From Bosea vaviloviae (GTDB taxonomy: Bacteria > Pseudomonadota > Alphaproteobacteria > Rhizobiales > Beijerinckiaceae): DNA of 64,000 nucleotides. How positions within the stretch are numbered: the stretch's first letter is position 1; each line of letters opens with the position of its first letter. The notes beneath the pieces were generated by a model. The model was not told the DNA's origin, did no database searches, and saw only the letters and a program-made list of their open reading frames with translations. The DNA lies in NCBI RefSeq assembly GCF_001741865.1, contig NZ_CP017148.1, positions 248,001-312,000 on the forward strand, read 5' to 3'. The translations under genes were made by a program, and so were the position numbers. Below are positions 1 through 64,000 of this stretch, piece by piece.

Positions 1-235
1 GGCTCTCGATGCAGACGACCGGAACACCAAGCTCGGCCAAGCCGTGGTAGAGCATCGGCGCCATCCGGCCTGTCTCGAACACCACCCGTGTGCAGGGCGG
101 CGCTTGCGCCAGGGCCGCCGCTATCGCCACCGCGGACGAGAGGGCTTTGACCTCGTGCACAACCGCGCCGTCGCGATCAACGAGGCAGATGTGCGTCTCC
201 TCCATCGAGACGTCCAGCCCAGCAAAATACTCCAT
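1..235 (-). CDS. IS110-family transposase, N-terminal part (runs off window)
   Basis: The reverse strand from an ATG at 235 reads MEYFAGLDVSMEETHICLVD, followed by a FETGRMAP segment. This is the RuvC-like (DEDD) N-terminus of IS110-family transposases, with the first acidic residue in GLDVS. A ribosome-binding GAGGAG lies just upstream of the ATG. Only about 78 codons are inside the window, so the C-terminal serine motif and the state of the element cannot be judged. It marks the left flank as an insertion-sequence cluster. The family call comes from motif recognition. Confidence 0.8.
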   Translation of the reverse strand, partial: MEYFAGLDVSMEETHICLVDRDGAVVHEVKALSSAVAIAAALAQAPPCTRVVFETGRMAPMLYHGLAELGVPVVCIES

Positions 236-364
236 GATCGATCTCCTCTGTTGCAGCGGAGACAATCCTATCGGCCTCCGAAGAAGAGCAGCCAGACCGT
301 TACTCCATGTTGAAAATGTCGTTGTTGCTGCGGGAGTGAAGTCCTGATTCAGTCGTGCTCGTGG

Positions 365-558
365 ATGGAGGGCGGCGCGATGATGGGCGAACGGCGGGTG
401 GCGCAGGAGGCGCTGTTCTACGAATTCAGCCTGGAGCGCCACGTGCCGGACGATCATTGGGGCCGAGCCATCGATCGGTTCGTTGATCTTCAGATATCCG
501 CGCGCATCTGCGTCCGTTCTACAGCGAGATCGGTCGCCTCTCGATCGATCTGTCGCTT
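365..558 (+). pseudogene. IS1182/IS5-like transposase N-terminal fragment, frameshifted
   Basis: From about 380 the frame reads MMGERRVAQEALFYEFSLER and then HVPDDHWGRAIDRFVDL, the typical start of IS1182-group (IS5-like) transposases. At about 488 the reading moves by one base. The continuation SDIRAHLRPFYSEIGRLSID is found in another frame up to about 550, after which homology stops at the start of an AT-rich repeat stretch. The gene is therefore both frameshifted and truncated, with no catalytic domain left. Confidence 0.7.
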
Positions 559-563
559 TGCAG

Positions 564-804
564 TTAAATATGAGAATCGCTCTTCAACGATTTCCGTAAC
601 TTAGCCGTTCACTTAATTTGAGAATGTACAATTAAATTGAGAATCAAGTTCAAATATAGACACTTAATTTAATATTCGTGTAAAACAACGTAATGACATC
701 GCATTGCAGACGATGGCGCAGGATATTCAACGAATCCAACATATTATAGACGATACGATAGCAGTTAATTTGAGAATCATAACTGTTCCATTCTCGTATT
801 TAAG
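564..804. repeat. Array of five TTAATTTGAGAAT-like sites
   Basis: Four forward copies of a 14-15 bp motif close to TTAAWTTGAGAATC lie at 564-578, 612-626, 631-645 and 765-778. An inverted copy (ATTCTCGTATTTAAG) lies at 790-804. The stretch is AT-rich between GC-rich flanks and holds no convincing gene. Spaced repeats of about this size at an element's edge are what Tn7/Mu-like transposase (TnsB/TniA) binding sites look like, so this may be an orphan transposon end. That function is inference. Confidence 0.55.
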
Positions 805-849
805 TGCCCGCCATGGCCAAAACGGCCGTATTCTTGTAATTGCCTGCCC

Positions 850-1027
850 AGTGACACAGGCTTTCGGGAGCATGGGGCTGCGCGAAACTAAGACCGTGGA
901 CTGCGACAGGAAACTGGCCGTTGCTCCGCTCGATCGCAATCGCCTCGGCGCGGCCGCCGAACAGCTTCACCGACTCCGGCAGGGTCAGCTCCTTGCTGAT
1001 CCGCGACAGCGCGTCATGATTGCCGCG
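850..1027 (-). pseudogene. Fragment of SbcD/YhaO-like DNA-repair metallophosphoesterase
   Basis: The reverse strand reads GNHDALSRISKELTLPESVK, then VAVHGLSFAQPHAPES. GNHD is a metal-binding motif of calcineurin-like phosphoesterases, and the two segments together match the SbcD/YhaO group. Only about 55 codons remain. Upstream (to the right) the reading is replaced by the IS66 gene at about 1028; downstream it is lost before the repeat array. It is a scar of an interrupted gene with no likely function. Confidence 0.6.
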
Positions 1028-2054
1028 GATCCCGACGGAGGCCACGGTCGCCCACGTCCTCGTCTCGAAATACGCCGACCACCTTCCGCTTTACCGCCAA
1101 GCCCAGATCTATGCCCGGCAGGGCGTGAACCTGGACCGATCGACCCTCGCTGACTGGGTCGGCAAGGCAGCCTTCCTCCTGCGGCCCGTGCATGAACGTC
1201 TGTTCGAGCGACTGAAGGCGTCGACCAAGCTCTTCGCAGACGAGACCACGGCGCCGGTGCTCGATCCGGGCCGCGGCCGAACCAAGACAGGCCAGCTCTT
1301 CGCCTACGCTCGCGACGACCGTCCCTGGGGCGGATCGGATCCGCCCGGCGTGGCCTATCTCTATGCGCCCGACCGCAAGGCCGAGCAGACGGTCCGGCAT
1401 CTTCAAGGCTTCATGGGCACGCTTCAGGTCGACGGCTACGCTGGCTACAAGATCCTGGCCGACCGCAATGCCGTGAGCCTGGCCTTCTGCTGGTCTCACG
1501 TCCGGCGGAAGTTCTACGATCTCGCGCAGGGCGGTCCCGCGCCGATCGCCACGGAAGCGCTCACGCGGATCGCCGAACTCTACCGCATCGAGGGTGAGAT
1601 CCACGGCCGTTCGGCCGAGGAACGCCGCGACATCCGCCAGGCGAGAAGCCGCGCGATCGTCGATGCGCTCGAACCGTGGTTGAAGGCGAAGCTTGGCCTG
1701 GTCAGCCAGAAGAGCAAACTCGCCGAGGCCATCCGCTACGCACTCTCGCGATGGGCGGGCCTCAGTCGCTTCCTCGACGACGGCCGCGTCGAAATCGACT
1801 CCAACGTCGTCGAACGCGCCATCCGACCGATCGCCTTGAACCGCAAGAATGCGCTCTTCGCCGGCAGCGACGGCGGCGGCGAGCACTGGGCGCTCATCGC
1901 CTCGCTCGTCGAAACCTGCAAGCTCAACGGTGTCGACCCACAATATTACCTCGCCGACGTCGTCGCCCGCATCGTTGCCGGACATCCGCAGAGCCAGATC
2001 GACGACCTGCTGCCATGGGCCTATGCGCCTCAGCCGCTCAAGGCCGTGGCCTGA
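1020..2054 (+). pseudogene. IS66-family transposase (TnpC), 5'-truncated
   Basis: About 340 codons match the C-terminal two thirds of IS66 transposases. They include EATVAHVLVSKYADHLPLYR, ADETTAPVLDPGRG (first catalytic Asp region), VDGYAGYK (second Asp), CWSHVRRKFYDL, and IDSNVVERAIRPIALNRKNA with the catalytic Glu. The usual N-terminal leucine-zipper/zinc-finger part (roughly 170 residues) is absent because the sequence upstream of about 1028 is the SbcD fragment. No IS66 tnpA/tnpB neighbours are present, so this is a decayed copy. A long reverse-strand reading frame over the same bases is a GC-rich shadow. Confidence 0.85.
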
Positions 2055-2258
2055 GAACACCGCTTACTCTGAAAGCGAAGTCGCTGCCAGAAAGGTTTAG
2101 AGGATAAATATCGTTCGAATTGATAGTTCGGTGACTGCGCAGGAGAAAATTCAGGCGAGAGATATGCTGGTTTCTATTTCAATCATCGGCATTCCGTCGC
2201 CAGTTTACATGCTAAATGCAGATCTATATTTTTTGGTGACCCGGTATCAAGCAACCAC

Positions 2259-3725
2259 CTAACTCACGCCGTCGATGCTTTGCGCCCAAGGCGGCAATGC
2301 GGACAGGTAGCGCAGCTCATCGCGAATAAGCGGATGGAAAATTTCGGGCACCAGATGGCTCAGCACCGACCATTCGGGCTCATGTTCCAACACCAAATTG
2401 CCTTCCATGATACCCTTCGCTCGGGCTATATGCTCGCCTAATGTCGCCGCAAGCAGATGAGTCAGTGGGCTCCTTTGCAGCAGATACTCAAAGATCAATG
2501 CACAGCGCTGGATGTCCTCACGCGTATGAAGCCAAGTGTTGAGCATGGCCACGACATTCGGCTGCTTGGTGCCGTAGATACGCCGTTTGCCATTGGCTTC
2601 CGCAATGAGAGAGAAAACACAAGCGACAAGGCGCAGGACCGCGTTTTCTTCGTTCTCTCGCGCGGACTCCCAATACGATAACTGGGGCGCGATGGCTCTC
2701 AAAGCGGATATGAGCGCGTCCCTCTCCTCACTGTCGCGTTCCACGCCGTAGCCAACCCCGTTTATGGTCTTCAGGAACGCGAAACACGGGCGGCGAGCTG
2801 CGTCGATGCGCTCAAAGAGCGCCTTGGATATCCGATCCTCCATGTAAGGAAGCGAGTCCTTCGGGAAGACCAGCTCATCGAGCCGAACGAGCCGTGGTGG
2901 ATCAAACCGGCCATGTGCGTTCTGGGGGTAGCATTTCAGGACGAGGGTGCGTTGGTCATGTGCCGCTGCAACGGAGTCGCGGTCGATTATAAAAGCGTTG
3001 CCGCGATGGCGCCGTATTACGTCGATGAAATTCTGAGGAACGGCGTCGTGCTGGGGGTCGAAACCGAACAGCACCCAGACCAGTGCAACCCCTTCGCGTT
3101 CATAGTGAGTGCAACGCGCCGAAATCTCGGTTTGGAACGTCCGAGATAGCTGCACCTCGAAGACGCATTCTGGGAAGTCCCGCCAGGTGACCGCGACATC
3201 CGGGAACCTCCCGTATTCGCTTTCGGTCGGCGGGCGATAGGCATTTACACTGCTGGCAAGGTAGCGCTCGTCGAGCTTCGCCATCGCCTCGATCTGCTCG
3301 CATAAAAGCCGATGAGCTTGCGATTCCTGCTTGCCCTGATACTGCGCTTCTCGCAGCTCATTCGGGTCCGCATTGGATCCGCTATGCCACGGGCAGTGCA
3401 AGCCGCCGCCTTGAAAATGGGAAAAAAGGGGGAGCGGCACGTTATTCTTTTTGCGAGCGCGGATGAACACCGGATCGCCGCACATAGCGCATCGACAAAG
3501 CAGTCCCACAGGGCGCCCTTGCCTGTAGTCCGTAATGCGGTCGCGCAGCATGCCCCATTCGGCGGATGGCATCGCAACCAGCTCGCGCGCAGTCACTGGG
3601 CCTATGTTGCCCTCAAACAACGCTGCTTCGATGATACGTTTGGGTTTGTCTTCCCGCTCCCGGATGGATCGTTTTGCCAAGTTACCCCCAGTAATATTGC
3701 TGATACTCGGCCATACGAACTCCAA
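2259..3725 (-). CDS. CoiA-like / DUF6035-type nuclease-like protein
   Basis: A 488-residue protein. The N-terminal half carries a zinc-ribbon-like CRCAMCGDPVFIR, then FSHFQGGGLHCPWHSG and an ESQAHRLLCEQIE stretch. A segment follows with RFPDVAVTW and VFEVQLSRTFQTEISAR, in which spaced D, E and Q residues recall the PD-(D/E)XK-like core of competence-protein CoiA relatives (DUF6035). The C-terminal third is helical and unrecognised. These proteins often sit in defence islands, as here next to an AbiE pair; the role is unknown. It appears to be a single-gene unit facing left, separated from the AbiE operon by about 320 bp. Confidence 0.6.
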   Translation of the reverse strand: MEFVWPSISNITGGNLAKRSIREREDKPKRIIEAALFEGNIGPVTARELVAMPSAEWGMLRDRITDYRQGRPVGLLCRCAMCGDPVFIRARKKNNVPLPLFSHFQGGGLHCPWHSGSNADPNELREAQYQGKQESQAHRLLCEQIEAMAKLDERYLASSVNAYRPPTESEYGRFPDVAVTWRDFPECVFEVQLSRTFQTEISARCTHYEREGVALVWVLFGFDPQHDAVPQNFIDVIRRHRGNAFIIDRDSVAAAHDQRTLVLKCYPQNAHGRFDPPRLVRLDELVFPKDSLPYMEDRISKALFERIDAARRPCFAFLKTINGVGYGVERDSEERDALISALRAIAPQLSYWESARENEENAVLRLVACVFSLIAEANGKRRIYGTKQPNVVAMLNTWLHTREDIQRCALIFEYLLQRSPLTHLLAATLGEHIARAKGIMEGNLVLEHEPEWSVLSHLVPEIFHPLIRDELRYLSALPPWAQSIDGVS

Positions 3726-4043
3726 TGCAAATCATGTCACTATCGACGCAAACACTGCGACGATACTGGCCGTTTATCGGCGCAAGGGCCAAGGATAGTC
3801 TTCGACGCCCATGGATGGCTCGCCTCCTTCAAAGGCACCTGCAGCAGGCGTGGCATTTACGACAGCATGCAGGGGTCCAGAGTCGATGATTATAGGCCGG
3901 GATCCGCTCCGTTGAACTGGTCGTTCAGCACTGTGCCCGGGGCATGAATATGAGGCTCCCATCGAAGCCAACGCGATCCTGAATTTCCCACATACCCCCC
4001 AATCGTCGATTGCTATCCGGCGGAGACGCGCATCGCTGCCGCG
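3726..4043. other. Intergenic, no gene seen
   Basis: About 320 bp between the CoiA-like gene and abiEii. Open frames here are short and overlap one another, and none shows family resemblance or a good ribosome site. It probably contains the promoter of the leftward CoiA-like gene near 3730-3800. Confidence 0.4.
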
Positions 4044-4913
4044 TCATCCTCGCAGGCCGAGCGCCCGCAGCCATGCATCGATCTGGCCGAACGCGTCCTG
4101 CTGCCATTGTTCCGGCGTGCGGCCATCGAGAATGTCCGTCTCGGCAACGAACTTGCGAACGCTCGTCGCGCCATAGCCTTCAAGTGCGTCGAACTTTTCC
4201 GCGATGTATTGATAGCCTTGAGCGCCGCTCTCATGTTCGAGCAAGGGTCTGCAAGCCTCGGCCAAGGCTTCGATCCCATCAGGATAGTTTCGAATACTGT
4301 AGTAGATGTCGTAGGAATCTTTCTGCTTATGCCGGCCGTTGAGGGCGTGGCCTTTCATGGCGAGCAATGCTGGGATCGAGCAGACAGCAATCTCGACGCG
4401 ATTGGTGCCGCCATCCGGCATATCGCCGGTGATCGCAACCAGTTGATAAAAGCGTAGCGCGAGATCCGCGCCATCGGCCCGTTGCACGGCGAAATCACTC
4501 AGGATCGGCGGACGGTTTTTTACGATTTCCGCATCACGTGGCATGAGGAAATCGACTACAATGTCGATGGGGGCGCCTCCATCATCAATCGGTACCTCCC
4601 GGACGAGCTGGAAGCGCCGCAGCTCCTCACGCTGCTTGTAGCCTTGGCCCATGAGGGCCTCGACCAAGGTTACATACTCACCGTCACCCAGAGCTTCGGC
4701 ATCCAGGCCGAGATCGACGTCGAGCGTTCCGACGTGAGGCATGTCTTCGTTATCAAGAAGCAACCAGGGAACCGCGCCACCGATCACGGCGAACTTGCCC
4801 TTGAAGCTGCCGAGGATCTGCCCGATTTCGACCAGGACACCCTTCACGGCTTTTGTGGTCCGGTCCTCGTAATCGGCTGCGGACTGAGGTTCGGGCGGGA
4901 CTATTTTTGCCAT
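4044..4913 (-). CDS. AbiEii-like nucleotidyltransferase toxin
   Basis: A 289-residue protein starting at the ATG at 4913; the open frame extends upstream but that part overlaps AbiEi. GKFAVIGGAVPWLLL followed by TLDVDLGL gives the GG...D-x-D core of AbiEii-type nucleotidyltransferases, and a later DIVVDFL gives the third acidic residue. SIPALLAMKGHALNGRHKQKDSYDIY is the family C-terminal signature (K, then K-D-x-x-D). Such toxins transfer nucleotides to tRNA or similar targets and are neutralised by AbiEi. The start codon lies inside the last codons of the upstream gene (13-base overlap), so translation is coupled. The target in this host is unknown. Confidence 0.8.
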   Translation of the reverse strand: MAKIVPPEPQSAADYEDRTTKAVKGVLVEIGQILGSFKGKFAVIGGAVPWLLLDNEDMPHVGTLDVDLGLDAEALGDGEYVTLVEALMGQGYKQREELRRFQLVREVPIDDGGAPIDIVVDFLMPRDAEIVKNRPPILSDFAVQRADGADLALRFYQLVAITGDMPDGGTNRVEIAVCSIPALLAMKGHALNGRHKQKDSYDIYYSIRNYPDGIEALAEACRPLLEHESGAQGYQYIAEKFDALEGYGATSVRKFVAETDILDGRTPEQWQQDAFGQIDAWLRALGLRG

Positions 4914-5977
4914 GATAGCAGTTCCTGTCTTAGATGCTCCGCAGCTTCCGCTCCGCGTTCTCCGGCGACAGCTAGGTCGAGATAGGTCTGGACGGGGCTC
5001 GTGCAGACCACCCCCGGGGCAGGTTCGGTGGTATCGTTGAATAGGCCGTGGTCCTTCGGCACCATGACCACAACGTTCGCCCCTGATGTGGCGGGCGACA
5101 GTTTCAGAGCCTCCCGCAGGGTCACAAGTCCAGCCGAATCCGCGTAGAAATATGTAGTGGGCACCCGACCGTATGGCGCCAACCAATGCGCCGCCGAAAA
5201 CGACGCGAACACGGCGTTTGGTGTTTCCCGCTGGGCGCTTAGGGCACCGCGCGCGGAGTCCTCCAGGGATTTGCCGTGGAGCGTCGTGTAAAAGCTGATG
5301 CGTTCGCTGGCCGGCGATTCGTAGGCGTCACGCCAGGCGTCCAGCAGCGCCGCGGGCTGCGACAGTCGCAGGCCGTCATCCGTGACCTCGGCCCATTCAC
5401 GATCCACCAGCTCGCTGCGGACGTTGCTGACATGGCCGAGGCTCACGTCGGAAGCTTGCGAGAGATCCGCGACACGCCATGCGCGATCAGGATCGCGGAG
5501 GAGTACCCGCAACACCTGCGCGGATTTTGGCTTGAAGATCGATTTCAGGTTTCGCTGAACGGCAGACGGCTTGGTATCGACCTGCCGTTCAATGAAGACG
5601 GTATCGAAGGTGATCCGTGCGTTTCCCACGAAGTCGAGGTATCCCACATCGAACTCGCGGCAAAGCGCCTGCGCTTCCTGAGACAGGTACGGCGCGATGA
5701 AGATCGGCATCGCTGGCGGATCAAACTTCTCAGCCGCCTTCCGAAGTTGAAGAAGCGCTGCACGCACATGGCGCGGCTGACCGACGGATTTGACTTCGCA
5801 AGCGAGGAGACGGCGGACCCCCTCCAAGCTAAATTCTGCGAGGATATCGAAGCTCGAGCCAGGCGGCCTCAGTTCGACCTTTGCCGTCTGGACGAACGGG
5901 ACACTACGCAGCAACGCGCCGATGGTCTCGGCTGCCTCATTCTCGAGATTTTTCACTTTTACGTTGGCCTTCAGCAT
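4901..5977 (-). CDS. AbiEi-like antitoxin / autorepressor
   Basis: A 358-residue protein with an N-terminal restriction-endonuclease-like portion (ELRPPGSSFDILAEF, then LLACEVKSVGQPRHVR). A winged helix follows (VLRVLLRDPDRAWRVADLSQ, then DVSLGHVSNVRSELVDRE), and a C-terminal AbiEi-like domain ends in TSPVQTYLDLAVAGERG. It precedes and overlaps the AbiEii-like toxin, the standard order for type IV AbiE modules. AbiEi proteins repress their own operon through paired inverted repeats, and two such palindromes sit at and just upstream of this start. The N-terminal D...E-x-K arrangement could belong to an inactive nuclease fold. Confidence 0.75.
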   Translation of the reverse strand: MLKANVKVKNLENEAAETIGALLRSVPFVQTAKVELRPPGSSFDILAEFSLEGVRRLLACEVKSVGQPRHVRAALLQLRKAAEKFDPPAMPIFIAPYLSQEAQALCREFDVGYLDFVGNARITFDTVFIERQVDTKPSAVQRNLKSIFKPKSAQVLRVLLRDPDRAWRVADLSQASDVSLGHVSNVRSELVDREWAEVTDDGLRLSQPAALLDAWRDAYESPASERISFYTTLHGKSLEDSARGALSAQRETPNAVFASFSAAHWLAPYGRVPTTYFYADSAGLVTLREALKLSPATSGANVVVMVPKDHGLFNDTTEPAPGVVCTSPVQTYLDLAVAGERGAEAAEHLRQELLSWQK

Positions 5978-5985
5978 CTGCTGAA
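5970..5985. promoter_or_regulatory. Operator palindrome 1, overlapping abiEi start codon
   Basis: TTCAGCA-TC-TGCTGAA is a perfect 7-bp inverted repeat with a 2-bp centre. The ATG of abiEi (5977-5975) lies inside it. The same half-sites recur at 6036-6053. Confidence 0.65.
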
Positions 5986-6035
5986 AATGCGCCGCGCAGT
6001 GAAATATGTCAAATCGATTTCATTGGTTTGTCCAT

Positions 6036-6053
6036 TTTCAGCAAATGCTGAAA
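6036..6053. promoter_or_regulatory. Operator palindrome 2 upstream of abiEi
   Basis: TTTCAGCA-AA-TGCTGAAA is a perfect 8-bp inverted repeat with the same core as the site at 5970-5985, about 67 bp away centre to centre. The pair brackets the expected promoter and fits autoregulation by an AbiEi-type repressor that binds two inverted repeats. Confidence 0.65.
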
Positions 6054-6079
6054 GCCGAAAAATGACGAAAGTTGATTGA

Positions 6080-6436
6080 GCAGCATTGGGGAATCCAGCT
6101 CGGAAACTAGATGCTCGGGCCACATCGATCATAACCTAAAAACGGCGTGGAGCAGCTTCACGATGCGACGGCGGCAGGCTTACTCCCGCTCCGCTCTTTG
6201 CGCGTTCAGGGTGCCGCTCTCGACCCGCGCCCGTTGGTCGAGGTGAATCGAGGCTCCTCATTCTGCGAGTAAAGCAGGTCGATGCCCGGGCCGGCTAGAT
6301 ATCAAGTTGAGCGTCTACACTTGGGCGTCTGAGCACCGGCGCCCGAACGCTTCAGATCGCCCGGGCTGCCAGCTCTTAGCGTGCGATTCCAAGCAACTCT
6401 CGCTCTGACCCCAATACGATGTGTTAAATTCAGACG
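6080..6436. other. Intergenic, no gene seen
   Basis: About 350 bp between the abiE promoter and the end of the hamB-like gene. I see no plausible coding frame and no convincing hairpin-plus-T-run terminator. Confidence 0.4.
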
Positions 6437-9400
6437 TCACTGCGGCGAGGCGAAGATACGGGAGACGACCGCCACTTTCTTGGGACGAACAAGAAGCTCA
6501 AAATCGTCGCGGCTGGAACCGGCGGACAGGCCTTCGTCTCTTCCTTCCGTTCTCGCGAGGACAAAACCAGCCGGATCCAACCAATTGATTGCGTCATCTG
6601 AGTGGACAGGGATGACTGAGTAGCGCCTGTTCCTCCCGTCAGTTCCGACCAGCGTGGCTGCTTCTGGCTCTTCGTCAAAGAGGTCGTTTTCGTCGCGCTG
6701 AATACTATTTTGCCATTCCAAGAATAGCTGCGGATCAATCTTGTTTTCAGAGTCGACGCCGTAGCCTGCAACTTCCAGCCACTCATCAAACTCAACCCGT
6801 CGGGCGACCGCTGCGTCACGGGTTTTAGCTAAACCCTGTGCCAGCGCAAACGCGACGAATGGATCTAGCGTACCCCAGCGGAGCAACTCGCGGACCCAAA
6901 AGGCAAACCAAGGTAGGCCGGTTGTTGCTCGCCAGGCTTCAAGCGAGGGAACAGCGGTAGAGTCGTCCGCACCACTTGACCATGCTTGAGCGACAACGGC
7001 GCCGATGGCAGTCCCGAGACGGAATTCGAGGTTGTCGGCAACAAATCGCTGCCAGCTACGAAGGGCGACAGGATCGGGCGCCGGGGCGGCGGGGCCTTGC
7101 AGCCACCACGCGAGGACGTCCGTCCAGCCTGCCAGCAGGCGCAGGTCTGTTTGAGTCTGACGGACCCTGAAGCCGTATCCACGATCGTTAGCAATGAGTT
7201 GCCCTATCTCTTCGAAAACTTGCAGACGATCGGCGGCGGCGGCGGCGCCGTATTCGGTAGCATCGGCCAAAAGCTGCCTAATTCGGCCGGCTATCACCTC
7301 GAAACGGCGGCCTACATAAGGCGTGAAACCATATTGATATAGGCGCTCGCGTTCATCGGGGTCTGGATAGATGGTCTCGATAATTGCCCGGCCTCGACGT
7401 ATAAAGGCATCCTCCATCCAGGCTTCCTGGACAGCGGCAACGCTGGTGAAAGTCCGCTGCCATAGGGCGATCAAATATGCCTCGGCCTCTGGTCCATCCA
7501 TATCGTCTACGCCCCCATGGCCAAGTTCTTCCAGCGCTGTCAGGAGAAAGCCGTCGAGCTCATCCACGCTGTCCGCCAATCGGGCCCGCGACGTAGACGC
7601 CGCGACGCCGGCGTTGGAGCTTATGGTGTCTGGGGTTATCGCGTCGAGCCAATCGAGAAATTCGTCCTCGTCGATCCCAATCGCCGCAGCCCGCTCGGCG
7701 ATTGCGGTCAATAACAGAGCAAGAGGACTTTGCACAGCCGCTGCTTCTTGCTCGTCCCGCAAGACATTGACCAACAGGGCATCATAGTCGTCTTGCAGTT
7801 CCCGCCGTTGCCGTCTCTGTAACTGTTGCTCCGATGCCGTCTTACTGGAATTAAACTGGGGGATGGCAATGAGGGTCATGCCTTCCATCCCGCTAGAGGC
7901 GCCGGGCCTGCCAGCCCGGCCTGCCAAGTTACGAAATTCTGCGGTTGGAAGTGGTGCCACGACTGGTTGATTTGTCACGGGGTCGAAAGACCGCCTCTTC
8001 AGAGAGGTCAGAAAAATAATATCGAATGGAAGGTTGACCCCTTCCGTCAGCGTAGCCGTCGCGACGGTAATAGGACAAATGCGCTTATCGATCAGCTCGA
8101 CCATCAACCGCCTAAGGCGCTGCGGCATCTGCCCGTGGCTTGTCGCGATACCTTTGTCTAGCAATGCGACCTCGTAGGATTCGGCACCGCAATAGTCGGC
8201 GGCTGCCGCGCGCGCCTCCTGAAAAAGCTCGCCAGCTCGACCTTCGGGTGGCGTGAAGGCGGGAATATTCGCCCACTCGGGAAGTTGGAATGCCTCGACA
8301 TACCAACGCATGGTCAGCTCTGGCTCCTGCATAACGGAGATCAGGAAGCGACGGTCCCTGTCCAATAGATGCAAGGCGGTCCACAGAACACTGGTTTGAT
8401 TGAAGCGGTAGAGGCTTTGTCGCATCAGCCTGGGGAGTTCGGGCATGACCGGCGTGCGCAGAGGCAAATAGACGGGTTCATCTCGTCCACGGACGAACAG
8501 GGGTTTTCCGTTCATCACATCGAGCAATATCCGATCCGAGGCATTCGGGGTCGTCTCTAGAACGCCAATCAGCTGACGCGTGCTGCGATAGCGTGTGCCG
8601 ATTGCGGTGGCATCGTTCCTTTTTTCGATCCATTTGGCCACCGGAAGAGCCGCGCCGCCGGCAACAGCGGTAAGGGCGATACGAACAATATCGGGAGCCC
8701 GTGCCAATAGCCGGGAAACGAAGCTCTCGAGTCGAATCGCGCGATTGCTATGCTCCGCGAGGTCTGCTTTCGTCCGGGCATCGTTTTCGGCAACGACTTG
8801 ATGGGCCTCGTCGATGATCAAAAGTCGCAGCCGCGCGACCAAAAGCGGCCCGACATATCTCATCAGGGCCTCCGCTTTTTCGACCGTCGCAACGAGGACG
8901 GTGGGGGTTTCAGCCTCCAGCCAGTAGTCGGTAATTCCCCAGTCGGTGCCGCCATAGAGACCTGTGATGATCATGTCATCACCAAGTTCGCTCTTAAGCT
9001 TCGCTTCCACTTCTCCCGCCAAAGCCCTTGATGGCACAATGTAGAGGGCGAGCGGCGAGGAGGCGAGGCCCGTTGGAATAAGGAGCTCTTTTACGAGCGC
9101 AAGGTTGGCGACAAGCGTCTTGCCGGAGCCTGTTGGCGTACACAGCGCGAAAGATGAATCGCTTAATAGCCGGGAGAGGCCGGCACGCTGCGACGACCAC
9201 AGTATTCCGCGTCGACGGCTATACTGCCCGCGAGCAAAGCGAGCCAGTCGCGGTGCCGTTGCGGGATTAAGCGCGGCGAGCTCACTGACCGGCAGGTAAA
9301 TTGACGCCTCGGCGTAGCTCTGGGCGACCGCGCGCATGAGCGTTATCAGTAGCGACGTGTCCTCGCTGAAGGTTCGCGTAGACATTTTTTCCAACGCGTC

Positions 9401-10063
9401 AAGCTTCTGGATCGCACGGGCGAGACGCTCGGTCTGTCCTCGCCGCAATGCATTGGCAATAAGGCCAAGAGTTCGAACGAGTTCGACAGTGAAATACCAG
9501 GTGATCCGCCCTTCCCCTTCCCCTTCGTCTTCGAGCAGTCTTCGAGGCGCCTCGCGGTCTGTTAGTTCGAAATTTCGCTGCCAGAATGAGGCCGCGATAG
9601 CCAGGACGTCATCAAAGTCAGCGCGCAAGAAGCTACCATAGAGGCGGGTTCCCTCATCCTCGGCCTCTGTTTGTGCAAGCAGGCCGTTCGCCATCGCGGG
9701 AAGACCCCCAAGCTGATAGGCGGCAGCGGCAAAAAGCCCGATAGGCGCCACAGTCCGGGTTCTGTCATTCGACCGGGCGAGCCATTCGAGAAGCTCGCCA
9801 GCCCGCCGGTAGCATTCTATTGCCCCGGCGGAAGCGCTGCCTTCTATTTGTCGATAGATTTCAGCGACATGCAGTAACCGTCGGGCGTCGGCAAGCTCCA
9901 GGCGGGATTCCTGATTACCCCATTGGTTCACGGGGACCTGCCAAGCCGTCTGGAGACAGCGTACAAATGAGCGTGCCTGCCTGGTGGAGAGCGCATTTTC
10001 GATGCCAATCTCGAGCCGCACCTCGTTGGCTATGCCGAGTCGCTCTTCGTCTCGTTCGGCCAC
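6437..10063 (-). CDS. hamB: HamB-like superfamily 2 helicase
   Basis: A 1,208-residue DEAD/DEAH helicase. Walker A is CTPTGSGKT (about residues 308-316) and the DEAH box is LLIIDEAH (about 414-421). Motif V is TATLTEGVNLPFD and motif VI is NLAGRAGRPG, an arrangement close to Ski2/Brr2-like enzymes. About 300 helical residues precede the helicase core and about 450 follow it. The start is 3 bp after the stop of a GExK-type nuclease-like gene. This pairing (DUF1837 HamA plus large helicase HamB) defines Hachiman, in which HamB surveys DNA and releases HamA on damage or phage infection. It is longer than the HamB proteins I recall, so a Hachiman-like variant is possible. Confidence 0.65.
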   Translation of the reverse strand: MAERDEERLGIANEVRLEIGIENALSTRQARSFVRCLQTAWQVPVNQWGNQESRLELADARRLLHVAEIYRQIEGSASAGAIECYRRAGELLEWLARSNDRTRTVAPIGLFAAAAYQLGGLPAMANGLLAQTEAEDEGTRLYGSFLRADFDDVLAIAASFWQRNFELTDREAPRRLLEDEGEGEGRITWYFTVELVRTLGLIANALRRGQTERLARAIQKLDALEKMSTRTFSEDTSLLITLMRAVAQSYAEASIYLPVSELAALNPATAPRLARFARGQYSRRRGILWSSQRAGLSRLLSDSSFALCTPTGSGKTLVANLALVKELLIPTGLASSPLALYIVPSRALAGEVEAKLKSELGDDMIITGLYGGTDWGITDYWLEAETPTVLVATVEKAEALMRYVGPLLVARLRLLIIDEAHQVVAENDARTKADLAEHSNRAIRLESFVSRLLARAPDIVRIALTAVAGGAALPVAKWIEKRNDATAIGTRYRSTRQLIGVLETTPNASDRILLDVMNGKPLFVRGRDEPVYLPLRTPVMPELPRLMRQSLYRFNQTSVLWTALHLLDRDRRFLISVMQEPELTMRWYVEAFQLPEWANIPAFTPPEGRAGELFQEARAAAADYCGAESYEVALLDKGIATSHGQMPQRLRRLMVELIDKRICPITVATATLTEGVNLPFDIIFLTSLKRRSFDPVTNQPVVAPLPTAEFRNLAGRAGRPGASSGMEGMTLIAIPQFNSSKTASEQQLQRRQRRELQDDYDALLVNVLRDEQEAAAVQSPLALLLTAIAERAAAIGIDEDEFLDWLDAITPDTISSNAGVAASTSRARLADSVDELDGFLLTALEELGHGGVDDMDGPEAEAYLIALWQRTFTSVAAVQEAWMEDAFIRRGRAIIETIYPDPDERERLYQYGFTPYVGRRFEVIAGRIRQLLADATEYGAAAAADRLQVFEEIGQLIANDRGYGFRVRQTQTDLRLLAGWTDVLAWWLQGPAAPAPDPVALRSWQRFVADNLEFRLGTAIGAVVAQAWSSGADDSTAVPSLEAWRATTGLPWFAFWVRELLRWGTLDPFVAFALAQGLAKTRDAAVARRVEFDEWLEVAGYGVDSENKIDPQLFLEWQNSIQRDENDLFDEEPEAATLVGTDGRNRRYSVIPVHSDDAINWLDPAGFVLARTEGRDEGLSAGSSRDDFELLVRPKKVAVVSRIFASPQ

Positions 10064-10066
10064 CGA

Positions 10067-11017
10067 TCAATCCTCTGCCCAGAGGAGGCCATAAATTTCG
10101 TCGATCAACGCAGCACCGCCGTTTAGGATCAACTCAACGACCTGAAGGTCATTGGGCGACGTGTATTCTGCGGGCGTTTCTTCCCACCCGATCAAAGCCG
10201 TCCGAGCCTCCCTGGCCGCAGCACCATCACCGACAATCACAACCAGGTTCGTCCGCGGAATGGGCACTGGGTTGCGCAATACCAATGCCCTGTCGAGAGA
10301 AACAATTGCCGTTGCATGACCATCCCGGTCGCGTTCAGAGAGAAGGCGCTGAAGCTGGCGCACCCCATGGGGAACGGGAAGATCGCGGTTGATTTCAAAC
10401 CAGACGCCACCCTTGCGGAGTCTCTCTCCAGTTGACCTTCGCACTTTCCACTCGCCGAGCATCAGATTGTCGATAGTGCTCGGATTTAGCGTTTCGCGCC
10501 ATTTCGCTTCTCCCACGATTAGTCGGACAACTGCACCGTCGTCGCCCAGAGAAATGCCCAGAAAATCAGAACCGAAACGCCCAAAGACAGTTCTGGCTCG
10601 CGTCTCATCACGGGCAAGATCGAACAGATACTTCTCCACGTCGGCATGATAGCGAAACAGAAAAACCGGGATCGACCATTTGTGATTGCCAATAAATTCG
10701 TATTGTTCAGTGACAAGTCCCGCTATGACCTCGCCAAAAAGGCCGCGCTTCGCGGTCGTTGGCAGACAACCCGGATATAGCATTGCCGCGTCGTCGTCCT
10801 CGTCTGCATCAGGATGCAGATCTATCCCAATCTGTTCTGCAAAATGCTCGCGGGCGTCGCGATGGGCTGACTCAAAATATGGAGCAAGAGCGGAGGCGAG
10901 GTTCGGATCTCTGACGTCATTTTCTTCAAGAAGAAGATGACCATAGGTACCTTTGACCGTTGGATAAGACGTTAGCCATCGGTCCAGCGCCTTGGACGGC
11001 GGGTCGCAGTCGTGCAT
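10067..11017 (-). CDS. hamA: HamA-like (DUF1837) effector nuclease
   Basis: 316 residues from the ATG at 11017; a TTG at 11080 would add 21 residues but is less likely. Key segments are GLFGEVIAGLV (about 92-102, with a conserved Glu) and LIVGEAKWRE (about 167-176), whose E-x-K forms the PD-(D/E)XK-like active site of HamA. An aspartate in FGSDFLGISL (about 151) would complete the metal site. It lies immediately upstream of the helicase on the same strand. In described Hachiman systems HamA is a non-specific DNase held inactive by HamB. Identification rests on motif and context, not on a database match. Confidence 0.65.
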   Translation of the reverse strand: MHDCDPPSKALDRWLTSYPTVKGTYGHLLLEENDVRDPNLASALAPYFESAHRDAREHFAEQIGIDLHPDADEDDDAAMLYPGCLPTTAKRGLFGEVIAGLVTEQYEFIGNHKWSIPVFLFRYHADVEKYLFDLARDETRARTVFGRFGSDFLGISLGDDGAVVRLIVGEAKWRETLNPSTIDNLMLGEWKVRRSTGERLRKGGVWFEINRDLPVPHGVRQLQRLLSERDRDGHATAIVSLDRALVLRNPVPIPRTNLVVIVGDGAAAREARTALIGWEETPAEYTSPNDLQVVELILNGGAALIDEIYGLLWAED

Positions 11018-11411
11018 TGTTGTTAAGATGCTCCCAACGCAATTATTATACACCCGGCACCGAAATGGAGGTTCGTGCAAGCCAAATTTGATCTGCCGCG
11101 ATTAGGGGCCCGGTTACAGAGATGGCTCGGGAAATCCGGACGGCGGGCGAAGGTAGATTCGGCCTGAACGCGGCATTGTCGTGAGCACGAGGCGATAGCC
11201 GGAGCCACAGCCCGATTTTTAAGGCGATGATCCCGCCCCGAATCCCACGGAGAGGCTTGCGGACGTACAGACAGTCGACACATTCCAGGCAAATTATAGG
11301 CCGGCGTAGCATTCTGTAGGCGCATCTCGAACGCTGGGATGACGCGATCCAAAAAGCTGCGACGCTCTCGCAGATAAGTCTCACGTTGCACTTCCGGCAG
11401 AGAAAGCCGCC
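11018..11411. other. Intergenic between divergent units
   Basis: About 390 bp between the leftward hamA-like gene and the rightward zinc-ribbon gene, presumably carrying both promoters. Small frames here show no family features. Confidence 0.4.
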
Positions 11412-12011
11412 ATGGCTTGCAATGGCCACAACCATCCTCTCAACTGCCAGTGCGGCTTCAAAGGCGGCCGCTTGGCTTCCGGTCGTGTGCCACAATGGAG
11501 GCGATGGAGCCCGACAGTCGCTCGACGGCGAGCTTCCGGGCCGAACGCGAGTTGTCCCCATTGCTACGCCCGCGTTTTCTTCGTGGCACCGCGCAGTGGC
11601 GGAGGAGCTTATTTCGAACAGTTCGGCCCGCCGTGGACGAAGCATCCATGCACCGACGCGTCGAAAAAATACTCCCCTTTCAATACCGAGGGCCAACCGA
11701 AGCTGAGGAACCGTCGCTCAGAGTACGAGCGGGACGGTTGGCTTCCTCTCTTCGTGCGAAACATCGAACCCCTCGCGATCGGCGCACTCGTCCATGCGGT
11801 GACTCTGGATGACCCGACCGTGCTGCATTTCGGGCTGGCGACGGAACTTGAAATTGACAGCGGCCGGCCGATCTACTTCCGTCGTCTCGACGCGCTGCCA
11901 ATTCTGGCAGAGTTCAACTTTTTTCCGAAGAGCGCGCTCGAGCCCGTAACCATAAGAGTGTTCCTGCCCTGCTTGACCGAGGTCGAGTTACGCATCCATC
12001 TGACCGAATAA
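11412..12011 (+). CDS. Zinc-ribbon-like orphan protein
   Basis: A 199-residue protein of unknown function. The N-terminus is rich in metal ligands (MACNGHNHPLNCQCGF). A CPHC knuckle is followed by an aromatic stretch and FGPPWTKHPC, a motif I recognise from uncharacterised bacterial proteins with the pattern CPxC...GPPWxKHPC. The C-terminal half looks like an all-beta domain (LGATELEIDSGRPIYF-like region). It is the first gene of the rightward strand that later holds the AddB/AddA-like pair, separated from it by a helicase remnant. Nothing in the sequence gives a reaction. Confidence 0.5.
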   Translation: MACNGHNHPLNCQCGFKGGRLASGRVPQWRRWSPTVARRRASGPNASCPHCYARVFFVAPRSGGGAYFEQFGPPWTKHPCTDASKKYSPFNTEGQPKLRNRRSEYERDGWLPLFVRNIEPLAIGALVHAVTLDDPTVLHFGLATELEIDSGRPIYFRRLDALPILAEFNFFPKSALEPVTIRVFLPCLTEVELRIHLTE

Positions 12012-12057
12012 TCTATGTGTGACGGCTCGATAGATCGATCAGACTGTCATGCTCCTA

Positions 12058-12441
12058 CCCTCGCTCATCGCTCGTCCATGACGCGATCGAGCCGATATCG
12101 ATGCCGAGCTCCAGCGTCGATGTGCAGACCGCCGTCGTTGGCAAATGTTCGTCCTTGAGGCGGATTTCCAGAGGCTCCCGCAGATCCTTCGACAGGCTTC
12201 CGTGATGGGGAAAGAACTCGTTGGGCAGGCCGGCATCTTCGGAGCGTGATCGCAGGCCGTCCGCGAGCGTCTCGACGAGATTGCGAGCGGGGGCAAAGAC
12301 CAGGTTGTTCTGCCCCTGCAGCGTCGCGAACAGATGGTCGGCGATCCTTGCGTTTACCGATGGCGACGATTTGGGGAGCGTTGAAGCCCGCATATCCGAC
12401 TCTGAGGGCGCGGCGATCGCGACATGGGAGAAGTCATACAT
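12058..12441 (-). pseudogene. Remnant of Lhr-like DEAD/DEAH helicase
   Basis: The reverse strand encodes NARIADHLFATLQGQNNLVF, then HHGSLSKDLREPLEIRLK and CTSTLELGIDIGSI. These are motifs IV-V of superfamily 2 Lhr-like helicases (SLSK...R, TLELGIDIG). Walker A, the DEAH box and everything after motif V are missing, and the reading ends abruptly at about 12085 in unrelated sequence. It is a leftover of a rearranged gene lying antisense to the leader of the AddB-like gene. Confidence 0.7.
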
Positions 12442-12493
12442 CCTCAGGTTGAATTACCCCTCGGACCCTGACATCCTGATCAGGGGGGGGGCT

Positions 12494-15160
12494 ATGAACA
12501 TCGTTTTCGGACTTTGGGCTGACGGTGGCGCTAGCCCCGACCACGGCGGCGGCGCGGGCGGTTCGATGGGCCAGCCGGTCGTCGGTCCGGCAGGGCTCGT
12601 CGACCTCCTTGAGGTGTCACTCGGTATTGGCGGCCCGCGCAAGCCGCAGGTCGTGCGTATCGCGTCATTTCAGTCAACACTGGAAGGTCTCGAGGGCGAG
12701 TTCTTCTGGTCGGGATCGCTCGGAATGGACCCGTGGTCCACAGCCCGCACGCTACTCGCCTGGCGCGACGAGCTGATTGGGCTCGGATGGCGGCAAGATC
12801 TGCCCTGGCACGAGCCTCGGCTTGCTGACCTTGCGGTCGCATGCCGCGCCGCGAGCCAACTGCCGCCCGGGCTGTCCGACCGCATCGCCGCGGTGTTGAA
12901 AGAGTTTGAGGAGACCAACGCGCCGCCTATCGAACGCATCCGGCTCATAGATTCGATAGATTTGCACCCTTCCCCGATCCGCCGTCTCGTCGTTGGTCTT
13001 CGGGATCTCGGCAGCGCGCTGGAGACAATCGAAATTCGGCCTGCGGCCCCTCCCGAAACATCCCTCGGCAAGCTTCAGAGGTGGATGCTCGGTGCTCCCG
13101 AGGCGTTGGAGGGTTCGGACGGAACCGTGACGGTGGTGTCCTCGGTGAGCGAACCGCTCGCGGCCGAAATCGTCGGGCAGTGGTTCGCGGGGCAGACCGC
13201 CGGTGGGATCGCACTCGTTGCGCAGGATGGTGACACCGACCTCCTCGACCACGGGCTTAGCGGGTTCGGACAGCCACGGGCTGGTCGTAGCCGCTCATCT
13301 ATCCACCGAGGTTCGCTCCAACTGCTGTTGCTCGCCTTCAAAAGCGCGTGGGCTCCCTTCGATCCTCACGCACTCATGGAGCTCCTGGTATTTCCAAACT
13401 CGCCGGTGGCGCCCCGCGCGGCATGGCATCTCGCCTCCGCTCTGGAGAAAGCTCCCGGCCGAGGCGGGCCGGAATGGGAGCAGGCATGGGCGAGGATCAC
13501 CGAGAAGGAGCGCGAGCGAGCTGGAAACGATGCGGACGAGCTTGCAGCGGTCGGTCCACGATTGGCTCGCTGGCGGGAATGGGCGGAGCAGGAAACGGCC
13601 AACCCGATCGTGGGCATGCCCCTCGAACAGTCGCTGCAGATATGCGATCGCGTCACAACGTGGGCTGCGCGTCGATACGCCGTGACCAGCGACCTCCTCT
13701 ACGCGGCGACGTCCACCCTCGCCGGCGAAGTGAGGACAGCAATCGCGGCTATTGGGCGTGACCGGCTTCCGCGGCTGCTGGTGGAACGCGTAATCGATCA
13801 GGCGCTCGATCTCGGGCAGTCGAACCCCAGCTCGCGGGCTGAAGCCGCGAGCTGGCGAAGCGTGCCTCATCCTGGTTCGGTCTGGGCGCCCACGACTTCC
13901 GTCGTCTGGTGGAACTTCGGCACGACACGTGAGGGCACAGCCCGGTCGCCATGGTCCGATGGAGAGCGGAGGGAGCTGGCGGCAGCCGACTGCCCCGCAG
14001 ACGAGGTGACGGTGTGCGCGCGCGCAGCTAGCGCCGCCTGGGAGCGCGTGATCCTGAACGCGCGCGGGAAGGTTCTGCTGGTCGCAGGTGGGCTAGACTG
14101 CGAAGCCGACGACAGCCTCCATCCGCTTGCGCACCGGCTGAAGCCGGCGCTGGACGTTGTCGGCACACGGATCGGGCTGGAGGCTGCGCTCAGCACACCC
14201 GCGCTCACGATCGCGGGGACGACGATTGAGCGGCAGGCCATCGCACCGCGGTCGCTGCCCACGGCACGCTTTTCGTGGGAGACTCCGGCGGGTTTCTCGC
14301 CGAGGCTCGCGCAGATCACCGAGTCGGCCACGTCGCTCGAGAACCTTCTGTCGTGCCAGCTCATGTGGGCGCTCCGGCACGTCGCCCGGCTGAGACCGGG
14401 TCGCGTCCGGTCGATCCCCGATGCTAACCAACTGTTGGGAAACCTGGCGCACGCCATCGCGCGCGAGGTGTTCACACCGGGCACGCCCCCTGAGCCCGAC
14501 ATGGCCGCGCAAAGCGCGACGGACCTGCTAGAAGGTCGGATCGATCAGCTCGCTGCGCCGCTGCGGCATCCCGAATTCGCCGAGGAGCTAAACTTCGCAC
14601 GCCGCCGGCTGCCCGGTGCGATGGCAAGCCTGGCACGCTGCCTCTCCGACAACCATCTCACGGTGGAGTCGACCGAGCAGCAGGTCAGTGGGACATTCGA
14701 ACCGCTTCTCGCCCTGCGTGGCGCCATCGACCTAGTTGCCCGCGACAGATCGGGGAATGCGGTCATCATCGACCTCAAATGGACGCGCAGCGAGAAGGCC
14801 CGGATGGAAGAGCTCTCCAAAGGGCGGGCCGTGCAGCTAGCCACCTACGGTGCGCTCTTTTCCGGGGAACAGCCGTATAGGGCGGGTTACTTCCTGCTGA
14901 ACCAGAGGCAGTTCGCAACACTCGAAGGCAGCGGTCTCGTCGGGCGTCTCATCGACGGGGATCGTTCATTCCCCGACACTTGGGCAGCTATCGTCGCCGC
15001 TTGGTCGATATGGCGGACATCGGCGGAGGCGGGTCAGATTCTTGCCACCGGCATCGAGGGCGTCGGGGACCATCTACCACCTGAACTCACAATCGATCGC
15101 GACGTGCACTGCGAGCGATGCGACTACTCAACGTTGTGCCGGGTCAGGGGGCTGGCATGA
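12494..15160 (+). CDS. AddB-like PD-(D/E)XK nuclease subunit with Fe-S staple
   Basis: 888 residues from the ATG at 12494, which follows a G-rich ribosome site; the frame is open further upstream but overlaps the helicase remnant. The C-terminal domain has GAIDLVARDRSGNAVIIDLKW (D...D-x-K catalytic pattern, about residues 740-763) followed by QLATY. A Cys near 621 (LSCQLMWALRH) plus C-x2-C-x5-C at about 873-882 matches the AddB/Cas4 iron-sulphur staple. The N-terminal half is helicase-like but without a clear Walker A, as in AddB. It overlaps the next gene by 4 bp (ATGA). Likely the partner subunit of a heterodimeric helicase-nuclease; a plasmid-borne, divergent copy suggests a defence role (inference). 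Confidence 0.7.
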   Translation: MNIVFGLWADGGASPDHGGGAGGSMGQPVVGPAGLVDLLEVSLGIGGPRKPQVVRIASFQSTLEGLEGEFFWSGSLGMDPWSTARTLLAWRDELIGLGWRQDLPWHEPRLADLAVACRAASQLPPGLSDRIAAVLKEFEETNAPPIERIRLIDSIDLHPSPIRRLVVGLRDLGSALETIEIRPAAPPETSLGKLQRWMLGAPEALEGSDGTVTVVSSVSEPLAAEIVGQWFAGQTAGGIALVAQDGDTDLLDHGLSGFGQPRAGRSRSSIHRGSLQLLLLAFKSAWAPFDPHALMELLVFPNSPVAPRAAWHLASALEKAPGRGGPEWEQAWARITEKERERAGNDADELAAVGPRLARWREWAEQETANPIVGMPLEQSLQICDRVTTWAARRYAVTSDLLYAATSTLAGEVRTAIAAIGRDRLPRLLVERVIDQALDLGQSNPSSRAEAASWRSVPHPGSVWAPTTSVVWWNFGTTREGTARSPWSDGERRELAAADCPADEVTVCARAASAAWERVILNARGKVLLVAGGLDCEADDSLHPLAHRLKPALDVVGTRIGLEAALSTPALTIAGTTIERQAIAPRSLPTARFSWETPAGFSPRLAQITESATSLENLLSCQLMWALRHVARLRPGRVRSIPDANQLLGNLAHAIAREVFTPGTPPEPDMAAQSATDLLEGRIDQLAAPLRHPEFAEELNFARRRLPGAMASLARCLSDNHLTVESTEQQVSGTFEPLLALRGAIDLVARDRSGNAVIIDLKWTRSEKARMEELSKGRAVQLATYGALFSGEQPYRAGYFLLNQRQFATLEGSGLVGRLIDGDRSFPDTWAAIVAAWSIWRTSAEAGQILATGIEGVGDHLPPELTIDRDVHCERCDYSTLCRVRGLA

Positions 15161-18100
15161 CGGAAGCGAGCACCATGCAGAACCGGGTCGACACGACCAT
15201 CGCGAGCGCCGGTACGGGCAAGACGTACCGGCTGGTCGAGGAGATCGTGGCCGAGGTTGGCGCAGGCCTGCCGCCGCACCGTATCCTCGCAACCACGTTC
15301 ACTAAGAAGGCGGCGGCCGAACTTGTCGGCCGCATCAGGGCGAGGCTGATCGAGGCCGGTCGACCGGACCTCAGTGCGGCCATGCTTTCGGCGCGCATTG
15401 GCACGGTGAACTCCGTATGTGGATCGCTGATCTCAGAGTTCGCTTTCGAGTTGGGGCGATCACCAGTGGCCGAGGTCATCGCCGAGGACCGGCAGGCGTC
15501 CGTGTTCAGCCGCGCGGCAGGTCCGGTGATCGAGGAATTCGGACCCGCTATCTCGGAGATCGCTGAGCGCTTCGGTGTCCAGGCCCGCAGCTACTCCGTG
15601 CACGGTCGAACGGTCCGGGGGTGGCAGGACGACGTCAGGCGCGCCGTTGATCTCGCTCGTTCGAACGGCATCCCGCCTGAGCGTCTCGCGCATTGCGCAG
15701 GTCGTTCGGCCGCTGGGTTGCTAGGACTCCTTCCCGCCGCTACGGGCCAGGCCGCCGAAGCATTCGACGCGGCGTTGGCATCGGCGTTGGAAGCCTGCAC
15801 CGTGGAGCTTGACCGAAACAAGAGCGGGCTCAAGGCCGGAACGCTCAACAAGGACGTGCCGACAGTCGACAAGGCCGTGCGGACGCTCCGCGGCGGCGAT
15901 CGAATCTCGTGGCCAGACTGGGCTCGACTCGCGAAGCTCGGCGCGACGAAAGCGGACGAAGCGCTCTTTACCCACGTGGTCGCGGCCGCTGCAGCCCATC
16001 CGAGGCATCCCGGCCTCAAGTCTGACCTCCAGCGGTACATCGAGCTCATCTTCGACTGTGCCGCCAGTTGCATGACCGCATACGGGGAGTACAAGCGCGC
16101 TCGCGGCCTCCTCGACTTCGTTGATCAGGAAATGCTCGCCCTCGACATCATCAGCAATCCAGCAAACACGGAACGCCTGCGCGAACTCATCGGGGCGGTA
16201 TTCGTCGACGAGTTCCAAGATTCGAGTCCCATCCAAATCGCGATCTTCACCGCGCTGTCGCGCATCGCTGGCCGGAACCTGTGGGTCGGCGACCCCAAGC
16301 AGTCGATCTATGGGTTCCGCGATGCCGATCCGGCTCTCACCAGCGCCGCGTCCGCGGCCATCACGGCGGCGACCGGCGGCATGACGGGCTACCTTCGCCG
16401 CTCGTACCGCGCTCGCCCCCAGCTAGCCGGCTTCGTCAATGCAGCGATCGCCCCCAACATGCTGAGGGTTGGCATGTCGGCGGAAGAGATCATGTTCGAC
16501 GGCTGCGAACGCACCGAGGATCCGGACGGACAGCCGGGCCTCTCCTTTTGGGACATGTCGGGCAAGAACAAGGTAGCTCGAACCGCGATACTCGCAGGCC
16601 GCATCGCCGGCCTGCTTTCCGATCCGGCCGGGTGGACAGTGGCGATGAAGGGCGGCGGCACCCGAGAGGCGCGCGGCTGTGACATCGCCGTGCTGTGTCG
16701 AGGCAATGCCCAGGTGGGCGATCTGGCCTTCGCGCTGTCCCAGCACGGCATCCGCGTCGCGGTTGAGCGGTCAGGGCTCCTCTTCCAGCCCGAGATTGAG
16801 TTCGCGCTCGCCGCATTCAGGTGGATTGCCGACGCGAGCGACACGCTCGCGCTCGCCGAGCTGGCACGCCTTGCGACGGAGACCGACGAATGGTTCGCCG
16901 CCGTGTTCGACGAGGACGCCAAGGCCGGCCTGATCGCCCGCGTGCCGTTCGCCGACGCGCTGGCTGCGATCCGCGACCGGGCACACCAACTCACGCCCGC
17001 GGAGATATTAGACGCCCTCCTGCACGCCGAGACAGTCTTCGCCACGTTGCTAGGCTGGGGTAACGCCGAACAGCGCCTGCAGAACCTAGAGGCGCTGCGA
17101 GGCATGGTCGAGGCATATCAGGACGAGCAGCATGCCGAGCGACAGGCCGCGACCCTAACTGGGGCGTGCGAGTGGATCGCCTCGCGCGATAACGCGCGAC
17201 AGCCACAGAGCCGCCATCCCGATGCGGTGAATATCATGACCTACCACGCGGCCAAGGGTCTCGAGTGGCCGATTGTGATTCTGACCGAGCTCGACGCGCC
17301 CGCGAAGGGTTCACCCTTTGGCATGATCGCCGAGGACGAGGCGGCACCGGACTGGGGTTCGCCCCTCGCCGCCCGGGTCCTGCGCTTCTGGCCCTGGCCG
17401 TACGGCGAACAGCAAAAGGACGTCGGCCTCGACGTTTCCGCGCCAGCAAGTCCGGAAGGCATCGCGGCCCTCGCTGAAGAACGCCTGGAGCGTACGCGCT
17501 TGCTCTACGTGGGGCTGACGCGCGCCCGGGACCACCTGGCTCTCGCCACTACCGGTGGATCGCAGACCTGGCTCGAAGAGCTGCAAGCCGACAGCGGCGC
17601 GCCCTTGATTTCGAACGCCGGGACGACGATCAACGTGGGCGCAGAGGCATTCGCAAGTCGGTCGTCCCCGGATGCATTGGACCCGGCAGAGGCGACCAGC
17701 GATCCAGTACAGGAATATATGCGTCCTGCATCGGCGCCGATCGCCCACCCGCCGCTCCGGATCCGACCTAGCGACGCAATCCTACTAGAGGCGGACGTGG
17801 TCGTTGCGGCCACCGAGAGGCTCGGCGACCGCATACCCCTGGTGGGCGATCCCGACCCACAGTTGCTCGGAGAGGCCATCCACCGCTTCCTGGCTGCGGA
17901 CGATCCTAATACGGGCACGACCACGCGCACATCACGTGCGGCCGCAACCCTCGCCCGCTGGACCGTGCCGCAGGTGGCGCCGGCAGACCTCGTCGAGATC
18001 TCGGATCGGCTGCGCAGTTTCGTCGACACCAGGTTTGACGGCGCAGCCAAACTGAAGGAGTGGCCGGTTCATGCCGAAGACGGCCTTCAGGTCGTGGTAG

Positions 18101-18324
18101 GCCGCCTCGACCTTCTGGTCGACCTGGGCGACGGCTATGCTATCGTCGACCACAAAAGCTTCCCCGGCTCGGTGACGATCGACCAGGATCGGCTGCGCGA
18201 GTTCGCGGGCCAGGTCTCGCAGTACGCTCGTGCGATCGAACGGATCACTGGCAGAAAGCGCATTGAGTATTGGATCCATCAGCCGATCGCCGCGGTAATG
18301 ACACGCATTGAGCTAACGGAGTGA
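15157..18324 (+). CDS. AddA-like UvrD-family helicase with C-terminal nuclease
   Basis: 1,055 residues from the ATG at 15157, coupled to the AddB-like stop by ATGA. Walker A is ASAGTGKT (about 16-23), motif Ia is TTFTKKAAAEL, Walker B is VDEFQDSS (about 350-357), and motif III is VGDPKQSIYGFRDAD. Motif V is MTYHAAKGLEW and motif VI is YVGLTRARDH (about 784). The C-terminus has GRLDLLVDLGDGYAIVDHKS (about 980-1000), an AddA-type nuclease core. All helicase and nuclease residues appear intact. Chromosomal AddAB repairs double-strand breaks; this pair is shorter and sits in a defence island, so degradation of foreign DNA is a reasonable guess. Confidence 0.8.
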   Translation: MTEASTMQNRVDTTIASAGTGKTYRLVEEIVAEVGAGLPPHRILATTFTKKAAAELVGRIRARLIEAGRPDLSAAMLSARIGTVNSVCGSLISEFAFELGRSPVAEVIAEDRQASVFSRAAGPVIEEFGPAISEIAERFGVQARSYSVHGRTVRGWQDDVRRAVDLARSNGIPPERLAHCAGRSAAGLLGLLPAATGQAAEAFDAALASALEACTVELDRNKSGLKAGTLNKDVPTVDKAVRTLRGGDRISWPDWARLAKLGATKADEALFTHVVAAAAAHPRHPGLKSDLQRYIELIFDCAASCMTAYGEYKRARGLLDFVDQEMLALDIISNPANTERLRELIGAVFVDEFQDSSPIQIAIFTALSRIAGRNLWVGDPKQSIYGFRDADPALTSAASAAITAATGGMTGYLRRSYRARPQLAGFVNAAIAPNMLRVGMSAEEIMFDGCERTEDPDGQPGLSFWDMSGKNKVARTAILAGRIAGLLSDPAGWTVAMKGGGTREARGCDIAVLCRGNAQVGDLAFALSQHGIRVAVERSGLLFQPEIEFALAAFRWIADASDTLALAELARLATETDEWFAAVFDEDAKAGLIARVPFADALAAIRDRAHQLTPAEILDALLHAETVFATLLGWGNAEQRLQNLEALRGMVEAYQDEQHAERQAATLTGACEWIASRDNARQPQSRHPDAVNIMTYHAAKGLEWPIVILTELDAPAKGSPFGMIAEDEAAPDWGSPLAARVLRFWPWPYGEQQKDVGLDVSAPASPEGIAALAEERLERTRLLYVGLTRARDHLALATTGGSQTWLEELQADSGAPLISNAGTTINVGAEAFASRSSPDALDPAEATSDPVQEYMRPASAPIAHPPLRIRPSDAILLEADVVVAATERLGDRIPLVGDPDPQLLGEAIHRFLAADDPNTGTTTRTSRAAATLARWTVPQVAPADLVEISDRLRSFVDTRFDGAAKLKEWPVHAEDGLQVVVGRLDLLVDLGDGYAIVDHKSFPGSVTIDQDRLREFAGQVSQYARAIERITGRKRIEYWIHQPIAAVMTRIELTE

Positions 18325-18585
18325 TTCCTCGGATTGCGCGTCGCCGCGAAGACCCAGCATTCGCAAGGACAGCGAGCGTCGAGATCATTCCGACCTTGAA
18401 GCTGGGCATTGCAATCATCCTCGCTGATGAGAGGAGCGCTGATCGCCAGTCCGGCAAGATTGCACCGACAGAACTGGCTGTAGGCCAAGGCACTCGATCA
18501 GCCGCATCTCACTGACGACGTTAGGTGCCAACCAGACCACAAAATCATGATAACGCCGACAGCGCCGCCGCTCGCCGGAGCATCT

Positions 18586-19485
18586 CTAGCTGCCGGTCAT
18601 CCACTTGCGGACTCGTTCCGAAATCGCTCCCATCCACCGTGACGGCGGGTGCTCGGCTTTCGTGTCTCCCGCTGCGAGCTTGCGGACATCGAAGCTCATG
18701 TCGCCGACCGCGGCCTGCGGGTAGTGCGGACAGGGAGCGGATGCCATGCGCCGAAATCGTTCGGCTTCGATAACGACGCCGGAATTACCGTCATAGGAGA
18801 GATAGGCGCCAGCCCTGGCCCGACGACTCCATGGCGTGACCATCTGTACGACCAACCCAACGGCCAGTGACGCAAGCACGCCGTTTGACCACACGACCTG
18901 CGGACGCCCGCCAGCAGCGCCATACTTGCGGGCTTCTTCGGCCAATGCCTCGTCAGTGACAACCCCCATGCAGCGCAGGCATGGGCTACCCGGCTGGGAA
19001 AGGACGACCTGGCCAGCGACCAGATGACCATGCCCAGCCTCCAGCTTATGCACGTCCATACCCTGGTCGATGTACGGGATAAGAAAGCGTCTGCAGAAAG
19101 CATCGAGTTCGTCCTTGCCCCGTACGTTGTCGAGGCCCCCCACGATGACGTTGCAGCGCTTGAGCGTGTCGCCCACGAGCTGCCATTTCTCGCGATGGAT
19201 CTCGACCCGCGCCTTCGGATTGATCGCCTTGATCATCCGTTTCATGATTTCGACCTTGACCGTCCGCTTCAGGACGTACCACCAGGTGCCTCCGATCAGT
19301 CTATTGAGATTGGTCAGCGAAATCCGGTCCTCATCCACCAGGACGAAGTTGCCGATGCCAACATGCGCTAGTTGCTGAGCGACGTGCGAGTTGCCGCCGC
19401 CGACTCCCACTAGGCCGACGGTGACCTCGGCTAGACGCCGTTCGCTGTGCGCGCCCAGAAAGCTCTGTCGATCAAGCCAGTTCAT
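18586..19485 (-). CDS. ThiF-type E1-like adenylyltransferase (Bil/Bub-type operon)
   Basis: 299 residues. VGLVGVGGGNSHVAQQLAHVG is the nucleotide-binding loop, LVDEDRISLTNLNRL is the ThiF/E1 signature with the conserved D and N-x-N-R, and IVGGLDN follows. Two cysteine groups (SPCLRCMG and ASAPCPH) could bind zinc. E1-like enzymes adenylate the C-terminus of a ubiquitin-like protein. This is the last gene of a four-gene operon with a JAB peptidase, an E2-like and a multi-ubiquitin protein, with 14-bp or 4-bp overlaps throughout, so they are clearly co-expressed. It corresponds in position and type to BilD. Confidence 0.8.
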   Translation of the reverse strand: MNWLDRQSFLGAHSERRLAEVTVGLVGVGGGNSHVAQQLAHVGIGNFVLVDEDRISLTNLNRLIGGTWWYVLKRTVKVEIMKRMIKAINPKARVEIHREKWQLVGDTLKRCNVIVGGLDNVRGKDELDAFCRRFLIPYIDQGMDVHKLEAGHGHLVAGQVVLSQPGSPCLRCMGVVTDEALAEEARKYGAAGGRPQVVWSNGVLASLAVGLVVQMVTPWSRRARAGAYLSYDGNSGVVIEAERFRRMASAPCPHYPQAAVGDMSFDVRKLAAGDTKAEHPPSRWMGAISERVRKWMTGS

Positions 19486-19990
19486 ATTTCGAACTCCACT
19501 GCTCGACGATCGGTTGGTCGACCCGAATGAATCGGTCGATCGGGACGGAAGGCCTGCCGGGCTTGAGCCAAAGAATGCCCGTTGCCGCGTCGTTGCTCAG
19601 CACCAGCAGTCCATGCGGCATCTTCGGACAGGACTGAAAAAAGCCCGGCACGAACGTCTTGCCGCTATTGAGGTCCACCCCGCTGAAACGAGGAACCCCG
19701 CGACCGCCATGCGTATGGACATGCAAGAGGGTCGACGCCGGTCGATAGGCCGCCTGCGCGGCTTTGCGCATGGCGTTAGAGCCGATCTGTGCACCGATGC
19801 CGGACGCGACTTCGTAGTCCTCATCGGCGACCGCCATGTAGCCGCGAGCCAGCAGCATCACGCCATCCGGCGCCGCAGCAGCGCCGGCCATAAGGAAACC
19901 GACGCGCTCGTGGGCGAAGAGGTGCGGCCTCGCCAGGTCGCGCCGGATCTGGTCGAGCAGAGAACCGGTGATCTTGAGCGCCACCTTCAT
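19472..19990 (-). CDS. JAB/JAMM deubiquitinase-like metallopeptidase
   Basis: 172 residues with the complete JAMM zinc site: an upstream Glu in AHERVGFLM (about residue 28), then HVHTHGGRGVPRFSGVD giving H-x-H, Ser and Asp. In bacterial ubiquitin-like operons this peptidase trims the C-terminus of the ubiquitin-like protein and removes conjugates (BilC role). It overlaps both neighbours. The ubiquitin-like partner here ends in a short tail without terminal glycines, so proteolytic exposure of the conjugation end would be needed; that is inference. Confidence 0.8.
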   Translation of the reverse strand: MKVALKITGSLLDQIRRDLARPHLFAHERVGFLMAGAAAAPDGVMLLARGYMAVADEDYEVASGIGAQIGSNAMRKAAQAAYRPASTLLHVHTHGGRGVPRFSGVDLNSGKTFVPGFFQSCPKMPHGLLVLSNDAATGILWLKPGRPSVPIDRFIRVDQPIVEQWSSKYELA

Positions 19991-20316
19991 TTGAGCTGCC
20001 CCAAGTGGTTGGCGAGAATCTCAGTCCAGGACAGCGACGACGGCACATTATTGAAGGACATGGCGTGCCACGCGCGGCCCATGATGTGATGCACGGTCCA
20101 GTTCTGACCGCGGTTAGGAAAAGGCTGTGACAGGAAGAGCCGCGTCGTGTAGCCGGAATGGTTGCTGGGACAGAGCAGGCCATCTACCGTCACAGTGCCT
20201 GCGTTGTGTCGAATCTTCATGCCAGGCAGGAAGACGAGAGGTTGACCCGCCTCGTCCCAGAGTTCGGCAACACGGTTGATCCGCCGCAAGGCGGCAAGCT
20301 CGATCTGCGCGGTCAT
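19987..20316 (-). CDS. E2-like conjugating protein (Prok-E2 type)
   Basis: 109 residues. The segment VDGLLCPSNHSGYTTRLFLS contains the protein's only cysteine (Cys49), the natural candidate for the thioester residue. It is followed by QNWTVHHIMGRAWHAMSF, with histidine and tryptophan patterns seen in prokaryotic E2-like families that accompany multi-ubiquitin proteins. It overlaps its neighbours by 4 bp on each side. The E2 assignment relies partly on operon position between JAB and multi-ubiquitin genes; the fold should be confirmed. Confidence 0.65.
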   Translation of the reverse strand: MTAQIELAALRRINRVAELWDEAGQPLVFLPGMKIRHNAGTVTVDGLLCPSNHSGYTTRLFLSQPFPNRGQNWTVHHIMGRAWHAMSFNNVPSSLSWTEILANHLGQLK

Positions 20317-21020
20317 GACGACTGACCCACCGGCGGATGGGAGGCGAACTCCATGCCGTCCCTGACCTTGAGGCGCTCGCCCGGCGCCATCTCGCGGAAG
20401 ACGCCGTCGGAACCGATGACGTCCAGCTTGTAGCCGGCGGGAACGCCGAACTCCGTCATCAACTCCTCGGTAGTGTAGACGCGACGCTCGAGCTCGAACT
20501 CGGTGTCGCCGCCGTAGATCACCGTCACCGTCTTCTTCCGCTTGCGCAGCTTGAAGCGCTCGGCGTCGCCACCGCCGATATCGACCTCGTCGTCATCGTC
20601 GAAGACCAAGTCGACGCCACGACGCTCCAGGGTCAGCATCTGCTCGTCGCCGGCGCCTGCGAGGAACTTGATCTGCCAGACGATGGGCTTCTTGCGGGGC
20701 CACTCCATCGCCAGGCCGTCGACGAAAAAGCGATGCGTATCGCCACCCTCGACGACGAAGAAGCGACTGACTTTGTTCTTATCGAGCTCGGAGGTCTCAG
20801 TGGGGCGGAGGCTTTCCAGCTCGCCCGTGTTAAGATGCCGCAACACCACGTAGTTTTCGACGGGGTGTTTGCCGACGGACATGGCAACCTGGGCGCCGGT
20901 AACCTCGGCATCGTCGAACGTGACCGTGACAAAGTCGAAATCCTTGTCACCGATCTGGACTTCGAATGTGCCGTTGCCCTGCTTCCGGTTTCCGTCGGTG
21001 TTCATCAGAACCGCTTCCAT
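20313..21020 (-). CDS. Multi-ubiquitin-like protein (substrate of the conjugation operon)
   Basis: 235 residues from the ATG at 21020, which has GGAGAG 6 nt upstream. A TTG at 21062 is a weaker start. The sequence divides into about three beta-grasp-like repeats, roughly 12-85, 86-155 and 156-229. The last carries VYTTEELMTEFGVPAGYKL and MAPGERLKVRDGMEFASHPP, typical of multiubiquitin-domain proteins. The C-terminus is ...PPVGQSS rather than an exposed Gly-Gly. It is first in the operon with E2-like, JAB and E1-like genes, i.e. the BilA/BubA position. Described Bil systems attach such proteins to phage structural proteins. Confidence 0.75.
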   Translation of the reverse strand: MEAVLMNTDGNRKQGNGTFEVQIGDKDFDFVTVTFDDAEVTGAQVAMSVGKHPVENYVVLRHLNTGELESLRPTETSELDKNKVSRFFVVEGGDTHRFFVDGLAMEWPRKKPIVWQIKFLAGAGDEQMLTLERRGVDLVFDDDDEVDIGGGDAERFKLRKRKKTVTVIYGGDTEFELERRVYTTEELMTEFGVPAGYKLDVIGSDGVFREMAPGERLKVRDGMEFASHPPVGQSS

Positions 21021-21124
21021 AAAGTTCTCTCCATTTCCATGCGCGTCGGATGGGCGCGCCAAGGCTTGACGGAATCCCGAAAGGGACAGATAAGTTTGTT
21101 CCAGTCCGTTATGAGACAGTACCT

Positions 21125-21156
21125 AATCGGACTTGAATTGCAAATCAAGTCCGATT
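21125..21156. promoter_or_regulatory. Perfect 12-bp inverted repeat, probable Xre operator
   Basis: AATCGGACTTGA, then 8 bp, then TCAAGTCCGATT. The site ends 21 bp before the Xre-type antitoxin start at 21178 and lies between it and the divergent multi-ubiquitin operon. Autoregulation by the Xre/RES complex is expected; control of the ubiquitin-like operon from the same site is possible. Confidence 0.7.
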
Positions 21157-21177
21157 TGACACAATCCGAGGAGACCT

Positions 21178-21567
21178 ATGGACACGAGCAAACGGACACA
21201 GGCCGCAGAGCAGCCCCAAGGGGCATACCCCTCCTCCCTCGACTTCTTCTTCAAACTCGCGGAAATCTGGGACTTGAGCACCGATCAGCAGATCAAGTTG
21301 CTCGGGGCGCCGGCTCGCTCGACGTACTTTCGCTGGCGCAAGGATGGCGGCGACGTTTCTGCGGATACGCTCGAGCGAATCTCACATCTGGGCTCGATCT
21401 ATAAGGCCCTTATGATCCTGCTCGACTCACCCGAGGCCGCCGTGCGGTGGATTCGCCGACCAAATCGATACTTCGAGGGAGCGTCCGCCCTTGACGTCAT
21501 GCTCACTGGGAACCTGAGCGACATCATAAGGGTGCGACAGTACGTCGACGCCCAACGCGGAGGATAA
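21178..21567 (+). CDS. Xre/MbcA/ParS-type antitoxin
   Basis: 129 residues. The centre, WDLSTDQQIKLLGAPARSTY followed by FRWRKDGGDVSADTLERISH, is the Xre-like helix-turn-helix of the MbcA/ParS/Xre (DUF2384-related) antitoxins. The C-terminal part, IRRPNRYFEGASALDVMLTG, is the DUF2384 toxin-binding domain. GAGGAG precedes the ATG. It is followed after 5 bp by a RES-domain gene, the standard order of RES-Xre modules. It should bind the perfect inverted repeat just upstream. Confidence 0.85.
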   Translation: MDTSKRTQAAEQPQGAYPSSLDFFFKLAEIWDLSTDQQIKLLGAPARSTYFRWRKDGGDVSADTLERISHLGSIYKALMILLDSPEAAVRWIRRPNRYFEGASALDVMLTGNLSDIIRVRQYVDAQRGG

Positions 21568-21572
21568 GTTCG

Positions 21573-22274
21573 GTGTACCCGCAGATCGAAATCGACGGGC
21601 ACTATCGCCGGTTGATCCCGTCAAAGTTCCCAACGATCGATATCTACGAGAAATTCGGATCTCGGGACATGCAAGCTTTTGCTGCCGAGCTCGAGGTAGT
21701 GACGAACCCGCGCCTCGCCGCCAAGTCACGTATCACCGGAGGAGACATTTCGGCAGATACGAGTTCTGTCAGGCTACAGCACTGGAACCATGCTCCATTC
21801 GCTTACCCAATGCCAGAAGGCACATGTTTTCTGCCGCCTCCCTATTCGGTCATGGAGCTCGCAACAGACGAGCATGGCGCACTCGCCAAAGCTATTCTTC
21901 GCCGTGAGGAATTTCTTTCTCAAACCGACGAGCCGGTTTGCGGCGTCGACCTGAGGATGATCACCAACAGGGTTGTCGGAAGCTTTATCGACTTGCGTGG
22001 CCTGTCTCCTGACACCCCTCTGTCGACCCGGCGAATGCTTGGGCAACGTCTCTATGAGGACGGCACGCATGGTGTTCTTTTCAGGATGACGGAGTTGCCT
22101 GGTTACGAGTTCATCAGCGTCTTCAACGTGGGCACCCTGGTCGAAAAGGGTGTTCAGGGTGCCCACTACCGGTTTCGATGGGATGGCCGCCGGATCGGTC
22201 GCATTTATGATTTTGGAGCTGACCGAGACATTGACCGCAGCGAGATCATCGCAGTGACGATGGCCGCGGCCTAG
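21573..22274 (+). CDS. RES-domain toxin (NAD+-targeting family)
   Basis: 233 residues from a GTG at 21573 with GGAGG about 9 bp upstream, next to the antitoxin stop. HYRRLIPSKFPTIDIYEKFG is the RES N-terminal region with its conserved Arg. The C-terminal RES region follows through RRMLGQRLYEDGTHGVLF. Characterised RES toxins (MbcT, ParT) consume NAD+ or modify PRS by ADP-ribosylation. The protein looks intact. In this context it probably acts as a plasmid-retention or abortive-infection module. Confidence 0.75.
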   Translation: MYPQIEIDGHYRRLIPSKFPTIDIYEKFGSRDMQAFAAELEVVTNPRLAAKSRITGGDISADTSSVRLQHWNHAPFAYPMPEGTCFLPPPYSVMELATDEHGALAKAILRREEFLSQTDEPVCGVDLRMITNRVVGSFIDLRGLSPDTPLSTRRMLGQRLYEDGTHGVLFRMTELPGYEFISVFNVGTLVEKGVQGAHYRFRWDGRRIGRIYDFGADRDIDRSEIIAVTMAAA

Positions 22275-22408
22275 GACTATGGAGCCCTGAAAAGCGAAAG
22301 CTGGCAGAGTTAGCCATGGGCCCTTCTTGCCATCGGCCGGCGCCAACCAGACTGCCCGAAAGCGGATGTTCCAGACGTCGCGAAAGGGCCTCGATGGGAA
22401 GTCGCGTT

Positions 22409-22750
22409 CTATGCTGCATCAGCCTTCTTTGGCCGCCCGACATCTCCGAGTCGGTCGATGCGCAAGGTCGGACCGTCCGGAAACCGTGCCACGATCTCGA
22501 GGCTGCCGCCGGCGGCCTCGACGTAGCCCTTGAGCGTGCTGAGCAGCAGGTCGGCGCGCTTCTCAAGTTTTGAGACCCCGGCCTGATCGGTATGCAGTCT
22601 CGCGGCCAAGGCCGCCTGGCTCAGGCGGCGCGCCTTGCGGAGCTCCTTGAGGCCGACATACTCGGCCATCACCTCGCGGCTACGCTTTGCGATCGCGGCC
22701 TGCTCCGCGACTGGGAGTTTGGCCAGCGTCTCGTTCCAGGAGGTGGTCAT
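22409..22750 (-). CDS. HigA-like XRE antitoxin
   Basis: 113 residues. LRKARRLSQAALAARLHTDQ followed by AGVSKLEKRADLLLSTLKGY is an XRE helix-turn-helix, with a short C-terminal strand (LEIVARFPDG). Its start overlaps the toxin stop by 4 bp. The toxin-first order matches HigBA-type modules. It would bind the toxin and repress the operon. Confidence 0.8.
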   Translation of the reverse strand: MTTSWNETLAKLPVAEQAAIAKRSREVMAEYVGLKELRKARRLSQAALAARLHTDQAGVSKLEKRADLLLSTLKGYVEAAGGSLEIVARFPDGPTLRIDRLGDVGRPKKADAA

Positions 22751-23124
22751 CGTTTCGGCCCTCTCTTCGATTGCGGTGGCACGATCAGCGTCGCAAGATG
22801 GTCGCGATACCGCTCGTCGGCGATCGGCAGATTGACTTCGTAGAAGCGGCTATCGCCGCCCTTGTTGCCGCCGACGAGCAAGATGGCTGACCGTCTTGGG
22901 TCGAAGGCGAAGAAGATTCGCCAGGGGTCGCCGCCGATCTGGACCCGCAGCTCTTTCATGTTCGGATAGACCGAACCCTTCAGCGTATCGGCATGCGGCC
23001 GCCCGAGCGTCGGCCCGACCTCTTGCAACAGGCTGATTTTGGCTGCGATCTCGACCCGGACGCCGCGTTCGAGAGTCAGGAACCAGCGCTCGAACTCAGC
23101 AACCGATTGAACAGCCCAAGCCAT
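22747..23124 (-). CDS. HigB/RelE-like toxin
   Basis: 125 residues with the RelE/HigB (Gp49-like) pattern: LKGSVYPNMKELRVQIGGDP followed by WRIFFAFDPRRSAILLVGGN, with a K-E-L-R strand and the R-x-FFAFDP strand typical of these ribosome-dependent mRNA endonucleases. Transcribed leftward with the XRE antitoxin as second gene. About 55 bp separate it from the broken DUF1612 gene downstream of its own promoter. Confidence 0.8.
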   Translation of the reverse strand: MAWAVQSVAEFERWFLTLERGVRVEIAAKISLLQEVGPTLGRPHADTLKGSVYPNMKELRVQIGGDPWRIFFAFDPRRSAILLVGGNKGGDSRFYEVNLPIADERYRDHLATLIVPPQSKRGPKR

Positions 23125-23178
23125 GGAGCTGATATGCCCTGAATGGCATTATGCCGTCAAGTGCATATATCTGCCTGG

Positions 23179-24306
23179 TCACATGATCCCCCAGGCGCGA
23201 TACCGCTTCCGGCCCGTCAGTTCGCGCGGCAGGCTGCCGCCGAGTTCTCTCAGCATGGCCTCGACCGCTTGGGGCGAGACCTGCAGCCGCGCCGCGGCCA
23301 GTTGCACCGTCACCAGCGGCGACGTGATGAACAGATCGACCAGCTCCGCCAATTTCGAATTCCCCCTTCTCTTTTCACACCTCCGCAACATCACAGCCCG
23401 GGCCAAGGTCAACCGATCGAGATCGGCCTGGCCGACCGCGGCCGCCTCGGCAAAGGCACCAAGCAGCCCCGTGATCCGGGCACTGGGCGCCAAATGCGGG
23501 CTCCACCTAAATTTCCCCCGCCTCAGCCCCAACCCGAGCGCCGGCAAATGCGCCGCGGCCAACCCCCGCTGCCGCAACAGCGTCGCGGCAAAGGCAAAGC
23601 CGAGCTCGCCCGCGCGTTCCGACGGCTCGAGCCACAGCCAGGCATCGAGCGCAAGCGCGGCGGCGAGGGTTGCCGGCAGTCCCCTGCCCTCCTCCAGGAT
23701 TTGGTGCCAGCGCGCGAACCGCCCGGCGGCGTCATAGCCGGGATCGCGCAGGGTCAGATTCTTGCGGCCTTCGTCAGAGGTCAGGTCGTTCCAGGCATCG
23801 AGCTTTTTTCGCGTCCGCACCAGAAGCGCGTCGATTTCGGCGAAGGCCGGATCGGCATGATCGCGTGCGTCCTCATCCTCCAGGTCCAGGCTATCCTCAT
23901 CGGCCTGGTCCTCGTCGTCGTCCCGTCCGATCCGGTCCCATGGCGCGACCTGTTTCGCGGTCCCCGAGGCGGTCGTCGCCCCGTCCGTCTGATCCGATTG
24001 CGAAAATCCTTCGATGCCGAGGCGCTGTCGCAGGGCACTTGGGCTCAAAATCTCGGCCGGCTCGCGCCGGGCCAGGCGCCGGCGCTCGTCCAGCATGGCG
24101 GCGGCGCGGGCGATTTCGCGCGTCGGACTGCGCACATCCATGCCGGCATCGTGCAGGACGAGATCCTCGAGCGGGCACAGGCCGCCGGTGAGCCCGATCA
24201 GCGCCTGGGCTTCAAAGGCGTGGCCACGCTGGCGCGCGCCTTCGGCCAGGACGGGATTTGCGCGGGCCAAACGCTCGTCAAAACGGGCGAGCGCGATCGC
24301 CGCGGT
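23179..24306 (-). pseudogene. DUF1612 / RHE_PE00001-type gene, 3' part, split by transposon
   Basis: 375 codons beginning TAAIALARFDERLARANPVL, running through GGLCPLEDLVLHDAGMDVRSPT and ending with a DUF1612 helix-turn-helix (VTVQLAAARLQVSPQAVEAM). The family occurs on rhizobial plasmids and is of unknown role. No usable ATG exists at the 5' end: the frame meets a TAA inside the transposon terminus. The missing first 27 codons lie 16.7 kb away at 40990-41070. Joined at one copy of CTCGG, the two parts give one 402-codon frame without a shift. A TTG at 24270 might allow a shortened product. Confidence 0.8.
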
Positions 24307-24311
24307 CTCGG
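24307..24311. repeat. Target-site duplication CTCGG, left copy
   Basis: CTCGG here and at 40990-40994 flank the TniABQ element. Keeping one copy restores the DUF1612 reading frame exactly. On this side four bases (AGGT) intervene before the conserved TGTCGC end; on the right side the copy abuts the end directly. Confidence 0.7.
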
Positions 24312-24315
24312 AGGT

Positions 24316-24412
24316 TGTCGCTTTAACTTAACGATTTCAATGGATGAAAAGTTATGCTTTGTTTGGGCTTAGCAGCAGAGACGGCCTCGATTTATCGTTA
24401 CGGATTTCAATG
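24316..24412. repeat. Left transposon end with two transposase-site-like repeats
   Basis: The outer copy starts TGTCGCTTTAACTTAACG and continues ATTTCAAT (24316-24341). A second, looser copy (TCGTTACGGATTTCAATG, about 24395-24412) lies about 70 bp inward in the same orientation. This multi-site organisation is typical of ends bound by Mu-like DDE transposases. Confidence 0.7.
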
Positions 24413-26074
24413 TCCGCTCGATTGACAAATCGATTGCATGTTCGAAAACCGGCGCCCGCCGGCTCACACACTGATGAGTCATGGTTAACGGCGCGTCGTG
24501 TCGCCCGCGAACTGGACAAGATAATCGATGGTCAGGGACCGCGCCGGGTGGCAATTGAGCGTGTGGCCGCGGAGCTGCGCCTGACGACCCGCCAAGTCTA
24601 CAATCTGTTGGCACGGTATCGTATCGATCGGACGGTGACGTCGCTCCTGCGCGATGGTGACCGGACCCGGAAGAAACGTCTTCAGGAGGCCGTTGAGACA
24701 ATAATCGCGGCTACTCTCCGACAGCAGTGGCTGGTGCAGGAGGGGCCGCCGCTTGCACCTGTCGTCGACGAAATACGCGCCCGATGCGAGGAAGCCAATT
24801 TGGCCCCGCCATCCTATCCCACGATCGCCAGCCGCATTTTTGTGCTGTTCAGCCCTGAGGAGATCGCCAAGAAAAGATCCGCCAACCCGAAGCATCTCAA
24901 CCGGCTCAAGCCGCGGCCGGGATACATCCATGCGGCGCGACCGCTTGACGTCTGCCAGATCGATCACACACCGACCGACATCAATTTTGTCGAGGTCGTC
25001 GAGGGCGGCGGGGCCTTTGTCGGTCGGGCATTTCTCACGATTCTCATCGACGTAGCGACCCGCTGCATCGTGGGCTTCTGCCTCACGTTGGAGAAGCCGT
25101 CAGCATTGTCGGTCGCGCTCTGTCTCGCCCAGGCGATGTGTCCGAAAGACGGATGGTTGGCCGCGCGCGGCATTGACCATAGGTGGCCGATGTTCGGCCG
25201 ACCGCGACTGCTCGTCACAGATTCTGCCAAGGAGTTTAAAGGGCATGCCTTCAAGCGTGGATGCGAGGACTATGGCATTCGCATCCGCTATCGGGACCGA
25301 GGCCGCGTCCATCAAGGCGGCGTGGTCGAGAGGCTGCTTGGAAAGCTCAACGCCGTTCTCGCCACGCAGCCCGGCTCGACAGGCCGATCGGTGGCGGATC
25401 GCGATGAGTATCCCGCAGAACAGCGAGCTCGTCTCAGCTTTGCCGATCTAGAACAGTGCATCGCGCTCACCGTCATTGACCACAACCTTCACCAGAACGA
25501 GAAGACATTGAAGGTGCCAGCGGCCGAATGGGAGCGGCAGGCGCGGGATCTCCCACGCTTCGATGATGACCCTTCGCGCATTTTACTGGCATTCCTTCCG
25601 GGAAAGGCAAGGTGTCTATCGCAGCAAGGGATGAGGATGTTTGCACTGGAGTACTACTCTCCATGGCTAGGTGTCCTGGTTCCGCAGCGAGATCGGCTGG
25701 GCAAGCTCGATGTGCGATACGACCCTCGCGACATCAGCCATGTCTATGTGCGCGATCCTGATACGCGGGAGTTTCGGGCGGTCGAGCGACGCGATGGAAC
25801 GCTTGTGCCAATGACGTTGTGGGAACACAAAGCCGACCGCTTCCGTCGGCGCGCCGCGGGTGCCCGCACGGCTGTCGAGAAGGTGGCAATCCCCCGACGC
25901 ATCGCAGAAATCGCCGGCGGGCCAAAACCGTCGAGGGGCGAGTTGCGCAACGCCGTGCGCCGGACACTCGCGGCAGAAGCGGCCAAACCCTACGATGCCA
26001 TGCGCGAATCGCCGCCCGCGCCACCCGAGCATCCCGCCCGCCAGAAGCGCCGCCTGCCGGTCGAGGACTGGTGA
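24410..26074 (+). CDS. tniA: TniA-like DDE transposase
   Basis: 554 residues if the ATG at 24410 is used; an in-frame ATG at 24344 would place coding sequence inside the terminal repeats and is less likely. An N-terminal helix-turn-helix (VAAELRLTTRQVYNLLARYR) is followed by the rve catalytic core: LDVCQIDHTPTDINF (first Asp), PRLLVTDSAKEFKG (second Asp) and GGVVERLLGKLNAVL (Glu). A Mu-type C-terminal beta-barrel domain completes it. This is the strand-transfer enzyme, working with TniB and TniQ. The three genes are adjacent or overlapping (TniB ATG 2 bp after this stop). The catalytic triad appears intact. Confidence 0.9.
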   Translation: MSARLTNRLHVRKPAPAGSHTDESWLTARRVARELDKIIDGQGPRRVAIERVAAELRLTTRQVYNLLARYRIDRTVTSLLRDGDRTRKKRLQEAVETIIAATLRQQWLVQEGPPLAPVVDEIRARCEEANLAPPSYPTIASRIFVLFSPEEIAKKRSANPKHLNRLKPRPGYIHAARPLDVCQIDHTPTDINFVEVVEGGGAFVGRAFLTILIDVATRCIVGFCLTLEKPSALSVALCLAQAMCPKDGWLAARGIDHRWPMFGRPRLLVTDSAKEFKGHAFKRGCEDYGIRIRYRDRGRVHQGGVVERLLGKLNAVLATQPGSTGRSVADRDEYPAEQRARLSFADLEQCIALTVIDHNLHQNEKTLKVPAAEWERQARDLPRFDDDPSRILLAFLPGKARCLSQQGMRMFALEYYSPWLGVLVPQRDRLGKLDVRYDPRDISHVYVRDPDTREFRAVERRDGTLVPMTLWEHKADRFRRRAAGARTAVEKVAIPRRIAEIAGGPKPSRGELRNAVRRTLAAEAAKPYDAMRESPPAPPEHPARQKRRLPVEDW

Positions 26075-26075
26075 G

Positions 26076-26954
26076 ATGGCGGACCATCTGCTCGACCATG
26101 TTCGCCCGTATCTTCACTGCAACGTGGAGGAGCGGATCGCTTATATTCAAGCTTCGCGATGGATCGGGCATCAGGTTGCGATGCAGGCGCATAATCGTCT
26201 CGCCGAACTGCTAGCCCGACCGCCGGCGCTACGGACCCGAGGTCTAATGCTGGTCGGCCCCTATGCCAACGGCAAGACGATGATCGCGGAGCGTTTTGCC
26301 GTCGAGCACGTGAGGAACGCCGACCAGCAGCGGTTGTGGGTGGTACAAACCCGTGAAGGCGCCGGCCTCGCCCACTTCTACGAAAGTATCCTGCAGGCTT
26401 TCCGCGCTCCGATCGGCAACAGCCGAAGTGTTCGTCGCACGACGGCGCAAATCGATCATTTGCTGGACAGCATGAGGCCCAGGATCCTGATCTTCGACGA
26501 ATTCCACAATGCCTTGCGTGGCCGGACCCGGGATGTCGAGGCAGTCTTCGCATTTCTCCGGCGGATCGGCCGCCAGTTTGACATCTCCCCTGTTCTGATC
26601 GGCGAAGTCGCTGTCTATGACTTCATCAACCAGACCAGCGAGATGGCGAGCCGGTTCGAACTGCACGCGGTGCCACGGTGGCAGTATGATGAGGAGTTCC
26701 TGACGCTCCTTGACAGCCTCGAAGGCGCATTGCCGCTCGCACACGCCTCAGACCTCTCGGATGAGCCGTTGGCACGAAAGGTTTTCCAACTTTCCGAGGG
26801 CTTGATCGGAGAAATCATCGCGATTGTCTCGACAGCCGCGGCTGCCGCCGTCAGGTCGGGTGCGGAGCGGATCACGAAATCAGGAATCCAGAAGCTGCGC
26901 TACATCCCGCTCTCGGAGCGCCGCCGGGCAGCGATACGCTCCGAACTGCTATGA
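26076..26954 (+). CDS. tniB: TniB-like AAA+ ATPase, target-site regulator
   Basis: 292 residues from the ATG at 26076. Walker A is LMLVGPYANGKTMIAERF, Walker B is ILIFDEFHNALRG, and the sensor and arginine region follows. TniB/TnsC-type ATPases polymerise on DNA and license the transposase at targets. It starts 2 bp after tniA and overlaps tniQ by 4 bp (ATGA). Confidence 0.9.
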   Translation: MADHLLDHVRPYLHCNVEERIAYIQASRWIGHQVAMQAHNRLAELLARPPALRTRGLMLVGPYANGKTMIAERFAVEHVRNADQQRLWVVQTREGAGLAHFYESILQAFRAPIGNSRSVRRTTAQIDHLLDSMRPRILIFDEFHNALRGRTRDVEAVFAFLRRIGRQFDISPVLIGEVAVYDFINQTSEMASRFELHAVPRWQYDEEFLTLLDSLEGALPLAHASDLSDEPLARKVFQLSEGLIGEIIAIVSTAAAAAVRSGAERITKSGIQKLRYIPLSERRRAAIRSELL

Positions 26955-27958
26955 ACGGCCCGCGCTTCGCCATCGAGATACGCGAGCGATACGGCAACGT
27001 CGTCCGGGATCGGTGGCCCGTTTCAGTCGATCCGCTTCCGAACGAGGTGCTGTCGAGCTGGCTACACCGTCTTGCGCTTGCGAACGGGCTCGCGCCACGT
27101 TCGTTCGCCGACGTCCTTGGGCTGCGCCCGAGGATGTCGCCACGGCTGGAACTCCGGCTTCCGCGCCACGTCGCCGCTTTGCTCGCCCATCAGACTGGCG
27201 TTTCGCATAAATCGATCTCAGCGATGTCGATGACTGGAGACGCTTTGACGGCGCTGCTGCTGCCGTTGCGTGAGAACTCGGACAGAAACCGCTCGAGCTG
27301 GATGCAGTATTGCCCCCTGTGCCTCGCAGACGATGATGTGCCGTATTTTCGCCGGCACTGGCGGCTGGCATCGCGCATCTCCTGCTTCGAGCACGTTACC
27401 GGCCTTCGAGACCGCTGCCCGTCTTGCCGCAGCGGAATCGCATCCTTCAACCAAGGCGAACTGATCCCCCAACATTTCTGCGCACGATGCGGCTTTGACC
27501 TACGATCTGCCTCGAAGACGCAGATCAAAGCAGCGGCGCGTCGGCTAGAACGCTCGATCGAGGACATATGTCGGGTCGAACTGGCAAAGAGACCGGCGTC
27601 TGTCGGTGACCTGATTTCGCGCCTGCTAGGCGCGCCGGTTGCCGCCGATCTCACCTCGGCGAAGTCGCTCACAAACCTATCAGCCTCGATGCGAATTCGT
27701 TGTTTCGAGCGGCTCGCATCGGATCCTCATGATTGGCTGATAACCGACAAGGACGTTGGCGCCGCGTACTGGCGTCGCATGATACTGGCGGCGGGCGGCC
27801 ACCAAGAGTTGATCGCTCGCTTCGCAGACGCCCTAGAGAAGCAACAGGGCTCGCCACGACCGAAGCGCTCCCCGCCAGAGGGAGCTGATCTATCTTCGCT
27901 GCTCGAGGCTTACTGGCGCATGCACGCAGAAGGCCCGCGTCGTGGCAAAAACGGGTAG
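26951..27958 (+). CDS. tniQ: TniQ-family target-selection protein
   Basis: 335 residues. The N-terminus, LPNEVLSSWLHRLALANGLA, is the TniQ signature. Paired zinc knuckles follow (YCPLCLADDD with HWRLASRISCFEH, then CPSC and FCARCG). TniQ/TnsD proteins connect a DNA-bound target factor to the TniB-type ATPase. It overlaps tniB by 4 bp, ending the transposition operon. There is no CRISPR effector or TnsE nearby. Confidence 0.9.
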   Translation: MNGPRFAIEIRERYGNVVRDRWPVSVDPLPNEVLSSWLHRLALANGLAPRSFADVLGLRPRMSPRLELRLPRHVAALLAHQTGVSHKSISAMSMTGDALTALLLPLRENSDRNRSSWMQYCPLCLADDDVPYFRRHWRLASRISCFEHVTGLRDRCPSCRSGIASFNQGELIPQHFCARCGFDLRSASKTQIKAAARRLERSIEDICRVELAKRPASVGDLISRLLGAPVAADLTSAKSLTNLSASMRIRCFERLASDPHDWLITDKDVGAAYWRRMILAAGGHQELIARFADALEKQQGSPRPKRSPPEGADLSSLLEAYWRMHAEGPRRGKNG

Positions 27959-28009
27959 AGGGCTGACGCAGTCCGTCGTCAGAGGATTTGAGACCGTTTT
28001 CGTTTCTCA

Positions 28010-28435
28010 GGAAACCGCAATGGCCTCATCGTCGATGCCGAGCGGACGCAAGCCACGGGCTGGGCCGAACGCGCCGCCGCCGAGGCGATGATCGAGACCA
28101 CCGCGCCGACGGGGAGCGCGACGCTCGGGGCCGACAAGGCCTATTACACAGCCGCGCATGTGGCCGCCCTGCGCGCGCTGCGCGTCACGCCGCATGTGGT
28201 GCAAAATCAGACTAACCGCCGCTCCGCCATCGACGGCCGCACCACCCGACACCCCGGCTACGCCATCAGCCAGTGCATCCGCAAGCGCATCGAGGGGCCG
28301 TTCGGCTCGATGAAGGCCGCCGGAGGCTTCTGGCAAACAAAACATCGCGGACGCGAAAGAGTGCGGTGGATGTTCACCATCCGGGCCGCAGCCTATAACC
28401 TCATTCGACTTCCCTGTCTCTTGGCGACGATTTGA
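28010..28435 (+). pseudogene. IS5-family transposase, C-terminal remnant
   Basis: The frame from about 28010 reads GNRNGLIVDAERTQATGWAE, then GADKAYYTAAHVAALRALRV, NRRSAIDGRTTRHPGY, the catalytic-Glu region IRKRIEGPFGSMKAAGG and AAYNLIRLPCLL. These are the second Asp and Glu parts of IS5/ISL2-type DDE transposases. The N-terminal half is missing. It separates the tni operon from the cargo and may mark how the cargo was acquired. Confidence 0.75.
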
Positions 28436-28599
28436 GGGAGAATGGCGCGCAGCAACGTCACAACGGAAAATCATCGATACTGATCGTGAATTTCAGTAAC
28501 CTAATAATCGCTCAACTTGGAGCCGCTCTCTTTTGCCGCGTTACCTTTGTATTAACGAAATTTCTCCGCTTAATAACGTATGAATCATGATTCCCCCAT

Positions 28600-28632
28600 T
28601 GACATATCCGTATTATGACATCAGCATGACAT
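28600..28632. promoter_or_regulatory. Three TGACAT repeats upstream of the cargo operon
   Basis: TGACAT occurs at 28600-28605, 28616-28621 and 28627-28632, in the AT-rich 270 bp before the methyltransferase gene. The first is part of TTGACATAT, which resembles a -35 element. The spacing is irregular (16 and 11 bp), so calling it a regulator site is tentative. The longest small frame here is only 12 codons. Confidence 0.3.
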
Positions 28633-28711
28633 ATAGCTAGGCAGCCCGCTGCAATCTAACGTTCAGGCCGAGCAAAATCTGGGTTAACGCGCGAAGGATA
28701 CCTACGCAACG

Positions 28712-29512
28712 ATGAGCCAAACTCTCGCCCAAACCAGCAATTATGATCCGGTCGCCCTGCATTACGACAGTACTCGGAATATGCCGCATCAGCTGCTCCA
28801 GTCCCTTTATCAACGGGCAGTTGCGGCGGGTATGCTATTACCCGGGACCAAAGTCCTAGATGCGGGCTGTGGAACAGCCCAGCTCTCTTTACCACTAATC
28901 GAAGAAGGGTACCAAGTGCTTGGGATAGATGTGTCCCAAAAAATGCTCGATATAGCACGCGAAAAAACCAAACAGCACCCCAACGCTGTATTTAAACTCC
29001 TCGACGTCCGACAGACGGGACTACCATCTGGCGAGTACTTCACGGTCGTCGTTTCGAAACTATTTCAGCATGTAGGCTCCTGGGAGAAGGCAGTCCAAGA
29101 GCTTGTCCGTGTAACCCAACATTCTGGCTACGTACTTCATATCAACGAAAAAGACGCTTTTAAAAACGCTGTCCGCAAGCAATTTTCGGCTCTATGCAAT
29201 GAGCGCGGCTACAAACGGCGCTATGTTGGAATTGACAATCGCGCCGAGTTGGCAGGTTCGTTTGAGTCCTGCGGTGCTATTTCAGTACCGTTTGATGCAT
29301 CTGGCCTTGCTTGGGAAAAGACCATTTCCTACGGGGAAGCGCTGACACATCTACGTTTGCGGCTCCACTCGGAATTTTGGATCGTTCCCGACAACATATA
29401 TGACGACCTCCTATCGCAAACAGAAGCGTGGGTTGACAATCATGCGGCTGGGAAGACCACCATCGAGCAGATGCGGCCATATCTCACCGTTGAGTCCTTT
29501 CGCGTCAGCTGA
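28712..29512 (+). CDS. Class I SAM-dependent methyltransferase
   Basis: 266 residues. Motif I is VLDAGCGTAQLSLPL (about 47-61), followed by the acidic strand VLGIDVSQKMLDIAR and FTVVVSKLFQHVGSW (motif IV region). This is a Methyltransf_11/25-type small-molecule enzyme; the substrate is unknown. Codon use is clearly more AT-rich than the tni and plasmid genes, which marks the start of the cargo. It stands about 55 bp before the next gene on the same strand. Confidence 0.8.
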   Translation: MSQTLAQTSNYDPVALHYDSTRNMPHQLLQSLYQRAVAAGMLLPGTKVLDAGCGTAQLSLPLIEEGYQVLGIDVSQKMLDIAREKTKQHPNAVFKLLDVRQTGLPSGEYFTVVVSKLFQHVGSWEKAVQELVRVTQHSGYVLHINEKDAFKNAVRKQFSALCNERGYKRRYVGIDNRAELAGSFESCGAISVPFDASGLAWEKTISYGEALTHLRLRLHSEFWIVPDNIYDDLLSQTEAWVDNHAAGKTTIEQMRPYLTVESFRVS

Positions 29513-29566
29513 TGCTTAAGTGCTTCCCATAGATCACCCCTGCGCCCTTCTCTGCGAGAGCGAACC

Positions 29567-30496
29567 GTGATTGTCCCCAAGCGCATTCTGGTTACCCCTG
29601 CCTCGCTTTGTGCTGATCGCGACCTACTATCCCCGCTCGCTGCTTTTCACTCCATCGAGTATTCCGCGCAGCATCTACCATCAGACCTCGATCGCTACTC
29701 AGCCCTAATACTGGGGAACGAAACATTCGACCGCGAGTCGTTCCGTGCTGCCCGGAACCTGCGTATAATAGTCCGATATGGCGTAACTTTTCACAATGTT
29801 GATCTGCGAGCCGCAGCAGATCACAACGTCGTTGTAACACACTGTCCACAGATAGCGACCACATCCGTAAGTGAGTATGTACTAGCCACTTCTTTGCTTA
29901 TGATCAAGCAGTTGAATCACGTAAATAAGCGACCTTCTCGTGAGTTGACGGAATTCAAATTTGCTGACTTTTCGAACAAATCGTTCGGAGTAATCGGACT
30001 TGGAAATATCGGGGAACGTGTTGCGCGTACCATGCAGGCACTCGGCTTACGGGTTCTTATCTATAATCGATCTGATAAATCTCCAACATGCGACAAATTA
30101 GGAGTCACGCAAACTACTTTAGAGCGCGTTCTGCAGTATTCAGATATAGTATCTGTGCATCTAACGCTAAACGACGAAACGCGCGGCTTGATGGGTCACG
30201 GGCAATTCAAACACATGCGCGCGGGCGCTCTTTTCATCAACACGTCCCAGGCAGGTCTCGTTGACCCAGCAGCCTTGGCAGTCGCACTCGAGTCAGGACA
30301 TTTGGGAGGCGTGGTCTCAGATTTCACCTACCCCGGATTCGATCTAGCAGCTTATCCCAATAGTTTCGTTACGCCACACATCTCGAGCCGTTCAATCCTC
30401 TCTACCACGCAGAAGGTTGCTTTGGTTGTCGACACAATTCGCGATTACTTCAATGGATCAAAGCCCCCACTGCCCAATCAAATAAATCCGGCGTGA
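29567..30496 (+). CDS. 2-hydroxyacid dehydrogenase-like protein, active site degenerate
   Basis: 309 residues with the D-isomer 2-hydroxyacid dehydrogenase fold. GVIGLGNIGERVARTMQALG is the NAD(P) loop, DIVSVHLTLNDETRGLMG is the mid-domain signature, and TPHISSRS carries the catalytic His. The usual N-x-S-R-G-x-x-V-D segment is here INTSQAGLVD, so the substrate-binding Arg is Gln. The acidic residue of the D-x-F-x-x-EP region is also missing (SDFTYPGFD). Either the substrate differs or the protein binds NAD without ordinary dehydrogenase chemistry. It sits in the cargo operon between the methyltransferase and phosphatase genes. Confidence 0.8.
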   Translation: MIVPKRILVTPASLCADRDLLSPLAAFHSIEYSAQHLPSDLDRYSALILGNETFDRESFRAARNLRIIVRYGVTFHNVDLRAAADHNVVVTHCPQIATTSVSEYVLATSLLMIKQLNHVNKRPSRELTEFKFADFSNKSFGVIGLGNIGERVARTMQALGLRVLIYNRSDKSPTCDKLGVTQTTLERVLQYSDIVSVHLTLNDETRGLMGHGQFKHMRAGALFINTSQAGLVDPAALAVALESGHLGGVVSDFTYPGFDLAAYPNSFVTPHISSRSILSTTQKVALVVDTIRDYFNGSKPPLPNQINPA

Positions 30497-30505
30497 GCGG
30501 AACAG

Positions 30506-31126
30506 ATGTCGGAGTGCCTACATACGTCACCTATAGTCATCATGGCCCGCCACGGCCAAACCGCAAACGCAGGTCACAACTGGGGACTCCTAGAGGTTCC
30601 GCTCAGCACTGCGGGCATCGCAACTGCCGAACAAATGCGCTTAAGACTGCTACCGTATTGTGCTGTGCGCATATACTGCAGTCCGCAGCAGAGAGCTAAA
30701 GATACCGCGACCATCATATCGGGTCGCAATATACCCGTCGAAATAGATAGCCGCCTTTCGGCGAAAGATTACGGTATCTATAATGGAGAAACAAAGCAGG
30801 TAGTGCGCAATATTCGGGGGCCTCATTTGAGTGACGAAGATCTATGGCGATGGACTCCTCCCGGCGGAGAGAGCTACATAACTGTGGGGCGCCGTATATT
30901 GTCCTTCCTGCGCGCGCTCATTGACCTCCCGCCCGGTGTTGTCATCGCGGTTACACACGAAGGCCTTTTGAAGGTATTCTCCTCCCTGATCGCGCAGGAT
31001 CAGGGGCACATCCGTCTCGGATACGACTATGGCCACACGATTATAGCCTCGATAACAAATTCCGCGCTCACCTCCAGCGAGGCGTTCCTCGACGCACTCT
31101 TTGAACGCTCAACACCATCGACTTAA
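30506..31126 (+). CDS. Histidine phosphatase superfamily protein
   Basis: 206 residues. IVIMARHGQTANAG is the RHG motif with the nucleophilic His, SPQQRAKDTATII carries the second conserved Arg, and AVTHEGLLKV carries the second His. This resembles phosphoglycerate-mutase-like or CobC-like phosphatases of small molecules. It starts 9 bp after the dehydrogenase-like gene. In a locus with a kinase-like and a nucleotidyltransferase gene it may remove a phosphate introduced during biosynthesis (inference). Confidence 0.85.
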   Translation: MSECLHTSPIVIMARHGQTANAGHNWGLLEVPLSTAGIATAEQMRLRLLPYCAVRIYCSPQQRAKDTATIISGRNIPVEIDSRLSAKDYGIYNGETKQVVRNIRGPHLSDEDLWRWTPPGGESYITVGRRILSFLRALIDLPPGVVIAVTHEGLLKVFSSLIAQDQGHIRLGYDYGHTIIASITNSALTSSEAFLDALFERSTPST

Positions 31127-31171
31127 ACTCAAGCATACTGCTTCGCTGTACTGACCAAGAAGGACACAATA

Positions 31172-32284
31172 ATGAGCGCTAAGAACGGAGAACGTATCTG
31201 TATTGCCTACGGCGGTGGCTACGTCATCGTCAACGGAGCGACTTCTTCTGTGTGCGAGTTATTAGCATCAGAACTCGGCGGATTCTTCACAATCGGCGCA
31301 GAACTCCCTCACGAAGGGAACCTCGTAGGTGAAGTCACATTCCATCATGACCCCGCAGCCAGGGACGATATCGAGAAGACGTTCCGACGGTCAAAGGGGG
31401 TTCCACTAGTCATGCATGCGCCTTCGGATCCGAAACACCGACGATATGGTATCAAAATTGAGGCGCCGTCGAGCACATATGTTATCCGAACCACAAAGGC
31501 CGGGACGTTCAAATACGATCGGGAGACTGCAAAGATTGCCGTCTATCACGCTGATGAAATCGACGGTGGAAAGGAGTTGAGGCGAGTCATAAGGGACCAG
31601 CTTTTTGTTCCCTGGCTGGAGCAGCAAGGATACTTCGCCATCCATAGCGCTGCCTTTGCAAATACATTGGGAGATGGAACCCTCGTTGTCGGCCAAGGTG
31701 GAAGCGGTAAAACGACGTTCTTCGTCTCGGCACTCGCACAGCGATCTTATCGAATGCTCTCTACCGACCGCACCTTAGTCAAGTTAACCGACGAGGGGAT
31801 CCTGGCCTTGGGAGTTCCGGAGGCGGTGAATTTTCTGCCCGGAACGCTCGCACAGTTCCCAGAGCTTCGGGACTTATCTGAGAGTTCACCTGCTGAACGC
31901 TTCTGGGCGAGGAACTCGAAATTCCATGTGCCGTGGCGGCTTCTCTACGGGCGCTTCGCGGCCCAGCCCTCCCACAGTAAGGTCCTGCTTAAGAGGATCG
32001 TCTTCCCTGAGTACGGGGCACAATGGGAATGTCGCACCCTTAGCCCTGCGGAGACGCGCGAGAAACTTGAAGAAGAGTTACTCACAGCAGACCGCGACCT
32101 CCCCGTCCCAAACTGGATGGAAATCTACAAGCAAAGAGATACGTCAGCGGAAACCCTGCTGGAGTCAATGAGCCATGTCCATGCGGAGGCGGTGCGCTGG
32201 AATGGGGTCTCCGAAATCTCCCGCTACCTAGCGCACGCAACTCGACCTGAAAGAGAATCTGTAATGCCTTTGGGACCGCGATGA
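31172..32284 (+). CDS. HPr-kinase-like P-loop protein
   Basis: 370 residues. The C-terminal half has LVVGQGGSGKTTFFVSALAQ (Walker A, about 170-188) and SYRMLSTDRTLVKL (HprK-like Walker B/second motif). The N-terminal 140 residues are unrecognised. HprK-like proteins of this kind accompany peptide-tailoring loci; for example, lasso peptide kinases phosphorylate the C-terminal residue of their precursor. No precursor, B or C protein is seen here, so the substrate is open. The stop overlaps the MFS start (ATGA), tying export to this step. Confidence 0.7.
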   Translation: MSAKNGERICIAYGGGYVIVNGATSSVCELLASELGGFFTIGAELPHEGNLVGEVTFHHDPAARDDIEKTFRRSKGVPLVMHAPSDPKHRRYGIKIEAPSSTYVIRTTKAGTFKYDRETAKIAVYHADEIDGGKELRRVIRDQLFVPWLEQQGYFAIHSAAFANTLGDGTLVVGQGGSGKTTFFVSALAQRSYRMLSTDRTLVKLTDEGILALGVPEAVNFLPGTLAQFPELRDLSESSPAERFWARNSKFHVPWRLLYGRFAAQPSHSKVLLKRIVFPEYGAQWECRTLSPAETREKLEEELLTADRDLPVPNWMEIYKQRDTSAETLLESMSHVHAEAVRWNGVSEISRYLAHATRPERESVMPLGPR

Positions 32285-33531
32285 CGAACACAGATCACGA
32301 GACAATCACTACAAATGGGTTGTCAGCGGTACTGGAGCTCGTTGCGCTGCCTAAGTTCTTGCTTTACATTTTGGGGAATACGATTTCGCTCACAGGAAGC
32401 TCCATACAGCGGATCGCCATTCTATGGTTTCTCTGGAATGAAGCGAAGTCAACGGCGGTTCTAGGGCTATTTGCGCTCCTAAGCTTCGGTCCGTCAATGA
32501 TTACCTTATTATATGGCGGACTACTCGCAGACACTGTCGACCAAATGCGAATTATTACTTGGTCTAAAGCCGTTCTCACTATCCAGGCCCTTGTACTCGT
32601 GATTGCCGTACCATTTGACATGCTCTCGATAAATTTGGTCCTTGCGCTGGCCGTAGTCCAAAGTTTGATATACGGAATCAACCAACCCTCGAATTTGGCG
32701 TTTATCAGCAACTCGGTTCCTCGTCGGCTCCTCGGCCAGGCGTTAACACTAAATACCGTCGGATCATATGTCGCACGCGTCAGTGGCCCTCTTCTGGGTG
32801 GGTGGATTCTGAGTACGCACGGGCTCCAGATGGCGTTCGTTGTGAACTTCCTCAGTTATCTTCCGTTATTCGCAGCTATTGCCATCGTCGGCTCGATTAC
32901 CTCTTCCTCAACCCATGTGGACAAGCAAAGCAGCCACCAGCGGATCGCAGGAGGATTTCAAATTGCCGTAGGGAGAAGAGATATTGCGGTGACGCTGACT
33001 GCCTACCTCGCAACCGCAGTAACCATTCGCTCATACGCAGACTTCCTGCCCGCAATCGTAGATGGATCCTCGACGGACCACGCACTGTTCCTCGGGTATC
33101 TGAACGCCGCGATCGCCGTTGGTGCCTTGCTAGGAACACTGCCTACGGTATACACGGCTACTAATTACGCTCGTTACGTTCTTCTGATAGCCTCTAACAT
33201 CACATTGGCATGTGCGGTAGTTTTTCTTTTTTATCCTACTCCCTTCCCAGTAAGGCTCTTACTGGCACTGGTCGCCGGAATGTCAACGGTTATCGGAGGG
33301 GTTGGCGCACAGACTATCCTCGCCTCGCTGGCTGAGGACTCCTCACGTGGTCGGGTTCTTAGCATCTATACGCTGATCTTCCGAGGAGGGCCTGCTGCCA
33401 GCGGAGCTTTCATCGGTGTCGTCGCGGCTAAGTATGGAATGGCATCCACGTTTGCTGCCGCGTCCGTACTTTGCGGGCTGGTCAGCGCGGTCGCGTGGAG
33501 AGAGCGTCAGCAGCTGAGGGTCGGCCAATGA
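32281..33531 (+). CDS. MFS exporter, EntS-like (MFS_3)
   Basis: 416 residues with about 11-12 hydrophobic helices. IAILWFLWNEAKSTAVLGL and LYGGLLADTVDQMRI are the typical loop between helices 2 and 3, and SGPLLGGWIL lies near helix 6. It resembles the enterobactin-exporter branch, which secretes natural products. It is coupled to the HprK-like gene by a 4-bp overlap. It implies that the locus makes a small molecule or modified peptide that leaves the cell, or confers self-protection. Confidence 0.8.
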   Translation: MTNTDHETITTNGLSAVLELVALPKFLLYILGNTISLTGSSIQRIAILWFLWNEAKSTAVLGLFALLSFGPSMITLLYGGLLADTVDQMRIITWSKAVLTIQALVLVIAVPFDMLSINLVLALAVVQSLIYGINQPSNLAFISNSVPRRLLGQALTLNTVGSYVARVSGPLLGGWILSTHGLQMAFVVNFLSYLPLFAAIAIVGSITSSSTHVDKQSSHQRIAGGFQIAVGRRDIAVTLTAYLATAVTIRSYADFLPAIVDGSSTDHALFLGYLNAAIAVGALLGTLPTVYTATNYARYVLLIASNITLACAVVFLFYPTPFPVRLLLALVAGMSTVIGGVGAQTILASLAEDSSRGRVLSIYTLIFRGGPAASGAFIGVVAAKYGMASTFAAASVLCGLVSAVAWRERQQLRVGQ

Positions 33532-33613
33532 GCGTCCGATATGCAGGTCACCTTGAGCAGTGTTCCATCCATCCTAAAGTGAGAGCTCGAGGCTATCATT
33601 TGAATAGGTTGTC

Positions 33614-35170
33614 ATGACTGAGCGCGGAGCCACAGAATTCCTACTTTGGATTGCTCGCTCTGGCGAGGAAGGGGCACATATCGGTTGGCGTGACCTCGAT
33701 GATGCTAGGCTTTTCGAGTTAGCAAAAAAGCATCGCGTTGTCGGGCGTGCGCTAGCTTGCCTGCAACGAGAGGACGCGCACCGGCGACACGCGTCCCTGG
33801 TTGAGCTTCTTAGCGAGGAGTTCGTCCGGATTAAAACAGCCGCTCGCTTACAGAGCGAGGTGACCGAGTCGTTCTTGTCGGTGGCCCGCCAAGCAGGCGG
33901 GCAGTTCGTACTGATCAAGGGAAATACCGTATTCGATCTTTTGGGTGGAGAGTTTCGTCTGCGAAAGACAAGCGATATCGATATGATTTCCAGTAAGCCT
34001 GACGCATTGCACAGCCACTTGCTCGATCTCGGGTACGTGCACTCCTGGAAGGCCTCAAGTCATGAGGAGATAAATATACGATATCAAGGCACATTAGTTG
34101 ACGTGCACAAGTATTTTCCACTCTTTCGTATGACGCGAGGCGAGCGGGCCATTCCTGCTCCAATCAACTCGCAGGCCTTCGGGCTTAATCTCCGTACCAA
34201 CAATCTGGAGCTTGTCGCGCTGGGCGTCGATGAAATCATAGAGGGCTCGATATACATCCCTCACATCGACGGCCATCCAATTCTTCGGCCGGCACCCGCG
34301 CTTGCCGCGTTCATCACGGCAATGCATTTGTATGGCGACTTCGTGCGAGCGTATCCCGCGCTGATGCGGTTTCGACCCTTGGTGCGCTTGTTTGAACTCT
34401 TGGAATTAGACGAACTTATCGGGCACGTTGACTTTGATCCTGTCAAGTTTCGCGTTTATGTGGATTCCCATGGGGTCCGAAACGAAATGGTGCAAGTCGC
34501 CAGAATTATGGCTCAAGTGACGGGGAACCGTAGGCTGTTCGAATTACTGGGAGCGCCGTACTACAATGGAAACGAATACGAATTATTCGTCGCCTTTGGC
34601 TTCTCTGTCAGCCGAGAATATGACGTCACCGACCTCTTAATTAGACCTCTCGGGTTATGTGGACTATTAAGCGGCGAGGCGATTGAAACGCTGGTGTTCG
34701 AGGATCGCAGTGTCACGCCACTTGTTGGTGGGAACTCCGCAGTGAAGCCTACATACTGGGGCGAAAAGAATTTTCCTGCAATCATTTCTGTATGCCGACA
34801 GGAGCGTATGCTAGAATTTACTATCGAATACCTGGAATCCCAACTGCCATCTCCATATATTTCTATCACCCTGGGGCAGGATTATTACAGAATATTCCCT
34901 GAATGTCGTGGGAGGGAGACTTCTACTATGGTGAATAGCGCGCACGAAATACAGGCCATGGAGGTGTGTTTGGGGGCTCTAATGCAGAAAGTGCGCGTCT
35001 GCATAGAGGCGGGTATGGGGCACCGCGGCGAGGAGATGCTCGACGCGACGTTGACTCTCGGAAATGTCTCAGGCGCCACGATGGATCTGGGTCTCTTTGT
35101 TCCGTATCGGTGTGTCCTGCCACCTCAATTCGACCAGCAGGGCACGCCCAGGCGTTCCGCCTTGCCGTAG
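33614..35170 (+). CDS. NTP_transf_5-type nucleotidyltransferase
   Basis: 518 residues. FVLIKGNTVFDLLGGEFRLR followed by KTSDIDMIS gives the KG...D...R...SDID pattern of NTP_transf_5 nucleotidyltransferases, with a third acidic residue in GTLVDVHKYF. The C-terminal 250 residues are unrecognised and rich in beta-strand predictions. Such enzymes add nucleotidyl groups to peptides or polysaccharide intermediates. Like its neighbours it is AT-rich. Coexistence with an HprK-like protein resembles tailoring pairs in some peptide loci, but this combination is not one I can name. Confidence 0.7.
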   Translation: MTERGATEFLLWIARSGEEGAHIGWRDLDDARLFELAKKHRVVGRALACLQREDAHRRHASLVELLSEEFVRIKTAARLQSEVTESFLSVARQAGGQFVLIKGNTVFDLLGGEFRLRKTSDIDMISSKPDALHSHLLDLGYVHSWKASSHEEINIRYQGTLVDVHKYFPLFRMTRGERAIPAPINSQAFGLNLRTNNLELVALGVDEIIEGSIYIPHIDGHPILRPAPALAAFITAMHLYGDFVRAYPALMRFRPLVRLFELLELDELIGHVDFDPVKFRVYVDSHGVRNEMVQVARIMAQVTGNRRLFELLGAPYYNGNEYELFVAFGFSVSREYDVTDLLIRPLGLCGLLSGEAIETLVFEDRSVTPLVGGNSAVKPTYWGEKNFPAIISVCRQERMLEFTIEYLESQLPSPYISITLGQDYYRIFPECRGRETSTMVNSAHEIQAMEVCLGALMQKVRVCIEAGMGHRGEEMLDATLTLGNVSGATMDLGLFVPYRCVLPPQFDQQGTPRRSALP

Positions 35171-35189
35171 TTCAAAGGAACTTAGCGCA

Positions 35190-36197
35190 ATGATAATACA
35201 TTTGCCCTGGCTTATCTTTCTCGGCGATGCACGGGATCAGATTGCTGCAAAGACGGGATTTGCGATAGCGCACTGGCAGCGTGAACGCTGCGTCGGACAA
35301 ATGCGCTTTGAGAACTGCCGGGCGGACTGTGGGCTTGCTGACGTAGGGCTAGAGCAAGCTGCTGCAGCAGGCACAAAGACTATGGTTCTTGGGGTTGCCA
35401 TAGGCGGCGGAGAAATTCCCAAGTCTTGGGAACCCGTCATCATTAGGGCGATGGAACTGGGCATGGACATCGCGAATGGGTTGCACACAAGACTGGCGTC
35501 GTCGCCAGCAATTGCAGAAGCCGCCGCCCGGTACGGGCGTCGGCTATTCGATGTACGACATCCGACTCAAACGTTTGCGCTTGCGACTGGCAAGCCCCGG
35601 TCTGGAAAACGAGTTCTTACGGTTGGCACAGACGCGTCGGTCGGTAAAATGCTTGCGGCTCTGCACATAGCCCGCGGGCTGCAAGCATGTGGAAGAGATG
35701 CGCGTTTCAGGGCGACCGGGCAAACGGGAATTCTTGTTTCCGGAGAGGGAGTCGCAATCGACGCAGTTCCAGGCGATTTCATTGCTGGTGCCATCGAATG
35801 GTTGTCGCCTGCAATTCCGGAAGGAAGCTGGGACGTAATAGAGGGGCAGGGCTCGCTCTTCCATCCTGCGTATGCAGGGGTTACTCTGGGTCTCTTGCAT
35901 GGAGCGCGGCCGGATTTTCTTGTGATGTGTCACGATCCGGCTCGTGCGCATATGCGTGGCCTTCCTAACTATCCGGTTCCTGATCTTAAGGCCTGCTTCG
36001 ATGTGCATCTGAATGGAGCCCGTTTAACCAACCCCGAAGTCAAACCAGCTGGCATATGCTTGAATACGTCGAGTCTTAGCCGTGCCGAAGCGAACATTAT
36101 GAGGGATAAATTCGAGCGGGAATTCGATCTTCCCACGTGTGATCCGCTCATTACCGGTGTCGGTCCCATTGTTGATCGAATGCTGCGCGGACTGTGA
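35190..36197 (+). CDS. DUF1611 / DgcN-like protein
   Basis: 335 residues from the ATG at 35190 (AAGGAAC upstream; the open frame begins earlier but overlaps the previous gene). LIFLGDARDQIAAKTGFAIA opens the protein, LTVGTDASVGKMLAALHIA is the P-loop-like motif, RATGQTGILVSGEGVAIDAV follows, and IEGQGSLFHPAYAGVTLGLL is the family hallmark. DUF1611 members include DgcN of a D-glutamate catabolic pathway. Here no DgcA partner is present, so a role on a related acidic D-amino acid or N-acyl step is only a suggestion. Confidence 0.8.
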   Translation: MIIHLPWLIFLGDARDQIAAKTGFAIAHWQRERCVGQMRFENCRADCGLADVGLEQAAAAGTKTMVLGVAIGGGEIPKSWEPVIIRAMELGMDIANGLHTRLASSPAIAEAAARYGRRLFDVRHPTQTFALATGKPRSGKRVLTVGTDASVGKMLAALHIARGLQACGRDARFRATGQTGILVSGEGVAIDAVPGDFIAGAIEWLSPAIPEGSWDVIEGQGSLFHPAYAGVTLGLLHGARPDFLVMCHDPARAHMRGLPNYPVPDLKACFDVHLNGARLTNPEVKPAGICLNTSSLSRAEANIMRDKFEREFDLPTCDPLITGVGPIVDRMLRGL

Positions 36198-36210
36198 GCA
36201 ACAGGGAAAA

Positions 36211-36981
36211 ATGTCCAAGCGAGAGAGAAAAAAGTGGCCGGGCTCCGAAAGCGCGCTTCGGAGGGATACTGGTAAGATTGTCACGGATGATGGAGAACTC
36301 AGCTTTGTCGCATATGGCCCTGATCGAGCAGGGAACAAGCCACCAATTTTACTCTATATGGATTCTGTGGGGATCCGCCCTGGTCTGGAGGAATTTAGTC
36401 GTAGACTCGCCAGGGCCGGACATTGGGTAATTTTGCCAGATCTCTACTACCGAACAGGGCCGATAGAGATTGACGCAAGGTATCCGGCTAAGTCTTCTGC
36501 TGAGATTCAGCGCCATACGAGCGCGCTAACGGAAGGGGCAATTCTGTCTGACACACAACGGATATTGGCCGCGATGACGGAGTTCGGCGGGCGAGCGATC
36601 GGCAGATGGATTACGATGGGCTTCTGCATGGGGGGGCGTTTCGCGGTTTGGGCGGCCGGTCAATATTCTGGGCAAGTTGCGGCATGCGTGTCCGTCATAG
36701 GCACTTCATTGGTTAGAGAGACTGGTGAATCGCCGGTGGACCGGCTGTTTTCGGAGAATATTCCGAGCCTATTTGTGTTTGCTGGCGCTGATGAGTATAT
36801 CAAACCCGCGTCGGTAGCTGCGATAGAGGAGAGGGTCCGCCGCGCAAAGAACGGATCTCAGGTGAAGGTGTGCCCAAGCGTGGGGCATGGGTTTATTTTT
36901 CCTGATCGGCACAATTATGACGAAGCAGAATCAGAGCACGCTTGGGAGTTTATAGAAGAATTTCTAAGAGGGGTACATTAA
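36211..36981 (+). CDS. Dienelactone hydrolase family alpha/beta hydrolase
   Basis: 256 residues from the ATG at 36211. MGFCMGGRFAVWAAGQY contains the G-x-C-x-G nucleophile elbow with Cys (as in dienelactone hydrolases), FVFAGADEYIKP supplies the Asp, and SVGHGFIFPDR supplies the His. It is the last gene of the AT-rich rightward run; after its stop the sequence returns to degenerate high-GC debris. The substrate is probably a lactone or ester of the locus product. Confidence 0.8.
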   Translation: MSKRERKKWPGSESALRRDTGKIVTDDGELSFVAYGPDRAGNKPPILLYMDSVGIRPGLEEFSRRLARAGHWVILPDLYYRTGPIEIDARYPAKSSAEIQRHTSALTEGAILSDTQRILAAMTEFGGRAIGRWITMGFCMGGRFAVWAAGQYSGQVAACVSVIGTSLVRETGESPVDRLFSENIPSLFVFAGADEYIKPASVAAIEERVRRAKNGSQVKVCPSVGHGFIFPDRHNYDEAESEHAWEFIEEFLRGVH

Positions 36982-37718
36982 CTCTACGTCATTCGGCGTG
37001 CGAGGCTGACTCTGACCCATTTCCGCTGCTGCGTGACGAGCTGGCGTGGCGCTCACGGCTGGAGCAGCTTATGGCGGGCCGGTTCGGTTTTGCATCCCTG
37101 ATCTCGCCTGGGCTGGCGGTGGACGGCGTCGACGACAGCGAAGGCGCGCTGGTCGTGACCGCCCGCAGCAGTGCCCTTCCAGATGCAATAACAAATGCAA
37201 TCTGCGCCAGCCCGGACCGCCGCACTATCTACGTACCGACATTTATGAATGAGATTTATGCGTTCGAACGGACCGCATAGTGAACTGCCTCGGGTTTGTC
37301 GGAGGCCGTTCAGTTTGAGGCCGGCCGCCATGGCTCGGCTGGCGCAGAGAGAGCCCGACGACGAGTGGGTTGAGTTACCACTCGCTTTCCGGCCACCCGA
37401 TTTTCGAGTGCGCGGGAACAAGGCCGGTGCGATTGGCGACCTGCCGTCCGACGTGATCGTGCAAGGCTCGTAAGCATGCGCCGGAGGCCGCCTTGTGGAT
37501 GGGCATTTGGGCGTCCAGCTTTTCGCGTTCGTAATCCGGCAGCAGTGCCGGCAGCGGTGCCAGCCACTCGATGGAAATGTCGAATGACAAGCCAGCAAAA
37601 CCTCCGAGTACGTGCCGTTGGCTGTTCACTGCTAACCGTCGCTTAAATTGCCCACCACGATCGAATTTAGACACTATAATGCCTAGGGACGATATGCACA
37701 GTCCGCTTCGTTCAGTCC
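36982..37718. other. Degenerate stretch with possible ISL3-like fragment
   Basis: After the cargo there is about 740 bp without an intact gene. On the plus strand around 37050-37175 the reading MAGRFGFASLISPGLAVDGV followed by DDSEGALVVTARSS resembles the N-terminus of ISL3-family transposases but then loses sense. Reverse-strand frames across 37300-37670 show no family I recognise. I read this as transposon junk at the cargo border. Confidence 0.35.
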
Positions 37719-37925
37719 ATGGACGTTCGGCGGATCATGGCAAAAAACGTGCGGAAATTCCGCACGGCGGCACAGCTTTCTCAGGAGGAAGTCGCAACCC
37801 GCATGGGAGTTGAACAGACCTATGTGAGTGGTCTCGCACGCGGCGTGCGTAACCCGACGATCACCACGTTAGACCGTGCCGCAAAAGCGCTTAATGTCGA
37901 TATCGTCGAGCTCTTGAAGGAATAG
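37719..37925 (+). CDS. Small XRE-family regulator
   Basis: 68 residues, almost entirely one helix-turn-helix: FRTAAQLSQEEVATRMGVEQ followed by TYVSGLARGVRNPTITTLDR and a C-terminal LNVDIVELLKE. It matches short XRE proteins of rhizobia. No partner toxin is adjacent. It could regulate the divergently placed ScpB/DUF1403 operon end or the cargo, but no operator is evident. Confidence 0.7.
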   Translation: MDVRRIMAKNVRKFRTAAQLSQEEVATRMGVEQTYVSGLARGVRNPTITTLDRAAKALNVDIVELLKE

Positions 37926-37975
37926 CAAACCTGAGTCTGTTGCGCGGCCCGCCTGAGGATCTTGGGCGGCGCAGC

Positions 37976-38659
37976 CTAGACCGCGTCTTCGTCCTCGGAC
38001 GGCGACGTTTCGGAGTCCGAACCAAAAATCGACATCGGAAGGTCGCCAGCTAGCAATCGGTCTTTGCTGAGTAACCCAGCATCCTCGAGCTTTTCGAAAT
38101 CCGGCAGATCCCGCAGGGTCTCGAATCCGAACTGCGACAGGAATTCTTGCGTCGTCACGTAGCTATAGGGCGCGCCCGGCTGCGGGCTCCGTGGTCCGGC
38201 GGCGATGAAACCGCGCTTGCGGAGATGCCCGATAGTGTCGCGGCTGATCTCCTTGCCGAACACTTGGCCGAGTTCGGCGCGGGTGATCGGCTGAAAATAG
38301 CCGATGCACAACAGCACCAGGCTCTCCGTCTGTGACAACGCCTTGCTATCGGATTCGCCGAGCCCGGTGGCCCTCCGGATCGCGACAGCGAACCCCTTCT
38401 TGGTCCGATGCTGCCAGCCGCCGGCAACGGAAACGAGCTCGTAGGGTCTTTCGCGCAATTCATCGCGGATATCGTCAATCAGGAGATCGAGGCTGCAATC
38501 GCGGCCGACGACCCGGGCGAGCGTTTCACGGCCGACCGGCTCCGGCGAGGCAAAGATCACGGCCTCGACGCGCCCCATCCATTCGCGCCAGCGCATCTCC
38601 GGCGGCAGGTCCGCGAGCTCCACGTCGAACAGCTCTTCAGTCGGGGTCTGCCGCACCAT
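37976..38659 (-). CDS. ScpB-like condensin-subunit homologue (accessory)
   Basis: 227 residues with the two winged-helix arrangement of ScpB: WMGRVEAVIFASPEPVGRET, ELVSVAGGWQHRTKKGFAVA and LSQTESLVLLCIGYFQPITR, then LGQVFGKEISRDTIGHLRKR. Chromosomal ScpB works with SMC and ScpA; neither is here. It follows the DUF1403 gene with a 2-bp gap, and both face away from a tyrosine recombinase. Mobile-element ScpB homologues probably serve recombination or transposon control rather than chromosome segregation (inference). Confidence 0.8.
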   Translation of the reverse strand: MVRQTPTEELFDVELADLPPEMRWREWMGRVEAVIFASPEPVGRETLARVVGRDCSLDLLIDDIRDELRERPYELVSVAGGWQHRTKKGFAVAIRRATGLGESDSKALSQTESLVLLCIGYFQPITRAELGQVFGKEISRDTIGHLRKRGFIAAGPRSPQPGAPYSYVTTQEFLSQFGFETLRDLPDFEKLEDAGLLSKDRLLAGDLPMSIFGSDSETSPSEDEDAV

Positions 38660-38661
38660 CG

Positions 38662-39633
38662 TCAGAGCCCATAAAGCCGAAAGCTGGCGCGCCCCGACAA
38701 TTCCCGCACCGCCTCAAGAGCGGTCAGGCGTTCGAACAATCGTCGTGAACCCCACCGCGTCAGGTTTTTCGTCTGCAGCGTGCCGGACACACAATCCTCG
38801 TCGAGCAGAAGCTGGATCACCTCCCCTGCTCCTTTAGCGCGCAGCTTCCGCGTGGCTGCATTGAGGCGGGCCGCTCGCGGTGCCATCTCCCCGGCGCTCC
38901 GACAGGCGTCCGTTGCCGCCAACGCGAGCGCCACGCAGATCGCACGTTCAAACCCCTCTCCTCCCGGACGGTCGCGGCCCCGATCACTCAGGCTGCGGAA
39001 GGCAGGCCCGGGCGCCTGCGTCACCAGCAGGGGCACGGCCACCGGCCAGCGCATCCGCGCCGCGATAGCGAGGTCTGCGATCCACCAGCCGAGCAGGCCT
39101 GCATCGGGCCGCAGCCGGTAGGCCTCGGTCGCGATCGCCGCAGCGACCAAAGGCGCTGGCTGGCCAGAGCCGGCTAGGACTTCAAACTGCTCCCCCAGCG
39201 AGACGAGGCTGTCACTCCAGCGCAGGCCAAGCAGATTCGCCACTCTGCGCAAACGGTCAGGAGAGACGATGGGCGAGCGCTCGGCCAAGCCTTTCCAAGC
39301 GGCAAGCAGGTTGCCGGCAGGGCCCGGATCGGCTCCCGGCGCACGCAGGTACCAGGCGTCGCGCAACTGCGCTTCGCTCTCGGTCCGACCGGTCAGCGCG
39401 GCCGCTGCGGCCGCGCCTTTCAGCGCGAGTCGCTGCCGCCAGCTTCCAGCCCAAGCGGGAGCCATTCGAACGAGATTATCCAATGAGTTCAATGCCGATC
39501 CCGCCAGGAACGCGGCCTCGACATCGCTTGTCACGAGCCCATGCGGAACCGCCCAGGCTGGCACGGTCGGGGGCGCAGAGGCGACACTGGCGGTCGGGTC
39601 GGATGCGGGCATTGTGGGGAAAGGACGCTGCAA
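38662..39633 (-). CDS. DUF1403 family protein
   Basis: 323 residues, alanine-rich and helical: TSDVEAAFLAGSALNSLDNL, WRQRLALKGAAAAAALTGR and LRRVANLLGLRWSDSL. This matches DUF1403, a family of rhizobial plasmids and elements found beside ScpB-like and integrase genes. The function is unknown. Its start lies about 60 bp from the palindrome at 39692-39720, so the promoter of this leftward pair and the rightward integrase share the interval. Confidence 0.75.
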   Translation of the reverse strand: MQRPFPTMPASDPTASVASAPPTVPAWAVPHGLVTSDVEAAFLAGSALNSLDNLVRMAPAWAGSWRQRLALKGAAAAAALTGRTESEAQLRDAWYLRAPGADPGPAGNLLAAWKGLAERSPIVSPDRLRRVANLLGLRWSDSLVSLGEQFEVLAGSGQPAPLVAAAIATEAYRLRPDAGLLGWWIADLAIAARMRWPVAVPLLVTQAPGPAFRSLSDRGRDRPGGEGFERAICVALALAATDACRSAGEMAPRAARLNAATRKLRAKGAGEVIQLLLDEDCVSGTLQTKNLTRWGSRRLFERLTALEAVRELSGRASFRLYGL

Positions 39634-39691
39634 GAGTGCGCTTATTGCTAACTAATATGGCCTAAAGCGCACGGGCTGTCCAAAGCATATA

Positions 39692-39720
39692 ATGTCCGAT
39701 AAGGTTCCATTATCGGACAT
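39692..39720. repeat. lox/Xer-like palindrome upstream of transposon integrase
   Basis: ATGTCCGATAA, then 7 bp (GGTTCCA), then TTATCGGACAT: perfect 11-bp arms. It sits 21 bp before the tyrosine recombinase start and between divergent genes. Arm and spacer size match core recombination sites of tyrosine recombinases (11-13 bp arms, 6-8 bp centre). An operator role is the alternative. Confidence 0.65.
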
Positions 39721-39741
39721 ACTCGAGCAGGTGCCCAACCG

Positions 39742-40854
39742 ATGCCAAGTTCCCAAGCGAGCCCCCCGAAAATCGACGGTATGGCCGTCGCCCGTATCAA
39801 TGGCGAACAGCCTGACATCGCCGAGCCGGTCATAGAGATTGGTGCCGCGGAGCCTGCAACCCTTATCCCGGCGCGCCTGGAAGCTCTTGTCGAGACAGCA
39901 ACGGGATACGCGAAGGCCGCCAGCTCGGAGAACACGCGCGCCGCCTACGCCAAGGACTGGCGGCATTTCTCCTCGTGGTGCCGCCGGGAAGGCCTTGAAC
40001 CGCTGCCGCCGTCCAGCCAGGTCATCGGGCTCTACATCAGCGCCTGCGCTGCCGGCGAGCCAAAACGCGGCCTCCCCTCGCTCTCCGTCGCAACGATCGA
40101 GCGGCGCCTGTCCGGCCTTGGCTGGAACTTTAACCAGCGTGGCCAGCCGATGGATCGCGCAGATCGGCATATCTCGACAGTTCTCGCTGGAATTCGCCGC
40201 AAGCACGCGAAACCGCCGAGGCAGAAAGAAGCCGTGCTCGGAGACGATCTGTTGGCCATGATTGCGACCCTCGGCCATGACCTGCGCGGCCTCCGCGATC
40301 GCGCCATCCTGCTGCTCGGTTTCGCCGGCGGCCTTCGCCGCTCAGAGATCGTCGGTCTCGACGTTGTGCGTGACGACAACAGCGACGGTGCCGGCTGGAT
40401 CGAGATCTATGCGGACAAGGGCGTGCTGGTAACCCTGCGCGGCAAGACCGGTTGGCGCGAAGTCGAGGTTGGGCGCGGCTCCAGCGACCACACCTGCCCC
40501 GTCGTCGCGCTTGAGAGCTGGGTCCGTTTCGGCCGCATTGCCCGAGGCCCTCTCTTTCGGCGCATCTTCAAGGACAACAAGACTGTCGACGTCGAGCGGC
40601 TGTCTGACAAGCACGTTGCCCGCCTGGTCAAACAGACCGTACTCGAAGCGGGCGTCCGCTCTGATCTTCCAGAAGGGGAACGCGCTCTTCTGTTTGCAGG
40701 GCACTCGCTCCGCTCAGGTCTCGCCTCTTCGGCCGAGATCGAGGAGCGTTACGTTCAAAAGCATCTCGGCCATGCGTCGGCTGAGATGACGCGCAAATAT
40801 CAGCGTCGGCGAGACCGGTTCAGGACAAACCTCACCAAGGCGTCCGGGCTATAG
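39742..40854 (+). CDS. Tyrosine site-specific recombinase (within transposon)
   Basis: 370 residues. An N-terminal core-binding domain (SSENTRAAYAKDWRHFSSWC) is followed by the catalytic domain: GFAGGLRRSEIVGLDV (first Arg), FAGHSLRSGLAS (H-x-x-R), VQKHLGHASAEM (second His) and the Tyr in TRKYQRRR. All catalytic residues are present. It is the last gene before the right transposon end and probably acts at the adjacent palindrome, giving cointegrate resolution in place of a serine resolvase (inference). Confidence 0.85.
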   Translation: MPSSQASPPKIDGMAVARINGEQPDIAEPVIEIGAAEPATLIPARLEALVETATGYAKAASSENTRAAYAKDWRHFSSWCRREGLEPLPPSSQVIGLYISACAAGEPKRGLPSLSVATIERRLSGLGWNFNQRGQPMDRADRHISTVLAGIRRKHAKPPRQKEAVLGDDLLAMIATLGHDLRGLRDRAILLLGFAGGLRRSEIVGLDVVRDDNSDGAGWIEIYADKGVLVTLRGKTGWREVEVGRGSSDHTCPVVALESWVRFGRIARGPLFRRIFKDNKTVDVERLSDKHVARLVKQTVLEAGVRSDLPEGERALLFAGHSLRSGLASSAEIEERYVQKHLGHASAEMTRKYQRRRDRFRTNLTKASGL

Positions 40855-40911
40855 AAAAAGCCCCCTCCCCCACCCCGCTCAGGCCGCCACCAGCGGTCCG
40901 GCAGGGCAGAT

Positions 40912-40989
40912 ATTTTACCTTAGCGTTTCAATTTTCCTGCAAGAATTTTAGCTTAGCGTTTCAATTGAAATCGTTAAGTGAAAGCGACA
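40912..40989. repeat. Right transposon end with repeated sites
   Basis: Two 22-bp direct repeats, ATTTTA(C/G)CTTAGCGTT followed by TCAATT, lie at 40912-40933 and 40945-40966. The outer inverted terminal copy (ATTGAAATCGTTAAGTG, then AAAGCGACA) follows at 40964-40989. The outermost copy pairs with the left end at 24316-24341. The inner pair is in the opposite orientation to the terminus. Confidence 0.75.
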
Positions 40990-41070
40990 CTCGGCGGCTG
41001 CGGCGCAGTCGCAAACCAGGGCTTTGCGGTCATCGCGCGACAGGTCATAGCGAATTGAATTCACACCCAT
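40990..41070 (-). pseudogene. DUF1612 gene, first 27 codons, cut off by the transposon
   Basis: From the ATG at 41070 the reverse strand reads MGVNSIRYDLSRDDRKALVC and then DCAAAAE, and meets the transposon end at 40989. The RYDLS start is typical for this family. Its continuation (TAAIALARFDER...) is at 24306 on the other side of the element. CTCGG at 40990-40994 is the right copy of the target duplication. Confidence 0.75.
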
Positions 41071-41138
41071 AACTGTATCATACCCAAGTCATATCGCAAT
41101 TCACTTGTTTCACAGCGACATTCGCTCGAACACGCATC

Positions 41139-41171
41139 TCACTATCGATAATTACTTCTTATCGATAGTGA
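41139..41171. repeat. lox/Xer-like palindrome upstream of the backbone integrase
   Basis: TCACTATCGATAA, 7 bp (TTACTTC), TTATCGATAGTGA: perfect 13-bp arms. It lies between the divergent DUF1612 start (41070) and the integrase start (41259). The inner halves (CGATAA-N7-TTATCG) are the same as in the palindrome at 39692-39720, which suggests related recombinases with related sites. Confidence 0.65.
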
Positions 41172-41258
41172 TGGACATGAAGCCGGAAATCGGCGATTCT
41201 GGCGCTCCAAAACGCCGCCGGCGGCCATCAGCTGGGCTCCGGTCGATCAGGAGCGCCC

Positions 41259-42425
41259 GTGACGTCGATCGCCCTGCTCTCGACCGAGTCCGACACGCGG
41301 CGCGCCCTGCAGCTCGACGCGCTCGCCGGCATTTTGCCGCTGGAGCGCCGCGATCAGCTCGCAAAAATCCTGACCGACGAGGATGTCGCAACCCTGCGCC
41401 ACCTTGCCCGCGAAGGCATGGGCGAAAACTCGCTGCGCGCGCTGGCTTCGGATCTCGCCTATCTTGAAGCCTGGTCGCTTGCTTCGACGGGATCTGCCCT
41501 GCCCTGGCCGGCGCCGGAGGCGCTGGCGTTGAAATTTATCGCCCATCACCTCTGGGATCCGGCGCGCCGCGCTGAGGATTTTTCGCACGGCATGCCGGCC
41601 GACGTGGAGGCTTCCCTGCGCGCCGGCGACCATCTGCGCAGCGACGGGCCCCATGCGAGCTCCACCGTAAAGCGCCGGCTGGCGCATTGGGCGACGCTGC
41701 ATCGCTGGAAGGGGCTCGAGAGCCCGCTCGGCACGCCGGCGATCCGGACCGGTCTGCGCCTGGCTGTCAGGGCCAGCGCAAAACCGCGCCGGCGCAAAAG
41801 CAAGCGCGCGGTGACGCGCGACATTTTGGACCGGTTGATTGCGACCTGCCAGTCAGACCGCCTCGCCGACAGCCGCGATCTCGCCATCCTGCTCGTCGCC
41901 TTCGGCTCCGGTGGGCGCCGGCGCAGCGAGGTCGCGCGGTTACGCCTCGAGCAACTCACCATCGAGGCTGATGTGCCGCTCGATCCCGATGATCAAGACT
42001 CCGCGCGCCTGCCCTGCATGGCGATTGCGCTCGGCCGAACCAAAAACAGCCAAGCCGACGACGATGCCCGGGTGCTGCTGATAGGGCCTCCCGTCGAGGC
42101 CCTGCGCGAATGGCTCGAGCGCGCCGCTATCAGCAAGGGCGCGGTGTTTCGGGCGATCGACCGCTGGGAGGCGATCGACGATCGTGCGCTCACGCCCCAG
42201 GCAATCAACCTGATCCTCAAGCGCCGCTGCGCCCAGGCCGGTCTCGATCCGATCGCGTTTTCGGCTCATGGCCTGCGCTCCGGCTACCTGACCGAGGCCG
42301 CCCGCAACGGCGTTGCCCTGCCCGCAGCCATGCGCCAGTCCCAGCACCGCTCAGTCCAGCAGGCCGCGCGCTACTATAACGACGCCGACCAGGCGCTCGG
42401 AAAGGCCGCAAGGCTTGCGATCTGA
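41259..42425 (+). CDS. Tyrosine site-specific recombinase (plasmid backbone)
   Basis: 388 residues from a GTG at 41259; the frame is closed by stops at 41166-41180. The catalytic residues are FGSGGRRRSEVARLRLEQL (Arg), SAHGLRSGYLTEAARNG (H-x-x-R), MRQSQHRSVQQ (second His) and ARYYND (Tyr). It was originally divergent from the DUF1612 gene across the palindrome at 41139-41171. It may act in plasmid multimer resolution or integration. It is distinct in sequence from the transposon's recombinase. Confidence 0.8.
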   Translation: MTSIALLSTESDTRRALQLDALAGILPLERRDQLAKILTDEDVATLRHLAREGMGENSLRALASDLAYLEAWSLASTGSALPWPAPEALALKFIAHHLWDPARRAEDFSHGMPADVEASLRAGDHLRSDGPHASSTVKRRLAHWATLHRWKGLESPLGTPAIRTGLRLAVRASAKPRRRKSKRAVTRDILDRLIATCQSDRLADSRDLAILLVAFGSGGRRRSEVARLRLEQLTIEADVPLDPDDQDSARLPCMAIALGRTKNSQADDDARVLLIGPPVEALREWLERAAISKGAVFRAIDRWEAIDDRALTPQAINLILKRRCAQAGLDPIAFSAHGLRSGYLTEAARNGVALPAAMRQSQHRSVQQAARYYNDADQALGKAARLAI

Positions 42426-42484
42426 GCTTTTCATGGAGGCCGGGTGCCGTCATGTTTTCGAGGTGATCCACGAGAGGCGCGGCC

Positions 42485-42775
42485 ATGCCGATGAGCGACG
42501 ACGAACGGAGACGGTTCAATGAGCAGCTCGACCAGGCGGTCGAAGCCGCCAAGGCCGCACTGGCGCCGGTGTTCGACAAGGGCGCCTATGACCTGTCGGA
42601 GGACGAGCTATCGCTCCTGTCGGAGGTTTCGTTCAAGCTCGGCGTGCTGCGGATCGTCATCATCGACCGGGATCTGATCGCCGACCAGGTCGAGGCGCGC
42701 TGGCAGGAGGAGAAGGCGCGCCGAGCCGCCGCCGTACTCCGCATAGAACAGCGATCTTCGAACCCACTCCGGTAG
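42485..42775 (+). CDS. Small hypothetical protein
   Basis: 96 residues, highly charged and helical (DDERRRFNEQLDQAVEAAKA, then VEARWQEEKARRAAAV). A start at the second ATG (42491) is also possible. It follows the backbone integrase by 60 bp in the same direction. No family recognised; coding support is strand-consistent codon bias and length only. Confidence 0.45.
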   Translation: MPMSDDERRRFNEQLDQAVEAAKAALAPVFDKGAYDLSEDELSLLSEVSFKLGVLRIVIIDRDLIADQVEARWQEEKARRAAAVLRIEQRSSNPLR

Positions 42776-43110
42776 TCTCTATCGGCAATGCCGCGGATCG
42801 AGCCCATGCGCCAGGGCACGACGCGGAGCACACAAACCACCGAGCGACTGCTGCTGCCAGGAGCATTCGTGTTCACGCGGGCAATCAAAAGCGTGACGAC
42901 GCATCGGATCATTCAATTTTGGCCAGGAACCGTCCGCGCCTGCTGACGCCATCGCGACCTCGCCGATCGCCACGCGCCCGGCCTGACAGATTTGGCCATC
43001 GAACCAGCGGCACGCCTCACGCTCGCAGGGAGCATTGACCGCTCCGCTAAAACTTGAGCCGTCTACAGCGAACAGCGGACACATTGTCGCCGGGCAGAAT
43101 ATGGCACCCG
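42776..43110. other. Intergenic, no gene seen
   Basis: About 335 bp with only overlapping short frames. No RNA gene or repeat recognised. Confidence 0.35.
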
Positions 43111-43422
43111 TCATTGGAATTCTGAATTTGCCACCCGCTCCGCGCTGCCCGCCGTGCTCACCTCGGCAAATCCGGCCGCTGAGACCGAGCTATCCCGGTC
43201 GATCCGCAGCGACAACCCCTGCCTCAACAGCCAGCGCTCGACCTCCGCCGCGCGTGCTGGTCCGATGCCCTTTTCGGTCTCAAGCTCGACGCGGCTATAG
43301 GCCGCCGCAATCCGAGCCAGATTGGCCGCCCTGTCACGCGACGACCGGCCGCCAAGCGCCGCATGACGCCCGGAAAGAAGCACGGTCAGGATCGCGCGGG
43401 ACAGTTTCGCCATGCCGGTCAT
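43111..43422 (-). CDS. Small hypothetical protein
   Basis: 103 residues from the ATG at 43422 (MTGMAKLSRAILTVLL). The centre, ANLARIAAAYSRVELETEKG followed by IGPARAAEVERWLLRQGLSL, looks like a genuine helical domain. The frame could start earlier at 43470. Function unknown; it lies among small backbone genes near repC. Confidence 0.45.
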   Translation of the reverse strand: MTGMAKLSRAILTVLLSGRHAALGGRSSRDRAANLARIAAAYSRVELETEKGIGPARAAEVERWLLRQGLSLRIDRDSSVSAAGFAEVSTAGSAERVANSEFQ

Positions 43423-43627
43423 CACAAGCCCTCGCAGCGGCGCTTGCAAGGTCTCGATCGGCCTCAGCAAAATATCCCGACAGAGCGTGGCTGCGCCGCA
43501 TCACCATAACGCCCGCTTCTTCTCGCGTCGTTGGCCGCCGACCGGCATCTCAGCAAGGCCGCCGGTTGACGCTTTAGCGGTCCGCGTCGCACAGCATTCG
43601 TCCGGACTCGCCCCTCGAGGATCACAC

Positions 43628-43855
43628 ATGGACGAAAAGTCGAAACAGCGTCTCGAGGCCGACAAGGCCTTTCTCATGCTGCAGGCGCCCGAGAAAGGTG
43701 GCGATCACGCTCCCTCCGAAGGCGACATCGCCAACCGGGCTCGGGATGCCAACACCGCGCGGCTGAGAGAGTTGCGCCTGCAGAAGGAAGCCCAAGAGCG
43801 TGAGGCAGCCCCCTCACCCATCCCCAAGACACGCAAAGACCGAAAACCTGATTGA
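43628..43855 (+). CDS. Small hydrophilic hypothetical protein
   Basis: 75 residues (MDEKSKQRLEADKAFLMLQA, then a lysine/arginine-rich tail ending KTRKDRKPD). Strongly charged, no membrane segment. Codon bias fits the backbone. No family known to me. Confidence 0.5.
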   Translation: MDEKSKQRLEADKAFLMLQAPEKGGDHAPSEGDIANRARDANTARLRELRLQKEAQEREAAPSPIPKTRKDRKPD

Positions 43856-43906
43856 GGCGGTGCACCGCGCCCAACCGGCAACCGCCAAATCTTCCAGACC
43901 GAGCCT

Positions 43907-44146
43907 TCAGCGCGAAACCATCTCCAGACGCGGCCGCGTCCCGAGCACACGCCGATCGGTGGGGCGCGCGACGAATTCATCAGACGCCCTCAGCGCAGCC
44001 AGGACACACGGGCGAACATAGGCGCGCATCTCGATACGCCATTGTTCGGTCATGGCCTCCCAGCGGAACTGTTTTGGATCGCGCACGGAGTCGTGCAGTG
44101 CTTTTGCTGCCGCTTCGACGGCCTCTGAAACGCGAAGCTGATGCAT
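43907..44146 (-). CDS. Small hypothetical protein
   Basis: 79 residues (MHQLRVSEAVEAAAKALHDS, then WRIEMRAYVRPCVLAALRAS). Probably helical; same strand as repC, about 130 bp downstream of its stop. No family recognised. Confidence 0.45.
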   Translation of the reverse strand: MHQLRVSEAVEAAAKALHDSVRDPKQFRWEAMTEQWRIEMRAYVRPCVLAALRASDEFVARPTDRRVLGTRPRLEMVSR

Positions 44147-44276
44147 AACCGCCCCTTACTCAACCGAACCGGCACCACTATGGAGCTCTCGGCATTCCAA
44201 GCAAAGCGAAAGACGCCAATCGCCGTCGATTAAGCATTGCCTGAGGCGTGTTCTTCTCAACCATCGGCTTCAACCC

Positions 44277-45506
44277 TCACGCTCGCTGCTTTTCGCGTTT
44301 CCGGCTGCCGATCAGTGCCATCAGCATCGGCCCGAGCGAAAACTCTCCGGCCTCGGCCTTTCGGGTCAGCCCGCGCAGATAGCCGCCGGCGCTGTTGATC
44401 GCCTCCCCGCGCTGCAGAATGGCGGCCACGACGATCGCGGCCTCGATTTCGCCGAGCGCGCTTTGCGCCTCAAACCAGGCGCTGGGACTGATCCCCAGCA
44501 TTGGCCGAACCACGGCAACAGCGGCTGCGAGATCGCGCCAGTTCGAAATTCCCCCGCGGCTGTAGTCGATGATGTCCGGACAGGCGTCGAGCACCATCCC
44601 CAAGGGATAGGTCCGTTCCGGCATCCTCGCCGGTTCCGGTTCGATCTCGACAATCGCCCCCCTGCTTTCTGGAAAGCGAGGTTCAAGATCAGTAAGGGAG
44701 TCTGGTTTTGAATTCTGTATGTGACGCTCAATATGAGACTCATTGCTGCTCATATTCTGGGTTTTGACATGGTCTTCCAACAGGATAAGCACTTCGTCGG
44801 CCAGCAGCGAAAGCTCCTCGGCGATCGGCTCGAGTACCAGACGCGTGGCTGAGCGCGGAATCCGCCCGACGATGCCCCTGTAAAGCCCATGAACCTCCAT
44901 CCAGTCGGCCGGGCCCTGCCCTCCCCGGCGGGTCGGCACGCCCTCCTCCAGGCCTGTCGCGATCATCTTGGCGATGTCGCGCCGGCAGATAGTGATGCGC
45001 TCACGCACCAGCTTGAGCGCACGGTCCTCAGCCATGACCTCTTCGGCCAAGGCCTCGAACTCCTCGGCGCGAACAACCAGCGGCGAAAGGTCGAAGCCAA
45101 AGGCGAGCTCGATCTCCCCGGCCCTGTCCTTGCGGGCATAGCGCTTGCCGTTGGGGCTATCGCGGCGGACGATCAGCCCGCAGTCGACCAGGACAGCGAG
45201 ATGGCGCCGCAATGTCGCCGGCGGCATGCCGTGCGCGCGCAGGCAAAGCTGCTGGTTCGAGGGGAAGACCACGAGCCCCTCGCCGGTCAGGACGGTCTCG
45301 GGATGAAACGTCAGCAGCGCGTTCAGCACAGCCAACGCTCGCTCGGTCACGCCGAGGCTGTTCTTGGCCGTGCATATCGCGCGGAAGACGTTCCATTTGT
45401 GGACCGCTTTTTCCGGCGGCCGCGTTTTCGCGCTCGCCTGGCTTGCCACATGAGCAAGCGTCAACGATCGCCGCCCGAAGGGCGTCGTCGAGAGTCGTGG
45501 TTCCAT
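44277..45506 (-). CDS. repC: RepC plasmid replication initiator
   Basis: 409 residues. The N-terminus, TTPFGRRSLTLAHVASQ, is the hallmark of RepC of repABC replicons. A winged-helix region follows (SNQQLCLRAHGMPPATLRRH, LAVLVDCGLIVRRDSPNGKR) and the C-terminal region runs through CPDIIDYSRGGISNWRDL. RepC is the initiator and acts at an origin inside its own gene. It is the third gene of the leftward repA-repB-repC operon, separated from repB by the 195-bp ctRNA region that controls its translation. Confidence 0.95.
   Translation of the reverse strand: MEPRLSTTPFGRRSLTLAHVASQASAKTRPPEKAVHKWNVFRAICTAKNSLGVTERALAVLNALLTFHPETVLTGEGLVVFPSNQQLCLRAHGMPPATLRRHLAVLVDCGLIVRRDSPNGKRYARKDRAGEIELAFGFDLSPLVVRAEEFEALAEEVMAEDRALKLVRERITICRRDIAKMIATGLEEGVPTRRGGQGPADWMEVHGLYRGIVGRIPRSATRLVLEPIAEELSLLADEVLILLEDHVKTQNMSSNESHIERHIQNSKPDSLTDLEPRFPESRGAIVEIEPEPARMPERTYPLGMVLDACPDIIDYSRGGISNWRDLAAAVAVVRPMLGISPSAWFEAQSALGEIEAAIVVAAILQRGEAINSAGGYLRGLTRKAEAGEFSLGPMLMALIGSRKREKQRA
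44680..44780. other. AT-rich patch inside repC, probable oriV
   Basis: The central part of repC at about 44,680-44,780 is far more AT-rich than the rest of the gene. It includes the inverted repeat AATATGAG (44730-44737) and CTCATATT (44749-44756). In repABC plasmids the replication origin has been placed within repC in such a stretch; the exact boundaries here are inferred. Confidence 0.5.
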
Positions 45507-45574
45507 GATCCTTGCCTCGTTCAGGGCAAAGAAATCCTGCTCGCCGAAACGGCGCTAAATCTCTCACGAGACTC

Positions 45575-45603
45575 TTGACGGTGATTCGTGGAAGTGCGAT
45601 TCT
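45575..45603 (+). promoter_or_regulatory. ctRNA promoter
   Basis: TTGACG (45575-45580), 17 bp, GATTCT (45598-45603): a sigma70-like promoter directed rightward, opposite to repABC, just upstream of the putative counter-transcribed RNA. Confidence 0.55.
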
Positions 45604-45609
45604 CTCAGT

Positions 45610-45658
45610 CGCCAAACTTGAAGAGAAGGCTTCCGGAACTCCGTTTCGGGGGCCTTTT
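45610..45658 (+). ncRNA. repABC counter-transcribed RNA (incompatibility RNA)
   Basis: Between repB and repC, on the opposite strand, a promoter-like pair is followed by about 50 nt ending in a hairpin (AGGC-CCG-AA stem, 45625-45652) and a T-run (45653-45657), an intrinsic terminator. All repABC plasmids studied carry a small antisense RNA of about this size here that represses repC. Position, direction and terminator support the call; the 5' end is approximate. Confidence 0.7.
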
Positions 45659-45701
45659 TCTTTGCTTCAAACGCTCCTTTTCTGTGTCGAAAATACTCGG
45701 T

Positions 45702-46685
45702 TCACGCCTCTGCCCGGCGTTTGAACGCCGCGTAGATCTCGGGAATTGTCTCGACGAGATAGGCGCCAAAATCGGCAGCCACCGTTTTGTCGATCGTGAC
45801 GGTCACCGCTTTCGCATCTTCGCGAATGCTGGCGACACGAAGGCCGTCGTCGGATTTCCAGATCGTCGGCCGCACAGCCTTCGGTTTCTTCGGTGCCACC
45901 GCATCGAAGATCCTGCTGAAGCGCTCATCTGAACTCAGCGCAGGGAACTGTGCCCCGCCGGCTGCTTTACGCGCCTTTTCAATTGCAGCCGCTCCGTCGA
46001 GCCGCGTCGACAATTCAATCCAACGATCGCGCCCGGCTTTCGGCGCAGGCCCGATGGCTTCGATGATGTCATAGGGAATTTTGACGGCGGAGGAGATCAG
46101 CCGGGACAATCCTGACTTGTCGACTGACAAAGCCGACATGATCGTCTCGCGATTAAATCCCCCCTCTTCCAGACGGGCAGCGAAGAGGGCTTTCTCGATG
46201 AACGAAAGATCTGTCCGAGCGCTGTTTTCCTGCCCCTGCGCAACGACCAGTTGCTCGTCCGAGAGCGGTTTGACGATAGCGCGAACAGTTTGGCCGAGCT
46301 CCTTCAAAGCTCGCAGCCGGCGCCGGCCATAGGCGATCTGATATCGCCCTTCATGATCCGGATGGGGTCGAACCAAGATCGGCACCTGCTGGCCATGCTC
46401 ACGGATCGATGCGACCAACAGATTATGGTCATCGCCTGCATCTGCCAGACGATCGGCGATGAGTGATGCGTCAATCAGTTCGGCAGCGAGGTCGAGTACC
46501 GCGTGCGCCTTCAGCTGCTCGATCGAACGCGTCACAGCGCCAATGGCGCCACCTCGCGGCCCAAATGCGCTCGACTGCAGGCCTTGGATCGGCTGTATCG
46601 GGCCTGCAGGTTGAGGCGCGGCCGCCGAGTTGCCGGCCGGCAACTTTTCGTCGAGCAATCCGGCCAAGAGGTTCTTGCGAGCCAT
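45702..46685 (-). CDS. repB: RepB, ParB-type partition protein
   Basis: 327 residues from the ATG at 46685 (overlapping the repA stop by 1 nt; the TTG at 46700 is unlikely). MARKNLLAGLLDEKLPAG is the RepB N-terminus. The ParB nuclease-like domain has SIREHGQQVPILVRPHPDHE and YQIAYGRRRLRALKELGQTV. The helix-turn-helix region has NRETIMSALSVDKSGLSRLI. RepB binds parS sites, one of which lies within the first codons of this gene (46628-46645). Confidence 0.95.
   Translation of the reverse strand: MARKNLLAGLLDEKLPAGNSAAAPQPAGPIQPIQGLQSSAFGPRGGAIGAVTRSIEQLKAHAVLDLAAELIDASLIADRLADAGDDHNLLVASIREHGQQVPILVRPHPDHEGRYQIAYGRRRLRALKELGQTVRAIVKPLSDEQLVVAQGQENSARTDLSFIEKALFAARLEEGGFNRETIMSALSVDKSGLSRLISSAVKIPYDIIEAIGPAPKAGRDRWIELSTRLDGAAAIEKARKAAGGAQFPALSSDERFSRIFDAVAPKKPKAVRPTIWKSDDGLRVASIREDAKAVTVTIDKTVAADFGAYLVETIPEIYAAFKRRAEA
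46628..46645. promoter_or_regulatory. parS site 1 (inside 5' end of repB)
   Basis: AGTTGCCGGCCGGCAACT, an 18-bp perfect palindrome containing the repABC parS consensus GTT-N4-GC-N4-AAC. An identical copy lies upstream of repA at 48023-48040. Confidence 0.75.
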
Positions 46686-47893
46686 TACCCTCGTCCCCAA
46701 GCGGAGAGAACCAGTTGCTCAATCTCGCCGTTGACATTGTCCAACGCCTCGAGCGCTCGATCATATGTCGAACGGGTGAACTGGTCGCGGCTGACCTCAT
46801 AGAGGGTTTGCTTGGTGATTCCGGCATCGGAAATGGCCGTGCTCTTGAGCATGGGGTAATTCAGGACATGTTCTCCGAACATGGAACGCATGAACGACAT
46901 CATCTGGTTCTGAGGGCCATCGCCAGGCTCATATCGCGTGACGAGATAGCGCATCCAATCATAACCCATGTTGCCGCCGGCATTGGCGACAACGCCAAGC
47001 AGATCAGATGTCATGATGAGAAACTGGCACATCGACATGACGTCGAGCATTTGCGGATGAACCGTGACGAGAACCGCAGTTGCGCAACACAGGGCCGACA
47101 GCGTTAAAAAACCGAGCTGGGGAGGGCAATCGACGACGACAATGTCATAGTCGTCAGCAACCGACGCCAGAGCCGCGTCCATCCGGGTGAAGAACATCGT
47201 CTCCAGCTGCTTCTGGCCCATCAGCGCTTTCGGAGTTTCGTGTTCGAACTCCATCAGCTCGAGATTGCCCGGAACCAGATCGAGATTGGCGAAGTACGTC
47301 TTCCTGATGATCTCTTTCATATCCCGGCGTTCGCCATCATAGCGGATCGCGCCGTAAAGCGTCTGGTTTTCGCCAACGTCGAATTCCGGCTGGAACCCGT
47401 GGAGCGCCGACAGGCTCGCCTGCGGATCGAGATCAATCGCCAGGACGCGGTAGCCGCGCAGCGCATGATATTGCGCCAGATGGGCCGCGGTCGTCGTCTT
47501 ACCGCTGCCCCCTTTAAAATTGACCACAGTGATGACCTGAAGATGCTCGTTGCGGTCGCGGCGCGGAACATATCTGCGATCAGCCTTGCCGCCGATATCA
47601 AGAAATTCCCGGAGCGCCTGAATATCCTCGACTGTGTATGATCGCCGTCCCTGCCGGCCGACATCGACCTGCGGGCCCTTGCCCTCGAGAGACAGCCGCC
47701 GCAGGTAGCCGTCATTGATGCCAATCAGCTTTGCAGCTTCGATCGACGAAAAGCGCCGGAGCGTCTTGCGGGCTTCTGGCGGAAACAGCTGGAGCCTATG
47801 AGCTTGCAATTTCGATGAGAGTTCGCGCGCATGGGCGCCGACCAACTCGTGAATCGCCTTCTTGGGCTGGGCAAGATTGAAGGCAGGTTCCAC
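46685..47893 (-). CDS. repA: RepA, ParA-type partition ATPase and autorepressor
   Basis: 402 residues from a GTG at 47893; no ATG exists between it and the upstream in-frame stop. VVNFKGGSGKTTTAAHLAQY is the deviant Walker A, VLAIDLDPQASLSALHGF follows, and YDIVVVDCPPQLGFLTLSAL is the Walker A'/B region. The N-terminus contains a MerR-like DNA-binding segment (LIGINDGYLRRLSLEGKGPQ). RepA partitions the plasmid with RepB/parS and represses the operon. First gene of repABC. Confidence 0.95.
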   Translation of the reverse strand: MEPAFNLAQPKKAIHELVGAHARELSSKLQAHRLQLFPPEARKTLRRFSSIEAAKLIGINDGYLRRLSLEGKGPQVDVGRQGRRSYTVEDIQALREFLDIGGKADRRYVPRRDRNEHLQVITVVNFKGGSGKTTTAAHLAQYHALRGYRVLAIDLDPQASLSALHGFQPEFDVGENQTLYGAIRYDGERRDMKEIIRKTYFANLDLVPGNLELMEFEHETPKALMGQKQLETMFFTRMDAALASVADDYDIVVVDCPPQLGFLTLSALCCATAVLVTVHPQMLDVMSMCQFLIMTSDLLGVVANAGGNMGYDWMRYLVTRYEPGDGPQNQMMSFMRSMFGEHVLNYPMLKSTAISDAGITKQTLYEVSRDQFTRSTYDRALEALDNVNGEIEQLVLSAWGRG

Positions 47894-48249
47894 AGCGAAC
47901 TCGCGTAAACACGGAAAATGGCGCTCATTGCGCCGATTGCCGTGACAAGATCACCCGATTCCCTGAGTCTGGCAAGCGATTAAGGGTTAACGAGTGGTTA
48001 AAGCAGCGCCCGCCCCTAGCAAAGTTGCCGGCCGGCAACTCGCGCGGCTTGCGCGCTGGCGCGCCGCCGATGGGTAGCAAGACGTGCCCGGCGGCAAACC
48101 CACCGCGTTGTCGAGCGACCGGCCACCTCACGGCCGTGCGGCATACCCTCCCACCGGGATCTTAAATAGGCGACGCGATGTCGAGGCTTTCGCTGGTCGT
48201 GTGGTCAGTGGGAGGAATTTATTGCAGCAGAGGCCATGGTCCTATGGGA
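47894..48249. promoter_or_regulatory. repABC upstream control region
   Basis: A 356-bp stretch between repA and the luxR-type gene holding parS site 2, a TTAACGAGTGGTTAA-like repeat at about 47,984-48,000 and presumably the repABC promoters. No gene seen. A clear second lux-type box was looked for and not found. Confidence 0.5.
48023..48040. promoter_or_regulatory. parS site 2 (upstream of repA)
   Basis: AGTTGCCGGCCGGCAACT, identical to the copy inside repB. Two perfect copies around repA fit RepB-parS partition and operon control. Confidence 0.75.
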
Positions 48250-48972
48250 TTAGAAAATGGTGCGTGCCCGCATTGCGATGGCGACAGCTTGCGGCAAGGT
48301 GTCAGCACCGAGTTTCACCCTAGCGTTGTCGAGATGAAACTTCACCGCCCGCTTAGTTACGCTCATAATGACGGCCATCTCGTCCATGGATTTGCCGCGA
48401 GCGGCCCATTCCAGGCACTCACGCTCCCGCTGCGTGATCCGGCCCGAGGTTGTGGTCGAGGCCACAGGCAGCTTGGCATCGACGTGCGCGTGAAATGTCA
48501 GCCCTATCAACTGGATGATATCGTTTGCCTCCGTGACCATCCTCCCATGCGCTGAACTGACGTCATCGACCGCCAAGGTGAAGGCGGCGAATCGATTGAA
48601 GCCGCCCGTAATTGCGACCGAGACGCCATGGCGGATACCAAACTCGTCTGCGTCGTCAAAGAGCCGCTTCTGGGCGCGCAGTGGAAACCGGCAAGCAGCT
48701 TCGCGGGTCCACTGCATCGTGGAACGCCCACTTCGGGCAAAGGCGACGACGGGATCGACGTCTTGATATCTTTCCGTGAAATAATGCTCACTCCAGCGTT
48801 TCGGATAAGACGAGATCAAAACCGGATCAGCCTCGCCAAAGCCGAGATAGGCGAAATACCGGAAGCCCATGCTCTCGGCAGCGCGTTGGCCGACGCGCCC
48901 GAACTCTGCTTCCACCGTTGATGAGTGCAAGCCGTCGACCAGTTCCTGATAGGCGAATTCTACGAATTTCAT
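48250..48972 (-). CDS. traR: LuxR/TraR-type quorum-sensing regulator
   Basis: 240 residues from the ATG at 48972 (GGAGG 5 nt upstream). The N-terminal autoinducer-binding domain contains SYPKRWSEHYFTERYQDVDP, with the Trp, Tyr and Asp that contact acyl-homoserine lactone. The C-terminal LuxR helix-turn-helix is ITQRERECLEWAARGKSMDE followed by MAVIMSVTKRAVKFHLDNAR. It is divergent from an AHL synthase gene with a lux-type box between them. The gene symbol is by analogy with plasmid TraR; it should activate the synthase and conjugation genes. Confidence 0.85.
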   Translation of the reverse strand: MKFVEFAYQELVDGLHSSTVEAEFGRVGQRAAESMGFRYFAYLGFGEADPVLISSYPKRWSEHYFTERYQDVDPVVAFARSGRSTMQWTREAACRFPLRAQKRLFDDADEFGIRHGVSVAITGGFNRFAAFTLAVDDVSSAHGRMVTEANDIIQLIGLTFHAHVDAKLPVASTTTSGRITQRERECLEWAARGKSMDEMAVIMSVTKRAVKFHLDNARVKLGADTLPQAVAIAMRARTIF

Positions 48973-49089
48973 GGGGCCTCCGAAGTTGGGGCGCCGGTTT
49001 CACGCGCCTGAGAATCCTGTTCGTTGAATGCAAGAGGCCTGCCGGAAAGATGAGCTGAGATCACGGCCGCAACTTCCGAGTGAATCCGC

Positions 49090-49107
49090 CCTGTCACATC
49101 TGACAGG
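49090..49107. promoter_or_regulatory. lux/tra box upstream of the AHL synthase
   Basis: CCTGTCA-CATC-TGACAGG, an 18-bp dyad of the size and form bound by LuxR/TraR proteins, centred about 70 bp before the synthase start. It is the probable target of the adjacent TraR-like protein, giving positive feedback. Confidence 0.75.
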
Positions 49108-49167
49108 TTCTACGAAGAGCCGTACCTGCTTCATTGGCTTACAGATCAACGCGGTGGGGAGTGGGAC

Positions 49168-49788
49168 ATGCAGGTCATCGAGATCAGCCGCGCCGTATAT
49201 GGCGCCAACTTCAAACTTCTGATGGGCATGCATCGCCTGCGGCGGAAGGTCTTCAAGGATCGTCTGGACTGGTCAGTGTCGACAACGGGCGATCTCGAAA
49301 TCGATCAGTATGACACGCTGGGCGCCAGCTATCTTGTCATCGTTGATAACGGCGACGTGCTGGGTTGCGTGAGGTTGTTGCCGACGACCGGTCCGAACAT
49401 GCTGGCCGACACTTTTCCAGAACTGCTGGACGGGACAACAGCGCCGCGCTCCGACAAAATAGCCGAGAGTTCGCGTTTTTGCGTTGATACCGAGCTGTCT
49501 GACTCGACCAGCGATGGGGGACTGCGCCGCGCGACACTGATGCTGCTCGCAGCGATGCGCGAATGGGGCGAGGCGAGGGGATTAGCGTCCATCGCAACGG
49601 TCACCGATTTGCGTATGGAACGTATCCTGCGGCGCGCCAACTGGCTACTCACGCGCTTGGGCTCTCCTCGGAGGATTGGCTCGACCATGGCAGTAGCGGG
49701 GCTGCTCCCAATCCAGGAAGCCCCCTCCAAATGCTGGACTTCTGCCGTCGCTCGCGAGCAGGACCATCACATGGGGCAGACGGCATGA
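49168..49788 (+). CDS. traI: LuxI/TraI-type acyl-homoserine-lactone synthase
   Basis: 206 residues. The conserved synthase residues are visible: MHRLRRKVFKDRLDW (Arg and Trp), LEIDQYDTLGASYLVI (Glu/Asp), GCVRLLPTTGPNML (Arg) and ESSRFCVD (E-x-x-R). It makes an AHL from S-adenosylmethionine and acyl-ACP. The stop overlaps the next small gene by 4 bp. With the TraR-like gene it forms the plasmid's cell-density switch for transfer. Confidence 0.9.
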   Translation: MQVIEISRAVYGANFKLLMGMHRLRRKVFKDRLDWSVSTTGDLEIDQYDTLGASYLVIVDNGDVLGCVRLLPTTGPNMLADTFPELLDGTTAPRSDKIAESSRFCVDTELSDSTSDGGLRRATLMLLAAMREWGEARGLASIATVTDLRMERILRRANWLLTRLGSPRRIGSTMAVAGLLPIQEAPSKCWTSAVAREQDHHMGQTA

Positions 49789-50036
49789 TGGCTTGCGATG
49801 CAAGCGCGAAGGCAATGGCCGCAAAGCTGCACGAACGCTGCAACGAACCGCTGCAGGCGATCACGCTCATCGGTCAATGTATGACCAAGGCCCTTTTTGC
49901 TGGCAATTCGGCCGTCGTGCTCTTTTGGGCTCTGGTCCATGCCCATTACCGCGTCGCGGCACTCTACGGCGATACCGAGTCGCCAATCGCCCAGCTTTCC
50001 GAAATCGTCATCCCGGATCCATACGGAAACGACTGA
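49785..50036 (+). CDS. Small hypothetical protein coupled to the AHL synthase
   Basis: 83 residues from the ATG at 49785 (ATGA overlap with traI). KLHERCNEPLQAITLIGQCM lies before a hydrophobic stretch (AVVLFWALVHAHYRVAALYG). The tight coupling suggests quorum-regulated co-expression. No family recognised; it ends 8 bp before the convergent exported-protein operon. Confidence 0.6.
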   Translation: MMACDASAKAMAAKLHERCNEPLQAITLIGQCMTKALFAGNSAVVLFWALVHAHYRVAALYGDTESPIAQLSEIVIPDPYGND

Positions 50037-50044
50037 CGAGACCA

Positions 50045-50749
50045 TCAAACTTCCGCTGGTCCCACAATGACGTTCGCCATGTCAGACGTCGGTGGATTAG
50101 CAGCGACGCCGATGTTGGTTGGGAAATCTCCCGGTCCCTGAGTGCACGATGCCTTGCCTTCCTTGCAGTTCGGATCGGCCATCGAGCGTGCGGAGCGCGC
50201 CATGTCGCAAATCGTGGTGCCGTTGATGTCGGCGAAGCCGGAGCAGCGGCCAGAGCTGACCATCTTCTGGCAGTTCCCAGTTCCAAGCTGGATGCAGGAC
50301 GACAGGAAGCCGGCATCGACCTTCTGGCCATCGAAGGTCTGCATTGAAGCAAGTTGCCGCACCACACCGGCATTGTAGCCGTCATTGGTCAGGTTGGCCC
50401 AGGCGTTGACCTGTTGCTGGAGCGAGAGGCAGCCATAGCCCTCGCGATCGGTGCCCGCATATTTTCGGACGTTGGCGTTGTTAAGCTGGAAGATGCCCGT
50501 GCAGCAGCTTCCGTTATAGACGCTCTTGTTGCCACCGGATTCGTAGCGACCGAGTCCGCCGAGCGAGCACGATGTCGATTTCAGATCGTCTCGCAAAGAC
50601 GAGTTCCTGACCGCGTCGGTAATGTCCTGGGCCGAGTAGTTCGTGCGCTCGCAATATTGCCCGCGCTGGGCGAAGGCGTCGGAAGTCAGAATTTGCCCGA
50701 CGGCCAGAGCGACGGCGACGAAGGCGCTCGTCGATTTTGGCATGTGCAT
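50045..50749 (-). CDS. Exported lysozyme/transglycosylase-like protein
   Basis: 234 residues with an N-terminal signal peptide (FVAVALAVGQILTSDAFA). LGRYESGGNKSVYNGSCCTG followed by IFQLNNANVRKY has the E-S-x-G...GIFQLN pattern of lysozyme/SLT-like enzymes, with the Glu as candidate catalytic acid. It has many cysteines, consistent with a disulphide-rich periplasmic protein. It is the last gene of a seven-gene leftward operon and probably opens peptidoglycan for the transfer machine. Confidence 0.6.
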   Translation of the reverse strand: MHMPKSTSAFVAVALAVGQILTSDAFAQRGQYCERTNYSAQDITDAVRNSSLRDDLKSTSCSLGGLGRYESGGNKSVYNGSCCTGIFQLNNANVRKYAGTDREGYGCLSLQQQVNAWANLTNDGYNAGVVRQLASMQTFDGQKVDAGFLSSCIQLGTGNCQKMVSSGRCSGFADINGTTICDMARSARSMADPNCKEGKASCTQGPGDFPTNIGVAANPPTSDMANVIVGPAEV

Positions 50750-50758
50750 CTCCCGCGC

Positions 50759-51328
50759 TTAGTTGATGGCGTAGGTGCGCTGGCAGAACGCAATCGCCTT
50801 ACCGCCGACGATCGTGCGAAACGCGATCGTTCCCGATTTTGGATCGAATTGCGTGTAGGAGCTGTCCGCTCGGTTCTTTGCGGGGAGATCCTTGTCGGCA
50901 TGATCGACGTAGCAGCCGCTCTCGGTCTTGGACGAGACGACTTTTCCATCCTTCATCACGACGATGCGGAGCGGGCAGATCGACGGCTCGATCTCGGCGC
51001 CGCTGGAGTTCGCGCCGCTGTCGCAGCCGCGTACCAGCGCCGTGCTGATGATCACTGTGCGATCGCCGAGCTGATAGGTCGAGGATAAAGCCGTGACGAG
51101 AGCATTTCGGCCATTGAGCGGAAGCTTGAGCTCGTTCTCAGCATACGCATTTGCGGACGCAATCACATCGGGCCAGATGACAGACTGCAGGACATCGCTC
51201 GTCAACGGCTGCCGAAAATCATGGAACGTCATCGGCCGCCAGGTCGAGCTCGCCTCGGGCTGCGCAGCTGCGGTGCCCGCGATGGCGATCGAACAGAGCG
51301 CGATGGCTCGTTGCAAAACGGTCTTCAT
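50759..51328 (-). CDS. Exported protein, paralogue of the 51437-52084 gene
   Basis: 189 residues from the ATG at 51328, with a signal peptide (AIALCSIAIAGTAAA). The mature part has TWRPMTFHDF, a CPLRIVVMKDGK segment, GCYVDHADKD and GGKAIAFCQRTY. These features align with the neighbour (VWRPISYSDL, CPMRLVIYEG, GCFLELDTFD, KGQAIDGCSHG), so the two arose by duplication. No described family comes to mind; a periplasmic accessory of the secretion system is likely from context. Confidence 0.55.
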   Translation of the reverse strand: MKTVLQRAIALCSIAIAGTAAAQPEASSTWRPMTFHDFRQPLTSDVLQSVIWPDVIASANAYAENELKLPLNGRNALVTALSSTYQLGDRTVIISTALVRGCDSGANSSGAEIEPSICPLRIVVMKDGKVVSSKTESGCYVDHADKDLPAKNRADSSYTQFDPKSGTIAFRTIVGGKAIAFCQRTYAIN

Positions 51329-51436
51329 GGCCTGCTCCTTTTTCTGACAACGACGGGGGAGGGTGGTTGATGGCGGGGCAGCGATCACGCGGGCGGAAGG
51401 CCGAATGTCCGGGCCGGGTGCTGAGCTGCTGCACGG

Positions 51437-52084
51437 TCACGGCGGCACCGGAATGCCATGGGAGCAGCCATCGATGGCCTGCCCCTTGATCACCAGTCCG
51501 GTTTTCACGGTGCGCGAGGGGACGTCATAGGCGGCGTACGCCGTCGCGACGGGCGCGACTCGACCGTCGAAGGTGTCAAGTTCGAGAAAGCAGCCTCGGT
51601 CGGCGTCGAGCACACGGGTACGGATCCCTTCATATATAACGAGGCGCATCGGACAGAGTTTTACGCGGACGCCGGCGCCAGCCTGCTTTGATGTGCACTG
51701 GGTCGCGGTATTGAGGATCGAGAGGACAACGGATTTCGCAGGGCTCCAGATCACGAAATGCGCCTCGGTCGCAGGCGCATTGCCACCAGCGAACCGAAAA
51801 TCGCCTGTCTCTCGATAGGCCTTGTTGTTCGCATCGATCTCGTCTTTCCAGATATCGGCAAAGGTCGCAGTCGCGGGCGAGGGCTTCGTCAAATCTGAAT
51901 AGGAGATGGGTCGCCAGACGCCAGGATCAGGCGTGCGCTGCTGTGCGCTGGCATCGAGATGCATGCCTTGCCAGACAAGGGCTGTCGCGATTGTCACCGC
52001 GCGGCGGACAACGGCTCGGCATCTGCGCGCGTGCCGGGGCTGCAGCACGGGCTTGGGCGCGCTCGCTGATAGCGTCGAGTTCAT
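51437..52084 (-). CDS. Exported protein, paralogue of the 50759-51328 gene
   Basis: 215 residues starting at the ATG at 52084, which overlaps the upstream lipoprotein stop by 4 bp. The open frame continues far upstream but that part is shadow of two other genes. An Arg-rich N-region precedes a hydrophobic stretch (AVTIATALVWQGMHLDASAQ), a likely signal peptide. The conserved features shared with its paralogue include four cysteines. Function unknown. Confidence 0.55.
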   Translation of the reverse strand: MNSTLSASAPKPVLQPRHARRCRAVVRRAVTIATALVWQGMHLDASAQQRTPDPGVWRPISYSDLTKPSPATATFADIWKDEIDANNKAYRETGDFRFAGGNAPATEAHFVIWSPAKSVVLSILNTATQCTSKQAGAGVRVKLCPMRLVIYEGIRTRVLDADRGCFLELDTFDGRVAPVATAYAAYDVPSRTVKTGLVIKGQAIDGCSHGIPVPP

Positions 52085-52668
52085 TCGTAGCGTTTCCGCC
52101 ACGGCAAGAACCGCCACGGATCGCGCTCTGATTTTTCGCGATTGAGCCAGGCGACTGGCGCGCGCGGCGGATCGGTAGTGCCCAGGTGCCAGGCACCACG
52201 GTGGCGATAGAAATTCATTGTGTCGCGCCGAAGCGGGTGTCCAGGCGCCAGCCCAAAATCCACCGCGCAATGCACGACGGGGCCGCGATATCGCGTGATG
52301 CGTCCGGTCAAGCTGTCGAGCGCGCCGGGCTTGCATCCAAACAGTCGGATGCCGGGCGGGGCCCTCTCTTGTTCCGCGACATCGACGCGGTTGAAGCTCG
52401 CCCGGTGCCAGGCATGCTCGGCCTGCCTTTGCGTCGGATAGGCGAACGGTTCTGTCAGCACCGGGGCGAAGGTCTCGCGATCGGGAGCATAGGCGAGACG
52501 GCCTGGCGTTACGGGATCGGCGCGGTAGAGAGCGTCCGTCGCCGGTGGTCGATCCTCCAGGACAAGGGCGTGCTCGGGCTGACTGCAGGCCGACAGCAAG
52601 ACCACCGATGCGACGACGCCAAGGCGCCGGATGAGGGAGCCCTCTCTCTCGATACAGCGCCCCATCAT
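52081..52668 (-). CDS. Lipoprotein of the transfer locus
   Basis: 195 residues with a lipobox (LGVVASVVLLSACSQ; Cys about 28). The body has PTQRQAEHAWHRASFNRVDV and a C-terminal basic tail. It overlaps both neighbours by 4 bp. No family recognised; outer-membrane or periplasmic placement is expected. Confidence 0.6.
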   Translation of the reverse strand: MMGRCIEREGSLIRRLGVVASVVLLSACSQPEHALVLEDRPPATDALYRADPVTPGRLAYAPDRETFAPVLTEPFAYPTQRQAEHAWHRASFNRVDVAEQERAPPGIRLFGCKPGALDSLTGRITRYRGPVVHCAVDFGLAPGHPLRRDTMNFYRHRGAWHLGTTDPPRAPVAWLNREKSERDPWRFLPWRKRYE

Positions 52669-53297
52669 GGCCGCCCGCCCTCGACCTCGGTCGGCGTCGC
52701 CGCGGCGTTCCGACGAAACTCTCCCGGCATTTGGAAGCGGCTGGCCCAGAGCCCGCGATAGGCTTTTCGCGCGTCCTGCTCGAGCGCCGCATAGGTCCTG
52801 AGAGGAGGCTCAACCGGAACGGCGACGGCCAGCCCCTCGCGCAGCATGGTGGCGCCGAGATCGCCATGCTGCGATGAGGCGCAGCGCGCCTGAATCACGC
52901 CGTCGGTCTCATGGATCTTGGCGCAGGCGATCCATTTGCCGAGCGTTGCCGAGACGAGCCAGGCCGTCGCCATCACGCCACAAGGCCAGGGCTGACGCCC
53001 GAGCGTCGCGCGTTGCGCTGGCGCACAGGCGTCGATCCCGTAGAGCCGGTAGACATCGCCGGTCTCGATATCCCGGAATTTCACCCCCTCGATCACCTCG
53101 ACCCGCAAAGGCGGCGATTGCTGTGAATCCTTGGGAGAATAGAAGCCGGGCTGCTCGGATTGTGTGGCTCGGTCGGCCTCGGCCGCGGCGCCTATGTCGG
53201 CTACGATCGATACCAGTACGGCAGCGCCAAAGTGGGCGATCGGGAATGAGCGCCGGGTATGACGATCACGCCGCCAAATTTTGCCGACGTCCGTCAT
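52665..53297 (-). CDS. SNase-like (thermonuclease fold) exported protein, degenerate
   Basis: 210 residues with an N-terminal hydrophobic segment. GVKFRDIETGDVYRLYGIDA corresponds to the DGDT...RLxGIDAPE motif of staphylococcal-nuclease-like proteins, and MLREGLAVAVPVEPPLRTYA with DARKAYRGLWASRF to its C-terminal part. The catalytic Glu position (APE) is occupied by other residues (DACAPAQ), so nuclease activity is doubtful. It overlaps its neighbours by 4 bp. The next gene upstream is a second, more diverged copy. Confidence 0.6.
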   Translation of the reverse strand: MTDVGKIWRRDRHTRRSFPIAHFGAAVLVSIVADIGAAAEADRATQSEQPGFYSPKDSQQSPPLRVEVIEGVKFRDIETGDVYRLYGIDACAPAQRATLGRQPWPCGVMATAWLVSATLGKWIACAKIHETDGVIQARCASSQHGDLGATMLREGLAVAVPVEPPLRTYAALEQDARKAYRGLWASRFQMPGEFRRNAAATPTEVEGGRP

Positions 53298-53887
53298 TGA
53301 GGCGCTGCCGGACTCGATGAGGCAGAGGAAGCGCCGTCGCGCAGGCTGCGCAGGATAATGGCATTCGGCTCAGGAACGTCCGGATACGCCCAGAGGCCGA
53401 CTTTTGCGCGCGCCGCGACAAGTTGCGCGACGAAATAGGGCTGATGCACGGGCCGACCATCGGTCGCGAGCGATGCGAAGCCGAAGCCAGACGCGATCAG
53501 CGCGGTGCCGAGATCGATCCGAGAACCGGCTCCCGCTCCGCTATTGCGCGTGGCGACGCAGAACACGAAGACGGTTTGAGAATGCGATGGCGCGGCAGCC
53601 TGATGACATTGCGGCTGAAGGTCACGGATCAGTGCGACCAGCATCGCGAGCGAAGCCTCACCGCAGTCGCGCCTGATGCCGGAAGCGTTCGTGAAATTCG
53701 TACCGCGCAGACAGGCCTGAACGCCATAGAGGCGATGGGTTACGCCGCCATCCGTCCAGCTGTCGCCCGTCTCGAAGACGGCCATCGGCGAAATTGCAAA
53801 CCCGCGAGCAGCACCTGCGTCCTGCGCCAGACTGCCCGAGGCAACGACGCTCACGAGACCTGCGATCAGGGTGGTCGAAACGCGCAT
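53294..53887 (-). CDS. Second SNase-like exported protein, degenerate
   Basis: 197 residues with a signal peptide (LIAGLVSVVASGSLA). GDSWTDGGVTHRLYGVQACL matches the same region as the neighbouring SNase-like protein, again without the acidic catalytic residues. ALIASGFGFASLATDGRPVH and LVAARAKVGLWAYPD match its C-terminal part. Probably a duplicate that has become structural. Confidence 0.5.
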   Translation of the reverse strand: MRVSTTLIAGLVSVVASGSLAQDAGAARGFAISPMAVFETGDSWTDGGVTHRLYGVQACLRGTNFTNASGIRRDCGEASLAMLVALIRDLQPQCHQAAAPSHSQTVFVFCVATRNSGAGAGSRIDLGTALIASGFGFASLATDGRPVHQPYFVAQLVAARAKVGLWAYPDVPEPNAIILRSLRDGASSASSSPAAPQ

Positions 53888-53890
53888 GGG

Positions 53891-54424
53891 TCAGTAGCCC
53901 CGCAGCGCGAAATAGAAGCGCTGCTGACCATTGCCGGTGGTGATATCGACGAAATAGGGCTCGTCCCGCGCCTGCCGCGGCTGACTGGGATAGCTGGTCT
54001 GGCAGCCGCCCTCTGAGCCTGAGCTGCAGTCGCGCCTCGGCTTGGACAGATCGAGGCAAACACTGCCATTCGGCGAGGATGCAGCGGCAGTTTCGTCGCG
54101 TGGTGTCGCGCTATCGGATGGCGTCCAGCCGACGGGGCAGGGGAGGTAGGGCTCGTGCCCGAGGCCACTGGTCTGACCTTCAGGGCAAGTAGGCCAGCCG
54201 CCGCCCTTGGCGAGCTGGCGGAAGAGCTGGTGCATTACCGGCACGCAATAAGGGATGCCCGACCAACTCGGCGCTGTCGCCGCGGCGCAGAGCAGAACCT
54301 TGCAGCCGAAGGACGCCTCCTGAGCCTCGCCCGCAGTGGCGACGAGGCCCAGGCCAACCGCCAGGCTAGCGGCTCTCAGTCGACATCCTAATGCGGATGT
54401 CGTCGCACGTTTTGATCGTGGCAT
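53891..54424 (-). CDS. Cys-rich exported protein (possible TrbM/MpfK relative)
   Basis: 177 residues from the ATG at 54424. A signal peptide ends near VGLGLVATAGEA; the mature part opens with ASFGCKVLLCAAATAPSWSG and continues with GGGWPTCPEGQTSG. This C...LLCAA...GGGWPxC layout reminds me of TrbM/MpfK-type transfer proteins, a tentative link. First gene of the leftward operon, divergent from virB1. Confidence 0.5.
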   Translation of the reverse strand: MPRSKRATTSALGCRLRAASLAVGLGLVATAGEAQEASFGCKVLLCAAATAPSWSGIPYCVPVMHQLFRQLAKGGGWPTCPEGQTSGLGHEPYLPCPVGWTPSDSATPRDETAAASSPNGSVCLDLSKPRRDCSSGSEGGCQTSYPSQPRQARDEPYFVDITTGNGQQRFYFALRGY

Positions 54425-54501
54425 CGTGTTTCCGGCTGTTGCCAACTGTCAGAAGGTCAATATACTGACTAGTGACTGATTTGGCGAGAGGCGATTTTCC
54501 A

Positions 54502-55242
54502 ATGCGGCTGCCGCTTTCGACGAGCGTGATGATGGTAATGCTGGCGGGAAGCGCTTTCGCGGAGGAGGCGAGGGCGCCCGCCAAATTCCAAGACAAGCTG
54601 CCGCAGCCGACGGCGACACTCGATGCGTCGGGCCGGGTCCGGCCGCTTTCGCAACTGCCATCCGCCGTCGAAGTCATCGGCGAGCGCGACCCGGAGCCGG
54701 CCTGCAATACCAGCGTCGAGCTGCCCGCCGGCGAGGCCGAGGCTCTCGTGCGAATGATTGCCGTCGAGGAGCAATTCGACACCGCGTTCGCGATAGCCGT
54801 CGCCAAAGCCGAGAGCCGCCTGATCTCCAGGGCGCAATCCGAGAAGGGTGCTTACGGCCTGATGCAACTGACGGCAGAGATGGCCGAGCGCTTCAAGGTC
54901 GATCGTTGCGAGCCAACAGGTAATGTCCGCGGTGGCGTCCGCTTACTGCGCCATCTGCAGTCGCACTATCGCAATCCGTTCTATGTGCTCGCTGCCTACA
55001 ATGCCGGCGAGCAGACGCTGATCGAGCATCGCGGCGTGCCGCCGTTTCCGGAGACCGTGCGCTTCGTCGCCGCGGTCATGAACGACCTCCAGGGCTGGCC
55101 CGGTGTCGAGGACGTAGAGCCCCGATCACGCAGTGGGCCCGACGCCGATGGGCGACCCGCAAAGACTCCAGCCATCCCAGGTCGTCCCGCGCCCGCCAAG
55201 CGGCCGGCATTGGCGGCCGACTTTGTCATGCATGTCGAATGA
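54502..55242 (+). CDS. virB1: VirB1-like lytic transglycosylase
   Basis: 246 residues from the ATG at 54502 (a GTG at 54472 is also in frame). Signal peptide (TSVMMVMLAGSAFA), then the SLT domain: AIAVAKAESRLISRAQSEKG followed by AYGLMQLTAEMAERF (E-S catalytic region, GLMQL) and NPFYVLAAYNAGEQTL. It cuts peptidoglycan to let the secretion channel through. Start of the rightward virB operon; the stop overlaps virB2 by 4 bp. Confidence 0.85.
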   Translation: MRLPLSTSVMMVMLAGSAFAEEARAPAKFQDKLPQPTATLDASGRVRPLSQLPSAVEVIGERDPEPACNTSVELPAGEAEALVRMIAVEEQFDTAFAIAVAKAESRLISRAQSEKGAYGLMQLTAEMAERFKVDRCEPTGNVRGGVRLLRHLQSHYRNPFYVLAAYNAGEQTLIEHRGVPPFPETVRFVAAVMNDLQGWPGVEDVEPRSRSGPDADGRPAKTPAIPGRPAPAKRPALAADFVMHVE

Positions 55243-55556
55243 GGACGCTGCCGATGCTGCTTTCGAGAAACCTTTTCCGCGTGATGGGCGCGGCCCTGTC
55301 GCTGCTGGCAACCGTCGAGGCGCAGGCGCAATCCGGCACGCTGCAGCCGGTGCAATCGACCCTGAACCAGCTCGTGCAGGCGCTGACCGGTCCGATCTCG
55401 ACGGCGCTCGCGACGCTTGCCGTCATTGCATGCGGCTTCTTCGCCTGGGCCGGCCGCCTCACCTGGGGCGTCGCCGGCTCAGTCATTTTTGGCATCGTAC
55501 TGGTCTTCGGCTCGGCCCAGATCGTCCAGTTCTTCCAGTCGGCGGTCGGACAATGA
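55239..55556 (+). CDS. virB2: VirB2/TrbC-like pilin
   Basis: 105 residues: a signal peptide ending VEAQA, then a short mature chain with two hydrophobic helices (ISTALATLAVIACGFFAWAG and VAGSVIFGIVLVFGSAQIVQ) around a basic loop (GRLTWG). This is the standard VirB2 pilin layout. Overlaps virB1 and virB3 by 4 bp. Confidence 0.85.
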   Translation: MRTLPMLLSRNLFRVMGAALSLLATVEAQAQSGTLQPVQSTLNQLVQALTGPISTALATLAVIACGFFAWAGRLTWGVAGSVIFGIVLVFGSAQIVQFFQSAVGQ

Positions 55557-55849
55557 GCGGGCGCGATCTCGAACAGCCGCTGATCACTCCGTTGGTCAAG
55601 GCTTTGACGCGGGCGCCGACGCTCATGGGGGTGCCGTACCTGTACTTCATGTTCAATGGCGTCGCCTCGTCGGTTTGCTTCCTCGTCTCGCACAATCTCC
55701 TGATGCTGCTGGTCGCGATCCCGCTGCATCTCTTCGGCTATGTCCTAACACTTCGCGACGATCGCATCTTCGAGATCCTCTTCGTCAAATCCTCGCGCTG
55801 CCCTCCGCGCTCACGCGCCTTCTGGGGCGCCGACAGCTATCGCGTGTGA
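55553..55849 (+). CDS. virB3: VirB3-like inner-membrane protein
   Basis: 98 residues from the ATG at 55553 (ATGA overlap with virB2). TPLVKALTRAPTLMGVPYLY followed by two hydrophobic segments and HLFGYVLTLRDDRIFEIL is typical VirB3. It is followed 9 bp later by virB4, its usual partner. Confidence 0.85.
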   Translation: MSGRDLEQPLITPLVKALTRAPTLMGVPYLYFMFNGVASSVCFLVSHNLLMLLVAIPLHLFGYVLTLRDDRIFEILFVKSSRCPPRSRAFWGADSYRV

Positions 55850-55858
55850 GGCCCAAAA

Positions 55859-58270
55859 ATGGTCGCGCGCGCCCTCCTCGATGAGCTGACCTACGGCTCG
55901 GTCTCGCGCCGGGAGCGACCGGTCGCGGCGCATATTCCCTATACCCGTCACGTCGACGATCACGTCATCAGGACGCGCGACGGCCTGGTCATGACGATCC
56001 TGAAGCTTGAGGGCTATTCCTTCGAGACCGCCGACATGAGCGCGGTCAATTCGCGGCTGCTGGCGCGCAACGACGTTGTGCGCACGCTCGCCAATTCCCG
56101 CTTCGCGCTCGTCAGCCACATCATCCGCCGTGAGGTCGAGCCCTCGATTCCCTCGACCTTCGACAACGCGCTCTGCCGCGAGATCGATGAGCGCTATCAG
56201 GCCGCGCTCTCGACGCGGCGCATGTTCGTCAACGACCTCTATTTGACGATCGTGCGCCGGCCGCTGCAGGGTCAGGCTGGCACCTTCGAAAGCTCGCTAT
56301 CGCGACTGCTTGGTCGCAAGGATGCGGGCGGCGAGACTGTCGCGATGCAGACCGCGCTCAGCGAGTTGCGCGACGCGTCCACCGCCGTCCGCGAAACGCT
56401 GTCCGCCTATGGCGCCCGCCCGCTCGGCGTCGTCTCGCGCGATGGCGTCTGGTTCTCCGAACCGCTGGAGTTTCTGGTTCAGCTCGTCAATGGCGGCCTT
56501 CCACGGCCGATGCATCTGCCGCGGATGAAGCTCGCCGACGCGTTGTCACTCAAGCGCATCTTCTTCGGCCGCAACGCCGTGGAAATTCGTGGCGCCTCGC
56601 CTGACGACACGCGGTTCGGGGCGCTAATCTCGATCCGCGAGTACCCCGCTCAGACCGGGCCTGGCTCGTTCGACAACCTGCTGCGGGTTCCCCACGAGTT
56701 CATCGCGACGCAGAGTTTTGCCATCGTCGATCGCCCTGAAGCCGCCAAGCAGATCGACCGGGTTTCGCGCCAGGTCGATATGTCCGACGAGGCCGGCTCG
56801 ATCCTCGCCGATCAGCTAGACGAAGCCAGGGACGATCTCCTCACCTCCGAGGCCATCTATGGCGAGCATCATATGACCGTGATGTGCCTCGGGCGCGGCA
56901 TAGCCGAGGTCGGAGCAACCGTGACGGCGGTTGGGGCCGCACTCACGGACCGCTCGGTAATCTGGACACGCGAGGATCTCAATTGCGAGCCTGCCTTCTG
57001 GGCGCAGCTGCCGGGCAACTTCCCCTACATCGCCCGGAAGTCGATCATCTCGTCGAAGAATTTCGCAGGCTTCGTCTCGCTGCACAATTATCCCAGCGGG
57101 CGGCCCGACAATAACCACTGGGGGCCGGCGATCTCGGTGTTCGAGACGACCTCGCAGACCGCCTATTATTACAACCACCACATCCGCGATCTCGGCAATT
57201 TCACCGTCGTCGGGCCATCGGGTTCTGGCAAGACGGTGTTCCTGTCGTTTATCTCGGCGCAGTCGCAGCGCGTCACGCCGCGGCCAAAGCTGCTCTTCGT
57301 CGACAAGGATCGCGGCGCCGAAATCTTTATCCGAGCGCTCGGGGGGCAGTACGAGGTGCTGACGCCGGGCGAGCCGACCGGCTTCAATCCGCTGTCGTTG
57401 CCCGACACCGCGCCCAACCGCGAATTCCTGTTCCAGCTTTTCGCCTTCATGCTCCGCCCGGCCAATGGCGGCGCGCTCAGCGCCTCGGAGGAACAGGTCA
57501 TCCGCAACGCGATCGGCTCGGCGCTGGCTGCGGGACCAGAGGGCCGGACGCTGCAAGCCTTCTCGACTCTGTTGCGCGGCCGGATCCGGGCAGGGGAGGG
57601 CGATCTGCTGGCGCGACTGGAAAGCTGGATGCGGCCTGATCAGCGCGGCTGGCTGTTCAACAATGAGCAGGATCAGTTCTCGCTGTCACGGATATTTGGC
57701 TTCGACATGACCCGGGTGCTGGACGATCCCGTCATCCGCACCGCGGCGCTGATGTACATCTTCCACCGCACCGAGGAATTGCTGACCGGAGACCCGGTGA
57801 TGATCTTCCTTGATGAGGGTTGGCGGCTCCTCGACGATGAGGTCTTTGCGTTCTTCATCAAGGACAAGCTGAAGACCATTCGCAAGCAGAACGGCATCAT
57901 CGGCTTTGGCACGCAGTCGGCCGCCGACATCGTCCGCTCCAAATCAGCCAGCACGCTGATCGAGCAGACCGCCACCAACATCTTCTTCCCGAATCCGAAA
58001 GCTGACGACGAAAGCTACGCCCAGGCTTTTCGATTGTCGGAGCGCGAGGTCGCCTGGATCCGCAACACCGTCCCGGAAAGCCGCTCGTTCCTGATCAAGC
58101 ATGGCCGCGACAGCGTTATCGCCAAACTCAACCTCGCCGGCATGCCCGACCTGATCAAGGTGCTGTCGGGCCGCACCGAGACTGTCGCGGAGCTTACGGC
58201 CCTGCGCGCCCGCATCGGTGACGATCCGGCCGATTGGCTGCCGATCTTCATGGGAAGGAGCGACGGATGA
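55859..58270 (+). CDS. virB4: VirB4/TrbE-like secretion ATPase
   Basis: 803 residues. Walker A is VVGPSGSGKTVFLSFISAQS (about 450-468), LLFVDKDRGAEIFIRALGG follows, and Walker B is VMIFLDEGWRLLDDEV (about 645-660). The C-terminal QNGIIGFGTQSAADI is typical of the family. It powers pilus assembly and substrate transfer and interacts with VirB3. It overlaps the next gene by 4 bp. Full length, no sign of damage. Confidence 0.95.
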   Translation: MVARALLDELTYGSVSRRERPVAAHIPYTRHVDDHVIRTRDGLVMTILKLEGYSFETADMSAVNSRLLARNDVVRTLANSRFALVSHIIRREVEPSIPSTFDNALCREIDERYQAALSTRRMFVNDLYLTIVRRPLQGQAGTFESSLSRLLGRKDAGGETVAMQTALSELRDASTAVRETLSAYGARPLGVVSRDGVWFSEPLEFLVQLVNGGLPRPMHLPRMKLADALSLKRIFFGRNAVEIRGASPDDTRFGALISIREYPAQTGPGSFDNLLRVPHEFIATQSFAIVDRPEAAKQIDRVSRQVDMSDEAGSILADQLDEARDDLLTSEAIYGEHHMTVMCLGRGIAEVGATVTAVGAALTDRSVIWTREDLNCEPAFWAQLPGNFPYIARKSIISSKNFAGFVSLHNYPSGRPDNNHWGPAISVFETTSQTAYYYNHHIRDLGNFTVVGPSGSGKTVFLSFISAQSQRVTPRPKLLFVDKDRGAEIFIRALGGQYEVLTPGEPTGFNPLSLPDTAPNREFLFQLFAFMLRPANGGALSASEEQVIRNAIGSALAAGPEGRTLQAFSTLLRGRIRAGEGDLLARLESWMRPDQRGWLFNNEQDQFSLSRIFGFDMTRVLDDPVIRTAALMYIFHRTEELLTGDPVMIFLDEGWRLLDDEVFAFFIKDKLKTIRKQNGIIGFGTQSAADIVRSKSASTLIEQTATNIFFPNPKADDESYAQAFRLSEREVAWIRNTVPESRSFLIKHGRDSVIAKLNLAGMPDLIKVLSGRTETVAELTALRARIGDDPADWLPIFMGRSDG

Positions 58271-59193
58271 ACAGGATCACCAGACCATGCCTGATCGTGA
58301 TCGGTCTATTGGGCATCGCGCCGGCCTTCGCCGCAATCCCGACCAATGACGCGAAGCAACTGGATGAGAAAGCCGCGACGTCGAGCACGACGATCAAACT
58401 CGTCCCGATCACGACGCAGCGCAAGACCGCCAATGACAGCGTCAAATGCGCCGTCACCACCGGCAAGAAGGCCGAGGTCAAGGACCCTGCCAGCAAGGCC
58501 CAGGCTGGCGCAGGCGCGAAGACGATCCAGACCTATGCGCCCGCGATGCCGCCGACGCCTGCCGCGGACGCCAAGGGCGGGACGCTGGCGAGCCAGAATC
58601 ATTTCAAGACGACAGGCGGCGTCGTCGGCGAGCTCGAGGCCAGCAGCACCAGTCTCACGAGCGCCCAAAGCGCCTTTCGGCAAGCCGGTCAGGAGGTCGG
58701 GACGGCTAAAACCGTCATGGCCGCTATCGACATGAACAGCGCGGCACGCACTCAGAACGGTCTCGCCTGGACGGGCGCCACCAACGCCGCAAACATTTGG
58801 GTCACCGCGATCAACGCGCTCAATCTCGCGCGCACGAGCGATCGCAGCCGTGGCGCCAGCAGCTTGAAGATGGGCGGCGGCCTTACGTCGAATGGCACAA
58901 TCTGCCCTGTCGGCATGATCGGCAGCGGCACGGTCGCCGATCCCTGCCGCGGTGCCTCGACCTGCTCGACGATGCCGGTGGGCGCGCCGACCGATCCGGC
59001 CTGCGTCAGTGCGCGTTTTGTCGACAGCAGCGGCAACGTCCTGTTCTACCTCGCGCAGGGTCAGGCTCAGAATTCTGGCGGCCTTGCGGTCAAGTCCGGC
59101 GCGGCGCCTCCGAGCGCGAGCGCGTCAGGCACGGCCCTGACCGAAGGTGACATCGCAGCCGCACTTCAATCCAACGCATCCCAAAACCAGTAG
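58267..59193 (+). CDS. Exported protein between virB4 and virB5, unknown
   Basis: 308 residues from the ATG at 58267. Signal peptide ends at APAFA. The mature chain is Ala/Ser/Thr-rich and low in aromatic residues, with helical stretches (LASQNHFKTTGGVVGELEAS) and a Cys cluster (GTICPVGMI, DPCRGASTCSTMP). The position in the operon suggests a pilus or channel component. I cannot match it to a named VirB protein. Confidence 0.65.
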   Translation: MNRITRPCLIVIGLLGIAPAFAAIPTNDAKQLDEKAATSSTTIKLVPITTQRKTANDSVKCAVTTGKKAEVKDPASKAQAGAGAKTIQTYAPAMPPTPAADAKGGTLASQNHFKTTGGVVGELEASSTSLTSAQSAFRQAGQEVGTAKTVMAAIDMNSAARTQNGLAWTGATNAANIWVTAINALNLARTSDRSRGASSLKMGGGLTSNGTICPVGMIGSGTVADPCRGASTCSTMPVGAPTDPACVSARFVDSSGNVLFYLAQGQAQNSGGLAVKSGAAPPSASASGTALTEGDIAAALQSNASQNQ

Positions 59194-59202
59194 GAGCTTG
59201 CC

Positions 59203-59913
59203 ATGCGGATCGCAGTTCTTGCGAGCATCGTCATTCTCAGTGCGAACCTGAGCCATGCCCAGGGTGTCCCGGTCATCGACAATGCCAACCTCGCAAAAGC
59301 ACAGGAGATCGCAACCCACACCCAGCAGATCCTGCAGGCCGATCGCGACATCCTGCAGTTCACCAAGAAGACGCTCGAGGCTGTGACAGGCGACAAGACG
59401 TCGGAGGCTCAGGGCAGTCTCGCGCAGATGGCGCTGGGCGGTGGCTTCTCGATGGCAAAGGCTCCTTCGCTGGGCTCGGTGATCTCGGGCGGTGCGCTCT
59501 CCTTCTCCGGCATGGGCTCAACCTCGCAAAACATTGTCTCCGGGCTGATTAACGGGCTGCAACTGGTCAAGACGATCACCGGCCTGACCGGCGGCCAATC
59601 CCATCCATCGGACAAGGCCTATTCCAACGCGGTGAACGTGGCGGCGACGCTGTCAGGGCTTATCGACTCGACGCAAGGCGCAATCCAGACGCGCTCGAGC
59701 GCCTTCATCCAAGGCGGTCAGCAGATCGGTCAGGCCAAGGATCTGAAGGGCAGCGTCGATCAGAACACGCAAATCCAGGTCCAGACTGGACAGACAATCA
59801 ACGAACTTACCGGCGTGGTGAACAACGCGGCGGCCGCCGCGAACCAGCAAAACCTCGATCGGATCGCCTCCGAGTCGGCTGCCGCTCGCGCCATGGTCTT
59901 TTCGCAGCGATGA
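59203..59913 (+). CDS. virB5: VirB5/TrbJ-like pilus-associated protein
   Basis: 236 residues with a signal peptide (ASIVILSANLSHA). The start of the mature chain, GVPVIDNANLAKAQEIATHT followed by QQILQADRDILQFTKKTLEA, is a VirB5/TrbJ-like opening with a long helix. The C-terminal half is helical and Gln-rich. VirB5 sits at the pilus tip. It overlaps the next small gene by 4 bp. Confidence 0.75.
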   Translation: MRIAVLASIVILSANLSHAQGVPVIDNANLAKAQEIATHTQQILQADRDILQFTKKTLEAVTGDKTSEAQGSLAQMALGGGFSMAKAPSLGSVISGGALSFSGMGSTSQNIVSGLINGLQLVKTITGLTGGQSHPSDKAYSNAVNVAATLSGLIDSTQGAIQTRSSAFIQGGQQIGQAKDLKGSVDQNTQIQVQTGQTINELTGVVNNAAAAANQQNLDRIASESAAARAMVFSQR

Positions 59914-60119
59914 TGGATAGCAGCACCATGTTCGGTCGCGGACCCGTCTTCTATTTTCTCATGGCATCGATCCTGGCGGTCGCCGTGCTGGCCTGCATGG
60001 TCATGGTCGGACGGCTGGTCATTCCGCAGCAACCCGTCGCAGCAGTCTCTCCGCGGAGCGACACGGAGGCTGCGTCTCGCGCCATGACGTTCTCAACTCC
60101 GAAGGATCCTTCGCGATGA
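59910..60119 (+). CDS. Small single-span membrane protein
   Basis: 69 residues with one transmembrane helix (FYFLMASILAVAVLACMVMV) and a short periplasmic tail. Overlaps both neighbours by 4 bp. It could be an entry-exclusion-type protein (TrbK position) or a small channel component; the sequence does not decide. Confidence 0.7.
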   Translation: MMDSSTMFGRGPVFYFLMASILAVAVLACMVMVGRLVIPQQPVAAVSPRSDTEAASRAMTFSTPKDPSR

Positions 60120-60307
60120 GGCGGCGTCTCGCCATCATCCTGGGCGCGATCGCTCTAGGACTTGTTCTCTCGGCCTGCGCCTACAAGCCGCTGAAAGCGC
60201 CTTGCGGCCCAGACGAAGGCGGTCAGCCGCTGGCTTATGCCGAACCATCCGCCTCGCCGGAGCCGTTCGCATCGATTGACGCTTGCGGTCCCATGCAGCC
60301 GATCTGA
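60116..60307 (+). CDS. virB7: VirB7-like lipoprotein
   Basis: 63 residues with a lipobox (GLVLSACAYKPLKAPCG; lipidated Cys about 21) and a second Cys available for a disulphide with VirB9. Size and location suit VirB7. The symbol rests on layout, since VirB7 proteins share little sequence. Confidence 0.65.
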   Translation: MRRRLAIILGAIALGLVLSACAYKPLKAPCGPDEGGQPLAYAEPSASPEPFASIDACGPMQPI

Positions 60308-60316
60308 GCGGGTGGC

Positions 60317-61444
60317 ATGGGTAATTTCTCGATCACCACGCTGCTGTCGCAGGTCGATCAGATCGGCCAGAATTACGTTTCGACCGCCTACCAGGCGCTG
60401 TCGAATGCGGCGACGCAAGGCGGCGCGACCAGCGTCGCCGGCCTCCTGCTGACGCTCTACGTGATCTTGTGGGGTGTCGGAATCTGGCAGGGCACGGCGA
60501 CCGGCGGCCCAGCCGACCATGCCTTCCGGCTGTTTCGTGCGTTCCTGATCTACGCCATGGCCACGAGCTGGAGCGATTTCCAGACGCTGGCCTATCGGCT
60601 GATGAACGATGGCCCATCGGCGATCGGCAATGCGCTCTTGAGCGCGGTGACCTCGGCCAACAGCACCGGCCTCTCCGCCAATCTGACTTCCGTTAACGGC
60701 GTCCAGAACGCGCTGCAGAACATGTGGAACACGACCAACAACGCTACCGAAGCGTTCCTGCAAAATGCCGGCATCACCAATTGGGGTCCGTATATTTTCG
60801 CAGCCGTCTTCTATGTCGTGATGGCGATCCTGATCGGCTTCGCGCTCTTCCTGATCGTGCTCTCAAAACTGTTCATGTGGCTGCTGCTGGCGCTGGCGCC
60901 GACCTTCATCCTGCTCTTGCTGTTTGGCGTCACGAGCCGCTTCTTCAGCGGCTGGATGAGCGCGCTCGTGCAGTATTTCGTGGTGCAGGTGCTGGTTTAT
61001 GCATTTCTGGCCTTCTACGTCTCGCTGATCCAGCAATCGGTCGACGCGCTCAACGGCGTCGCAGCGTCGCGCAACGCGACCTGGGCGACGATCGGGCCGG
61101 TCGTGCTGCTCGCGATCATCGGCATCCTGCTGCTCGCTCAGATCAACAATGTCGCGGCTGCGATCGCCGGCGGCCTTCCGATCGGAGCGCCACGGATCGG
61201 CGCCTTCTACGCCAACGCCACCGGCTATCGCGCCACGCGTGCGGCCTACGCGCAGGGCGCGGCGGTCCGTAATCCATTCAACCCAGCCTCGCTCTCGCGA
61301 CGGGAGGAGCTCTCGGCCCGTCAGCGCGCCCGCGTCGGCTTGCGCTCGAACCAATGGGCGCAATCACCGGAGTTTCAGCGCTTGGCCGCGCAGATCAACA
61401 ATCCCGAGGGCAGCGCCCGACCCAGCACGAGGGCGAACTCATGA
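60317..61444 (+). CDS. virB6: VirB6/TrbL-like polytopic channel protein
   Basis: 375 residues with five or more hydrophobic segments (SVAGLLLTLYVILWGVGIWQ, YIFAAVFYVVMAILIGFALF, LFMWLLLALAPTFILLLLFG and VVLLAIIGILLLAQINNVAA), preceded by a periplasmic helical region. This is typical VirB6. The stop overlaps virB8 by 4 bp. Confidence 0.9.
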   Translation: MGNFSITTLLSQVDQIGQNYVSTAYQALSNAATQGGATSVAGLLLTLYVILWGVGIWQGTATGGPADHAFRLFRAFLIYAMATSWSDFQTLAYRLMNDGPSAIGNALLSAVTSANSTGLSANLTSVNGVQNALQNMWNTTNNATEAFLQNAGITNWGPYIFAAVFYVVMAILIGFALFLIVLSKLFMWLLLALAPTFILLLLFGVTSRFFSGWMSALVQYFVVQVLVYAFLAFYVSLIQQSVDALNGVAASRNATWATIGPVVLLAIIGILLLAQINNVAAAIAGGLPIGAPRIGAFYANATGYRATRAAYAQGAAVRNPFNPASLSRREELSARQRARVGLRSNQWAQSPEFQRLAAQINNPEGSARPSTRANS

Positions 61445-62163
61445 GCGATGCGACTTCCACCGAACCTGCAGCAAAGCTCGATCCTCGCTATTTCGCGGAT
61501 GGCATCACCTGGGAGCACGATCTCGCGCGCCGCAACCGCAATTCCCGCGCGATCGCCTGGATCGTCGCGACGATCATGACCATCGTCGCGCTCGCCTCGC
61601 TCGGCACGCTCGCCTTGCTCGTGCCGCTCAAGACCTACGAGCCCTATATGGTCGTCGTCGACAAGACGACCGGTTTCGTCGAGGTCAAGCGCCCGATGGC
61701 CGAGGGCCCCTTGAGCCAAGACGAGGCGGTCACGACCTTCAACGTCGTGCGCTACGTGAAAGCACGCGAGACCTACGACCCCAAGGCATTGAAGGACAAC
61801 TTTGACCTCGCGCAGTTGCTGGCGACTGGCGACGCCGCGCGCGAGCTCACCGAGATCTATTCGCCGGCCAACCCGCAGAACCCCGTCAGATTGCTCGGCG
61901 CCAATACGATCATCTCGGTCGCGATCAAGTCGGTGACTTTCCCAAACAACCGCACCGCGCTGGTGCGCTTTTCGACCGAGGAGAAGTCGGCCACCTCGAT
62001 CACGACGCGCAACTGGGTCTCCCTGCTGCGCTTCCGGTACACGGCGTCGCCAATGCGCAACGAGTACCGTTTCGACAATCCCCTCGGCTTCCAGGCACTC
62101 GAATACCGTCGTGATCAGGAGACCGCGCCGTCGCCCGGGACAGTCGGTTCGCCGCGGTCATGA
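61441..62163 (+). CDS. virB8: VirB8-like inner-membrane scaffold protein
   Basis: 240 residues from the ATG at 61441; the frame is open upstream within virB6. A short cytosolic part ending FADGITWEHDLARRNRNSRA is followed by one transmembrane helix (IVATIMTIVALASLGTLALL). The periplasmic NTF2-like domain follows, with ETYDPKALKDNFDLAQLLAT and VRFSTEEKSATSITTRNWVS. It bridges the channel. Overlaps both neighbours by 4 bp. Confidence 0.9.
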   Translation: MSDATSTEPAAKLDPRYFADGITWEHDLARRNRNSRAIAWIVATIMTIVALASLGTLALLVPLKTYEPYMVVVDKTTGFVEVKRPMAEGPLSQDEAVTTFNVVRYVKARETYDPKALKDNFDLAQLLATGDAARELTEIYSPANPQNPVRLLGANTIISVAIKSVTFPNNRTALVRFSTEEKSATSITTRNWVSLLRFRYTASPMRNEYRFDNPLGFQALEYRRDQETAPSPGTVGSPRS

Positions 62164-62969
62164 TTGGTTCGCGTTTCACCTCGCGCGGCGTCCTGGCCGC
62201 GATCTGGCTCGCGGCGTCATTTGCGCCAGCCTGGTCAGAGGCCGTGCCGGCGCCCGGCCGGACCGATCCGCGCATTCGCGACATCGTCTACAACCGCGAC
62301 AACGTCACGGCGATCGACGCGACCTATGGCACCTCGACCATGATCGTCTTCCAGGACAGCGAGAAGATCGAGACCTTGGCCATCGGCGACTCGATTGCCT
62401 GGAAGGTCGAGCCCAATCGCAAGGGCAACATCATCTTCCTGAAGCCGGTCGAGAAGAACGCGCAGTCGAACCTCAACATCGTCACCGACAAGCGGGTCTA
62501 TTCCTTCGCACTGCGCTCCAACGAGCGACCACCGAAAGGTCAGCTCTACACCGTCCGTTTCCGCTTCCCCGACGACGAGGCCGATGCGCGCCTGCTCTCA
62601 GCCGCAAAGGAGCGCGCCGCCAACCCAAACCTCAAGGATCTGAACATCGCCAATGCCAACAGCGACTATGCCTATAAGGGCTCATCGGTGAACAAGCCGC
62701 TCGCCGTCTTTGACGATGGTACCAAAACCTGGTTCCGGTTCGAGGGGGAGACGCCGGCGATCTACAGCGTCGATGGCGAGCGCAACGAGGCCCTGGTCAA
62801 TCATCGCACCGAAGGGCCGTTCGTCGTCGTCGACAAGGTCGCCTCGCAATGGACGCTGCGCAATGGCCAGGAATCGACCTGCCTGTTCAATCGCCGCACC
62901 AGCAACCTTCGAGAGCCGACCGGCCTCGAGCCCTATGCGCCACAGCGGACCGGCCAGGCCAAGCGCTGA
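62160..62969 (+). CDS. virB9: VirB9-like outer-complex protein
   Basis: 269 residues. Signal peptide (AAIWLAASFAPAWS), then the VirB9/TrbG N-terminal domain (DPRIRDIVYNRDNVTAIDAT, GDSIAWKVEPNRKGNIIFLK). The C-terminal domain has YAYKGSSVNKPLAVFDDGTK and TWFRFEGETPAIYSVD. It forms the outer-membrane core with VirB7 and VirB10. Confidence 0.95.
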   Translation: MIGSRFTSRGVLAAIWLAASFAPAWSEAVPAPGRTDPRIRDIVYNRDNVTAIDATYGTSTMIVFQDSEKIETLAIGDSIAWKVEPNRKGNIIFLKPVEKNAQSNLNIVTDKRVYSFALRSNERPPKGQLYTVRFRFPDDEADARLLSAAKERAANPNLKDLNIANANSDYAYKGSSVNKPLAVFDDGTKTWFRFEGETPAIYSVDGERNEALVNHRTEGPFVVVDKVASQWTLRNGQESTCLFNRRTSNLREPTGLEPYAPQRTGQAKR

Positions 62970-62981
62970 AGGGGAGGGGAC

Positions 62982-64000
62982 ATGCCCAGACCGGAAGAGT
63001 ATCGCTCGATCGAACTGGAGGCCGCGGCCGCCACGGCCGTGGCGCGGTCGCCGACCGCGCTCGGCAATCTGCTGAAAATCGGCGTTCCCGTCGGAGCCTT
63101 GCTCCTGGCCGGCTGGATGATCTCGTCCTCCTTCCGGCAGAGTCCCAAAAACATGACCGCACCGGACACCGAGGAATTCCGGACGACGCAGTTTCCAGCA
63201 CCCTCGCTCGAGACGCCACGGCCCCAGACCGGGCAGGGCACGATCGTGATCCCGGCGGCGCCAGAAACGCCGGAGCCCTCGATCCCGCCTCCGCCGGTCG
63301 CCCCACCACAGGCCCTGCCAGCGCCACCGGCCCCAGAGTTTTTGGCACCGCCTACCATCGCCAATGACGACGAGGCCCGTCGCCTCTCGGAACTGGAGCG
63401 GCTGCGGCTCGAGGAAGAACGCCGAAAGTGGGAGCGGCTGCGCGCGCCGCAGGTCATCACCGATGCAAGCGGCAGTGCCGCCTCGGGTCCTTCGCCGGAT
63501 GGCAGTGCCGGGCGCTCGGGCGGTGACCAGGAAACCGACCCCAACCGGCGCTTTCTGGCTTCCGTCGCCAGCGCCAGTGTCGAAACCGCGAAGGCGACGA
63601 AGAACGACCGGATCGACGCGCTGATCGCTCAAGGGACGACTATTCGTGGCGTGCTGGAAACCGCCGTGCAGAGCGATCTGCCGGGCATGGTGCGCGCCGT
63701 CACGGCCGAGAATGTCTGGTCGTTCGATGGCCGCCGCGTCCTGATCCCGGCCGGGAGCCGCCTTGTCGGAGAATACAAGTCCGGCATGGCGCAGGGTCAG
63801 ACCCGCGTCTTCATCGTCTGGACGCGGCTTTTGCGCTCCGACGGCGTCTCGGTTGAGCTCGGCTCCAATGGGGCCGACGAACTGGGGCGCGCCGGCAACT
63901 CCGGCTATGTCGACAACCACTACCTCGAACGCTTCGGTGCTGCGGTCGTCCTGAGCCTGGTCGGCGGGGTGTCCCAGTTCTTGAGCGGATACGGCCAGTC
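62982..64000 (+). CDS. virB10: VirB10-like energy-sensing core protein (runs off window)
   Basis: About 339 codons from the ATG at 62982, preceded by GGGGAGGGG, are inside the window. One transmembrane helix (IGVPVGALLLAGWMISSSF) is followed by a long proline-rich spacer (ETPEPSIPPPPVAPPQALPA) and a charged coiled segment. The TrbI/VirB10 beta-barrel then begins (LIAQGTTIRGVLETAVQSDL, VLIPAGSRLVGEYKSG, RVFIVWTRLLRSDGVSVEL, VGGVSQFLSGYGQ). The end and any virB11/virD4 are outside. A long reverse-strand frame over it is a shadow. Confidence 0.95.
   Translation, partial: MPRPEEYRSIELEAAAATAVARSPTALGNLLKIGVPVGALLLAGWMISSSFRQSPKNMTAPDTEEFRTTQFPAPSLETPRPQTGQGTIVIPAAPETPEPSIPPPPVAPPQALPAPPAPEFLAPPTIANDDEARRLSELERLRLEEERRKWERLRAPQVITDASGSAASGPSPDGSAGRSGGDQETDPNRRFLASVASASVETAKATKNDRIDALIAQGTTIRGVLETAVQSDLPGMVRAVTAENVWSFDGRRVLIPAGSRLVGEYKSGMAQGQTRVFIVWTRLLRSDGVSVELGSNGADELGRAGNSGYVDNHYLERFGAAVVLSLVGGVSQFLSGYGQ

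Follow-up and report, generated by a model that had tools for sequence, protein, structure and literature searches.

Related systems

For the plant-protecting antibiotic agrocin 84, passages of the literature describe a phosphoramidate-linked glucose that is needed for import (PMC4526662, PMC6429109); AgnF's own reaction is not stated in these passages. For the lasso peptide pseudomycoidin, a review describes an HprK homologue and a nucleotidyltransferase as a tailoring pair, in which the kinase phosphorylates serine and the nucleotidyltransferase then adds one or two hexoses (PMC8498205); this agrees with the earlier note, which had named such proteins as tailoring enzymes in some peptide loci. 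We take this nucleotidyltransferase to be an NTP_transf_5 protein. The LPP family of RiPPs from Bacillota (2026) is described as having a core of HprK-like kinase and NTP transferase, with an exporter and without a macrolactam synthetase; deletion of the NTP transferase in a heterologous host had no effect (PMC13381572).

In the window, the whole 64,000-nucleotide stretch of DNA that was analysed, we found an eight-gene cargo operon with parts that are tied to these characterised products, namely relatives of AgnF and AgnE1 of the agrocin 84 cluster and a kinase/nucleotidyltransferase pair of the kind that tailors some lasso peptides. This undescribed set probably serves to make and export a small molecule. 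The earlier statement that no described pathway has this gene set holds within the searches made, and the searched neighbourhoods of relatives yielded no other locus with all eight genes. Since the whole set was found at no other locus, we infer from synteny that the eight genes co-operate.

The cargo operon and its transposon

A tniABQ transposon of 16.7 kb, bounded by terminal repeats of 29 bp, carries the cargo; the plasmid in which it sits is of the repABC/T4SS type.

24316..24344, +, left terminal inverted repeat (pairs with 40961-40989, 93%)
24344..26074, +, TniA, Mu-type transposase (matched Mesorhizobium plasmid annotation)
25860..26954, +, TniB ATPase (named TniB on matched plasmids; start uncertain, with an overlap into tniA as called)
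26951..27958, +, TniQ (PF06527, 81.7 bits)
28088..28435, +, IS5-type transposase remnant 5' of the cargo (C-terminal part only of NF033581, 67.6/140 bits)
28712..29512, +, class I SAM methyltransferase (PF13649/PF08241)
29567..30496, +, D-2-hydroxyacid-dehydrogenase paralogue, GTG start (PF02826/PF00389)
30506..31126, +, histidine phosphatase paralogue (PF00300)
31172..32284, +, HprK-like kinase (weak profile matches and pairwise relatives)
32281..33531, +, MFS_3 exporter (PF05977, 109.9 bits; 4-nt overlap with the kinase gene)
33528..33617, +, 29-codon ORF with ATGA overlaps at both ends, filling the MFS-NTP_transf_5 gap
33614..35170, +, long (AgnF-type) NTP_transf_5 protein, 518 aa (PF14907)
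35190..36197, +, DgcN-family N-acetyltransferase (DUF1611_N/C; NF041892)
36211..36981, +, dienelactone-hydrolase-type (DLH) alpha/beta hydrolase (PF01738)
36942..37280, +, ORF 3' of the cargo, possible insertion-sequence remnant (ORF list only)
37719..37925, +, HTH regulator between cargo and scpB (PF01381)
37976..38659, -, ScpB-family protein, right edge of the cargo slot (PF04079)
38662..39633, -, DUF1403 protein (PF07183, 355 bits)
39742..40854, +, tyrosine recombinase of the element (PF00589)
40961..40989, -, right terminal inverted repeat (pairs with the left repeat)

The ORF list and family matches bear out eight intact rightward cargo ORFs within 28712-36981, as first described, but with two starts moved: 35190 is preferred for DgcN, as the DgcN model sets in only at residue 48 in the 35064 ORF, and 36211 is better placed than 36139 for the DLH protein. 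The intergenic gaps (54, 9, 45, -4, 82, 19 and 13 nt in gene order) match the earlier account of mostly short spacing with one ATGA overlap, which joins the HprK-like kinase and MFS genes. Seven of the family assignments pass Pfam cut-offs (methyltransferase, 2-Hacid_dh, His_Phos_1, MFS_3, NTP_transf_5, DUF1611_N/C and DLH), whereas the HprK-like protein passes no curated one and "EntS-like" holds at superfamily level only (70.5 bits against a cut-off of 324). Codon-position GC is alike among the eight genes. The run had been called AT-richer; this is true of its GC content (0.51-0.58 in 1-kb windows across 29-37 kb) relative to the flanks at 24-28 and 38-46 kb (0.61-0.66), but other parts of the window (0-12 and 46-51 kb) also lie mostly at 0.55-0.61. 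The ORF at 36942..37280 may be an insertion-sequence remnant.

The element has both tniABQ and terminal inverted repeats, as a tni transposon should. The terminal repeat has just two copies in the genome at up to 3 mismatches, with a chance expectation of 0 in the window; inspection of the element ends revealed no 5-bp direct repeat as target-site duplication. Over the tniABQ stretch, identity to genes of a Mesorhizobium plasmid (annotated "Mu transposase C-terminal domain-containing") is 76-77%. Rhizobial plasmid loci with tniABQ, scpB, DUF1403 and recombinase genes have the same backbone, and two of them (L118 and L119) have similar terminal repeats. The slot between tniQ and scpB that holds the cargo is empty in L119 and L120, in which annotated recombinases also come after DUF1403, and tniQ is followed by other genes in L118 and L121. 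The operon is best explained as a horizontally acquired one for a specialised metabolite, in the tniABQ transposon slot of a conjugation-type plasmid.

The NTP_transf_5 protein, the kinase and their relatives

The NTP_transf_5 protein scored 46.9 bits against the Pfam cut-off of 31.2. In both of two trees, of 32 and 27 rows gathered by similarity search, it shared with AgnF a branch with 100/99 support, apart from ordinary NTP_transf_5 proteins; AgnF is flagged as a long branch, the AgnF, Pantoea, pTiL-11 and G1102 rows among the seven grouped ones are of unusual composition in one of the trees, and G1102 was entered without its N-terminus. The AgnF-type side of the branch consists of the window protein, AgnF, a Ti-plasmid protein and proteins from Pantoea, Streptomyces, an alphaproteobacterial MAG and G1102. 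The Ti-plasmid protein, from pTiL-11, is the sister of the window protein (support 96/86 and 98/93) and its closest relative found (26% over 433 aa); identity to AgnF is only ~21%. A profile built from four relatives, with the window protein left out, gave it 126 bits, versus 32 with the canonical profile, and tblastn matched five Agrobacterium plasmids. The DxD motif is intact, with D121 and D123, which we take to bind metal, invariant in a three-row alignment.

The HprK-like call for the kinase lies under the curated cut-offs (HprK_rel_B, 26.8/200 bits; FomB, 23.6/400), and its Walker A motif is intact, with invariant columns in the alignment. AgnE1 of the agrocin 84 plasmid, annotated as hypothetical, is also HprK-like: it scored 68 bits with a profile built without it, against a best background score of 20.8 bits among 82 uncalled Walker-A ORFs. 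Four of the seven loci (window, L018, L174 and pAgK84) have an HprK-like gene one gene away from the AgnF-type one. No HprK-profile match lies near the AgnF-type gene in pTiL-11 (6 genes tested), Pantoea (11 genes) or G1102 (40 kb), the last having a single weak match ~15 kb off. Among canonical NTP_transf_5 loci (L052-L110), 30 of 59 have an HprK-like gene within the fetched stretch. A transporter gene is adjacent or next but one to the AgnF-type gene in the window, pTiL-11, Pantoea and pAgK84.

The agrocin 84 cluster resembles the cargo in its AgnE1 and AgnF kinds, SAM methyltransferases, efflux transporter and alphaproteobacterial plasmid. The window methyltransferase aligns with AgnC3 at 50% over 58 aa, in a stretch common to many methyltransferases. 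The exporters differ, as the MFS_3 protein has no match to AgnG, and AgnA synthetase, PEP-type enzymes, radical SAM and dioxygenase are not in the cargo. None of the eight proteins is a resistant aminoacyl-tRNA synthetase of the agrocin 84 type; without such a gene or a nucleoside-building gene, the cargo is not an agrocin 84 cluster. The uncharacterised pTiL-11 locus (purE, thymidylate-kinase-like, PRTase, lysyltransferase-like, NTP_transf_5 and MFS) has the nearest NTP_transf_5 protein, with an annotated MFS gene after it, but its partners are of nucleotide type and only NTP_transf_5, one of six genes compared, matches a window protein.

The remaining cargo enzymes

In alignments to solved structures, the dehydrogenase paralogue has Gln in place of the homologues' active-site Arg and lacks the Glu motif but keeps the His, residues to which we ascribe catalytic roles. 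The phosphatase paralogue has Ala at the position of the Glu that is presumably the general acid (alignment to 1ebb/1h2e). Both paralogues may be degenerate.

DgcN scored 470.4 bits against the NF041892 cut-off of 480, is 55.9% identical to an annotated dgcN product and is the genome's only match. A dgcA/dipeptide epimerase gene adjoins dgcN in all three plasmid loci viewed, whereas a DgcA query gave no match in the genome (a search without positive control) and, compared with the DgcN-DgcA pathway, the neighbours here are unrelated. A well-conserved DgcN without a DgcA match speaks against plain D-glutamate catabolism; the presence of DgcN hints at N-acetyl-D-glutamate chemistry. A genome search for PEP mutase, expected of a phosphonate cluster with a FomB-like kinase, had no positive control and gave three matches, none over the cut-off (best, 119.6/319.55 bits); six of 14 controls matched, also none over it.

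Proposed pathway and alternatives

A secreted, tailored metabolite, as the earlier note suggested, is the best inference from the mobile cargo operon, its kinase-like, nucleotidyltransferase-family and export genes and the AgnF grouping, all of which were observed; the peptide version of that suggestion is unsupported. Our best explanation of the whole, at about an even chance, is a pathway for a small non-ribosomal phosphate-sugar metabolite with MFS export. The HprK-like kinase would put a phosphoryl group on a small, non-ribosomal molecule, the AgnF-type protein would then join a sugar (or a nucleotidyl group) to that phosphate, and the MFS_3 protein would carry the product out. The core would be made or modified by the methyltransferase, DgcN, the DLH hydrolase and the two altered paralogues (dehydrogenase and phosphatase), with N-acetyl-D-glutamate as a possible starting material. 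We infer this reaction order, the sugar transfer, the small-molecule product and any antibiotic role; addition of a phosphate-linked sugar is suggested by the pseudomycoidin tailoring pair together with the phosphoramidate-linked glucose of agrocin 84. By analogy with the latter, the sugar could serve as an uptake handle for competitors' importers. Points against this explanation include the three AgnF-type loci with no HprK-profile match nearby and the lack of effect when the LPP NTP transferase was deleted. A more specific version is speculative and unlikely: a Trojan-horse antimetabolite on an N-acylated D-glutamate-type rather than nucleoside core, with a portable HprK/AgnF-type module behind both the agrocin 84 handle and some lasso phosphoglycosyl groups.

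A linear phosphorylated and glycosylated ribosomal peptide, LPP- or paeninodin-like, would have the kinase act on a serine in some short peptide, for which the 29-aa ORF is a candidate, and NTP_transf_5 add the sugar. The LPP report offers a precedent in a core lacking macrolactam synthetase (PMC13381572), the 29-aa ORF ends in Ser and sits in the MFS-NTP_transf_5 gap with its ATGA overlaps, and a 53-aa ORF and two genes of the nitroreductase family are close to the G1102 relative. However, the 29-aa ORF, the one small coupled frame that fills a gap, has no coding signature (its codon score ranks at the 0.4th percentile among in-frame segments and at the 38th among out-of-frame ones), a similar ORF appears in 7% of shuffled gaps, and it is probably not a gene. 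At E <= 0.001, the genome has no match to Transglut_core3 (lasso B2; 2 of 14 controls match) or PqqD (PF05402, RRE; 3 of 14, and a divergent RRE could escape), and the eight proteins include no macrolactam synthetase and no leader peptidase. The locus differs from pseudomycoidin and paeninodin loci in lacking a B2 match, macrolactam synthetase and convincing precursor, and from LPP loci in lacking a PqqD-type RRE match, SpI peptidase, MsbA-like transporter and convincing precursor. With an MFS exporter instead, and with DgcN and the dehydrogenase paralogue fitting a small molecule better, we consider a peptide unlikely.

MFS pumps are often resistance proteins, and a self-resistance cassette would need no synthesis: DgcN and a FomB-like kinase would alter a toxin that has entered the cell, and the MFS protein would expel it. 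FomB is the kinase's second-best NCBIfam match, and its homologue in L018 resembles FomB (207 bits against a cut-off of 400), but for the window kinase itself the FomB score is marginal, one protein of the AgnF branch belongs to a biosynthetic cluster on a plasmid, and eight genes, among them the methyltransferase, dehydrogenase-like, phosphatase-like and NTP_transf_5 genes, seem too many, which makes detoxification distinctly improbable. Chance gathering of unrelated, partly decaying genes in the slot would suit the IS remnant 5' of the cargo, the altered catalytic positions in two proteins and the absence of the full set elsewhere; against eight intact same-strand ORFs with short spacings and an ATGA overlap, similar codon-position GC and the recurrence of HprK-like, NTP_transf_5 and exporter genes in related loci, it appears decidedly improbable. 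Tailoring of a surface glycan or phospholipid is very improbable: canonical NTP_transf_5 and HprK-like genes do occur amid genes read as glycosyltransferase-like (L013/L020), but the window protein belongs to the other, AgnF-type branch and the eight proteins include no glycosyltransferase, flippase or polymerase.

The preferred phosphate-sugar pathway would tie an undescribed operon to agrocin 84 genes and give the uncharacterised NTP_transf_5 family, AgnE1 and AgnF a common, testable job, with the kinase acting first and the sugar joined to the phosphate second. If this is true, the AgnF branch could be used to search plasmids for antibiotics that bear a phosphate-sugar tag; the loci to which it points so far are found on Ti plasmids, in Pantoea and Streptomyces, and in other alphaproteobacteria.

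An undescribed biosynthetic operon

The cargo at 28712-36981 of the window comprised eight intact ORFs, all rightward in the ORF analysis, that encode, in order, a methyltransferase, a 2-hydroxyacid-dehydrogenase paralogue, a histidine phosphatase paralogue, an HprK-like protein, an MFS_3 protein, an NTP_transf_5 protein, DgcN (DUF1611) and a DLH hydrolase. The intergenic gaps were 54, 9, 45, −4, 82, 19 and 13 nt, with the starts of DgcN and the DLH hydrolase corrected to 35190 and 36211, respectively. GC content per kb was 0.51-0.58 across 29-37 kb, compared to 0.61-0.66 at 24-28 and 38-46 kb, which bears out the AT-richer, rightward eight-gene run described earlier. No RNA element reached the gathering score. 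Promoter-like sites numbered 8 and terminator-like sites 11, compared with means of 6.7 and 8.3 in shuffled sequence, and two structure predictions from two-row alignments had mean pLDDT values of 36.5 and 30.4.

Against 5.8 billion proteins, the NTP_transf_5 and HprK-like queries found nothing but themselves, and a protein-database search with a two-row NTP_transf_5 profile likewise gave no protein from outside the window. These searches are word-based, so that relatives must share words with the query. Since a family-level genome search and plasmid tblastn later found relatives, the empty answers come from the limited reach of such searches rather than from a lack of relatives, and the reading of the cluster as an orphan was overturned. 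The HprK-like protein had matches in 7 of 288 other genomes of the class (best E 9e-7), and the NTP_transf_5 protein matched one of 298 other genomes of the phylum (E 6e-4) and one of 297 of the family (G1102; 28%, E 1.5e-23). Among 72,556 plasmid records, seven matched the latter protein, five of them from Agrobacterium (25.9% over residues 28-446, E 1e-29). A genome-contig scan with the NTP_transf_5 profile confirmed one locus, L111, on the same contig as L018 from an alphaproteobacterial MAG; that with the single HprK protein confirmed no locus, and the viral scan confirmed nothing. In one genome search, 203 of 397 genomes matched, many through short P-loop stretches, and 10 places were followed. 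In Halomonas, genes for MFS and 2-hydroxyacid-dehydrogenase homologues occur close together, but the genes around them are, by our reading, catabolic and transport genes, and the locus was dropped as a related cluster. The whole eight-gene set was found in no other locus of the genome and plasmid searches.

The NTP_transf_5 protein and the AgnF branch

The NTP_transf_5 protein, which keeps D121 and D123, scored 126 bits with a profile of four relatives from which it had been left out, compared to 32 bits with a canonical alphaproteobacterial profile. In a 32-row tree, the proteins of the window, the Ti plasmid pTiL-11, G1102 and L018 grouped with AgnF of the agrocin 84 plasmid pAgK84 on one side of a branch with support of 100/99. 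The branch again had 100/99 in a 27-row tree with the Pantoea and Streptomyces members added, and the pTiL-11 protein was the sister of the window protein (98/93). Tree rows were every second or third of the list's first 60, shorter than 480 aa, and the AgnF-branch rows came out of similarity searches that used members of the branch itself. As AgnF is long-branched and the composition of four among the seven grouped rows is unusual, the placements inside the branch are unsure.

Gene content of the seven loci of the AgnF branch
Window: HprK-like and MFS genes with the AgnF-type NTP_transf_5
pAgK84: AgnE1 (HprK-like), AgnG efflux transporter, methyltransferases, resistant leucyl-tRNA synthetase
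pTiL-11: purE, thymidylate-kinase-like (read by eye), PRTase, lysyltransferase-like, MFS
Pantoea: PEP-binding protein, aminotransferase, phosphatase-family protein, LLM oxidoreductase, annotated arabinose transporter
L018, 1264-11933 (alphaproteobacterial MAG), and L174, 7507-15183 (Streptomyces plasmid): shared cluster
G1102, L167 13459-17215 and L169 626-3382: AT-rich stretch near the AgnF-type gene

The cluster common to L018 and L174 contains an aminotransferase, Gfo/Idh, a TylF-like protein, NTP_transf_5, a 517-519-aa unknown protein, an HprK-like (FomB-like) kinase and a cytidylyltransferase. The G1102 stretch has three consecutive ORFs (two matching nitroreductase), a P-loop protein, a 53-aa ORF preceded by a GGAGG site, an arginyl-tRNA synthetase and one weakly NDK-like protein below the cut-off, together with what we take, by eye, to be transposase genes; its AgnF-type gene is apparently split between frames. 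This stretch looks like another antibiotic locus. An HprK-like gene lies one gene from the AgnF-type gene in four of the seven loci, and none was found close by among the genes tested in the other three.

AgnE1 and the HprK-like kinases

The HprK-like protein of the window scored below every curated cut-off and had pairwise matches in L010 (3e-10), L011 (2e-9), L013 (8e-8) and L156 (7.8e-14). AgnE1 (L171, 4793-5716, pAgK84), annotated as hypothetical, scored 68 bits against the HprK-like profile; among 82 uncalled Walker-A ORFs the highest score was 20.8. As a query on its own, AgnE1 matched 22 of 4712 ORFs, every one of which belongs to the 53 that were called HprK-like. Judged by sequence, AgnE1 of the agrocin 84 cluster is HprK-like, and the NTP_transf_5 enzyme and the predicted kinase type tie the operon to the agrocin 84 genes. 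Titles and abstract openings, in a largely open literature, gave no published link between the agrocin 84 genes and the HprK/nucleotidyltransferase pair. The HprK homologue in L018 is FomB-like, at 207 bits with a cut-off of 400.

HprK-like and NTP_transf_5 genes occurred in the same stretch in 30 of the 59 loci L052-L110, which were fetched because of NTP_transf_5, L083, L109 and L110 having no NTP_transf_5 match at that threshold. This figure is used in place of 35 of 61, which includes loci chosen otherwise (L011, L013, L014, L018 and L020). The HprK and NTP_transf_5 profiles behind this count both contain the window sequence, and its own scores with them are therefore excluded as evidence. 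A single 733-codon frame in L088 (6981-9182) matches both profiles and is a possible fusion. A Ti-plasmid locus of pTi_CFBP4442 (L010, 5707-10933) carries sulfatase-like, GTP cyclohydrolase II, HprK-like, MFS and PLD-like genes, with the same kinase-MFS order as in the window.

Nature of the product

An HprK-like gene adjoins a histidine phosphatase gene in L151-L154, from four genomes of one genus. L152, the one checked by NCBIfam, is a GAK-type locus with HprK_rel_B and GAK ATP-grasp. The phosphatase-kinase adjacency resembles that of the cargo but the sequences are distant, and the GAK system was rejected as its identity and kept as a parallel only. PADLOC matched the methyltransferase to Mad2 (56.9 bits) and the MFS protein weakly to Csx16 among the eight proteins; the former was taken as general methyltransferase similarity, and an anti-phage reading was not adopted. 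A phosphonate pathway was also set aside because no PEP mutase in the genome scored over the cut-off, though the controls likewise had none over it.

The earlier note had proposed an exported, tailored metabolite or peptide. The peptide part was not supported: the genome had no match to PqqD (controls positive in 3 of 14 genomes) or Transglut_core3 (2 of 14), and the sole coupled small ORF, of 29 aa with ATGA at both ends and GAGGG upstream, failed the codon test, had a chance rate of 7% and looks non-coding, which makes it an unlikely precursor. The mobile biosynthetic operon stands, and its product and mechanism we infer from known systems, among them pseudomycoidin, whose nucleotidyltransferase is assumed to be of the NTP_transf_5 family. 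In that lasso peptide the kinase phosphorylates Ser and the nucleotidyltransferase attaches one or two hexoses (PMC8498205). The HprK-like kinase would phosphorylate, a sugar would then be transferred onto the phosphate, and the product would be exported, an order drawn from the lasso peptide, LPP and agrocin 84 literature. Agrocin 84 has a phosphoramidate-linked glucose, recognised by AccA as a pyranose-2-phosphate motif (PMC4526662; PMC6429109). A 2026 paper describes HprK-like and NTP transferase genes for linear polyphosphorylated peptides, and deletion of that NTP transferase left the detectable products unchanged in a heterologous host (PMC13381572).

DgcN of the window was well conserved (55.9% identity to an annotated dgcN) and the sole match in the genome, a DgcA query finding none in a search without positive control; in all three plasmid dgcN loci inspected, a neighbouring gene carries a dgcA or dipeptide epimerase annotation. 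In the dehydrogenase paralogue, Gln stands at the position of Arg in aligned homologues and the Glu motif is missing, with His kept, and the phosphatase paralogue has Ala at the acid Glu position. With the roles of these positions assumed, the altered residues point to changed chemistry or decay.

The transposon and its plasmid

Inverted repeats of 29 bp (24316-24344 and 40961-40989) enclose the cargo, and no further copy was found in the 6.7-Mb genome with up to 3 mismatches allowed. Between them, tniA, tniB, tniQ and an IS5 remnant precede the cargo, which is followed by an HTH gene, scpB, DUF1403 and a tyrosine recombinase. Seven plasmid records matched tniABQ, three of them (all Mesorhizobium) with 76-77% identity and 80% or more of the query covered. 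Four of the seven matching records, L118-L121, were inspected. In L119 and L120, scpB and DUF1403 directly follow tniQ, with the recombinase further on; the cargo slot is thus empty there. A DUF5623 gene and IS66 genes follow tniQ in L118, and another gene set in L121. L118 and L119 carry similar terminal repeats (3-6 mismatches in 26), and no target-site duplication was visible at the transposon ends in the sequence. The cargo is a real, mobile, biosynthetic operon that has so far been undescribed. In Mesorhizobium L118 (20235-23888), the scpB region is apparently split by IS66-type genes, with two stretches of the window scpB matching either side.

The contig, given as 339,755 bases, is a repABC-type plasmid of conjugation type, as indicated by repC, repB, a ParA/RepA-type gene and type IV secretion genes, which lie with a LuxR-type autoinducer regulator at 44277-61444. 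A defence-island-like gene run occupies 4901-19485:
4901-5977, AbiEi-like regulator
6437-10063, HamB-like DEAD helicase
12221-15160, PD-(D/E)XK protein
15118-18324, GajB-like UvrD helicase
18586-19485, ThiF protein
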